Shown here in pieces: positions 1-38,099 of a stretch of 38,099 nucleotides of DNA (positions are counted from its first letter, which is position 1; each line of letters opens with the position of its first letter). The notes beneath the pieces are model-generated. The model was not told the origin of the DNA. It was given only the letters and a program-made list of their open reading frames with translations, and did no database searches. Made by a program: the position numbers and the translations under genes. The stretch is from Bacteroidales bacterium. GTDB taxonomy: Bacteria > Bacteroidota > Bacteroidia > Bacteroidales > UBA932. The stretch lies in assembly GCA_017451395.1 (NCBI GenBank), contig JAFSPR010000071.1:1-38099 (forward strand), read 5' to 3'.

Positions 1-1
1 C

Positions 2-943
2 ATCAAACAACTGAAACCCCTCCTCCAGGAATACTATGACATCATATATGTGGTGCAGGCCGGTTTTATCGGCACTTATGGAGAATGGGCTTTCCGTTCA
101 AACGTAAGCGGTGATGTTCAGGACAGGATGGTGGTTGATGCCCTTCTTGATGCACTTCCCGCATCCAGACAGGTTGCAATCCGTACTCCCAGGCATACCA
201 TGGACATGTACAACCTGCACCTCAAGGACACCCTTACGCGTAAAACCGCCTTTGACGGCAGTGCACATTCACGTCTTGCCGCCCACAACGACTGCTTCCT
301 TACAAACGGCAACGACTGTGGGACATACGCCGGAAGCGTAGAACGCAAATTCTGGCTCAAAGATAGCCGCTTCATGAGCATGGGAGGAGAAAACTGCATA
401 GCAGATGACCCTAAACTGTGCGGATGTGTGAATGCCTATCAGGATCTCAAGGACTACCACTGGTCTTATCTAAGTGCCGGAAAGCTTACAGATCATTGGA
501 AAAATGGAGGATGCAATGATGATATCGTATCCCGCGTAGGATACCGCTTTGTCCTTAACGGCTTAGCTACTGAGGGCAATTTTGCAGCCGGAAAAGACTT
601 TACCCTCAAGATTTGCCTTACCAACTTTGGTTTTGCATCCCTTATCAATCCCCGGCAGCTTCACTTTGTTATCCGGAACTCCGATGACCCTTCAGAGCTT
701 TACGACTTTGTTTCTGAGACAGATCCCAGGGTATGGGAGGGTTGCAACGCCTACGTGCATAAAGAAACCCTCCGTATGCCAGAGGGTTTGAAGTCCGGTG
801 CAAAATACACCGTTTATCTTAATCTGCCGGATGAATCCAAGCATCTTGCAAATGATCCGCGTTACAGCGTTCGTTTTGCCAACAAGGATGTCTGGGATGA
901 AGCTACAGGCTACAACCGCCTGGCAGAATTTACTGCAGAATAA
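2..943 (+). CDS. DUF4874/DUF4832 domain protein, 5'-truncated by window edge
   Basis: The reading frame is open from base 2, so the true start lies outside the window; the GTG at 50 is an internal valine, not a start. The protein aligns along its whole visible length with the lipoprotein at 16906-18588. Shared landmarks are the QAGF-GEW stretch, the RLAxHNDCF stretch, the GGExC motif and the LKDYHW block. The family (DUF4874 followed by DUF4832) is predicted to contain a TIM-barrel-like region and is common in Bacteroidota glycan loci, but I know of no assigned reaction. The two conserved glutamates (in GEW and GGExC) are candidate catalytic residues by inference only. Its last 14 bases overlap the 3' end of the convergent GH31 gene. 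Homology to the second copy is certain; function is unknown. Confidence 0.85.
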   Translation: MKQLKPLLQEYYDIIYVVQAGFIGTYGEWAFRSNVSGDVQDRMVVDALLDALPASRQVAIRTPRHTMDMYNLHLKDTLTRKTAFDGSAHSRLAAHNDCFLTNGNDCGTYAGSVERKFWLKDSRFMSMGGENCIADDPKLCGCVNAYQDLKDYHWSYLSAGKLTDHWKNGGCNDDIVSRVGYRFVLNGLATEGNFAAGKDFTLKICLTNFGFASLINPRQLHFVIRNSDDPSELYDFVSETDPRVWEGCNAYVHKETLRMPEGLKSGAKYTVYLNLPDESKHLANDPRYSVRFANKDVWDEATGYNRLAEFTAE

Positions 944-2519
944 AACGGGGAATCCGCTCCAGCGGAACATCCACAGTTATGGTGACGGGACCTTCATAGA
1001 GGGTTCCTTCATCTGCTTTCCAAGAGCCGGCAGGAAGAGCAACCTCACGGGTGCGGCCTTCGTCTACCATAGGAGCCACCAGCATATCGGGGCCCAGCAT
1101 GTACTGGTCTATGATATCGGCAAATCCCTGATTGGGGAACCGGTACTCCATTGGCGTAACTACAGGCTCACCTTCGGTTGATGCCTTCTCCATAAGGGAG
1201 ATAATCCGGGGCAACATATCTTCACGTATGGAGACAGCCTTCTTGACTGCATCAAGATGTTCGCTGTCAAGCACTCTCCAAGGAGCCACACTGAACTGCA
1301 TCATAGGCATGAGTGCATGGACCTGCGCACTACGGACAATCAAGTCTTCGTTAATCTCGCAACCGGGCAGGAAGGATGCAAAACTACCACCTCCAATCAT
1401 ATCAGGTGCCGAATACCAATAACCATACAGATTGGTTATAAGCATTTCCGGAATAAGACGCTGAAGGGCGCCGAAATGATGTCCCTTGTCATGGAGACGC
1501 TGGACATAAGGTTTGCCACCGAGTTTCCAGCAGGCCCGCAGTTCATTGTATTTGTACTTGTCACAGAGTGACGCCCATGCATAGCAAAGTTGCTGTGGGG
1601 TGAAATTACCCTTGTTGACACTTACTTCCGGGCTTGGCCAGGCGTCAAGGTCTCCGGCATCAAACTTGAATCCATCTACGCCATACTCTTCCATCAGGTA
1701 ATCCAGTTTCCCTTCCAGCCACCCTATAGATGCGGGGTCTGAGAAGTCTATTACCCCGGATATGCCGTTCCACCACCAGAAAGGATAATCTCCGCCATCC
1801 TTACTTTGTATGAAACCGTTCCCGGGGACATGATGGATTTCTTCACAAATCTGGTACTGATCCAGGCTCACATACGGCACAATCCAAAGCATAATCTTGA
1901 ATCCCATGGCATGGAGTTCGTCGCACATTGCCTTGGGGTCCGGGAATCGGCCGGGATGAAATACCCATTTACCGTAGTCTTCCATCCAGGTGTCATCAAG
2001 CATCAGTATGCCGGGCTTGAATCCGTTCTTCACTATATTACGGGCATATTCCAGAATGCCGGCCTGATTCTGATTGTACTGAAATTCAATCCAGGTGTTG
2101 TACTGGGGTTTCTCAAAGAATTCACGCGGAGGCAATCCCTGGGGAGGGAAATACTTCCTCATTGCAAAATGATAGACGTCACGCAGATTCTCTCCCGCGA
2201 AATCAGTCTCAACCACAGCCTCATTGTCCTTGATTACAATCTTGTCTGCGGTAACTACAGCGGTGAAAGGCTCATCGCTCCAAATATAACGTCCGGCGCT
2301 GGTAAGGATAAGTGGAGTAAGCTGATTGCCGAAGTTGTTATGAAAATCTATGACAAGAGTATCCTCTACCGGGAGATCGATGCCTTGGGCCACCTTACCC
2401 GCCCAAACACGTTCTCCGGGTTGCAGTTTTATGACTTCCTGAGACGGATTGCATGAAAAGGCAAGCAGCAGGGTGGTAATGCCTGCTGCTGCCATAACTG
2501 AAAAGTGCGATTTAATCAT
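930..2519 (-). CDS. GH31-family glycoside hydrolase lipoprotein
   Basis: A 529-residue lipoprotein with lipobox ending at Cys23 (LAFSC). Residues 140-400 form the GH31 barrel. FKFDAGD carries the predicted nucleophile Asp287, and APDMIGG carries the predicted acid/base Asp373. GH31 enzymes retain configuration and cleave alpha-linked glucose, xylose, galactose, sulfoquinovose or, in some subgroups, GalNAc. At 529 residues it is short for the family, with a small N-terminal beta domain and little after the barrel. It is the last gene of locus A, 3 bases after susD. GH109 and GH20 in the same operon make an alpha-GalNAcase or alpha-galactosidase attractive, but residues alone do not settle the substrate. 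The 3' end overlaps the opposing gene by 14 bases. Family is confident; specificity is open. Confidence 0.9.
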   Translation of the reverse strand: MIKSHFSVMAAAGITTLLLAFSCNPSQEVIKLQPGERVWAGKVAQGIDLPVEDTLVIDFHNNFGNQLTPLILTSAGRYIWSDEPFTAVVTADKIVIKDNEAVVETDFAGENLRDVYHFAMRKYFPPQGLPPREFFEKPQYNTWIEFQYNQNQAGILEYARNIVKNGFKPGILMLDDTWMEDYGKWVFHPGRFPDPKAMCDELHAMGFKIMLWIVPYVSLDQYQICEEIHHVPGNGFIQSKDGGDYPFWWWNGISGVIDFSDPASIGWLEGKLDYLMEEYGVDGFKFDAGDLDAWPSPEVSVNKGNFTPQQLCYAWASLCDKYKYNELRACWKLGGKPYVQRLHDKGHHFGALQRLIPEMLITNLYGYWYSAPDMIGGGSFASFLPGCEINEDLIVRSAQVHALMPMMQFSVAPWRVLDSEHLDAVKKAVSIREDMLPRIISLMEKASTEGEPVVTPMEYRFPNQGFADIIDQYMLGPDMLVAPMVDEGRTREVALPAGSWKADEGTLYEGPVTITVDVPLERIPRFILQ

Positions 2520-2522
2520 ACT

Positions 2523-4229
2523 CTAGCGCTGATTTTGCTCTATACCGGAAGCGTTAATCTCTACCTGAGGGATACGATATATAATACGGGGATCATTATA
2601 CTCGTATACGGCATTAGGTTGCATGCCGGCATAGCGGCGGTCGAGTTGTTTCTTGTTGCGCTGGAGGTCAAGGGTACGGAATCCTTCAAAACAGAGTTCC
2701 ATGCGACGCTCGTCCAGGACAACGTCCAGCACATTGTCATAACCGCGGGCAGCCATATTGCCGGAGGTGAAATCGGCCGCACCGGTGAGGCCTGCACGAT
2801 GACGGACTGTATTTACATCGTCCAGGGCTTCGCCAACCTTATCAAGATGAGCATATGCTTCGGCACGGTTAAGGATAACCTCGGCATAACGAAGCATTGC
2901 CGGTGAAGACTGGAGTGCATAATCGGTCACATTGCCCTCTTGATGAACGTATTTCTTGCAATAGTTGATAGGATAACGGTCATCGGGAAGACGACAGCCA
3001 GAGGAATCGGTCACGGACACGTAAACCTTGGTTGCGCCATCATCAAAGTACCAGCGGGGATATGTATTCACAAGCTCCTGTTTGATTATATGGCTATTGC
3101 CATCACCGTCCTTGGCTGTCCATGTACCGTCACCATTGTTTACAGGATTGGTATCAATGTTGTTCTCCAAAGTGCCCTGGCCGCTGTCTACGGGCCAGTA
3201 AATCATCTTCTTGGCCGGATTGGGATCATACTTTTCCCTCATGGTAGTAAGACGGAGGTCATTGGGATAACGCTCAAAAAGGTCAAGCAATGGCTGGGAA
3301 TAATAAATCTCTCCCCACCCCTGCTGGCCGGGAGATCCAGCCTTTCCGTTTTCTCCCTGGGAATAGTGCATCTGGCCAACCTGCTTGCCACCGATATAGT
3401 CATCGGCAGTCATGGCATTTGCAATGCACCAGAGCACCTCCTCACTTGTGCGGCTGAACTGGAAAAGATGCTCATAGTCCGGATCCAGATGGTTTCCGCC
3501 TGACAAAAGATCATCACAAAGATCTATGCAGTCCTGCCAACGCTCCTCTTGAAGGTAAACGCGTGCAAGGAGGGCCTTTGCGGAGTTTACGTCGGCATAG
3601 CCATTGTCTCCACGGCGCTTCCCGTCGGTCATGAGCTCAATCGCTTTCTTAAGATCGGCCTCAATCTGGTCATATACTTCACCTACAGTGGCCCTTACGG
3701 GAGTAGATGTCATGGCGGAAGTACGGATAACTATTCCAGGATTGTCCCGGCCAAAGCTATAAGGCTGAGAGAATACCTCAGACATAAGCAGGTGCGCCAT
3801 TGCACGAAGGAAGAGGTTCTCTCCCTTGATGTGCCTCATGACGGCATCTTCGGTGTCGTCCGGGATAACGTTGATGACATTGCTGGTGGCATAGCAGATG
3901 CGATATCCCTGTGCCCAATACACTTTTACATTGTCGTCAACCTCCGAATCCTGGAAAGTCGCAGCCAGGAAAAGGGCGTCGGTGCTCTTTCCGGACATCA
4001 GGATGTTGTCGCTTTTGAATTCATGTAACTGCTGGTTGTGCCTGACGAAGATATCACCCGCATATCCGGGAGTGGCCTTGAAGAGCGCATAATTGCCGAT
4101 TGTGGCAGCAATGGCGTTCTCCTGAGTCTGCATGCTTTCTGCCGAAACCTGGTTGTGCGGGAACTTGTCCAAGTTGCATGACGTGGCCGTAACGGCCAGT
4201 AGTGTCAGTATAATAATGCTCTTTTTCAT
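2523..4229 (-). CDS. susD: SusD/RagB-family glycan-binding lipoprotein (locus A)
   Basis: A 568-residue lipoprotein with lipobox ending at Cys18 (ATSC). It has the SusD/RagB layout: N-terminal tetratricopeptide-like helices and a C-terminal RagB region with the family-typical LRYAEVILNRAEAYA stretch, then a block beginning LDERRMELCFEG and ending in DPRIIYRIPQ. Such proteins sit on the outer face of the outer membrane as the lid of the SusC channel and hold the oligosaccharide. The start lies 4 bases after the susC stop, so the two are co-transcribed. It is paralogous to the SusD-like protein at 18594-20441, but the middle region, where ligand contacts lie, differs clearly. This suggests a different ligand, or a different part of the same glycan. 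Confidence 0.95.
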   Translation of the reverse strand: MKKSIIILTLLAVTATSCNLDKFPHNQVSAESMQTQENAIAATIGNYALFKATPGYAGDIFVRHNQQLHEFKSDNILMSGKSTDALFLAATFQDSEVDDNVKVYWAQGYRICYATSNVINVIPDDTEDAVMRHIKGENLFLRAMAHLLMSEVFSQPYSFGRDNPGIVIRTSAMTSTPVRATVGEVYDQIEADLKKAIELMTDGKRRGDNGYADVNSAKALLARVYLQEERWQDCIDLCDDLLSGGNHLDPDYEHLFQFSRTSEEVLWCIANAMTADDYIGGKQVGQMHYSQGENGKAGSPGQQGWGEIYYSQPLLDLFERYPNDLRLTTMREKYDPNPAKKMIYWPVDSGQGTLENNIDTNPVNNGDGTWTAKDGDGNSHIIKQELVNTYPRWYFDDGATKVYVSVTDSSGCRLPDDRYPINYCKKYVHQEGNVTDYALQSSPAMLRYAEVILNRAEAYAHLDKVGEALDDVNTVRHRAGLTGAADFTSGNMAARGYDNVLDVVLDERRMELCFEGFRTLDLQRNKKQLDRRYAGMQPNAVYEYNDPRIIYRIPQVEINASGIEQNQR

Positions 4230-4233
4230 CGCT

Positions 4234-7200
4234 CTAGAATTTCACGTTAACGCCAAGAGAATAGAACCTGTACTTGGGATAGTTGCTGTTGTAGGTACCT
4301 GCAGGAGGATTGGACTCCGTGTTACCCGCGATATTGACCTCCGGATCCACGCCTGAGAACTTGGTGAAGGTGTACAGATTGTCAAATGAAAGGAATACCC
4401 TGAGGTTCTTCATATGAATCTTCTTGAGGATGTTTGAAGGAAGGGTGTATCCAAGAGTAAGGTTCTTGATGCGCAGGTAACTGCCATCTTCCAGATAACG
4501 GGACGTGGCACCGTTTGCATTCTTGTTGCCGTTGAGTTTGGCCTTGGGGTGCGTTGCGATTGCGTGAGTGCTTTCGTCATCCTCTACCCAGCGTACCCAA
4601 CCAAGTCCGTTATTGAGGGACATGGAGTTGAAGCTGGGATATGCGCCGTCGGCATCCAGGGTGATACGCGTATAGTTGTAAACCTCGTTACCAACCTGGA
4701 AAGTGAGGTTTAGACTGGCATCAAAGTTCCCCCATTGGAAAGTATTGACCAAACCACCCGAGAAGTCAGGCTGTGCACAGCCCACAATCTGGGAATCGGA
4801 GAAATTAAGGGCATTGGAAGGAACCCGGTCTCCGACCTTGTATTCATTGGAGTCATATACGCCAAGTTCAAGGTCCGCTTCTGTTACAAAGTGTTCCCAG
4901 AGAGGGTCTCCGGTTTCGGGGTCCACGCCCAGCCATTTGGGCATATACCAACTGAACATGGGGATCCCGGGTTGGTACACCTGCTTAACCGTAGTGGTGC
5001 CGGCATACAGGGGCTCGTTATTGGCCAACTGCTTCACCACATTGCGGTTATGGCCGATATTGAGTGTGGTGCTCCAGCGGAAATTACGTTTGACGATGTT
5101 GTTGGATGTAACCGACAGTTCCACGCCGGTGTTCTGGACAACACCTATATTCTCAAGACGTCCGGTAAAGCCGGAAGTATAGGAGATGTTAGGGTTGTTC
5201 AGGAGAAGGTCACGGTTCTGGTTGCTGTAAAAATCCAGGCTGGCCGAAATAATGTTCTTGACAGAGACATCAAGGCCAACATTCATCTTGACTGCGGTTT
5301 CCCACTTCAGGTTAGGGTTGCCGTTAGTCTGGGGAACGCCACCGGCCTTTTCCTCATACTGATACGCCTTGTCAAAGGAATACGTGTCATAGAAACGGTA
5401 ATTGCCGATTCCGGAGTTACCGGTAGTACCCCAGCTGGCGCGCAGTTTCAGGAAGGAAATAATGTTCTGAGCCTTCATGAAATCCTCATTGGAGATAAGC
5501 CAGGAGGCAGATACCGAAGGGAAGTAACCCACCCTGTTTCCGGGAGCGAATACGGATGAAGCATCGGCCCTGAGCGTGGCGCTGAACACATACTTCTCCA
5601 TATAACTGTACATTGCCTGTCCAAAGGCAGACCAACTTTCGGTCTCTGTCCAGTAACTGCTGATTTCGTAGGGATTAAGGGAACTGAGGACCCTGATGCC
5701 GTTTGCGATTCCCGTTCCGGAAGCGCCAAGGCCACGGTCCCAACCTGTTCCCCATTCCCAACCAAGCAGAGCGGAAACGCTGTGTTTGCCGCCGAAAGTC
5801 TGGGAATAACGCAGGATATTGGTTGTGCCGAAACTTTGACCCCATGATACGTCTTCACCTGCATAACCATCAGGGAAAGAAGTATTCTTAGACTCAGGAG
5901 TGGTCACGCTCTCGGATTGATAATGACTTTCCGCGTAAGTGTTTGTAGTTTGGAATGTGAGGTAATCCGTAATGTTCCACGTAAGCAGGAGATTGGTGCT
6001 GAAGAAACTGCCGCCACCGCCGCTGGAATTCATCTTCTGGCTCCAGAAGGGGTTGGAGACATCACGTCCCCACCACGACTTTCCGTTGTCGGAGCGGGTA
6101 TTGCTGTTGACATACAGGATTTCACCAGTATTTACATCATAGGGGTTGTCCCAGGGCATCTGCTGAAGGTGCAAAGCACTACGATTGAGACTCCAGGACT
6201 TGTCATAGTTCATCCTGACATTCAGGGTCACGCGGGGCAGAATCTCCGCGCCCACGTTTACACGGCCGGACAACTTGCGGTAGCGGGTTTGTTTGACAAT
6301 ACCGTTGTTGTCAAAATAGTCTATGCTGGCAAGGTACGTCATTTTCCCCTGACTGCCGGAAGCCGACACATAATAGTCCTGCTTGAGACCGGGCTGGGTA
6401 GCCTCCGCTATCCAGTCTGTGTCGGTTTCAAGGACTTTCTGGTTATCAAGTTGTTTCTGGGAACCTTTGCTCATGAAGAGTTTGGAGTAGTCGTAGAGTT
6501 CCTGGGAATTCATCATTTTGAAGCGTCCCAGCGTCAGCTGCTCGATACCGGTCTGGAGGCGAACCTCAACCTGGCTGTCCTGGCCTCTTCTGGCCTGCTT
6601 GGTTGTAACCACAATTACGCCGCCGGAACCGGATGCGCCATAGATACCGGTAGCACCGGCATCTTTAAGCACGGTGATGCTTTCAACATCATTGGGATTG
6701 AAAGTGCCGCCCACTACGCCATCTACGACATACAGAGGGTCACTGTTGGCCGAAATTGAACCAGTACCGCGGATACGGATAGTGGAGCCGCTATTGGGGT
6801 TGCCGGAAGAATTGTAAACTTCCAGACCGGCCACCTTTCCTTGAAGCAGGGTTCCAAGATCATTCGATGACACATCGCGAAGGCTCTCTCCCTGTACCGT
6901 TGAAACGGCGCTGGAAAGTTCCGTCTTGCGAACGCTGGAATAACCCATAGAGATAGCCGCGTCCAATGTGTTGATATCGGAATCCATCGTCACATTGACC
7001 ACAGAACGGCCTTTTATGGGTTCCGTTACCGTAGTATAGCCAAGATAGCCGAAAACCAGCGTGGCATCGGCCCCAGCTTCCAGTGTATACTGGCCGTCAA
7101 GGTTGGTAACCACACCACGTGTAGTACCCTGTATGGCCACACTGACGCCAATGAGAGGCTCTCCTGTTGCGGCTTCCGTAACTGTTCCGGAGACTTTGAG

Positions 7201-7269
7201 GACCTGAGCCTGCAAAGTGAGGACACTGGCGGTAACCGCAAGAATAGTTGTTAAGATTCTTTTTATCAT
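4234..7269 (-). CDS. susC: SusC/RagA-family TonB-dependent outer-membrane transporter (locus A)
   Basis: 1011 residues with a Sec signal peptide (cleavage near LQAQ, residue 22). A carboxypeptidase-D-regulatory-like beta domain follows (about 25-100, with SGTVTEAATGEPL), then the TonB plug (about 110-225, with RGTGSI and DPLYVVDGV) and a C-terminal 22-strand barrel ending in aromatic-hydrophobic VKF. It imports oligosaccharides across the outer membrane with TonB energy, in complex with the adjacent SusD. There is no N-terminal STN signalling domain, so it should not act through an anti-sigma factor, consistent with the absence of sigma/anti-sigma genes here. It starts 18 bases after the GH109 stop. 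Confidence 0.96.
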   Translation of the reverse strand: MIKRILTTILAVTASVLTLQAQVLKVSGTVTEAATGEPLIGVSVAIQGTTRGVVTNLDGQYTLEAGADATLVFGYLGYTTVTEPIKGRSVVNVTMDSDINTLDAAISMGYSSVRKTELSSAVSTVQGESLRDVSSNDLGTLLQGKVAGLEVYNSSGNPNSGSTIRIRGTGSISANSDPLYVVDGVVGGTFNPNDVESITVLKDAGATGIYGASGSGGVIVVTTKQARRGQDSQVEVRLQTGIEQLTLGRFKMMNSQELYDYSKLFMSKGSQKQLDNQKVLETDTDWIAEATQPGLKQDYYVSASGSQGKMTYLASIDYFDNNGIVKQTRYRKLSGRVNVGAEILPRVTLNVRMNYDKSWSLNRSALHLQQMPWDNPYDVNTGEILYVNSNTRSDNGKSWWGRDVSNPFWSQKMNSSGGGGSFFSTNLLLTWNITDYLTFQTTNTYAESHYQSESVTTPESKNTSFPDGYAGEDVSWGQSFGTTNILRYSQTFGGKHSVSALLGWEWGTGWDRGLGASGTGIANGIRVLSSLNPYEISSYWTETESWSAFGQAMYSYMEKYVFSATLRADASSVFAPGNRVGYFPSVSASWLISNEDFMKAQNIISFLKLRASWGTTGNSGIGNYRFYDTYSFDKAYQYEEKAGGVPQTNGNPNLKWETAVKMNVGLDVSVKNIISASLDFYSNQNRDLLLNNPNISYTSGFTGRLENIGVVQNTGVELSVTSNNIVKRNFRWSTTLNIGHNRNVVKQLANNEPLYAGTTTVKQVYQPGIPMFSWYMPKWLGVDPETGDPLWEHFVTEADLELGVYDSNEYKVGDRVPSNALNFSDSQIVGCAQPDFSGGLVNTFQWGNFDASLNLTFQVGNEVYNYTRITLDADGAYPSFNSMSLNNGLGWVRWVEDDESTHAIATHPKAKLNGNKNANGATSRYLEDGSYLRIKNLTLGYTLPSNILKKIHMKNLRVFLSFDNLYTFTKFSGVDPEVNIAGNTESNPPAGTYNSNYPKYRFYSLGVNVKF

Positions 7270-7287
7270 TTGGTCAGAGATTAAATG

Positions 7288-8715
7288 TTATCGCATGGAG
7301 CCGTCAGCGAATGCATACTTGAAGCCATCTGTCTTCTGCCATCCGCCGCGGGTAAAATCAGGGACCTCAACCGGAGCGCAGCCATTATCCATGGAAATGG
7401 AACCGAGTTCTCCAAGGCAGCACCATTCGGCAAGGTCGTATACATCCATATCCAGAGGAAGTCCATAATGCAGGCAGTAAATCAGGCGGTAATCCATAAG
7501 GAAGTCCATTCCGCCGTGACCACCGACCCTCTTTGCCTTTTCTTCAAGTTCGGCATCGAGGATGGGAGTGGGATACTTCTCCCTGAGCGCGTTCACAACA
7601 TCCTCCGGAAGGGCCGCATGCTGATTCTCGATCTTATAGTCTATACCAGCCTTCTCAAGTTGTTCGGGACGCAGGGAAAGCTGCTCTACAGGATACTTGG
7701 CGGCATATCCAAGGGTACCCACAAGCTGGTACATGCGGTTGTAGGGACGGGGGTTAAGGACATCATGCTCTACAAGCACAGATTTGCCGTTCTCTGTACG
7801 GATAAGGGTGCATGTTATGTCTCCGTTGCGGAAATCCTTTGCATCCTCGCCTTGGAAATACTTTCCTTCGGCTTTCTTCTTCTCAAAGGCAACCTGTCCA
7901 TTGGCACTCTTGGTATCTACCGCGACAAGGGTCTTGAAACGGTCTCCGCGATGGATGTTAAGAGCCTGGGCGATGGGGCCGAGTCCGTGTGTAGGATAAA
8001 CGTCTCCCCTGTTTCTGTAATTGAAGTCCAGGCGCCAGTTCTCCCAGTAGTCGTTCCAGTAATCGAAGAGGTTGTGGCAATATGCGCCTTCTGCGTGGAG
8101 GATTTCTCCAAAGAGGCCTTCACGGGCCATCTGGAGGGCGCTTAACTCAAAGAAGTCATAGCAGCAGTTCTCCAGCATCATGCAGTGACGGCGGGTCTTT
8201 TCGGCGGTATTGACAAGGGCCCAGCATTCTTCCAAAGTGGTGGCAGCCGGAACCTCAATGGCGACATGCTTTCCATGTTCCATGGCATAAAGGGCGATGG
8301 GGGTATGGTGCACCCAGTCTGTACAAATGTACACAAGATCAATGTCGTCACGCTCGCAGAGTTCCTTGTAGCCTTCCAGTCCGGTATAGCCATCCGGGCG
8401 GCTGAAGCCGTTCTCCACAAGGTAATTGGCCGATTTTTCCACTTTTTCCGGAAGGACGTCGCAGAGAGCCACGATTTTGCTCCAAGGGACGTTTGTGTAA
8501 CGGTATACGGCAAATGAGCCGCGAGCCCCAAGGCCCACAATACCAATACGGACAGTGTCAATGGGGTCTGCCTTAAGACCAATCACATCTTCCTGTCCGG
8601 CAGGGCGGACTGGAACCTTTGTACGTATTACACCGTCATTCTTACCACAGCATGAGACGAGTAGCAATGCTGCGCTAGCAATAATGGCAATTCTGCCAAT
8701 AAATGAATTTGACAT
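7288..8715 (-). CDS. GH109-like NAD-dependent alpha-N-acetylgalactosaminidase (Gfo/Idh/MocA fold), lipoprotein
   Basis: 475 residues. An N-terminal Rossmann domain carries the dinucleotide motif GLGARG at 61-66. Family-typical blocks include MMLENCCYD at 179-187 and GDVYPTHGLGP at 237-247, whose His lies in the active site of characterised GH109 members. GH109 enzymes use bound NAD in an oxidation-elimination mechanism to release terminal alpha-GalNAc, as on blood-group A. Other Gfo/Idh/MocA proteins share the fold, but these blocks favour GH109. The signal is a lipoprotein type (LLVSC, Cys22), whereas many GH109 proteins carry a twin-arginine signal. That raises the question of how NAD is loaded on an exported protein. 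It is the second gene of locus A, between GH20 and susC. Confidence 0.85.
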   Translation of the reverse strand: MSNSFIGRIAIIASAALLLVSCCGKNDGVIRTKVPVRPAGQEDVIGLKADPIDTVRIGIVGLGARGSFAVYRYTNVPWSKIVALCDVLPEKVEKSANYLVENGFSRPDGYTGLEGYKELCERDDIDLVYICTDWVHHTPIALYAMEHGKHVAIEVPAATTLEECWALVNTAEKTRRHCMMLENCCYDFFELSALQMAREGLFGEILHAEGAYCHNLFDYWNDYWENWRLDFNYRNRGDVYPTHGLGPIAQALNIHRGDRFKTLVAVDTKSANGQVAFEKKKAEGKYFQGEDAKDFRNGDITCTLIRTENGKSVLVEHDVLNPRPYNRMYQLVGTLGYAAKYPVEQLSLRPEQLEKAGIDYKIENQHAALPEDVVNALREKYPTPILDAELEEKAKRVGGHGGMDFLMDYRLIYCLHYGLPLDMDVYDLAEWCCLGELGSISMDNGCAPVEVPDFTRGGWQKTDGFKYAFADGSMR

Positions 8716-8730
8716 AGGTTTTGTTAGTTA

Positions 8731-10509
8731 TTATTTGATAATAAGATTCTTACCTTCTTCATAGCTCATTTCCCAGGGGCCTTTGCGAACCTTGAGGTAA
8801 GCCTCAAGTTCCTCGGGGGTGCGAGCGGGCTTTTCATAGCCGGGCATACCCACAATACCCCATAGATGTTTGGCATAGGTATAACCCATGGCCTCATAGA
8901 TGTCACGGCTGTGGTCCATTGCCGCGCGGAAACGCTCCCAATTACGCGAGCCGACGGCTTCCCACTGGACCTCGCTCAGAGCAGCCAGTCTGGGCAGGAG
9001 CATGTACTCCAGGTAATCAGGACTTGCTATGAATTCAGTCCACAGATTGGCCTGGACGCCTATGATATGGGATTCGGCACCAGGTGCGACGCCTTCGCAG
9101 GGTTCGTAGGAATAGACCAGCTCCGTAGGAAGACATGCACCTATAGAGACTGGCTCACGGTCCCATTCTTCAGAATTGTAACGGTCTATATACATGTAAT
9201 AGCCCGGGGACATTATGGCGTCAAATCCGCGCGCCGCCGCACGGATACCGGGTTCAATTCCACGCCAGGACATTATGGTAGCCCCTTCATCAAGGTCTCC
9301 CTCCAGGATTTCCTCCCAGCCGATTATCTTGCGACCATGTTCTGCAAGGAATTTCTGGATGCGGTTTGTCACATAGCTCTGGAGATACTGCTCCGCTGTG
9401 TGGCCGTCGTGGTCGGACAATCCAAGCTCCTTGATGCGGGCCTGGCAACGGGGACATTCTTTCCAACGGATTTTTGGACATTCGTCACCGCCGATATTAA
9501 TATATTCCGACGGGAAAAGGTCCATCACTTCCGTAAGGACATCCTCAAGGAATTCGAAAGTCTTTTCCTGTCCGGGACACAGTACATCAGGTTTTACACC
9601 CCAGGTGGTTGCAACCTCATAGGGGCCGCCGGTGCACCCAAGTTCAGGATATGCGGTAAGGGCAGACTGCATGTGTCCTGGGAGATCCACTTCCGGAATA
9701 ACCGTAATGCCGCGCTCTTTGGCGTAAGCCACAACGTCACGGACTTCTTCCTGGGTATAAAAACCGCCATATTCCTTATGGTCCAAACTGTCTCTCCAAT
9801 GGGCCACCTGGGTTTCCTTCCTAATGGAACCAACCTCGGTGAGGCGGGGATACTTCTTTATCTCAAGGCGCCAGCCCTGATCCTCTGTAAGATGCCAGTG
9901 GAAACGGTTTACCTTATAGAGAGCCATTATGTCCAGGCACTTCTTGATTTCGCTTGCGGGGAAGAAATGACGGCCGGAATCAATGAGGACGCCGCGGTAG
10001 GAGAAACGCGGGGAATCTTCAATTGAGGCATACTGTACGCGATAGCGGGCGTCTTTTGTTTCCGGAGAGAAGAACGAGGCCGGAAGCATCTGCATTATCG
10101 TGTGAATTGCGTTGAAAACGCCCTCTACGCCAGAAGCGGTAACGGTTATGCCAGTCTCATCTATCTCCAGACGATATGAATCCGGATTATCAGAAACGGC
10201 TCCGGACACAAAACGTACTCCGTCCTTGAACTTTGCGGGAGCGCCTGCCTTCACTTTATTTTTGCAGGCCGAAACTTCGTGAAGGCGTGCGGCGAAACCG
10301 CGTACGGCATCCAGGCTCTCATCTCCAAGATTACTGTCGACATAAAACTTTGCGCCGGTAATCTCATAAAAACCCTCCGACATCTCAACCTTCGAGGGAT
10401 AAGGAATTACGCTGAAAGGGACATCTTCAAAAGCATAATCTCCCGAAGGAGCGGATTTACAGGATAATAAAAGAAGCGAGAGTACGGCAAGGATAGTGAA
10501 ATTCTTCAT
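8731..10509 (-). CDS. GH20 beta-N-acetylhexosaminidase lipoprotein
   Basis: 592 residues from the ATG ending at 10509; an in-frame upstream extension to 10680 runs through the divergent promoter and into the opposite gene, so it is rejected. Lipobox at Cys17 (LLSC). A GH20b-type N-terminal domain spans about 30-165. The catalytic barrel starts near 170, with HWHLTEDQGWR at 204-214. The substrate-assisted catalytic pair Asp342-Glu343 lies in NIGGDECP. GH20 enzymes remove terminal beta-GlcNAc or beta-GalNAc. It is the first gene of locus A, so its promoter likely drives all five genes. A CxxC-like pair (ECPRC, 351-355) follows the active site, as in many Bacteroidota members. Family is very secure; the GlcNAc versus GalNAc preference is not visible. 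Confidence 0.95.
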   Translation of the reverse strand: MKNFTILAVLSLLLLSCKSAPSGDYAFEDVPFSVIPYPSKVEMSEGFYEITGAKFYVDSNLGDESLDAVRGFAARLHEVSACKNKVKAGAPAKFKDGVRFVSGAVSDNPDSYRLEIDETGITVTASGVEGVFNAIHTIMQMLPASFFSPETKDARYRVQYASIEDSPRFSYRGVLIDSGRHFFPASEIKKCLDIMALYKVNRFHWHLTEDQGWRLEIKKYPRLTEVGSIRKETQVAHWRDSLDHKEYGGFYTQEEVRDVVAYAKERGITVIPEVDLPGHMQSALTAYPELGCTGGPYEVATTWGVKPDVLCPGQEKTFEFLEDVLTEVMDLFPSEYINIGGDECPKIRWKECPRCQARIKELGLSDHDGHTAEQYLQSYVTNRIQKFLAEHGRKIIGWEEILEGDLDEGATIMSWRGIEPGIRAAARGFDAIMSPGYYMYIDRYNSEEWDREPVSIGACLPTELVYSYEPCEGVAPGAESHIIGVQANLWTEFIASPDYLEYMLLPRLAALSEVQWEAVGSRNWERFRAAMDHSRDIYEAMGYTYAKHLWGIVGMPGYEKPARTPEELEAYLKVRKGPWEMSYEEGKNLIIK

Positions 10510-10530
10510 GTGATTAGCGTTATATTCATA

Positions 10531-10561
10531 CAAATTTAATAATCTCCGGCAAAAAATCCAA
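10531..10561 (-). promoter_or_regulatory. Predicted Bacteroidota promoter for the locus A operon
   Basis: On the minus strand a TAAATTTG box (10531-10538) matches the -7 consensus TAnnTTTG. A TTG (10559-10561) lies 20 bases upstream, the expected -33 spacing. Transcription would start about 20 bases before the GH20 ATG. Confidence 0.65.
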
Positions 10562-10571
10562 TATATTTTTT

Positions 10572-10579
10572 TATCTTTG
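10572..10579 (+). promoter_or_regulatory. Predicted -7 box for the metallophosphoesterase, nearly abutting its ATG
   Basis: TATCTTTG at 10572-10579 fits TAnnTTTG. It ends only three bases before the ATG at 10583, so the predicted transcript would be leaderless or almost so. No clear -33 TTG was found at the usual distance, so the call rests on the -7 box alone. Confidence 0.4.
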
Positions 10580-10582
10580 AGT

Positions 10583-11914
10583 ATGAAAAGAAGAGACTTC
10601 ATCAAAGGTTCTGCCGCCCTGGCACTTGCTGCCGGCACCGCCGACATCGCAAAAGCAATTGATTTAACAGACAACAACAATCAGGAAGATTCATTTTCCG
10701 GGAAACTCATAGGTTCGGCACCGCTTCTTGAGAACTACGCGGAAACTTCCATGGGGGTTGCCTTTACAGTTAATGCACTCGCAAACGGATATGTCCTCAT
10801 AGGAGAAAAACCGGACCTGTCCGATGCCAGGAAAGTTAAATGCGGCGGATACCGCCTGTGTGACATCAACGACAAAGTGCTTCAGGTGCGCCTCACGGGC
10901 CTGAAACCCGCCACCACGTATTTTTATAAGATTGGCGCAGACCGCATTCATTACGGCGGTGGCTACGACATGAAAATCATCGGCAACGAAGAAGATCCCG
11001 CCATCTATTCTTTCACCACCGCCGGCAAAAAGGCCAAGGCCCATTTCTGCGTGATTAACGACACCCACGTGCAGTGGGATCCTTTCTCAATGGCCATAGA
11101 AAAAGTCGCCCAACTGTCGCCCTCATGTGTCATCTGGAACGGAGACGCCTCCAATACGGAAGAAACCATTGAGGCTCAGATGAAGATCTTCCTCCAGCCG
11201 GAGATTGACAGAAAGGATTATGGCTCCCGCATTCCGTACATGTTCTGCCCCGGAAACCACGACAGCCGCGGCTGGGCCAACCGCCACCTGGAGAATGTGT
11301 GGATGTACCGCCAGCCAGAAGAACGCAGCCCCCGAGACTGGGACCTTGGCCGCAACTTCGCCGTAAGGATGGGAGACATCGCTCTAATCGGCCTTGACAC
11401 CGCAGAGGACAAGCTGGACAGCAATCCCGTTTTTGCCGGTCTGTTCAACAGCGCTCCCTACCGTGAGGCCCAGACAAAATGGCTCAAAGATGTCCTTAAG
11501 CGCAAGGATATTGCATCGGCCCCTTATATTGTTGCCTTCTGCCATATTCCGCTGTTCGATCCAAGACCGGAAGAAAACCCCGGAGACCTTGCCCCTGCAG
11601 ATTCCGGTCCCGGCATTACGCATCCCTGGGCATCATGGCAGCGAACCTGCTCACGCATGTGGGGCCCGCTGCTACAGAAAGCCGGATGCCAGGTGCTTAT
11701 AACCGCGCACCAGCACCGCTTCCGCTGCGACACTCCCGCGGAAACCGGCCAGGGGTGGGCCCAGATCGTGGGCGGAGGCCCGGAGCTCAATTCTGTCACT
11801 TCTTTCCCCACCGTAATTGAAGGAAAGGTAGAAAAAAAGGCATTGCGCATAATCGTGCACAATGCCCATACCGGAGAAATATGTCTTGACCGGAGCTTCA
11901 AGCCCCGCCGTTAG
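10583..11914 (+). CDS. Tat-exported calcineurin-like metallophosphoesterase
   Basis: 443 residues from ATG 10583; a TTG two codons upstream is ignored because it falls within the -7 box. The N-terminus MKRRDFIKG then an Ala-rich segment is a twin-arginine signal. Residues 40-147 look like the fibronectin-III-like domain of purple acid phosphatases. The dimetal site is complete: Asp160-x-His162, GDASN at 187-191, GNHD at 224-227, FCHIP and AHQHR near the C-terminus. It probably hydrolyses a phosphomonoester or diester outside the cytoplasm. It sits alone between loci A and B, divergent from A and convergent with B (7-base gap). A phosphate- or sugar-phosphate-removing role on a host glycan or phospholipid is possible, but the substrate is unknown. 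Confidence 0.9.
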   Translation: MKRRDFIKGSAALALAAGTADIAKAIDLTDNNNQEDSFSGKLIGSAPLLENYAETSMGVAFTVNALANGYVLIGEKPDLSDARKVKCGGYRLCDINDKVLQVRLTGLKPATTYFYKIGADRIHYGGGYDMKIIGNEEDPAIYSFTTAGKKAKAHFCVINDTHVQWDPFSMAIEKVAQLSPSCVIWNGDASNTEETIEAQMKIFLQPEIDRKDYGSRIPYMFCPGNHDSRGWANRHLENVWMYRQPEERSPRDWDLGRNFAVRMGDIALIGLDTAEDKLDSNPVFAGLFNSAPYREAQTKWLKDVLKRKDIASAPYIVAFCHIPLFDPRPEENPGDLAPADSGPGITHPWASWQRTCSRMWGPLLQKAGCQVLITAHQHRFRCDTPAETGQGWAQIVGGGPELNSVTSFPTVIEGKVEKKALRIIVHNAHTGEICLDRSFKPRR

Positions 11915-11921
11915 TCACCCA

Positions 11922-13319
11922 TTACCATCTCCGGACACGCACTTTATAACATGGCAGGTTAACAGAAATACTTGCGTCGCAGTTTTCGGCCGATACTTCC
12001 CGGAAAGAAGGGATGTGACGGATCTCATGAGTCCACCACTCCTCTGTAGCCTGGGTGTACCATGCCTCCCCGGTTTCGGGATTGCAGTTGACGGATTTGA
12101 GATTTATCCGGCTGGAGAAAAAAGGAATCTCCGTAAATTCTTCCGTTTCAATGTTCCAATAGAAAGCCCAACTTCCGGATACCGTGAGAGTCCCGCTTTC
12201 CAGCTTTTGGAGGTCATGCACATGCGTCCTGGGCGTCGGGATGCTCTTGAGAAGTTTCAGTGACGGCGACGCCCCATCCCAGTTTTCAAGGCCGTAAACG
12301 TTTACCTTGTCATAACCGGAGGCATAAAGACGCTCCGACTCAGGGTCCCATACCGCGCCGTGGGCAAAATACAGCTGACAGGAATAAAGCACCTCGTTTG
12401 ACCGGTCACGGTCAAATACCTGAAGACAGTCTCCGCCGCTGGAGCAGGCCACCACAAGGCGGTTTCCGGGAAGGAGTTCCGCACTGTGAGCCATGGTGGA
12501 CTTGTCTGAAAAGAACTCTACGTCACCGGTTCTGGCATCAACTATGGCCGCCCAGTTATAGGAACTTGTGACAAGATAAGCATTCCCGCCGTCAATTATC
12601 TTGCACTCGTCCATGTTGTTTGTATTGGCTGTTCCCAGCTCTGCCTTATGCTGGGAAGAATTCCACTTCCATATCAAACCATCCTTATAGGTTTTACCGC
12701 TTGCAAGGTCTGCGTCCACAAGATAGAGGCTTGACCCGGCCACAAATGCAAGCTGGGTATGGTAGCGTGACGCCACGTTGCCCCCGGTGGTAGTTCCTCC
12801 CGGAGCGAGTGGCATCCGCCATCCGTGAAATTCCTCGGTGTAATTTCCGGAAGCATCTGTGGCGCCAAGTGTGTATCCTGCCGTAAGCAGCACCGGAGCC
12901 ACCATGACAGGGATAACCACATCTCCTTTTGATGCATCTATGACACTGGGCAGGACTATGCGGATTTCACTATCGGTAGCCACCTGCTCTCTTGTCTCGG
13001 GATTATATGTGACGTCACCGGCTATTAGCTCTCCTTTGGCAGAGCGCACCAGAAGTTCCTTTACAGTGTAATCCCCTTCCCCGATTGTGATGTTCAGTAA
13101 ATGGAACGGGCTTGATTCAAAACCAGGTATTTCCTTGATTGTTCCGTCCTGCAATGTGGGTATGGTATAATGGATGAGCTCCTCCTTCTGAGAATTGTTA
13201 TCTTCCGCAGGAGTGACGTCCTCTATGACAGGATCGGGATTTGCAGCCGCAGGTTTTTCACAGGAGCAGGCCGATCCCGCCAGGAACAATAGACAAAGTG
13301 AAGATAGAACAAGTTTCAT
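11922..13319 (-). CDS. Beta-propeller-like lipoprotein of unknown function (DUF6528-like)
   Basis: 465 residues with a lipoprotein signal; lipobox Cys18 (GSAC) or Cys20. An N-terminal region (about 30-135) looks like a small beta domain. From about 140 there are repeated propeller-type blades, with recurring phrases on stored values, such as VDARTGDVEFF, GNRLVVACSSGG and GTLTVSGSWAFYWNIETEEF. From memory this resembles the DUF6528 family of Bacteroidota glycan loci; that name is unverified. No catalytic signature is evident, so a surface glycan-binding role or an uncharacterised lyase/hydrolase are both possible. It is the last gene of locus B, 7 bases after GH123 and sharing its promoter. 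Confidence 0.8.
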   Translation of the reverse strand: MKLVLSSLCLLFLAGSACSCEKPAAANPDPVIEDVTPAEDNNSQKEELIHYTIPTLQDGTIKEIPGFESSPFHLLNITIGEGDYTVKELLVRSAKGELIAGDVTYNPETREQVATDSEIRIVLPSVIDASKGDVVIPVMVAPVLLTAGYTLGATDASGNYTEEFHGWRMPLAPGGTTTGGNVASRYHTQLAFVAGSSLYLVDADLASGKTYKDGLIWKWNSSQHKAELGTANTNNMDECKIIDGGNAYLVTSSYNWAAIVDARTGDVEFFSDKSTMAHSAELLPGNRLVVACSSGGDCLQVFDRDRSNEVLYSCQLYFAHGAVWDPESERLYASGYDKVNVYGLENWDGASPSLKLLKSIPTPRTHVHDLQKLESGTLTVSGSWAFYWNIETEEFTEIPFFSSRINLKSVNCNPETGEAWYTQATEEWWTHEIRHIPSFREVSAENCDASISVNLPCYKVRVRRW

Positions 13320-13326
13320 AAAAGAG

Positions 13327-15180
13327 TTATTGCACCTCCCTGCTTAATTCATTCACCTTGTCACGCATGGATGCTGCCTCCTTGACCATCGAAGATTTAA
13401 GGGAAGAGACAATCTCGTCTACCTTGGCGGCCTTTCCGGGATACAGTTTACGTATAAGGTTCAGCTTTTCAGTATATCGCATCCCTTCGCAGAGTTTCTC
13501 GAAACGAGGACTGCTCTGTGCCTTCATTTCTGCCGAATTCCTCTCGTCCGGATATATCAGGTAGCAGTCTCCCGGGTAACAAGTAGTGTGCAGGGTGCCA
13601 TAAAGGGGATCTTCATCATACTTGTTCAGGGCCCAGCGCATTACTCCATCCATTCCGTACTTTTTGGCTTCATACACCGCAAATGCGGCCTCTGCCGGCT
13701 GACAGGTAGAGGCCATCTTGCCACTTCCACAGGAGTAGAGGGTGGTCTGAAGGCCTTTTGCCCTGCGTGACCGGGCAAGTTCCTTGGCATCTGAAGGCCT
13801 TGCATTCTCCCAGATTGAGACGTCGTACATACGGTCATAGAGCGGAGCAACCTCCTTCCCGTTCACGGCTCCGCCTACCTTGAGCTGGACGCCCTTGGAG
13901 TTGGTTATGTCCTCGGCAGCCTCAACAAGTGCCAGAGTAACATCATAAAGGCGCTCGTCCATATAAAGGACCGCCATGTCAAACCACCCCTTTTCCTCCA
14001 GATGAGCCACAAGATCCGTCAGGAAAGCATGCGTGGTTGTCTTCCAGCGCTCCTGCCCGGGCTGGGCGCTGAGTTTGTTGGTCACTTCACCGGTAGATTC
14101 GTCGTAGTAAACGAATCCCCAGCCCACGCCAGTATGATAGAACAGGTCTATCTGACGGTTGATGCCATGCTTCAGGTTAAGTTCCACATAATAGTCCATA
14201 TCGGTATAGTCCCACCTGTAGGTACCGTCCTTCTGAAGAATCCACTTTATCATTGAAGGCGTGGCACAAGGGAAACGGCTGTTGTCCGGGCCTTCCACGG
14301 TCTGGACGCTTATGGTATTGCCTCCTGCCTTGTGATAGAGTTCCAGCTCACTTTCAAGACCTGCCTGATACTTTGGATCAAGGCGCACATAATAAAGGCT
14401 GAAAGGGTTGGTATCCTGCCTCTCCGGCGTAGTGAAATTGAAAAATTCCATGTTGGTTTTGCCGGAGTAGTACCTGTTGGATGCAAACGGGGTTTCCCAA
14501 AGATCCAGGAAAGTTTCCCATTCCTCCGGATTGGTGAGTGTAAGATTAAGGACATCCAGCGAATACTTGAAAACTGCTATATCCTTCTGGGCCGATTTCA
14601 GCGATACCCTGCCCGTATAAGTACCTGCAGGGGTGCCCGCCGGAACATATATATCAACCCATGCCGAATAAAGATTGCCGGCCTCAAGGTCTTTTACGGC
14701 GCTGTGGGTAATGACGTCGTATATATCGTAATCTATGTCAGGATATGCCTCGGATTTGGAGTGGATTGCGTTTATATATGTAGCCGATATATTATCCTTG
14801 GATATCACGGCGCCGTTTTCACTCACAAGGTCTTCCACATCCAGAACAGCTCCCGGGAAAGCTTCCTCCTGGGTGAGGATGTCTATACGGCTTGACACAT
14901 GGTCATTTTTCCACGAACATCCGGACCAGTTGCGGGACTGGGTATACACTCCTGCCTGGCTGGTAGCCATAACCTTGCTGTAATCTCTGGGATTCAAGTT
15001 TTTGTCGCCGTCGGAGATCATGGCCCATACAGGGTCATCAAAGACTTCCTCCGATGGATTTTCAACGGCAGGCTCCTCCTGGTCAGAGTCCTGAGGCAAT
15101 TGTTCTGCGGCAGTTTCACGAGGCTGGGCACATCCGCCCAGGACAAAGAGGGTCAATACAATGGAATTAGCAAGTTTCAT
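13327..15180 (-). CDS. GH123-like (DUF4091) N-acetyl-beta-galactosaminidase lipoprotein
   Basis: 617 residues from the ATG ending at 15180. A 28-residue upstream extension to 15264 crosses the promoter and terminator and is rejected. Lipobox at Cys17 (LGGC). An N-terminal beta-sandwich (about 90-215, with VDIYVPAGTPAGTYTG) precedes the barrel. The start of the barrel has a family-typical block (WETFLDLWETPFASNRYY). LYMDER holds the predicted catalytic pair Asp408-Glu409, as in GH123 enzymes that use substrate-assisted catalysis on beta-GalNAc. The C-terminus has the DUF4091 pattern: RWALNKYDEDP, then PGDCYLIYPD. GH123 fits the GalNAc theme of the locus, for instance glycosphingolipid or O-glycan beta-GalNAc. 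The large DUF4091 superfamily has members without proven activity, so the substrate is inferred. Confidence 0.82.
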   Translation of the reverse strand: MKLANSIVLTLFVLGGCAQPRETAAEQLPQDSDQEEPAVENPSEEVFDDPVWAMISDGDKNLNPRDYSKVMATSQAGVYTQSRNWSGCSWKNDHVSSRIDILTQEEAFPGAVLDVEDLVSENGAVISKDNISATYINAIHSKSEAYPDIDYDIYDVITHSAVKDLEAGNLYSAWVDIYVPAGTPAGTYTGRVSLKSAQKDIAVFKYSLDVLNLTLTNPEEWETFLDLWETPFASNRYYSGKTNMEFFNFTTPERQDTNPFSLYYVRLDPKYQAGLESELELYHKAGGNTISVQTVEGPDNSRFPCATPSMIKWILQKDGTYRWDYTDMDYYVELNLKHGINRQIDLFYHTGVGWGFVYYDESTGEVTNKLSAQPGQERWKTTTHAFLTDLVAHLEEKGWFDMAVLYMDERLYDVTLALVEAAEDITNSKGVQLKVGGAVNGKEVAPLYDRMYDVSIWENARPSDAKELARSRRAKGLQTTLYSCGSGKMASTCQPAEAAFAVYEAKKYGMDGVMRWALNKYDEDPLYGTLHTTCYPGDCYLIYPDERNSAEMKAQSSPRFEKLCEGMRYTEKLNLIRKLYPGKAAKVDEIVSSLKSSMVKEAASMRDKVNELSREVQ

Positions 15181-15198
15181 ATTATGCAGTTTATACAA

Positions 15199-15228
15199 CA
15201 AATATACAAAATAAAGCGCAAAGACCAA
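15199..15228 (-). promoter_or_regulatory. Predicted internal promoter for GH123 and the propeller gene
   Basis: Minus-strand TATATTTG at 15199-15206 matches TAnnTTTG, and TTG at 15226-15228 lies 19 bases upstream. It sits just downstream of the terminator of the preceding gene and about 19 bases before the GH123 ATG. Confidence 0.65.
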
Positions 15229-15259
15229 TAAAAACCGGCCGGACAAACGCCCGGCCGGT
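15227..15259 (-). terminator. Intrinsic terminator between the fimbrillin-like/YjiK-like gene and GH123
   Basis: On the minus strand ACCGGCCGG (15259-15251) pairs with CCGGCCGGT (15242-15234) around an 8-base loop, and TTTTTATT follows. This is a strong GC stem with a U tract, 25 bases after the stop codon at 15285. The U tract overlaps the -33 element of the next promoter. Confidence 0.8.
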
Positions 15260-15284
15260 GCCATTCATAGGGGTGAGAAGATCA

Positions 15285-16895
15285 TCAGTTTTTGTCAAAG
15301 TCTTCAAAACCGGTGAAATCGTAACGGTAAAGATAAGATGTATCACCATAATCATCTCCAACCCACATACAACTGTGAACACGGTCTATGCATACAGATT
15401 CAGGATTGGATCCTGATACAGGGTAAGCACCAAGATAGTCCATGCTTACGCTGTATTTTCCATCATTCACAGTATAATCCACATCAAAGACAAACACCTT
15501 CTTGGCCTCAGAGTCAATAATCCAGAGCCAGCCTGTCTTGGGGTCATAGCTGAAACCGGCTATCTCTGACACCCTGTTCCTGTCGTAAAGCTTTGCGTCC
15601 CACAGGACAGTCTTGGTCTCAAGGCTGCAAAGGAAGAGATGGGAATTGGACTGCGCGCCGGCAAATACTAATCCGTCCTTGAAGTAAGTGCAGCCTTCCA
15701 CACCGGCATTGCCATAATTCTTGGCAGCAGGGATATTGAAAAGCGTGGTTGCCCTTGTATTGAAATCCGGTCCCTTTACAAGCCCAACTCCATCAGGTTC
15801 AAGTCCTATGAGAAGATCCTTGGTGTCTGGGTTGAGAGACACATCCTCTGCATCTCCGCCAATATGGTAAGTCCAAAGGACGTCACCTTCGAATGAAAGC
15901 TTTGCCAGATCTCCGTTGTCGCCTACGCCCCACAGGAAATCCTTGCCCTCACTGAGGCAGATGCCAGAAAGTTCGTTGAACTTCACGGTGAACTTCTGGG
16001 AATCCCCCATCCTTGGCATCTTGGGCGGAAGACCACTGTAAGGCTCAAGCGATGAAGTAATGTTTCCAAGGTCCAGAGACCGCCCCGAAGTAAGGGAGAC
16101 GGCACTTGAAACGCTGTAAGTTGCAGTCCAGGAGCCGCTTTTGCCCAAATACAGGGTATATCCCTTCGGGAAACTGAAGTCTCCGGGGAACCAGATTTTG
16201 GACGGCTGGCCGGAAGATACCGTTCCATAACGGAAAGGATATCCGTCGTTTTGCTTTGGATTGAACTTTTTGGTCTCGGAACTATATTCGGCCTCAAAAC
16301 GGGTTATGCAAATGCCGTTTCGGTCGTTGGATGCAATTGCATAGCTGTCGTAGTCACCGTCAACAGTAAAGCTTAAAAGAGAGGACACGTCAATGAAATT
16401 GAAAGTGTCGCCACTCAGATAAGAAATAGTGAGAAGGTCCTCGCAACGCTCAAAAGTTGTCTTTATCTTGAGCACACCCTTGAACATGTATACGGCTTCT
16501 GCAGGCCACGCTGCATAGAAACTGTCTGGCTCTGCCGGAGAAGTGAGGGCCTCGGCGCCAACGGTGGCGGTTGCAGTACGGCCGTCGGCCGAAATATCTG
16601 AGGCGGAAAGAGTTATAACCTCTGTCTGGGTGCCGATATTTCCGTGGACGTAAATCTGGTCGCCGGCTTCCCAGGCACCCTTCATAGGAGAAACCACGAA
16701 TTTGTAGGTTACGGCCTTGGCGGTGCCGTCACCTTCATCCGGCTTATTCTCATCCTTGTCCTTATTGTCCTCATCCTTATTTTCAGGCGCAGGAACCTCG
16801 GGCTCCTTGTTCTCGGGCGTGCAGGAATAGCAGGAAAAAACTGCAGCGCCCACGATGGTGAGCGCCAGCAGTGATAATAATGAACTTTTTTTCAT
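15285..16895 (-). CDS. Lipoprotein with fimbrillin-like N-terminus and YjiK/SdiA-regulated-like propeller
   Basis: 536 residues. Lipobox at Cys22 or Cys25 (VFSC/YSC), then a charged Lys/Asp/Glu/Pro linker (about 27-60) that would lift the protein off the membrane. Residues 60-285 resemble fimbrillin-like (Mfa-type) modules, with the AWEAGDQIYVHG and FYAAWPAE stretches. Residues 300-536 carry propeller-like repeats (GICLSEGKDFLWGVGDNG, EDVSLNPDTKDLLIGLE, GFSYDPKTGWLWIIDSEAK) resembling the YjiK/SdiA-regulated family. No catalytic site is apparent. Its place in locus B, 10 bases after the DUF4832 gene and before a terminator, suggests a surface glycan-binding protein. Both domain calls are from pattern recognition; the function is inference. 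Confidence 0.75.
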   Translation of the reverse strand: MKKSSLLSLLALTIVGAAVFSCYSCTPENKEPEVPAPENKDEDNKDKDENKPDEGDGTAKAVTYKFVVSPMKGAWEAGDQIYVHGNIGTQTEVITLSASDISADGRTATATVGAEALTSPAEPDSFYAAWPAEAVYMFKGVLKIKTTFERCEDLLTISYLSGDTFNFIDVSSLLSFTVDGDYDSYAIASNDRNGICITRFEAEYSSETKKFNPKQNDGYPFRYGTVSSGQPSKIWFPGDFSFPKGYTLYLGKSGSWTATYSVSSAVSLTSGRSLDLGNITSSLEPYSGLPPKMPRMGDSQKFTVKFNELSGICLSEGKDFLWGVGDNGDLAKLSFEGDVLWTYHIGGDAEDVSLNPDTKDLLIGLEPDGVGLVKGPDFNTRATTLFNIPAAKNYGNAGVEGCTYFKDGLVFAGAQSNSHLFLCSLETKTVLWDAKLYDRNRVSEIAGFSYDPKTGWLWIIDSEAKKVFVFDVDYTVNDGKYSVSMDYLGAYPVSGSNPESVCIDRVHSCMWVGDDYGDTSYLYRYDFTGFEDFDKN

Positions 16896-16905
16896 AGTAC
16901 TGTCT

Positions 16906-18588
16906 CTATTCTACGGTAAACAGTTTGTTCAGGCCGGTCTTGGAATCGTACACGCCAACATTTGCAAGCGCGATGCTGAAATCAGGATTGGCGGGGATAA
17001 GAGGGTCGGAGAGTTCCAGATAGAGAGTACCGGCGGAGGTGGAAGGAGTGAAGGAACTCACCACTGCGTTGTAGCCGGAGTGCCACTGACGGGGATCGTA
17101 GCCAAGAGGGCTTCTCACCATCTTGCCGTCACTTCCCTTCCACACCAGCCAGGCTTCACGTGGATTCATGGGAGCGGCGTAGCCGTTGTTGTAGAAACGG
17201 ATGGTGACCTTGCAGGGCTTTCCTGCCTCGACGGCCTCATAGTGGACGTCCTTGAGCACCAGGCGGTAACCCAGGTTCTTCTCAATCTCGTCAAAGCAGC
17301 CGTCCCTCTTCCAGCGGTTCAGGACATCCTGGTTGTATCCGTCGTGGAGATAGGTCCAGTGATAATCCTTCAGGTCCTTGAGGGTCTGGGGGCACAGGCA
17401 GAACTCTGAAACGGCGCAGGTTTCTCCGCCCATAATGGTGTAGCGGGTGTCCTTCTTCCAGAATTCGCGGGTGTTGTCATCCTCAAAAGTGCCCTGGTCG
17501 TTGGCGCTGGCCCCAAAGCAGTCGTTGTGGCCTGCAAGCCTTGAGGCAAGGGAGCCGTCGTGGGCGGTAGCATATGTAAGGGTGTCCTTAAGGGACATTC
17601 CGTACATCATCATCTTGAACTTGGGGGTACGGAGTTCAATCTGGCGGGATTCGGGAAGGGCTGCAAGAAGGGCATCCGTCACCTGTTTGCGGGGCTTGTA
17701 GTCATTTGCGCTCCTTGGACCCTGAATGAAGTGGGAGGTGTAATACCACTCACCCCATACGCCCACAAAACCTGCCTGGAGCACAAAGATCACGTCCTCG
17801 TACATCTGGAGGGTGGGCTTTAACTGCTCGATGTGCTTTAGCACCTGCTCAACCTCGGCGTCCTTTATATCGGCATACTGGTCCTGGGTGTAGGCAAAGC
17901 GGACGATGGCCTTGCAGCCGCCCTGACGCATAGCCTCCAGGTTTGCCTGGATGTTCTTGATGTACTTTGAGGTAATGTTTCCGCTGATGTAATCCGTGAG
18001 GTAGAACTCCAGAAGGAGGACGGAGTGGCCGGTTGCGCGCCTTGCCTTCACGTCACCCGCCTGAAGCGGAGAATCTTTGTCGGAGTGAATCTCGTGGGCG
18101 GCATACAGGCCCCTTTCAGGGTTCACTATGGTGGCCGATGTCTCATCATATTCAACGGCGGTACCCGCTACTGAATCATCAGGACCGGGGATGGCGCTCT
18201 TGCCGATACCCTTGATCTCAAACGAAAGGTCCTTGGAAGCGGCCTGGAAATCTCCGGCGGCATCCTGGGACACCTTCACCGCCACCTTTGTATCCTCGAT
18301 GGCAAACACGGAGACCTCAAACTCCTTGTCTGACTTGGCGCGGACACCTGCCATGGAGGGCTTGTCCACAACAACGCGGAAAGCGCCTTCGGACTTTGAA
18401 GAGAGTGTGAGGGTGAAGGATGATCCGGACTGGACAGCCTCAGTGGGCGTTCCGCTTACGGAGAGTTCGGGATCTGCTTTCTCCTTCTTGCCGGATCCGC
18501 CTGAAGGAGTGGGATCCTGTTTCTGGGCGCAGGCCGCCACAAGAAGCAGCGCTGCGGCAAAAGGAAGTATTCTTGAAAGTGTTTTCAT
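16906..18588 (-). CDS. DUF4874/DUF4832 lipoprotein, candidate glycan-active protein
   Basis: 560 residues. Lipobox Cys20 (VAAC), a Ser/Gly/Lys linker, and a bacterial Ig-like beta domain at about 40-130. DUF4874 covers about 150-320 and begins with NPERGLY; DUF4832 covers about 340-555. Conserved candidates for catalysis are Glu280 in VWGEW and Glu389 in MGGETC, both kept in the partial copy at 2-943. DUF4874 looks barrel-like, and the GEW strand end resembles the acid/base position of clan GH-A enzymes; this is an inference. Several Cys residues in the C-terminal half could form disulfides in the periplasm or at the surface. It follows susD by 5 bases, the usual place for a surface glycan-binding protein or an endo-acting enzyme. 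Confidence 0.88.
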   Translation of the reverse strand: MKTLSRILPFAAALLLVAACAQKQDPTPSGGSGKKEKADPELSVSGTPTEAVQSGSSFTLTLSSKSEGAFRVVVDKPSMAGVRAKSDKEFEVSVFAIEDTKVAVKVSQDAAGDFQAASKDLSFEIKGIGKSAIPGPDDSVAGTAVEYDETSATIVNPERGLYAAHEIHSDKDSPLQAGDVKARRATGHSVLLLEFYLTDYISGNITSKYIKNIQANLEAMRQGGCKAIVRFAYTQDQYADIKDAEVEQVLKHIEQLKPTLQMYEDVIFVLQAGFVGVWGEWYYTSHFIQGPRSANDYKPRKQVTDALLAALPESRQIELRTPKFKMMMYGMSLKDTLTYATAHDGSLASRLAGHNDCFGASANDQGTFEDDNTREFWKKDTRYTIMGGETCAVSEFCLCPQTLKDLKDYHWTYLHDGYNQDVLNRWKRDGCFDEIEKNLGYRLVLKDVHYEAVEAGKPCKVTIRFYNNGYAAPMNPREAWLVWKGSDGKMVRSPLGYDPRQWHSGYNAVVSSFTPSTSAGTLYLELSDPLIPANPDFSIALANVGVYDSKTGLNKLFTVE

Positions 18589-18593
18589 CTGTA

Positions 18594-20441
18594 TTAGTCT
18601 GTTGCTACGTTATTGGAGCGGGGATCGTTCTGGGCGATTCCGCTGGTCAGGATCTCATCGTCGGGGATGAGCAGGGCGATACGGGGATCGTCGTAGTTGA
18701 TGGTGGTGAAGGGATGGTAACCCACATAGCGGCGGTCCAGGGTCTTCTTGTTGCGGAAGACGGAGAACATGCGGTCTCCCTCGAAGCAGAGTTCCATACG
18801 GCGCTCGTCAAGGACTACGTCAAGGGATGATTCGTAGCCGCGGGCGGCCATATTTCCGGTTGTGAACATAGCGTCGTTGGGAAGGCCAGCGCGCTTACGG
18901 ATGAGGTTCACGTCCTCAAGGGCTTTGTCGTCATTGTGGAGACGAGCATATGCCTCGGCCCTGTTCAGGAACACCTCTCCCCAGCGGAGCATAACGGGAG
19001 AAGAGAGGGTGGCCTGGCCGTCCTGCCAGGAGAACTTGGTGTTCATATAAGGCATATACATATTGGTACGGAAGGCCCAGCCGTCGGTCTCGTCAATGTC
19101 CGGGCGGATATAGGCGGGAGTCTTGCCGCCGAAGAAGGTGGCGTCTCCTGTGAAGTTGTGGTCTATGAAATAGCGGGTATAGCCGTTCACGTTGGTCTTC
19201 TTGGCGGTGTACTCCGTTCCCTCATAGGTGAACACGTAATCACCTGCGGCGTTGGGAGTGAGGCCGGCCACGTGAGCGGTGTAGCAGGCGTCGTTCTCAA
19301 ACGGTACGGGGAAGCAGACGGTCTGCTTGCCGTTATTCAGGACAACCGTCTTAGCGGGCATTCCGGAAGCGGGCCATTCTGCTGTTGCGGGATACCACTT
19401 GTAGACGAAGTAGGCGTTGAAGCGGTTGTCGGCGCAGGAGCCGTCAGGATTCTTATAACGGTTGAACAGTTCAATGAGTTCGTCGCTCCAGTACCATTCT
19501 CCCCAACCGTTGGTGCTATATTCCTGGCACAGGTACATGGCGCCGATGGAAGCCTCCGGTGAAGGGTGGTCGTTGGGGTTGATGTAATGGACGCACCAGA
19601 TGGTTTCCTTGGAAGCCCAGGTGGCCTTGGGATAATTCTGGAGGTCTGTGAGAGGATATACGCCCTTCACATAGGCGGGAGCGCTGTCGATGAGTTCATT
19701 GCATACATTGACGCAGTCCTCAAGGTGATCGTCGCCCATAAACAGGTACACGCGCGCAAGGAGGGCGCGGGCCGCGGTTGCCGACACATAGGAGGCGTCT
19801 CCGCGGGGAGAGCCGGCGTCCATATACTCGATGGCTTTCTTGAGGTCCTCAACGATTGCGTCGAATACCTCGCCGACGCTTGCGCGGGTGGTGGTGGAAT
19901 AGTCCATACCTATGCGGAGGGGAACTCCGGGAAGGTCACGGCCGCATACATAGGGACGGGCGAAGAGAGTCACCATATGGAAGTGGGCGATGGCGCGGAA
20001 GAAGTAGTTCTCGCCAAGGAGTTGGGATGTCTCCTTGGGGTTGTCGCTGGTATCGGGGTTCAGTTCCTCGATGTTGGAGTTGGCTGCATAGATTATCTTG
20101 TAGGCCATCCACCAGGTGTAGGTCTTGTTCTTTCCGCGGGGTACGTCCTCATAGCGGTAAGGGGAAGTGAAGGGGTCTTCGGAGTAACCGGAAACGGTCA
20201 CGTTGTCGCCGCGGCTTTCGGCCAACTGGAACAGGTGACGGAGATAGGTGTTTCCGGCCTCGGCGGTTCCCTTGTATTCAAGGTTGTCCTTGAAAAGGGC
20301 GTAGATGCCGTCCGTGGTATATACGGCCGATGCAGGATTCTCCTTGAGGGAGGACGATGTCATTGCATCGGAGGAATAGAAGTCCATCTTGCAGGACACC
20401 ATAGCGATGAGGGCGATGCCGATTGCTAATATCTTTTTCAT
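18594..20441 (-). CDS. susD: SusD/RagB-family glycan-binding lipoprotein (locus B)
   Basis: 615 residues; lipobox at Cys17 (MVSC). SusD/RagB layout with N-terminal helices and the C-terminal family blocks LRWGEVFLNRAEAYA and LDERRMELCFEG. A long insertion-rich middle (about 330-470), rich in Tyr, Trp and Gly, probably forms the ligand surface. It is about 47 residues longer than the locus A paralogue. It lies 15 bases after susC and 5 bases before the DUF4832 gene. By family it caps the SusC barrel and recruits the oligosaccharide. Confidence 0.95.
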   Translation of the reverse strand: MKKILAIGIALIAMVSCKMDFYSSDAMTSSSLKENPASAVYTTDGIYALFKDNLEYKGTAEAGNTYLRHLFQLAESRGDNVTVSGYSEDPFTSPYRYEDVPRGKNKTYTWWMAYKIIYAANSNIEELNPDTSDNPKETSQLLGENYFFRAIAHFHMVTLFARPYVCGRDLPGVPLRIGMDYSTTTRASVGEVFDAIVEDLKKAIEYMDAGSPRGDASYVSATAARALLARVYLFMGDDHLEDCVNVCNELIDSAPAYVKGVYPLTDLQNYPKATWASKETIWCVHYINPNDHPSPEASIGAMYLCQEYSTNGWGEWYWSDELIELFNRYKNPDGSCADNRFNAYFVYKWYPATAEWPASGMPAKTVVLNNGKQTVCFPVPFENDACYTAHVAGLTPNAAGDYVFTYEGTEYTAKKTNVNGYTRYFIDHNFTGDATFFGGKTPAYIRPDIDETDGWAFRTNMYMPYMNTKFSWQDGQATLSSPVMLRWGEVFLNRAEAYARLHNDDKALEDVNLIRKRAGLPNDAMFTTGNMAARGYESSLDVVLDERRMELCFEGDRMFSVFRNKKTLDRRYVGYHPFTTINYDDPRIALLIPDDEILTSGIAQNDPRSNNVATD

Positions 20442-20456
20442 AACTGTAGTCTCCTT

Positions 20457-23400
20457 TTAGAATTTGATGTCAATACCCAGGACAACCGACATGGGAACGG
20501 GGTAAATATCGGCATACATACCGGGCAGGCTGTAAGAGCCAACCTCCAGGTTTACTTCGGGGTCCATATCGGAGAAGCGGGTGAGGGTGAGGAGGTTATC
20601 GGCCGATACGAAGACGCGCGCGCCGCTCATCTTGATCTTGCTGATAAGGCTTGTGGGGAAGTCGTAGGACAGGGTGACGTTCCTCAGGCGGAAGAAACTG
20701 CCGTCCTCAAGATAACGTGAGGATAGTTCGTGGGCCTGGCTGTTGCCGCCTCTCTTGGCCTCAGGGTGGGTGGCCATATAGTTGGTTCCGTCAGGGTCTC
20801 CGTCCTTCCAGCGGATCCAGCCAAGGCCCGTGTTGAGGCTCTGCTGGTTGTACTGCTGCTGGGCGCCGTCGGTGTCCATAATGGTCCAGCGGGTGCGGTT
20901 GAAGATCTTGTTGCCCACCATGAAACTGCCGTTTGCGCTGAGGGTGATGCCCTTCCAGGACACGCCAAGGTTCAGACCGCCGGTGAGCCAGGGAGTTGCG
21001 CTTCCCACAAGTTGGGAAGTGGCGTCTCCGTAACTGCTGGTGATGATTCCGTCACCGGCCTTGTACTGGTCAGCGTCATAAAGGTCGGCGTCAAGTTCCT
21101 CCTGGGTGATGATGTGCTCCCACTGGGGTTTACCGTTCTCCACGTTCACGCCCATCCACTTTGGCATATACCAGGAGTAGATCTGCTGGCCTTCCCTCAC
21201 CAGTTGGGTTACCTCCGCGCGGGTAAGGGGCATATCGGCGTGATCCGGAAGTTCAACCACGCGGTTCTGGTTGAGACCGAGGTTGAAGCCCATTGTGACG
21301 TTCCAGTCGCGGTTGCGGAAAACAGAACCGTCGGCGGCGAGTTCAAGGCCCATATTCCGTACCTTACCCACGTTGTCCATCACGGAGAAGAAACCGGTTG
21401 AAGGAGCCTGGGGACGGTCCAGAAGGAGACGGGTGTTGAGCGTGTGGTACGCGTCAAGGGTGATGTTCCAGTTCTTGGCGATTGTTGCATCTACGCCGAG
21501 GCTGGTCATATACGCTTCCTCCCAGCCCAGTTTGAAGTTGGCCTGACGCTGAAGGAATGCGGCGACCACATTATTATATTGGGCGGTTAGAGAGAATGTA
21601 TCCTGGTACTGGAAGGGAGCGATAGCGTCGTTGCCGGTCTTACCGAATCCGGCGCGTACTTTCAGGAAACTCAGAACGTTGTTACCCTTGAGGAAATCCT
21701 CGTTGGAGGCCACCCAGGCGGCTGAAACTCCGGGGAAGAAACCACCGCGGTTGAGGGGGCCGAACTTGTAACTTTCGTCGTAACGGAGAGAAGCCGTCAC
21801 GATGTACTTCCCGAGGTATGAGTACTGAGCCTGCGCAAGGAGGGCCCAGGCGCGGGTGTGGTAGTCACTGCCCTCACCCAGGATGCCGTCAGGGGCGCAG
21901 TTGCTGATGGAGCGCTGGCCTGCGGGGAAGCGGTCTCCGGAAACGGCCAGGTTACGGGAATAGCCTTCGCTGTACTCCCAGCCCACCACTGCGTTTACGT
22001 CGTGACCCACGCCGAAGGTCTTGTGGAACTTGGCGAGGTTGGTGGTGCCCCAGCCGTTCCATTCTCCGTCGGAGTTGGAATAGGAGCCCTTTGAATCGGC
22101 CACTTCAGTGGTGCGGGGATCGTAGTAACTCTCCCAGAAGGAGTTGGAACTGTCGTAGCGGTTGGTGGACACAAGGGTGAGCCAGTCCGTTACGTTCCAG
22201 GTGAGCTGGAGGTCTGCGGTGAGGTTTTCTCCGTGGCCTTTCTCGTAGTTGTATTTCTCGTTGTGCAGGATGTTGTAGGTATTCTTGGAATACCACTTCT
22301 TGCGGTTGTCGGGACGGGTGCTGGAGTCAATCTTGATGGGGTCCGTGGTGTAGTAGTCGTCCTCTATCACGTAGGGAACGTCAAACGGCATCATTGTGTA
22401 TGCGGCCTCACGGGTGCGCCATTTCTCGGAGTCGGAGTAGTCCTTGGCGTAATTCACGCGGACGTTCATCAGGAGGCGGTCAGTGATGGGGGCCGACAGG
22501 TTTGCGCGGGCTGCGGTACGCTTGTAGCCGGTGTTGATCATAGTACCCTTCTCGTTGTAGTGGTCAAGGCTCACATAGTAGTTCACCTTGCCGGCCTTTC
22601 CGGATACGGAAGCGTAGTAGTCCTGGACAAGACCCGTGCTGAACACGGCGTCAATCCAGTTGAAGTTCTGGACGTCAAGCATATCCTCCGCGGGGGCGTT
22701 GCTCTTGATGGAGCCCTTGTAGAGGATCTTGCAGAAGTCGTACATCTCGTAGGAGTCCATCGGCCTGAAATGACCGGTGAGGGCCTTCTTCACACCCGCG
22801 CTTGCCTTGAAGTTCACCTGGACCTTGTCCTGCCTGGCGCTCTTGGTGGTGACAACTATGACGCCGCCGGCTGCCGCGGCACCGTAAAGGGCCGTGGCCG
22901 ATGCATCCTTAAGGACGGTGAGGGTTTCAATGTCGTTGGGGTTGAAACTGCCGCCTGCAACGCCGTCAACGACGTACAGAGGGCCTGCGCCTGCGGTGAT
23001 GGAACCGGTACCGCGGATGCGGATATCGGCGCTGGCGCCGGGCTGGCCGGTGGAGTTCATAACCATAACGCCGGCAACCTTGCCCTGGAGCATATTGCCT
23101 ACGTCGGCGGTGGTAACGTCAGTGAGTTTATCTCCGTCCATGGAAACCACGGCGCTGGTGAGTTCCGCCTTCTTCTGGGAGGTGAAACCCAGCACCACCA
23201 CTTCCTCAAGAAGCTCTGTATCCTGGCTGAGTTGAGCGTTTACCACTGTCCTGCCGCCTATTTCAACGGTTACGGAAGTGTAGCCAAGGCTGGAAAAGGT
23301 GATTGAACCGTCCTTGGGCGCGGAGATGACATACTTGCCCTCGTAGTCCGTGACCGTACCGGCACCGGAAGAGAGCATTACGCCTGCGCCAATGATCGGT

Positions 23401-23516
23401 TGTCCGTCTGTAGCGTCCACTACGGTACCGGAGACATTGATGTTCTGGGCCATAGCAAGCAGTGGCAGCGACATTGCCGCCATCACCATCATTGCCCGGA
23501 TGAATAATCGTTTCAT
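20457..23516 (-). CDS. susC: SusC/RagA-family TonB-dependent outer-membrane transporter (locus B)
   Basis: 1019 residues; Sec signal peptide cleaved near AMAQ (residue 24). A carboxypeptidase-D-regulatory-like domain (about 27-105) is followed by the plug (about 115-225, with RGTGSI and PLYVVDGVAGG) and the barrel, which ends in the aromatic-hydrophobic IKF. No STN signalling domain. It shares its organisation and many plug residues with the locus A protein, so the two are paralogues. It starts 21 bases after the kbaZ-like gene, which places a cytoplasmic sugar-phosphate gene and an outer-membrane transporter in one operon. Confidence 0.96.
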   Translation of the reverse strand: MKRLFIRAMMVMAAMSLPLLAMAQNINVSGTVVDATDGQPIIGAGVMLSSGAGTVTDYEGKYVISAPKDGSITFSSLGYTSVTVEIGGRTVVNAQLSQDTELLEEVVVLGFTSQKKAELTSAVVSMDGDKLTDVTTADVGNMLQGKVAGVMVMNSTGQPGASADIRIRGTGSITAGAGPLYVVDGVAGGSFNPNDIETLTVLKDASATALYGAAAAGGVIVVTTKSARQDKVQVNFKASAGVKKALTGHFRPMDSYEMYDFCKILYKGSIKSNAPAEDMLDVQNFNWIDAVFSTGLVQDYYASVSGKAGKVNYYVSLDHYNEKGTMINTGYKRTAARANLSAPITDRLLMNVRVNYAKDYSDSEKWRTREAAYTMMPFDVPYVIEDDYYTTDPIKIDSSTRPDNRKKWYSKNTYNILHNEKYNYEKGHGENLTADLQLTWNVTDWLTLVSTNRYDSSNSFWESYYDPRTTEVADSKGSYSNSDGEWNGWGTTNLAKFHKTFGVGHDVNAVVGWEYSEGYSRNLAVSGDRFPAGQRSISNCAPDGILGEGSDYHTRAWALLAQAQYSYLGKYIVTASLRYDESYKFGPLNRGGFFPGVSAAWVASNEDFLKGNNVLSFLKVRAGFGKTGNDAIAPFQYQDTFSLTAQYNNVVAAFLQRQANFKLGWEEAYMTSLGVDATIAKNWNITLDAYHTLNTRLLLDRPQAPSTGFFSVMDNVGKVRNMGLELAADGSVFRNRDWNVTMGFNLGLNQNRVVELPDHADMPLTRAEVTQLVREGQQIYSWYMPKWMGVNVENGKPQWEHIITQEELDADLYDADQYKAGDGIITSSYGDATSQLVGSATPWLTGGLNLGVSWKGITLSANGSFMVGNKIFNRTRWTIMDTDGAQQQYNQQSLNTGLGWIRWKDGDPDGTNYMATHPEAKRGGNSQAHELSSRYLEDGSFFRLRNVTLSYDFPTSLISKIKMSGARVFVSADNLLTLTRFSDMDPEVNLEVGSYSLPGMYADIYPVPMSVVLGIDIKF

Positions 23517-23537
23517 TGGTTATAGTTTTATTTGATT

Positions 23538-24764
23538 TTACAGAAGATCGTTCACGTTCACAAGGTTGAACGCTCGGAAATACTTGTCCATATCGCGCTC
23601 TATGCGGCCGAGTACTATTTCCTCCGCGTCAATTCCAAGCCTCTGGAGGTTTGCATAGAGGAAGCCGCGGGCGGCAAGGGTGCGGGGCTGCTGCCAGATG
23701 TACCTGCAGCAGGTGGCCACTATCCAGTCCTGGCGCTCCGGGGTGAGGGCATGGAGGGACTTTCCCTGCTCATCCTCGTGGAGCCATTTTTCCCAGCGGT
23801 GGCTGTCCTCAACCTCCTTCAGGAGAACTTCCTTCATATGGGAAAGGACTGCTACGCGGCCTTCCGCGTGGTGCTTTTTCTCAAGCTCCTCCAGTTCACA
23901 GAGGGCGCGGTATTCTGACATAGTGAATTCAGGGCCTACGTTGGCTGCTCCCATTCCGCAGAGAGGATACTCCTCAGGGTTAGCCACATCATCGGTGTAA
24001 TGACCTTTGATGTAGCTACCCAGAGGACGTACCTTGGACGTAAGCCGGCGTGCAACCTCTCCGTCGAAGATGGTGGTGTCAAGGTCTGTTCCCACCTTTC
24101 CTACGATGAAGCAGGGCCATACATCCGGCAGTCCTGCAACCATTAACCCATTTTTTAAATCACTAATGAAAGTGTCGAAAGTAGTTTCGTCGGCAAGGCC
24201 GCCGTGCACTTCCTCCGTTCCCACCTCATAGGAGATGGGAGCGACTCCGTGCTCCTTGCGGAATTTCTCCACGTGGGAGATAAGTTCCACGGTGCGGGCG
24301 GCAACCACGTGAATGTCTATTATTTCCCCCTTGGGGACGTTGATGTCTACGGTAGGATCCACGTGGATGAGGTCATATCCGGCAAGCACCGCAGCCTCGA
24401 ATGACTTCTTCACGCCGTCCATAGCGTCTTTGACGCTCCACTTTTCCACGCGCTGCCTGTCCTTGAGCCAGGGGCCGCCGTGGTCTATGGCGATTATGAC
24501 GTCTCCGGTGAAATTCACGCGCTCCGTCTCAAAGCGGACGGTGCGCACGAAGTCTTCCTGCGTCATTCCGGTGTAACCTCCGTCACAGTCAATCTGGTTG
24601 AGGGTGGCGGCGAAATAGATGGGGGCGTTGTTGCGCTTTGCAGCCCTCAGGGATGCGCGGATTACGGTAGGAGAATTGGGGCAGGCCGCAAAGATGGTGC
24701 GGGGAATGCCGGTTTTCTCACGGATGGCGTCCAACTTGTGGAGCAGTTGTTCTGTCTTAGGCAT
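23538..24764 (-). CDS. kbaZ: GatZ/KbaZ/AgaZ-family protein (tagatose-bisphosphate aldolase accessory subunit)
   Basis: 408 residues, cytoplasmic, no signal. The family is recognised from NQIDCDGGYTGMT (56-68), the IDHGGPW stretch, a GTEEVHGG block and a C-terminal region with VGPEFTMSEY and a Trp/Tyr-rich end. In enterobacteria GatZ/KbaZ stabilises the catalytic class II aldolase GatY/KbaY, which splits tagatose-1,6-bisphosphate to dihydroxyacetone phosphate and glyceraldehyde-3-phosphate, the last step of GalNAc/galactosamine breakdown. No catalytic partner is encoded here. The protein is clearly diverged (GDHLGP of E. coli reads AIDHGGPW), so it may have a different or independent activity. 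It starts 8 bases after agaS. Family confident; exact role uncertain. Confidence 0.87.
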   Translation of the reverse strand: MPKTEQLLHKLDAIREKTGIPRTIFAACPNSPTVIRASLRAAKRNNAPIYFAATLNQIDCDGGYTGMTQEDFVRTVRFETERVNFTGDVIIAIDHGGPWLKDRQRVEKWSVKDAMDGVKKSFEAAVLAGYDLIHVDPTVDINVPKGEIIDIHVVAARTVELISHVEKFRKEHGVAPISYEVGTEEVHGGLADETTFDTFISDLKNGLMVAGLPDVWPCFIVGKVGTDLDTTIFDGEVARRLTSKVRPLGSYIKGHYTDDVANPEEYPLCGMGAANVGPEFTMSEYRALCELEELEKKHHAEGRVAVLSHMKEVLLKEVEDSHRWEKWLHEDEQGKSLHALTPERQDWIVATCCRYIWQQPRTLAARGFLYANLQRLGIDAEEIVLGRIERDMDKYFRAFNLVNVNDLL

Positions 24765-24772
24765 TTTTCTTA

Positions 24773-25891
24773 TTAATTATATAAGGTAACGCCCTCCACC
24801 ACTCTGGAAATGTTTCCGGAGATGGACGGAGAGTCCGGGCTCAGGCCCAGATCCAGCGATTTGAAGAATCCAAGGAGTTGGCCCACCCAGGCGAAACTGA
24901 TGCAGCCGTAGCAGGGGGGCATGGCAGGATTCATTCCGGTGATGATTCCAAGGTCATAGTAGGATTCATCGATGGAAGGGTCGTCGGCCGATATCACGAG
25001 GGTTCCCTTTACGTTGTTGTTGGCCTTTACCTGACGGATGAGGTCAAGTTCATAGCGGCGCACCTTAGGATTTGGCGAGAGAAGGTACACAAGAAGGGAA
25101 TTGGGCTTCACCACTGCCTTGGGACCGTGACGGAAGCCAAGGAAGGAATCGTAGGAGCACATCACGGCGCCGTCCGTAAGTTCCTGGAGTTTGAGGCGGC
25201 ATTCCTCCGCCACGCCCTTCAGGGGGCCGGAGCCAAGGAACACTGCGCGCTCGAAATCCCGGGAGGCGATGTCCTTGATGGCTTCCTCGTACTTGTCAAG
25301 GGACTTCTCCACTGCGCCTGCAACCTCCCTGATAAGGGGGATGTCATCCTCAATGTGGTCTATGTTGGCTATCATAGAGCACGTGAGGAGCATTGTTGAA
25401 TAACTGCTTGTCATTGCCAGGGAGAGGTCGTTGGTCTCCGGAGGGAGGAGAACGCAGAGGATGTTCTCACCCTTCATCTGGGCCAGTTCACCGTCCTTGT
25501 TGCAGGTGATGAAGATATGGGCAACCTTTCCGGCGCTGCCTTCCACCGCCCTCAGGGCGCCCACGCTTTCCGGGCTGTTGCCGCTGCGGGCGAAACTCAC
25601 CAGAAGCACCTTGCTTGAAGAGTCGAAGTACATCTGGGGGTTGGTGATTATATCGGTGGTGGCAATTGCGCGCGCTCCCCTGAAACTGGTGGTGTAAAGG
25701 GCGGGCTCCAGGGCGTCTCCGATATAGGCCGATGTCCCGGCGCCGGTGAGCACTACATCGTAGCCGGCGTTTAGGTATTTGTCCTTGAAGGCTTTGATTT
25801 CCTGCTTCTGGGCAAGGATGGAATCCAGGGTCTTGAGCCAGACTGCCGGCTGCTGCCTGATTTCCCGGTAAGTGTTATAACTGTAGTTCAT
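24773..25891 (-). CDS. agaS: AgaS-type SIS-domain galactosamine-6-phosphate deaminase/isomerase
   Basis: 372 residues from the ATG ending at 25891; a TTG two codons upstream is less likely. Two SIS sugar-phosphate-binding domains: the first with TGAGTSAYIGD and RSGNSPES (102-109), the second with LGSGPLKGVAEE and FLGFRHGPK (250-258), a block typical of AgaS. AgaS converts galactosamine-6-phosphate to tagatose-6-phosphate plus ammonia in the cytoplasm. It is the first gene of locus B, with the kbaZ-like gene next, so the two likely run consecutive parts of the GalNAc route. It lacks the glutaminase domain of GlmS. AgaS is favoured over other SIS isomerases by both motif and neighbour. Confidence 0.9.
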   Translation of the reverse strand: MNYSYNTYREIRQQPAVWLKTLDSILAQKQEIKAFKDKYLNAGYDVVLTGAGTSAYIGDALEPALYTTSFRGARAIATTDIITNPQMYFDSSSKVLLVSFARSGNSPESVGALRAVEGSAGKVAHIFITCNKDGELAQMKGENILCVLLPPETNDLSLAMTSSYSTMLLTCSMIANIDHIEDDIPLIREVAGAVEKSLDKYEEAIKDIASRDFERAVFLGSGPLKGVAEECRLKLQELTDGAVMCSYDSFLGFRHGPKAVVKPNSLLVYLLSPNPKVRRYELDLIRQVKANNNVKGTLVISADDPSIDESYYDLGIITGMNPAMPPCYGCISFAWVGQLLGFFKSLDLGLSPDSPSISGNISRVVEGVTLYN

Positions 25892-25910
25892 TTGCAATTT
25901 TATCAGTAAG

Positions 25911-25918
25911 CAAATTTA
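25911..25918 (-). promoter_or_regulatory. Predicted -7 box for the agaS operon
   Basis: Minus-strand TAAATTTG matches TAnnTTTG, 20 bases before the agaS ATG. No good -33 TTG is seen; that position falls in the left arm of the inverted repeat at 25937-25949. Confidence 0.5.
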
Positions 25919-25936
25919 GGTTTTTTTATCCAAAAA

Positions 25937-25982
25937 GTTTCGGTTTGAGTTTTGATTTTTTATTCAACGCTCAAACCGAAAC
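25937..25982. promoter_or_regulatory. Perfect 13-base inverted repeat upstream of agaS, probable operator
   Basis: GTTTCGGTTTGAG at 25937-25949 and its exact reverse complement CTCAAACCGAAAC at 25970-25982 are separated by 20 bases. The repeat lies over the -33 region of the agaS promoter. Its CTCAAA...GAAA pattern recurs near the DeoR gene's own promoter. DeoR-family repressors often bind GAAA/TTTC-rich repeats. Alternatively it is a weak terminator for the upstream deoR-type gene, since TTTTT follows on the minus strand. Confidence 0.55.
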
Positions 25983-26061
25983 ACTATCAGCCTATTATAT
26001 ACAATTAATAATCAGCACATTAACCCGCGAATAAAAAATATTTCAACAGGTTTCGCTTTTA

Positions 26062-26856
26062 TTACGGTATAACTGTTTCCACGTTTATGTTCATAGATTT
26101 CAGTTGCCTCTTCACATTGGAAGGAAGGTTATTGTCCGTAACAATGGTGTTGATCTTGTCAACCTCCGCTATGAAGGCCAGGGCGCGCTTGTTCACCTTT
26201 GAGGAGTCAAATACGCCAATCACCTCACGGGCGCGGGAAATCATCACCTGATTGGTGCTTGCCTCGTCTACGCTGGGGGTTGAAAGACCGGTTTCAACGG
26301 AGAAACTGTCAACGCCCAGGAACAGTTTGTCACAGTAGAAAAGTTTGAGGTTGGACTCTGCCAGCGGGCCCACCATAGACATACTGGACTCACGCACCGT
26401 ACCGCCAAGGAGAATGACGTTAAACCGCTTGTACTTAAGGGCTTCCGCCATTGCGCTGATGGAATTTGTGATAATGGTGAGGTCGTCGAAGGACTGGAGG
26501 TTCTTCACCACTTCCAGAGCCGTTGTTCCGGAGTCCACCAGGATGGTGTCCCCGTTCCTTATATACTTTGCGGCGGCGCGGCCGATGGCTTCCTTCTCAC
26601 GCATGTTCACCATCTTCTTGAAACTGAGATGGCGCTCTTCCGCGGCAGGTTCGGAGGCCGATGTAGCCCCCAGGATTGCACCCCCATGCACCCTCACCAG
26701 GAGTTTCCTTTCCTTGAGGATTCTGAGATCTTTTCTGATAGTAACTTCCGAAACGCCGAAACGATTGCTCAGTTCAGTAACATTTACCGACGAATCGCTC
26801 TTTAAAAGTTGAAGAATGGCAGATCTTCGGCCCTGAGCGGAATCATATATATCCAT
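26062..26856 (-). CDS. DeoR-family transcriptional repressor (AgaR-like)
   Basis: 264 residues. N-terminal DeoR helix-turn-helix at about 22-46 (VTELSNRFGVSEVTIRKDL), the signature continuing to RVHGGA. A C-terminal DeoRC sensor domain (about 75-250, SGTTALEVVKNL; GVDSF) binds a phosphorylated sugar in this family. It is placed between the agaS operon and the PfkB kinase operon. AgaR of proteobacteria regulates GalNAc genes and belongs to this family, so a role as locus repressor is the natural inference. A 170-base gap to agaS holds an inverted repeat, and the 146-base gap to the kinase holds GAAA-type repeats. Autoregulation is likely. Effector identity, perhaps GalN-6-P or tagatose phosphate, is not visible. 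Confidence 0.92.
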   Translation of the reverse strand: MDIYDSAQGRRSAILQLLKSDSSVNVTELSNRFGVSEVTIRKDLRILKERKLLVRVHGGAILGATSASEPAAEERHLSFKKMVNMREKEAIGRAAAKYIRNGDTILVDSGTTALEVVKNLQSFDDLTIITNSISAMAEALKYKRFNVILLGGTVRESSMSMVGPLAESNLKLFYCDKLFLGVDSFSVETGLSTPSVDEASTNQVMISRAREVIGVFDSSKVNKRALAFIAEVDKINTIVTDNNLPSNVKRQLKSMNINVETVIP

Positions 26857-26880
26857 AGCGATTTAATTTTAGTGTTGCGG

Positions 26881-26909
26881 CAAATATAGACATTTTTTAA
26901 CTGAAACAA
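26881..26909 (-). promoter_or_regulatory. Predicted promoter of the DeoR-family gene
   Basis: Minus-strand TATATTTG at 26881-26888 with TTG at 26907-26909, an 18-base spacer that is slightly short. The -33 element lies inside the first GAAA-type repeat. Confidence 0.5.
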
Positions 26910-26953
26910 AACGAAATGTTTTTTTATTCGTAAAATCGAAACTCAAATGAAAT
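26903..26953. promoter_or_regulatory. GAAA-type repeats between the divergent regulator and kinase, probable operators
   Basis: GAAACAAAACGAAATG (26903-26918) and CGAAACTCAAATGAAAT (26937-26953) are spaced A-rich repeats of a GAAA core. Such repeats are the usual target style for DeoR-family proteins. They lie between the divergent start codons and could control both directions. Confidence 0.5.
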
Positions 26954-27002
26954 ATTTTCGCACTTTTTTCTAAATTAGCAAGGTTAAATAACACTAATAT
27001 CT

Positions 27003-27956
27003 ATGAAAAAATACCAAATAGCGGCTATCGGCGAACTAAACGTGGACATCATCCTCAACGGAATTGAATCTGAACCGGAGATAGGAAAGGAGAAATTCTG
27101 CAAGGATATGACCGTAACCCTGGGCAGTTCCACAGCCATTTTCGCCGCAAACGCAGCCGCGCTGGGAAGCCGCGTATGCTTTGTGGGCCTCGTGGGCCGG
27201 GATTCCTTCGGAGACCTTGTGAAGAGTTCCCTTGAAGCAAAGGGCGTAGCCACCCATTTCATCGGCACCGGAGACACACCCACCGGCGCAACCATCTGTA
27301 TGAATTACGGAGAGGACCGCGCAAACCTCACGTACCAGGGCTCCATGGACGTGATGGGATTCGACGATATAGACAAGAGCGTGTTTGACCTCTCCCAGCA
27401 TATCCACCTATCTTCCCTCTTTATGCAGAGCGCCCTTCTGAGGGATATCCATAAGGTCCTTGACCTTGCGGCGGAAAAGGGCGTCACAGTATCCCTTGAC
27501 ACCCAGTGGGACCCTATGGAGAAGTGGGCACTGGATTACAGGAGCGTCCTTCCCAAGATCACGGTCTTTATGCCAAATGAGAAGGAACTCTGCGCCCTCA
27601 CGGGCAAGGCCAGCCTGGAGGAAGCCATTAGCGAGGTCCGTCCGTACCTTGGCGGCATAATGCTGGTAAAATGCGGCTCCAAGGGGTCTCTCCTTGTGAA
27701 AAAGGACGGCTGGCAGAAACTCCTTCCCGCCTTCCTGAACAAGGACGTGGTGGACGCAATCGGGGCCGGAGACAGTTTCAATTCCGGCTTCATCAGCGCC
27801 TTCGTGAAGGGCCTTGACCCTGAGGAATGCCAGAGGACTGGTAACCTCACCGGAGCCGTCAACACCACCGGCGCCGGCGGCACCGGAGCATTCACCTCAC
27901 TTGAGGCGGTGCGTAAAGTCTGCAAGGAACGTTTTGGACAGGAACTCCCCCTATAG
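27003..27956 (+). CDS. PfkB-family carbohydrate kinase
   Basis: 317 residues, cytoplasmic. PfkB fold with N-terminal IGELNVDI, glycine-rich LGSSTAIFAANAAALG (40-55), and signature 2 DAIGAGDSFNSGF with catalytic Asp257. The family phosphorylates sugars or sugar phosphates. In this setting the candidates are tagatose-6-phosphate kinase (feeding the KbaZ-associated aldolase) or a GalNAc/GalN kinase; fructokinase-like or other roles cannot be excluded. It is divergent from the DeoR gene and first in an operon with a GH36 enzyme and two phosphatase-like lipoproteins, with 6 bases to the next gene. The substrate is inferred from context only. Confidence 0.9.
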   Translation: MKKYQIAAIGELNVDIILNGIESEPEIGKEKFCKDMTVTLGSSTAIFAANAAALGSRVCFVGLVGRDSFGDLVKSSLEAKGVATHFIGTGDTPTGATICMNYGEDRANLTYQGSMDVMGFDDIDKSVFDLSQHIHLSSLFMQSALLRDIHKVLDLAAEKGVTVSLDTQWDPMEKWALDYRSVLPKITVFMPNEKELCALTGKASLEEAISEVRPYLGGIMLVKCGSKGSLLVKKDGWQKLLPAFLNKDVVDAIGAGDSFNSGFISAFVKGLDPEECQRTGNLTGAVNTTGAGGTGAFTSLEAVRKVCKERFGQELPL

Positions 27957-27962
27957 AAAAGT

Positions 27963-29792
27963 ATGAAGAAAGTTTTAATTATAACGGCTATCGCCGCGGC
28001 TGCTGCGGTATCCTGTGCCGGTCCCGCCGCCGAAAACGCGGTTTTCTACAAGGGAAAGGCCCTCAAAGGATTTGAAGTGGTTATGGACGCCTCGCCCGTG
28101 GACGGGCTTGACGGAATGACCGTCCGCAACATAGGATTTGTCAACACCACCGGCAAGGACCTCCTTGTGGACGCTATGGAGACATCGGCTATAACCCTTG
28201 AAGGAGGAGACATCTGGTCCCTCCAGCCTTCTTCCACGGCAGAGCGCAAGGACTGGGTGCTTCCCGTCCCCAGGGGCTTCTACCAGAAGAATTACCTTGG
28301 AATGAATGACTCGGACTATGGCGGCGGCATCCCTATGGTAAGCCTCTGGAACGGGGAAAGGAACGTAAGCGTGGGCCTAGCGGTCCCCTGCCTTGAGACC
28401 GTAAACTTCCCGGTTGAGAGAAAGGGAAATACGGCAAGGGCGTCCATCCTCTTGGAACTGGACTCGCCCGTCGTGCTTGAACCCGGAGACACCCTTTTTG
28501 CGCTGCAGCAGTTCGTGTGGGAGGGAAAGGGAGACTTCTTCAGGCCCCTAAGGGCTTTCTCCGAATATATGCAGGAGACCTACGGCTTTGAGATGCCCGT
28601 TTCCCCTGAAGACGCCTACGAGCCCGTATGGTGCGCCTGGGGATACGAGAGGAATTTCACCGTGGACGAGGTAATCGGCACCCTTCCCAAGGTTGTGGAA
28701 CTGGGTTTCAAGTGGGTGGACATTGACGACGGTTACCAGATCTGCGAAGGGGACTGGACCACCAACGACAGAATCGGCCCGGAAGGGATGAAGCGTATGA
28801 CTGACGCCGTCCACGCAGCCGGCCTCAAGGCCAAGATCTGGTGGGCCCCCATGGCCGCAGACCCTGAAAGTTCGTTGGCGAAGGAGCATCCTGAAATGCT
28901 TCTTGTCCAGAAAGACGGCTCCCATGAGGACATTTCCTGGTGGGACAGCTGGTACCTCTCCCCCGTCAACCCCTACACCTGGGAATACACGGAAGGCCTT
29001 GTGGATATGTTCCTTGCGCAGTGGGGCTTCGACGGCTTCAAACTTGACGGCCAGCACCTTAACCTGAGCGCCCCGGACTACAACCCCGCAAGCGACCTTG
29101 AATATCCCGGAGAGGCCCAGGAGCGTCATCCGGAGTTCTTCCAGCACCTTTATGACCGCGCGCAGTCCATAAAGCCCGGCGCCGTGGTTCAGATATGCCC
29201 CTGCGGCTGCGCGGTGAATTTCTTCTACCTTCCTTATATGAACCAGGCCGTGGCTTCGGACCCCACTTCCAGCGCCCAGATACGCCAGAAACGTAAAGTC
29301 TATGCCGCCCTGGCCCCCGGGCTGGCATACTACGCAGACCACGTGGAACTCTCCGACGGCGGCCTTGACTTTGCCTCCCAGATAGGTGTAGGCGGCATCA
29401 TCGGCACAAAATTCACTTGGCCTAAGGTCAATCCTGACGCCAAGGAGTCCGGCGGCAGCCTCCTCACCCCCGAAAAAGAGGAACTCCTCCGCAAGTGGGT
29501 GCCCATCTACAAGGAAAAGATGCTCTCCAAGGGCCTTTACCGCGGAGATCTCTATACTTACGGCATCGACAAGCCGGAAGCGCACGTCATTGAAAATGAC
29601 GGTGCAACGTTTTACTCTTTTTATGCATCTTCCTGGAGTGGAGATCCCATTGAACTACGCGGCCTTGACCCTGCAAAGTCATACACCGTGACGGAATACA
29701 CTGAAACTGAGCCCCGCTCCTACACCATTGACGGAGCAAACCCCATAATTACGCCAACGTTTGAAGGCAACTACCTCATTGAAGTCAGATAA
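27963..29792 (+). CDS. GH36-type alpha-galactosidase/alpha-GalNAcase lipoprotein
   Basis: 609 residues; lipobox Cys18 (AVSC). N-terminal beta-supersandwich (about 28-200), then a (beta/alpha)8 barrel. WVDIDDGYQ lies at 251-259, the predicted nucleophile Asp362 in GFKLDGQH, and the predicted acid/base Asp433 in ASDPTSS. These match the clan GH-D pattern of alpha-galactosidases and alpha-N-acetylgalactosaminidases, but the motifs differ from the textbook KWD/SDNTD of the second GH36 at 32638-34854. It is therefore a different branch of the family. It is co-transcribed with a sugar kinase and two secreted phosphatase-like proteins. The preference between Gal and GalNAc cannot be read from the sequence. 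Confidence 0.87.
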   Translation: MKKVLIITAIAAAAAVSCAGPAAENAVFYKGKALKGFEVVMDASPVDGLDGMTVRNIGFVNTTGKDLLVDAMETSAITLEGGDIWSLQPSSTAERKDWVLPVPRGFYQKNYLGMNDSDYGGGIPMVSLWNGERNVSVGLAVPCLETVNFPVERKGNTARASILLELDSPVVLEPGDTLFALQQFVWEGKGDFFRPLRAFSEYMQETYGFEMPVSPEDAYEPVWCAWGYERNFTVDEVIGTLPKVVELGFKWVDIDDGYQICEGDWTTNDRIGPEGMKRMTDAVHAAGLKAKIWWAPMAADPESSLAKEHPEMLLVQKDGSHEDISWWDSWYLSPVNPYTWEYTEGLVDMFLAQWGFDGFKLDGQHLNLSAPDYNPASDLEYPGEAQERHPEFFQHLYDRAQSIKPGAVVQICPCGCAVNFFYLPYMNQAVASDPTSSAQIRQKRKVYAALAPGLAYYADHVELSDGGLDFASQIGVGGIIGTKFTWPKVNPDAKESGGSLLTPEKEELLRKWVPIYKEKMLSKGLYRGDLYTYGIDKPEAHVIENDGATFYSFYASSWSGDPIELRGLDPAKSYTVTEYTETEPRSYTIDGANPIITPTFEGNYLIEVR

Positions 29793-29810
29793 TCAAACTC
29801 CATAACCATT

Positions 29811-31142
29811 ATGAAAAAGATCTTAACCCTACTTCTTATCCTACCTCTGCTCCTTTACTGCACCCCGCAGAAGACTGAGGAGCCCAAGGAAGACGAACAG
29901 GAACAGCAGCAGAAGCCGGACGACGAAGGTAAAGAGCAGTCCGGCGGAGGAGATGAGACTCCCGCCACTGACCCTTACGAAAAAGCAGCCCCCGAACTTA
30001 TGGACGGAACGGAAGTCCAGGCCTCAAACCCCATCGCGGAGAAATTCGTAAATGAGGTTACGTACCCGGACAAAACCTACAACCAGTACACCGAGATCCT
30101 CAACTATTATGGCGGCTTCAACGGCAAGGCCTACAATGAAAACGGAGAGGAAGATCCCAGCGGCGTAGTCCTCACCTGGAGCAATGCCGGCAAGAAGGGC
30201 GTATGGCCGGACGGCGACAGGCCCATGCAGTACAGCATCCGCTGGAGTGCCGATGACCTTGTTGAAGGCAGCGCCATGACCCTCAAGATGCAGGACAACA
30301 GAGACTGGAGCGGAGAACTTCCCATCAAGGCAGGCCTGCTCTATGTGAATATCTCCAACCTTGTGCCCGGCACTCAGTACACTTATTCCGTCACCGCTGA
30401 CGAAGGCGGAAAGGTTATTAAGCAGGGCAGTTTCTCCACCAAGGCCAGCAGCACCCTTCATCAGGTGTTCTTCGAGCCCGGCTGCCGCAACGGCCGTGAC
30501 CTCGGCGGCTGGAAAACTCTTGATGGAAAGACCGTCAAATACCATAAACTCTACAGAGGCGGAAGAATGCAGGGCGAAACCCTTGGCACGACAGGAAAGA
30601 ACCAGGTCAAATTTGAAGGCATAGGCGCCCAACTTGACCTACGCAACTCCGACAAACTCAGCGCCACCGCCGTAAAGGGACTCGATTTCCTGGCTCCCGG
30701 AATTGAGGAAGGCGGAAAATGGATGCTCACCAACGGAAACGCCAACGGCAATTTCGGCAAACAGTGCTTCGAGTTCGTGGTAAACAGCCTCCGCGCCAAC
30801 AAGCCCGTATATTTCCACTGCTCACTTGGCCGTGACCGCACCGGCACCCTGGACATCCTGCTCCTGGGTCTTCTGGGCGTCCCCGAAGGCCAGATCGGCG
30901 TTGCCTATGAAGTCACTTACTTCGCACCTGTAGGATACAGCGTATCATCCTCTGAAAAGAGCGGCAACCCTGAGCCCATCTTCAAGAACACCCGTATGGC
31001 CTGGGCCTACTCAGACGTGGTTCCCTACTTCTGGGAACTCGCAGGTGACGGCACATTCGCAAGCGGCGTGGAGAAATATCTCCTTGGCGTGGGCGTATCC
31101 CAGAAGGACATTGACGATTACCGCAATATGATGCTGGAATAA
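29811..31142 (+). CDS. Secreted protein-tyrosine-phosphatase-like lipoprotein 1
   Basis: 443 residues; lipobox at Cys17 (LLYC), then an acidic Gln/Glu/Lys/Gly linker (about 20-50) of the kind seen on surface lipoproteins. Residues 60-215 form a fibronectin-III-like beta domain (NLVPGTQYTYSVT). Residues 220-443 are a Y_phosphatase3-type domain: NGRDLGG at 227-233, LDLR at 275-278, and the HCX5R(T)G signature HCSLGRDRTG with Cys337 and Arg343. This is the catalytic loop of Cys-based phosphatases. The substrate may be a phosphotyrosine protein, a phospholipid, or a phosphorylated sugar or inositol. It is tandemly duplicated with the next gene. Predicted location is the outer membrane or surface. 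Confidence 0.88.
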   Translation: MKKILTLLLILPLLLYCTPQKTEEPKEDEQEQQQKPDDEGKEQSGGGDETPATDPYEKAAPELMDGTEVQASNPIAEKFVNEVTYPDKTYNQYTEILNYYGGFNGKAYNENGEEDPSGVVLTWSNAGKKGVWPDGDRPMQYSIRWSADDLVEGSAMTLKMQDNRDWSGELPIKAGLLYVNISNLVPGTQYTYSVTADEGGKVIKQGSFSTKASSTLHQVFFEPGCRNGRDLGGWKTLDGKTVKYHKLYRGGRMQGETLGTTGKNQVKFEGIGAQLDLRNSDKLSATAVKGLDFLAPGIEEGGKWMLTNGNANGNFGKQCFEFVVNSLRANKPVYFHCSLGRDRTGTLDILLLGLLGVPEGQIGVAYEVTYFAPVGYSVSSSEKSGNPEPIFKNTRMAWAYSDVVPYFWELAGDGTFASGVEKYLLGVGVSQKDIDDYRNMMLE

Positions 31143-31173
31143 TAAACCTGAAACTATAAGAAAAAGAATAACT

Positions 31174-32637
31174 ATGATCAGAAGATTCCTTACACTATTA
31201 CTCATTCTCCCCGTGGTGGCATTCTGCACGCCGCAGGCTGCTCCCCAGCAGGAAGATGACCAGAACCAGGAAGAGCAGAAGGACCCCGATGGAGGCGAAG
31301 AGCAGGGCGGACAAAATACCGATCCCAAAGAAGACGACACCGACCTTTATGCCGATGCCGCCCCTGAGGTAAAGGACGGAGACCTTGTACAGGCAACCAA
31401 TCCCCTTGTGGAGCAGTTCCTCACCGAGGTCAACTACGAGGACAAGACCTGCAAGGAAAGCACCAAGGTACTTGACTACTACGGCGGTTTCCGCGGCACC
31501 GACCTCAACTGGGACAACTGGAAGAAGGAATGGCCCGACGGTGACAAGCCTATGAAATACAGCATCCGCTGGGGCAAGAAGGACCTTGACGACACAAGCG
31601 CCAAACTCAAACTCCACCTTTCCGACAAACTGGGATGGAGCGGAACCCTTGACGTGGCTGCAGGTTCATACTATGCGGAGATCACAAACCTTGTTCCCGG
31701 TGACGAGTACACCTATGTGGTCACCACCGAAGCCGGAAAGCAGATCACCGGAGGCAGTTTCAAGACAAAGGACGGCTGCACCCTCCACCAGGTATTCTTC
31801 ACCGGCGCCAGCAAGAAGACCGAGGCCAAGCAGAAAGGAACGGGCGTACGCAACGCGCGTGACCTTGGCGGCTGGTCCACTCTTGACGGCAAGAGGGTCA
31901 AATACCGCAAGTTCTACCGCGGCGGCCGTATGAACGACCCCTGGGAGACTATGCTCAACAAGCAGGGTAAGGCCGAGGTCCTGTTTGAGGGAATCGGCGC
32001 CCAGATAGACCTCCGCGGCAGTGACGACGTAGTGAAAACCGCTGCTGTCAACGGTCTGGACCACTGCGCTCCTGTCATCGAGGAAGGCGGCAAGGTGATG
32101 CTTGGCGTCACAAAGCCTTCAAACAAGAACTGCGCAAAGTGGCTGATGTACGACCAGGGAAGGACCGACATAACAAAGGATAACCTCAGCAGTTACACTC
32201 CCACCGCAGATGAACTGGAGGCATTCCAGGTTGCATACAGGGCAAAGACAAAGCAACTCTTCGAGTTCTGCCTTGCAAGCCTGAAGGCAAACAAGCCCGT
32301 CTACTTCCACTGCTCGCTGGGCCGTGACCGTACCGGTACCCTTGACATAATCATCCTTGGCCTCCTTGGCGTACGCGAAGGCATCATCGCAAAGGAATAC
32401 GAGGTTACCTACTTCGCTCCCGTAGGCTACAGCGTCTCCAGTTCCGACAAAGCCAGCAACCCCGAGCCCATCTTCAAGAACACCCGTATGGCCTGGGTAT
32501 ATTCCGACATTGTCCCCTACTTCTGGGAACTTGCAGGCAGCGGCACCTTCGCCAGCGGCGTTGAGAAGTATCTTACAGAAATCGCCGGTGTAGCCAAGGC
32601 CGACATCGACGAATTCCGTTCACTTATGCTTGAGTAA
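31174..32637 (+). CDS. Secreted protein-tyrosine-phosphatase-like lipoprotein 2 (tandem paralogue)
   Basis: 487 residues; lipobox Cys18 (VAFC) and an acidic linker to about residue 55. It is a tandem duplicate of the preceding gene: same fibronectin-like domain, NARDLGG at 227-233, and HCSLGRDRTG with Cys380 and Arg386. The last 100 or so residues are nearly the same as copy 1. Copy 2 is longer mainly through an insertion of about 35 residues between the IEEGGK-ML strand and the final helix (about 312-360), which could alter the active-site rim. The active-site loop is intact in both copies. It ends exactly where the opposing GH36 gene ends. Substrate unknown. Confidence 0.88.
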   Translation: MIRRFLTLLLILPVVAFCTPQAAPQQEDDQNQEEQKDPDGGEEQGGQNTDPKEDDTDLYADAAPEVKDGDLVQATNPLVEQFLTEVNYEDKTCKESTKVLDYYGGFRGTDLNWDNWKKEWPDGDKPMKYSIRWGKKDLDDTSAKLKLHLSDKLGWSGTLDVAAGSYYAEITNLVPGDEYTYVVTTEAGKQITGGSFKTKDGCTLHQVFFTGASKKTEAKQKGTGVRNARDLGGWSTLDGKRVKYRKFYRGGRMNDPWETMLNKQGKAEVLFEGIGAQIDLRGSDDVVKTAAVNGLDHCAPVIEEGGKVMLGVTKPSNKNCAKWLMYDQGRTDITKDNLSSYTPTADELEAFQVAYRAKTKQLFEFCLASLKANKPVYFHCSLGRDRTGTLDIIILGLLGVREGIIAKEYEVTYFAPVGYSVSSSDKASNPEPIFKNTRMAWVYSDIVPYFWELAGSGTFASGVEKYLTEIAGVAKADIDEFRSLMLE

Positions 32638-34854
32638 TTACTGAGCGGTAATATAGAACACGGCGGAATCAAACATACGCCGGAATTCCACATCCAATCC
32701 TTCAAGTGTGAGATAATCTCCCTTGAAGGATTGATTGTTTCCCCACCAGTAACTGTTCTCCGCGTTGAGTTCGGTAACCTTGTAGGTCCTTGAAGGGTCA
32801 AGGCCCTGGAGTTTCACTACCGGAGCCTCAAGGGCGCGGCTTCGGAAGGTTGTGGAATAGGCAAAGAGAACGGCGCGGGATTTATCCTCGGACACGTACA
32901 TAAGGGCGTAAAGATCAGTATTCCAGGGGTCCCCAAGCCGGTAGAGGTCTCCGGTGAAAACAAGGTCACGGTACTGCTTGTAGGACTCTATGCAGCGGGA
33001 AGCAAACGCGCGTTCTCCCTCAGTCATATTCTTGGGCTGAAGTTCCATTCCAAGGCGGCCGGCGCAGGCCACGTCAAAGCGGAACTTAAGAGGTGTCATA
33101 TTGCCGGTCTGGTGATTGGGGACGGTCGACACGTGGGAACCCTGCAGGCAGGCGGGATAGATCATGGAGGTGCCGTACTGGATCTTGAGGCGGGTTATGG
33201 CATCCGTGTTGTCACTTACCCAGAACTCGTTGAAATACTTCATGGCGCCGTAGTCCACGCGGGCTCCGCCGCTGGAGCAGCACTGGACAATGACGTTGGG
33301 GTATTTCTCCCTGATCCTTCTCACAACATTGTAGAAGCCCTGTATGTACTCCACGTAGAAGCGGTTCTGCTCCGCGCCAAGGTAATCGGAGCCCATACTC
33401 TCCACGGGGCGGTTGCAGTCCCACTTCACGTAGTCAATCTTGTCAGACATTGCCATAGTGTTGTCAAAGACTCCGAACACGAAGTCCTGGACTGCAGGAT
33501 TTGAGAGGTCCAGGATCCACTGGTTTCTCTCCTGAAGGATTTCACGGCCCGGGGAACGGACCACCCAGTCAGGGTGCGCCGCGGCAAGGTTACTCTTGGG
33601 ATTAACCATCTCAGGCTCTATCCAGATGCCGAATTTTATGCCTTTTTCGTGGGCATAGGACGCAAGGTAATCTATGCCTTCGGGAATTTTTTCCGTGTTC
33701 AGTTCCCAGTCTCCAAGGCCCTGAGAGTCGTCGTCGCGGGGGAAGTCCTTTGCAAACCAGCCGTCGTCCAGCACAAATAGTTCAAGGCCCATTGCGGCGG
33801 CATCGTCTATCATTGCCGTGAGAACGGGGGTCTTGAAGGTGAAATACGCGCCCTCCCAACTGTTGAGAAGAGTGGGGTTGATATCGCCTCCATTATATAT
33901 ATTATACTTTCTTGCCCATCTGTGGATGCTCCTGGATGCTCCGCCTGCGCCTTCTGCGCTGAAGGTCCAGATCATCCTGGGAGTTTCAAATGTCCTGCCG
34001 GGTGCAAGGGGGTATGCGGAATTGAAGGGGTTTATGCCCGCAATGATGTCCACGCTTCCGCCGGTTCCGCGTGAAAAGTCAATCTTGTAGTTGCCGCTCC
34101 ATTCCAGGGCTCCTGCTATCACGTCGCCTTCTGTTTCGCTGAATTCACGGGCGTTCACGCTCAGGACAAAGGAAGGATTGGCCCTCTGGGTGGTCTGGAC
34201 GCCCCTTCTTGTCTCTATGCTTGTGAGGCCGTAGGGGACGGGGGTGCGTTCCACCTGCATCTCAAAGGCCCAGTCTCCGTGGAACTGCGTAAGGAGGAAT
34301 TCCTCTCCGGGGACATTCAGCGAGGCCGATGCAAAACTTGTGAGCGTAACGGGCTTTTTCCCGGGGTTTGTGATCTCACTATGGGAGGCAATCACATCTT
34401 CTTTGATGTATGCCTCATATACCAGTTTCACCTCCAGGAGGGTGACGTAATCCTTGAGGGAAATCTCTGTTGTGGCTATTCCATCGGCCTTTTTCCGCGT
34501 GACTCCGGTAACATATAGTTCCGTGTTGAGGCTGCCGTCAGGGTAGGTTACGGCAAGGGCCGCGTCATCGGCCGTATAGCCGCCGGCGGTGGGATAAGCG
34601 CGGGCCGTGTGCTTGCGGGAGTTCCGGAACGGGGCCGCGTCCAGTTTCTTGCCGTAGCGCACCTGCCGGAGTTCTCCTTTTTCGGTGGTCCTCAGAAGAA
34701 GTTGGGTGTTTTCCGTTTCAATCTCAATGAGCTGCGGCTGCACCTTGGGCACCTCAACTACGGTATGCTGTTTGACCTGTGGCTTTTTCCTGGCGTTTGC
34801 GCCGGGAGTGGCTGCCATGCAAATGAGAGCAATCAGGAATAAGGTTTTCTTCAT
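32638..34854 (-). CDS. GH36 alpha-galactosidase, canonical type, secreted
   Basis: 738 residues from the ATG ending at 34854. The 38-residue upstream extension to 34968 runs through the promoter and is rejected. Signal peptide with ANA cleavage near residue 21 and no lipobox, so probably periplasmic. N-terminal beta-supersandwich (about 40-320), LDDGWF (362-367), nucleophile Asp479 in YVKWDCNR and acid/base Asp548 in VSDNTDA. Also CSSGGARVDYG and SHVSTVPNHQTG, all diagnostic of GH36. It cleaves terminal alpha-galactose from oligosaccharides or blood-group-B-type glycans. Its own promoter box at 34887 makes it a single-gene unit opposed to the phosphatase operon. Family very secure; specificity is galactose most likely, with GalNAc possible in some members. 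Confidence 0.94.
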   Translation of the reverse strand: MKKTLFLIALICMAATPGANARKKPQVKQHTVVEVPKVQPQLIEIETENTQLLLRTTEKGELRQVRYGKKLDAAPFRNSRKHTARAYPTAGGYTADDAALAVTYPDGSLNTELYVTGVTRKKADGIATTEISLKDYVTLLEVKLVYEAYIKEDVIASHSEITNPGKKPVTLTSFASASLNVPGEEFLLTQFHGDWAFEMQVERTPVPYGLTSIETRRGVQTTQRANPSFVLSVNAREFSETEGDVIAGALEWSGNYKIDFSRGTGGSVDIIAGINPFNSAYPLAPGRTFETPRMIWTFSAEGAGGASRSIHRWARKYNIYNGGDINPTLLNSWEGAYFTFKTPVLTAMIDDAAAMGLELFVLDDGWFAKDFPRDDDSQGLGDWELNTEKIPEGIDYLASYAHEKGIKFGIWIEPEMVNPKSNLAAAHPDWVVRSPGREILQERNQWILDLSNPAVQDFVFGVFDNTMAMSDKIDYVKWDCNRPVESMGSDYLGAEQNRFYVEYIQGFYNVVRRIREKYPNVIVQCCSSGGARVDYGAMKYFNEFWVSDNTDAITRLKIQYGTSMIYPACLQGSHVSTVPNHQTGNMTPLKFRFDVACAGRLGMELQPKNMTEGERAFASRCIESYKQYRDLVFTGDLYRLGDPWNTDLYALMYVSEDKSRAVLFAYSTTFRSRALEAPVVKLQGLDPSRTYKVTELNAENSYWWGNNQSFKGDYLTLEGLDVEFRRMFDSAVFYITAQ

Positions 34855-34886
34855 AGTGCTATATTGGTTACAGTTCTTGCTTCCCA

Positions 34887-34894
34887 CAAAGATA
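34887..34894 (-). promoter_or_regulatory. Predicted -7 box for the canonical GH36 gene
   Basis: Minus-strand TATCTTTG matches TAnnTTTG, 33 bases before the ATG; no clear -33 element was found at the expected distance. Confidence 0.4.
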
Positions 34895-34953
34895 ACAATT
34901 ATTTGCAAGATGAGAGACTCCCCGCGCAATTCCTCGCCCCGCTTCCCGCCGGG

Positions 34954-34995
34954 CAACGAAACGCGCAAAAAAAGCCAAAAACGTGTAGTTCATTG
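34954..34995. repeat. 42-base repeat unit, copy 1
   Basis: 35 of 42 bases match copy 2 at 35006-35047. The ends, CAACGAA and TTCATTG, are near inverted complements, and the inner part holds GCCAAAAACGTGT in both copies. The layout resembles a small palindromic extragenic element. Confidence 0.7.
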
Positions 34996-35005
34996 ACCAA
35001 AAGGG

Positions 35006-35047
35006 CAACGAAACGCACATAATCGGCCAAAAACGTGTGCTTCATTG
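35006..35047. repeat. 42-base repeat unit, copy 2
   Basis: Second copy, beginning 10 bases after copy 1 ends. Its ends form a better inverted pair: GGGCAACGAAACGCAC at 35003 against GTGTGCTTCATTGCCC ending at 35050 (13 of 16 pairing positions). Confidence 0.7.
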
Positions 35048-35110
35048 CCCCACATATTGTAATGCCTATGCGGTGGAAGCTAAACCATTATCACACAGCC
35101 ACTTACACAA

Positions 35111-35140
35111 TTCTTTGGGATTACCGGTAATCCCAAAGAA
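35111..35140. repeat. Perfect 30-base palindrome
   Basis: The left half TTCTTTGGGATTACC is followed directly, with no spacer, by its exact reverse complement. A spacerless palindrome of this length could be a dimer-protein or recombinase binding site, or the core of a mobile repeat. It is a poor terminator because it has no loop. Confidence 0.85.
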
Positions 35141-35165
35141 CCCCATAATCCGCTGATACACAAAC

Positions 35166-35269
35166 AGTTAACCCCCACCCAATCGGCATTACCATGTCTG
35201 CTGAGCACCCAGTTAACCTCCACCCAATCGGCATTACCATGTCTGCTGAGCACCCAGTTAACCTCCACC
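35166..35269. repeat. 45-base tandem repeat, 2.3 copies
   Basis: Units begin at 35166, 35211 and 35256, each with AGTTAAC; the third copy is cut after 14 bases (AGTTAACCTCCACC). Units 1 and 2 differ by a single base early on. The period is a multiple of three, which keeps a frame open on the minus strand. Confidence 0.85.
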
Positions 35270-35371
35270 GCCAGGGGAGAAACATAAAGGGAGTGAGCGA
35301 AAGCAACCATGCGCACTACAACTCCACCGGGCAGGACTCGGGAATGGGGCGGGAGTTTGTGTAAAAAGTTG

Positions 35372-35379
35372 TATATTTG
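35372..35379 (+). promoter_or_regulatory. Predicted -7 box for the PLD-family gene
   Basis: TATATTTG matches TAnnTTTG, 19 bases before the ATG at 35399. A TTG lies 12 bases upstream, which is too close for a standard -33. Confidence 0.45.
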
Positions 35380-35398
35380 TAAGTTCAACAGCAAGTGA

Positions 35399-36730
35399 AT
35401 GGGAAACATCAGGCATATTCTCACACTAGTGACCGCGGCAGGGACTCTTCTGGGCTCCGGAATTTTTACCGGCTGCGGCTACAGGGGGGCGCTGCACGCT
35501 TCCTACATACCGGAGGTGACGGACAGCACGCTGTACCCCGGTGTGAAGCCTGAGTACCAGCAACTTGCCGCTCTGATGGAAAAGGATACGGGCATCCCGC
35601 CAAGCACGGGGAACACCGTCGGGTTCATCCCGGACGGAGACCACAAACTCCAGTTGATGCTTCAGGACCTGAAAGCGGCTTCCAAGGCAATCTATATGGA
35701 TTATTACCGTATATGCGCCGATTCCGCCGGAACAATAGTGCTGGATATACTGAGGGACAAGGCCCTCCAGGGACTGGACGTGAGGGTTATGGTGGACAAG
35801 GCCGCCGAAACCCCGAAGAATTACAGGGCCCTCAAGAAACTCCCTGAAGCCGGAGTGCTTTTCAACAGTTTCTATAAGCCGGTATGGCTCATTGACGGCC
35901 TGGTGCCACCCGCCGGAACGCACCGTGACCACCGCAAGATCCTGATGACGGACGGCGCTACGGCATACCTTGGCGGCCGGAACATCCAGGACAAGTATTT
36001 CACCTCCTGGAGGGATGCCGATGTAAGGATAACCGGCCCCGCCATAGAGCACATCGCGACAGTCTATATGGAGAACCAGCTGCGCCTGAACCCCCAGGCA
36101 AAGCCGCTCCACATAGACCAGGACCTGAAGCAGGCGGCCGCAGCGGATAGCGTCCCGGGCCTCATCCAGCACCGGGGAAAGACGGTGCAGGTGGTCCACG
36201 ACTCCCCCATAGACAGGAAACTCCCTATGAGGAACCTCTTCGAATGGTCTATCGGCCACTCAAAGCGGTATTTCTGGGTATATTCCCCCTACACTCCCCC
36301 GCCCAAATCCACGCTGAACGCCCTCAAGGAGGCGGCCCGGCGCGGAGTTGACGTGCGCTGGATAGTCCAGGGCGTATCCGACGTTTTCTTTGAAGAGTAT
36401 GTGGCCGAATTCCTGTTCCGGGACCTCCTGGAGACAGGCGTCCGCATCTACAAGTGGAACAGCGGCATAATGCATGCGAAGCAGTTTATGTCCGACGACT
36501 ACCTTATGGCAATAGGCTCCGTGAATATGGATAACCTAAGTTTCTTTCTCAACTACGAGAACGAAGCCATAATCTACGATGAAGACGTCACAAGGCAGGC
36601 CGCGGAAAGGTTCCTTGAGGATCTCACCACCAACTGCTCGGAAGTCACAATAGAGGAAGTGAAGCGATGGAACATTTTCCGCAAGTTCCGCAACTGGTTC
36701 TTCTACACCTTCGGCGGCCCCGTGGGTTAA
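35399..36730 (+). CDS. Phospholipase D-family lipoprotein (cardiolipin-synthase-like)
   Basis: 443 residues with a lipobox ending at Cys26 (FTGC). Two HKD motifs are present: HRKILMTD (His178, Lys180, Asp185), followed by GGRNI, and HAKQFMSD (His359, Lys361, Asp366), followed by GSVNMD. This is the complete PLD superfamily active site, which works through a phosphohistidine intermediate. Members make cardiolipin by phosphatidyl transfer or hydrolyse phosphodiesters. Here the enzyme is predicted to be lipid-anchored outside the cytoplasm, unlike the multi-membrane-span cardiolipin synthases. It is first in an apparent operon with an outer-membrane barrel (9-base gap), with the MATE transporter just beyond. 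Confidence 0.9.
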   Translation: MGNIRHILTLVTAAGTLLGSGIFTGCGYRGALHASYIPEVTDSTLYPGVKPEYQQLAALMEKDTGIPPSTGNTVGFIPDGDHKLQLMLQDLKAASKAIYMDYYRICADSAGTIVLDILRDKALQGLDVRVMVDKAAETPKNYRALKKLPEAGVLFNSFYKPVWLIDGLVPPAGTHRDHRKILMTDGATAYLGGRNIQDKYFTSWRDADVRITGPAIEHIATVYMENQLRLNPQAKPLHIDQDLKQAAAADSVPGLIQHRGKTVQVVHDSPIDRKLPMRNLFEWSIGHSKRYFWVYSPYTPPPKSTLNALKEAARRGVDVRWIVQGVSDVFFEEYVAEFLFRDLLETGVRIYKWNSGIMHAKQFMSDDYLMAIGSVNMDNLSFFLNYENEAIIYDEDVTRQAAERFLEDLTTNCSEVTIEEVKRWNIFRKFRNWFFYTFGGPVG

Positions 36731-36739
36731 TGAAATGAT

Positions 36740-37261
36740 ATGAAAAAGACCATCATAATTGCAATCATCGCCCTCCTCGGCCTAACGCAACAGGCCAAGG
36801 CACAACTTTACGTGGGCGGCAGCCTTACGGCCCACGCAAGTTTCAACAACAGCCGTTCCATCGCCGTAAGCGTAGCCCCCGACATAGGTTACGGCTTCGG
36901 CAACTGGAATGTGGGCACGATGCTTAACGCCTACACCTATCACGACCACGAAGATCTGGGCTCTTCCCTGAGATTCAGCGTAACCCCTTACGCAGAGTAT
37001 TACTTCTTCTCCGCCGGTCCGGTGTCCCTTTTTGCCGAGGCCGGCATAGGGCTCTCCTTTACCAATGATATTGTAGACGAAGCCCCTAAGGGCCATTTCT
37101 TCGTCAACCCATATCTGGCTCCGGGAATTGAAATTTCACTCACGGACCATTTCTCCGTAATGTGCCATCTGGGCAGGCTGGAATGGAATTCCGAAGCAAA
37201 TGACATCAACCTTACGATGAGCGGGGAATCGCTTTCTCTTGGCCTATACTACAGTTTCTAG
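36740..37261 (+). CDS. Small outer-membrane beta-barrel protein
   Basis: 173 residues; Sec signal peptide cleaved after AKA (about residue 21). The mature part has alternating beta-strands of 8-stranded OmpA/OmpX-like porin-family proteins (YVGGSLTAHASF, YAEYYFFSAGPVSLFAEAG, SLSLGLYYSF) and ends with the C-terminal aromatic (Phe) that OM barrels use for BAM insertion. No specific ligand or partner is recognisable. It is translated 9 bases after the PLD-family gene. Confidence 0.85.
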   Translation: MKKTIIIAIIALLGLTQQAKAQLYVGGSLTAHASFNNSRSIAVSVAPDIGYGFGNWNVGTMLNAYTYHDHEDLGSSLRFSVTPYAEYYFFSAGPVSLFAEAGIGLSFTNDIVDEAPKGHFFVNPYLAPGIEISLTDHFSVMCHLGRLEWNSEANDINLTMSGESLSLGLYYSF

Positions 37262-37310
37262 GAAGTTGGTCAGGTTCCGACACATACCGCAGGAGACCCG
37301 CCGTCGTTTC

Positions 37311-38099
37311 ATGGAGACAATGTTTGTTCTGATTGTCTCAGAGATGGCCGATTCCCTGTGCGGCCTCATAGACGGTATGTACGTTGGTAAATTCCTTGGC
37401 AACGACGCCATGGCGGCGCACGGAGTGGCGGCCCCGGTATTCACCTTCCTATGCATCTTCAGTTACCTGATTGCCGCCGCCATCCAGCACGCCTGTCCCG
37501 TGGCCCTGGGCGAAAATCGGCCCCGGGAAGCCAACGGCTACTTCAACATAGCCCTCACCGCCGTACTGAGCCTTGGAGCCGTCCTCACGGTCATCGGCCT
37601 TGCCTTCCCCACCTGGACGGCCACGATGCTTGGCTCCGGAAGCGGCCCCATAAGGCCCCTTGCGGCCGATTACCTTAGAGGCGTAGCCCCGGGCACCATC
37701 CCCCTTGTGCTGTTCCTGGTGCTGGTTCCCGTGCTCCAGATAGAGGGCAGGTGGGGCCTTGTCCACGTCGGGAGCGCCGTTATGGCCGTTTCCGACGTAG
37801 CCCTGGACTACATCAACATCCATTTCCTCCATGGCGGGATGTTCGGGATGGGCCTTTCAACAAGCATAAGCTACGCACTGGGTCTTGGCGTATTCCTCCT
37901 CTATTTTACCCGCAGGAAACGCATCTTCAGGGTGGATCCGGGGTCGATGAAGGGCATCCGCGTCCCGCAGTTTTTCTCCACCGGCCTTCCCACCGGCGTA
38001 AGGATGACGGCAAGGATGTTCTCCCTTGTCATCATAAACGTTCTGGTAGTGAACATGGCCGGATCCACCGCCATGGCCGCAATGGCCATCCAGAGAAAC
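37311..38099 (+). CDS. MATE-family efflux transporter, 3'-truncated by window edge
   Basis: The frame is open from 37311 to the window end, giving 263 residues. Features: a first membrane segment with the MATE hallmark LCGLIDGMYVGKFLG, repeated hydrophobic helices, and LSTSISYALGLGVFLLYF around residue 185. ATG 37311 is chosen; an in-frame TTG at 37266, after the barrel stop at 37261, would add 15 residues (LVRFRHIPQETRRRF), and MATE proteins often have a short N-terminal leader of this kind, so this start is also possible. MATE proteins export drugs or metabolites by Na+ or H+ antiport in the inner membrane. The last residue visible is well short of the usual 440-450. Confidence 0.88.
   Translation, partial: METMFVLIVSEMADSLCGLIDGMYVGKFLGNDAMAAHGVAAPVFTFLCIFSYLIAAAIQHACPVALGENRPREANGYFNIALTAVLSLGAVLTVIGLAFPTWTATMLGSGSGPIRPLAADYLRGVAPGTIPLVLFLVLVPVLQIEGRWGLVHVGSAVMAVSDVALDYINIHFLHGGMFGMGLSTSISYALGLGVFLLYFTRRKRIFRVDPGSMKGIRVPQFFSTGLPTGVRMTARMFSLVIINVLVVNMAGSTAMAAMAIQRN

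Follow-up and report, generated by a model that had tools for sequence, protein, structure and literature searches.

Gene content of the locus

The DNA analysed was contig JAFSPR010000071.1 of assembly GCA_017451395.1 (38,099 nucleotides, hereafter the window), assigned to UBA932 within the Bacteroidales. Its source is a gut bacterium of a kind found in ruminants. An agaS-like gene is followed in the same direction by a kbaZ-like gene, susC and susD; deoR lies immediately 5′ of agaS, and pfkB diverges from deoR (Table 1). These positions had been predicted originally, and the gaps of 8, 21 and 15 bases between the four genes were exact on recount. The four-gene operon proposed at that time kept its order and gaps but not its end, as the codirectional run continues past susD to position 11922. 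The agaS open reading frame was listed as 24773-25897 with a TTG start at 25897; the likely start is the ATG at 25891.

Table 1. Features of the agaS run and its upstream region (window coordinates; gap, bases to the preceding gene of the run).
Feature	Position	Strand	Evidence or remark
DUF6528 protein, last gene of the run	11922..13319	-	gap 7; 25.6 bits (cut-off 23.5)
GH123 enzyme	13327..15264	-	gap 20; PF13320 171.3 bits
Protein with weak SdiA-regulated match	15285..16895	-	gap 10; 20.5 bits, below cut-off of 21
DUF4874/DUF4832 protein	16906..18588	-	gap 5
SusD-type lipoprotein	18594..20441	-	PF07980, PF14322
SusC-type TonB-dependent receptor	20457..23516	-	TIGR04056 735.6 bits, over cut-off
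KbaZ/GatZ-like protein, divergent subfamily (Ala52, Asn275)	23538..24764	-	PF08013; 65/65 clade sequences
AgaS-like SIS-domain protein, first gene of the run	24773..25891	-	TIGR02815 334 bits; PDB 3odp, E 3e-73
-7 box of agaS promoter	25911..25918	-	TAAATTTG
Proposed DeoR operator at agaS	25937..25982	.	13-bp perfect inverted repeat (25937-25949, 25970-25982)
DeoR-family regulator, AgaR-like	26062..26856	-	PF00455 168.5 bits, PF08220 63.8 bits; AgaR 235/260 bits
-7 box of deoR promoter	26881..26888	-	TATATTTG
Proposed operator over deoR -33 region	26902..26918	.	TGAAACAAAACGAAATG, GAAA repeated at 10 bp
Second conserved site, pfkB side	26937..26952	.	CGAAACTCAAATGAAA
PfkB-family sugar kinase, divergent from deoR	27003..27956	+	PF00294 151 bits; no NCBIfam cut-off reached
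GH27/36-like protein, next after pfkB	27963..29792	+	Melibiase 41.4 bits

With a susC/susD tandem and glycan-cleaving enzymes (GH123 in the same run), the locus is a PUL as defined for Bacteroidota; GH109, GH20 and GH31 are encoded in a second run of the window. Following a Pfam scan of the 24 window proteins, no HTCS, ECF sigma/anti-sigma or SusR-type regulator was found, as predicted, and the DeoR protein was placed in its family by HTH_DeoR and DeoRC sensor domains, both over cut-off. No tRNA or Rfam matches were found at gathering thresholds. A sigma-70/terminator scan was uninformative (17 promoter-like sequences, 11.4 expected; 18 terminator-like, 17.2 expected).

The NCBIfam names AgaS, KbaZ and AgaR are not certified, because all three proteins score under the curated cut-offs: the AgaS-like protein falls below the 529 bits of TIGR02815, the KbaZ-like protein reaches 104 of 568.8 bits (TIGR02810), and the DeoR protein, which among NCBIfam models matches AgaR (NF040755) best, likewise falls short. 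The best PDB match of the AgaS-like protein is titled putative tagatose-6-phosphate ketose/aldose isomerase.

Promoter regions and candidate operators

At agaS, 43 of 46 loci, the window among them, carry CGAAA at a distance of 17-22 nt on the 5′ side of the -7 box; when the 5′ part was shuffled 200 times, the mean was 1.2 and the maximum 5. Loci L092, L057 and L049 miss this spacing despite a -7 box. A standard -7 box is lacking in L082-L086, and L085 and L086 also lack CGAAA at a near box. Together, 50 agaS regions contained 70 copies of CGAAAC/GTTTCG (mean 7.1 and at most 15 over 200 shuffles), and of 15 distant deoR/agaS gaps, 11 contained TTTCGAAA (mean 0.6 and at most 5 over 500 shuffles). 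Shuffles were added because the control upstream regions are GC-richer and few: only 8 of the 70 carry a -7 box.

Of 2000 dinucleotide shuffles of the gap 5′ of agaS, 5 gave an inverted repeat as good as or better than the 13-bp one found there, and a spaced perfect inverted repeat with arms of 12-15 bp makes up the agaS site in six of the seven closest relatives. Both copies of the exact GTTTCGGTTTGAG in the window's own genome lie at agaS. Other loci carry tandem CGAAACGAAA copies, and TTTCGAAA cores occur in other families. As a lone 12-mer with up to 3 mismatches, the half-site occurs no more often in the window than expected (27 against 32.9), and no such site was seen where the second SusCD run begins. 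An RNA hairpin is an unlikely reading of the inverted repeat, since it sits 5′ of the agaS -7 box.

The deoR promoter is covered by a TTTCGTTTTGTTTCA repeat. A loose form of the GAAAC-N5-GAAA repeat was present in all 46 deoR/pfkB gaps (that of the window among them) whose DeoR shows 68% identity or more, and exact TGAAACAAAACGAAATG occurs in the window's own genome only within this gap. Direct repeats with a periodicity of 10-11 bp are given for the DeoR-family RhaR motifs in the available part of PMC3870299; direct repeats of this DeoR type (about 10 bp) are present in the deoR/pfkB gap, and the agaS half-sites of the window are inverted. A weight matrix built on the deoR side gave the window's agaS region a score of -10.5, and only 14 of 51 agaS regions passed the shuffled 95th percentile. 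The two promoters thus have half-sites in common, not one site. In the own genome the two motifs matched 3 times each, fewer than their backwards-read controls (6 and 7), and a single match therefore carries no weight. A one-mismatch site on another contig (C123) was discarded as a regulon member, the open reading frames there having, on reading, no link to sugar use; kbaY was rejected as well, with no consistent site in 17 genomes.

Footprinting thus ties DeoR to both promoter regions through candidate sites. The two stretches originally named for gel-shift assays both contain conserved operator-like sequence (25937-25982 and 26902-26952), which supports DeoR as the predicted local regulator. 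The predicted single promoter region 5′ of agaS for enzymes and importer is also supported, a single transcript being suggested by the gap sizes. As far as can be judged from sequence, one DeoR circuit over the locus is well supported.

Conservation of the head and possible exchange of the importer

Conservation in other Bacteroidales had been set as a test of the prediction, and chance order in this one genome as its possible refutation. The DeoR-AgaS-KbaZ-SusC order recurs in relatives: susC lies directly 3′ of kbaZ in 54 of 66 loci and, at the level of the order, downstream in the same direction in 6 of 12. Two Alistipes loci carry pfkB behind kbaZ (tblastn). The importer varies nearly independently of this fixed head (SusC and SusD identities, Spearman 0.11-0.36), and genomes with kbaZ often encode an EamA permease too (24/29, against 4/122). 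GH109 was found in 32 of 73 loci, GH123 in one and GH20 in none; these last two enzymes are therefore local to this lineage.

Tentatively, the DeoR-controlled head may act as a fixed regulatory socket for exchanged SusCD/hydrolase cassettes, combined with a Bacteroidota galactosamine-type route that would dispense with NagA and centre on the divergent KbaZ subfamily and the EamA permease. With a fixed socket and exchanged cassettes, a new glycan importer would come under the same switch at once.

KbaZ-like protein and aldolase

By sequence, the KbaZ-like protein belongs to a divergent KbaZ/GatZ subfamily. Compared with the E. coli GatZ/KbaZ C4 epimerases (PMC11907403, available part), the metal-site Asp87, His88, Glu171 and His257 positions and Cys20 are kept in 65 of 65 clade sequences, whereas Glu44 and Lys279 are replaced by Ala52 and Asn275 in all of them. 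The single genus paralogue examined retains Glu44 and Lys279; its residue in the His257 column is Ala, which may reflect a misalignment. An unlinked KbaY-like gene is present in the window's own genome (71% identity to the Alistipes operon copy), its product scoring under the specific NCBIfam cut-offs. Among 29 genus genomes with a close KbaZ, KbaY was found in 12; the other 17 gave no match at E<=1e-60, so in these genomes KbaZ does not have to act in support of KbaY.

Proposed regulation and alternatives

The locus is probably a PUL under a one-component, AgaR-like DeoR repressor that would bind at both promoters, be released by a sugar phosphate and control a single message for a GalNAc- or galactosamine-type substrate. 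With the sugar absent, DeoR would occupy GTTTCG/CGAAAC half-sites that overlap the divergent deoR/pfkB promoters and, at agaS, the -33 region. A sugar phosphate derived from the imported glycan would free it from the DNA, and agaS-kbaZ-susC-susD-DUF4874-SdiA-like-GH123-DUF6528 would be transcribed as one message, so that the outer-membrane importer is produced along with the cytoplasmic enzymes. AgaS is predicted to yield tagatose-6-phosphate, which may pass through PfkB and the unlinked KbaY-like aldolase or undergo C4 epimerisation by the KbaZ-like protein.

It is unlikely that DeoR is an activator, or that CGAAA is a mere -33 promoter element with DeoR controlling itself and pfkB and not repressing agaS. 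CGAAA does occupy the place expected of a -33 box, where TTTG was found in none of 45 agaS promoters (and none of 8 controls), and the full deoR-type repeat was not found at the window's agaS. However, the spaced inverted repeats in six of the seven closest relatives speak against this reading, the tandem CGAAACGAAA copies and TTTCGAAA cores elsewhere resemble regulator sites, and CGAAA stands at -33 in 0 of 8 control promoters, a small control. Uncoupling of the catabolic head from a separately controlled susC, with the two as mere neighbours, is very unlikely: the near independence of SusC and SusD from the head would fit it, but the 21-base gap in the window and the recurrent placement of susC behind kbaZ, in part at the level of the order, speak against it.

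GalNAc, the substrate originally predicted, fits AgaS, GH109 and GH123; it is only partly supported because NagA is missing from 27 of the 29 genus genomes with a close KbaZ (two have it, over 180 bits) and two pocket positions of the KbaZ-like protein are substituted. NagA gave no match in the window's own genome (81% complete) or in 97 related loci (three verified NagA queries), and none of the cluster's genes was clearly recognisable as one for a GalNAc kinase. Of the aga pathway, the tagatose-bisphosphate aldolase gene was found (unlinked, KbaY-like) and a NagA/AgaA deacetylase was not. It is quite possible, if short of probable, that the sugar is free galactosamine or another galacto-configured sugar, phosphorylated by PfkB and isomerised by AgaS, with the KbaZ-like protein as a C4 epimerase of altered specificity. 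The scarcity of NagA, the invariant Ala52/Asn275 and the 17 KbaZ genomes that gave no KbaY match point this way, as does an Amidohydro_2 gene (11/20 distant loci; 9/29 KbaZ genomes against 0/122 others), whose product is a possible deacetylase working before uptake. Against this, GH109 in the related loci and GH123 and GH20 in the window indicate N-acetylhexosamines, no Amidohydro_2 match was obtained in the window's genome at E<=1e-50, and many of the genomes compared are incomplete.

Discussion of how PULs are controlled in Bacteroidota centres mostly on HTCS, ECF/anti-sigma and SusR-type regulators. If the repressor model holds, a cytoplasmic sugar-phosphate sensor would govern a single message that encodes both the enzymes and the outer-membrane importer. 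As the head is fixed and the importer varies, the locus could reveal how new glycan uptake joins an existing switch. The same loci would mark a galactosamine-type pathway that includes the divergent KbaZ subfamily and, as a candidate sugar permease of the inner membrane, EamA.

Comparison with known systems

The aga/kba loci of Proteobacteria share AgaS, KbaZ and a DeoR-family AgaR with the window; the AgaR consensus is a TTTC-type repeated operator, as here, and to our knowledge these loci hold no SusCD. They differ in PTS or permease uptake and in NagA/AgaA (PMC12118421, available part). PUL BT4240-50 of Bacteroides thetaiotaomicron likewise brings together mucin GalNAc, GH109, SusCD and a cytoplasmic kinase; it differs in that the kinase is a GalNAc kinase and O1 the supported site, and the words AgaS, tagatose and DeoR are absent from the main text (PMC11992087, available part). 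In the open-licence literature searched, no DeoR-controlled PUL and no AgaS beside SusD was found.

The contrast originally drawn between this locus and the control usual in Bacteroidota was overstated, as such regulation has precedent in NanR, ManR and AraR (available parts of PMC3969230 and PMC3878776). The sugar-induced nan operon of Bacteroides fragilis and Tannerella forsythia (nanLE, nanT and the SusC/SusD-like nanOU) resembles the window in that catabolic and transport genes share a locus with a putative one-component repressor; it differs in its sugar, sialic acid, and its enzymes, and NanR is described there as helix-turn-helix only (PMC3969230, available part). ManR (GntR) and AraR (NrtR) of B. 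thetaiotaomicron are, similarly, predicted regulators over cytoplasmic sugar enzymes and SusCD operons, but belong to other families, and the regulon table lists neither a DeoR regulator nor a GalNAc pathway (PMC3878776, available part). One-component regulation of SusCD together with cytoplasmic sugar genes is thus already known from NanR, ManR and AraR.

Gene layout

The window is contig C12 of an assembly of 2.15 Mb in 133 contigs (81% complete), of the genus that we take to be Cryptobacteroides. On the minus strand, genes for AgaS-like, KbaZ-like, SusC, SusD, DUF4874/4832, SdiA-regulated-like, GH123 and DUF6528 proteins succeed one another between 25891 and 11922, separated by 8, 21, 15, 5, 10, 20 and 7 bases. 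The agaS-kbaZ-susC-susD operon of the original prediction was recovered with its first three gaps, and its extent was revised, the run continuing past susD. The deoR gene lies 5′ of this run and is codirectional with it; pfkB is divergent from deoR, with a GH27/36-like gene and then two Y_phosphatase3 genes behind it. As had been claimed, scanning 24 window proteins revealed no HTCS, ECF/anti-sigma or SusR regulator. Among the window proteins scanned, the second SusCD run had no regulator of its own, and no DeoR-type site was seen at its head.

Coordinates of features in the window and at loci (L numbers) from relatives' contigs or the own genome
Feature	Location	Remark
DUF4874/DUF4832 proteins	window 2-943 and 16906-18588	
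Second SusCD run	window 930-10509	GH20, GH109, SusC, SusD, GH31
Metallophosphoesterase	window 10583-11914	
agaS gap inverted repeat	window 25937-25949 and 25970-25982	arms of 13 bp, perfect
Two Y_phosphatase3	window 29811-32637	
Direct repeats	window 34951-35271	GH36-to-PLD-gene stretch; spaced 45 and 52 bases
Inverted repeat	window 35111-35140	15 bp, perfect; between GH36 and PLD gene
EamA-type permease	L196:1574-2485	own genome, contig C85
Alkaline phosphatase	L196:2487-3623	own genome
Amidohydro_2	L072:12226-13395	
Amidohydro_2	L164-L166, L168, L169, L171-L173, L175, L176, L178	

Conservation of gene order

Relatives' genome contigs were searched with the KbaZ-like protein, giving 73 loci from the best 80 of 81 stretches; named relatives were mainly assemblies of Bacteroidales sampled from the rumen or elsewhere in the ruminant gut. 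Gene presence was scored by tblastn (E ≤ 1e-15) on loci of which many are truncated by contig ends: AgaS 65/73, PfkB 65/73, DeoR 63/73, SusC 63/73, GH27/36 54/73, GH109 32/73, GH123 1/73 and GH20 0/73. DUF4874/DUF4832 proteins recurred at 46/73. The loci are related by descent, and counts over them are not independent events.

The gene order proposed for profiling in other Bacteroidales recurs. In the 66 loci reaching 1.5 kb or more past the end of kbaZ, the next gene was susC in 54 and pfkB in 7; tblastn placed pfkB there in two further Alistipes loci, and the position was taken by a DUF4874 gene in L033 and by alkaline phosphatase in L050 and L092. The arrangement agaS-kbaZ-pfkB-class II aldolase (KbaY-like), then GH27/36, is seen in Alistipes, Dysgonomonas and Alkaliflexus; in Alistipes and Alkaliflexus it is followed by codirectional susC-susD. 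Window-type KbaZ (E ≤ 1e-60) was found in 12/392 order-sample and 16/394 phylum-sample genomes, own genome excluded. Around all 12 order matches and 8 of the 16 phylum matches, 20 distant loci carried AgaS (16), PfkB (15), KbaY (12), DeoR (11), SusC (10), GH27/36 (7) and EamA (6). Codirectional susC lay downstream in 6/12 order loci, some of the others ending before that point.

Where KbaZ was 80% identical or more (53 loci), identity to the window had a median of 87% for KbaZ, 82% for PfkB, 77% for DeoR and 68% for AgaS, and for the importer 61% (SusC) and 51% (SusD). Across 39 complete loci, using the best tblastn match per locus and not trees, head proteins covaried (Spearman 0.40-0.73), as did SusC with SusD (0.87); head against SusC/SusD gave 0.11-0.36. 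Among loci with enough sequence behind KbaZ, the five with KbaZ 97-99% identical had SusC 98, 84, 62 or 61% identical, or no SusC adjoining kbaZ. Our reading is that the importer may have been exchanged at the kbaZ/susC junction.

Promoter sites

In the window, the agaS gap contains an inverted repeat whose 13-bp arms match perfectly. Six of the 7 next-closest AgaS loci (87-98% identical) likewise have perfectly matching arms, 12-15 bp long; in the seventh the pair carries a mismatch. In more distant agaS regions the upstream arm decays while CGAAA keeps register, lying 17-22 nt 5′ of TAnnTTTG, the -7 box, in 43/46 boxed loci, window included (mean 1.2, maximum 5, over 200 shuffles of the 5′ part); the standard box is absent in 5/51. 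CGAAAC/GTTTCG occurred 70 times in 50 nonredundant 150-bp agaS regions (200 shuffles: mean 7.1, maximum 15), at 9.47 per kb versus 1.47 in other upstream regions, which are few and GC-richer. CGAAA was in place at 0/8 control promoters, likewise few and GC-richer. TTTCGAAA was found in 11/15 more distant deoR/agaS gaps, against a mean of 0.6 and a maximum of 5 in 500 shuffles.

Within the deoR/pfkB gap lie TGAAACAAAACGAAATG, with GAAA repeated at 10 bp, and, on the pfkB side, CGAAACTCAAATGAAA. Towards deoR, TGAAACAAAACGAAATG reads TTTCGTTTTGTTTCA, with TTTG 18 nt from the deoR -7 box. A loose form of the repeat is present in all 46 gaps whose DeoR is 68% or more identical. The AgaR consensus consists of TTTC repeats. 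For RhaR, a DeoR-family regulator, the published motifs are direct repeats with a period of 10-11 bp (PMC3870299). Against an operator role for these sites, a matrix of the deoR-side site scored only 14/51 agaS regions above the 95th percentile of shuffled sequences, the window's own lying below, and in the own genome reversed control patterns matched 6 and 7 times versus 3 and 3 for the two motifs. Because this matrix recognises few agaS regions and reversed controls match more often, the agaS and deoR/pfkB promoters are read from their sequences as having common half-sites, not one identical site.

Predicted amino-sugar enzymes

AgaS resembles solved AgaS-type proteins. According to PMC11907403, the GatZ and KbaZ proteins of E. 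coli are C4 epimerases acting on F6P/T6P, and family members are said to share a metal site and a glutamate/lysine pair. The window clade has the metal site in common with them and retains the Cys, but differs in the pair, with Ala52 in place of Glu44 and Asn275 in place of Lys279 in 65/65 sequences. The one genus GatZ-type paralogue examined retains Glu and Lys, with Ala, perhaps misaligned, at the His257 column. An unlinked KbaY-like aldolase in the own genome shares 71% identity with the copy in the Alistipes operon. In a genus sample of 151, KbaY (E ≤ 1e-60) occurred in 12/29 genomes with close KbaZ versus 5/122 others (Fisher p = 9e-7).

NagA had no match in the own genome (81% complete assembly) and was found at 0/97 related loci. 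In the genus sample, 58/151 genomes had some NagA match at E ≤ 0.001 and only 21/151 exceeded 180 bits, 2 of these being among the 29 with close KbaZ. An Amidohydro_2 protein, a frequent neighbour in other lineages (11/20 distant loci), could provide the missing deacetylation in lineages carrying it; the window's genome had no match at E ≤ 1e-50. No GalNAc kinase was recognised in the cluster, and the PfkB substrate could be the amino sugar or tagatose-6-P.

Permease and phosphatases

EamA permease (E ≤ 1e-40) was present in 24/29 KbaZ genomes versus 4/122 others of the genus sample (p = 4.5e-19, uncorrected for kinship). The distant GatZ-type paralogue is present in all 4 EamA genomes that lack close KbaZ, and also in 5 genomes lacking EamA. 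The EamA permease, which in the own genome adjoins an alkaline phosphatase on a 4.1-kb contig, is the leading candidate for import across the inner membrane. Alkaline phosphatase recurs, paired with EamA in each of L033, L050, L092 and L196, and also in L072. With the two Y_phosphatase3 and the metallophosphoesterase of the window, phosphatases are a recurrent feature of these loci; the glycan or some intermediate may carry phosphate.

Comparison with known systems

The Shewanella aga regulon was reportedly treated by Leyn et al. in 2012. BT4240-50, as outlined in PMC11992087, is a known GalNAc PUL of B. thetaiotaomicron, and its kinase logic differs from that of the window locus. One-component control of SusCD together with cytoplasmic genes is already known: it is described for the nan operon with NanR (PMC3969230) and for ManR/AraR (PMC3878776), and the control proposed for the window locus follows their logic. 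The window locus differs from each in regulator family, in enzymes and in its varying importer.
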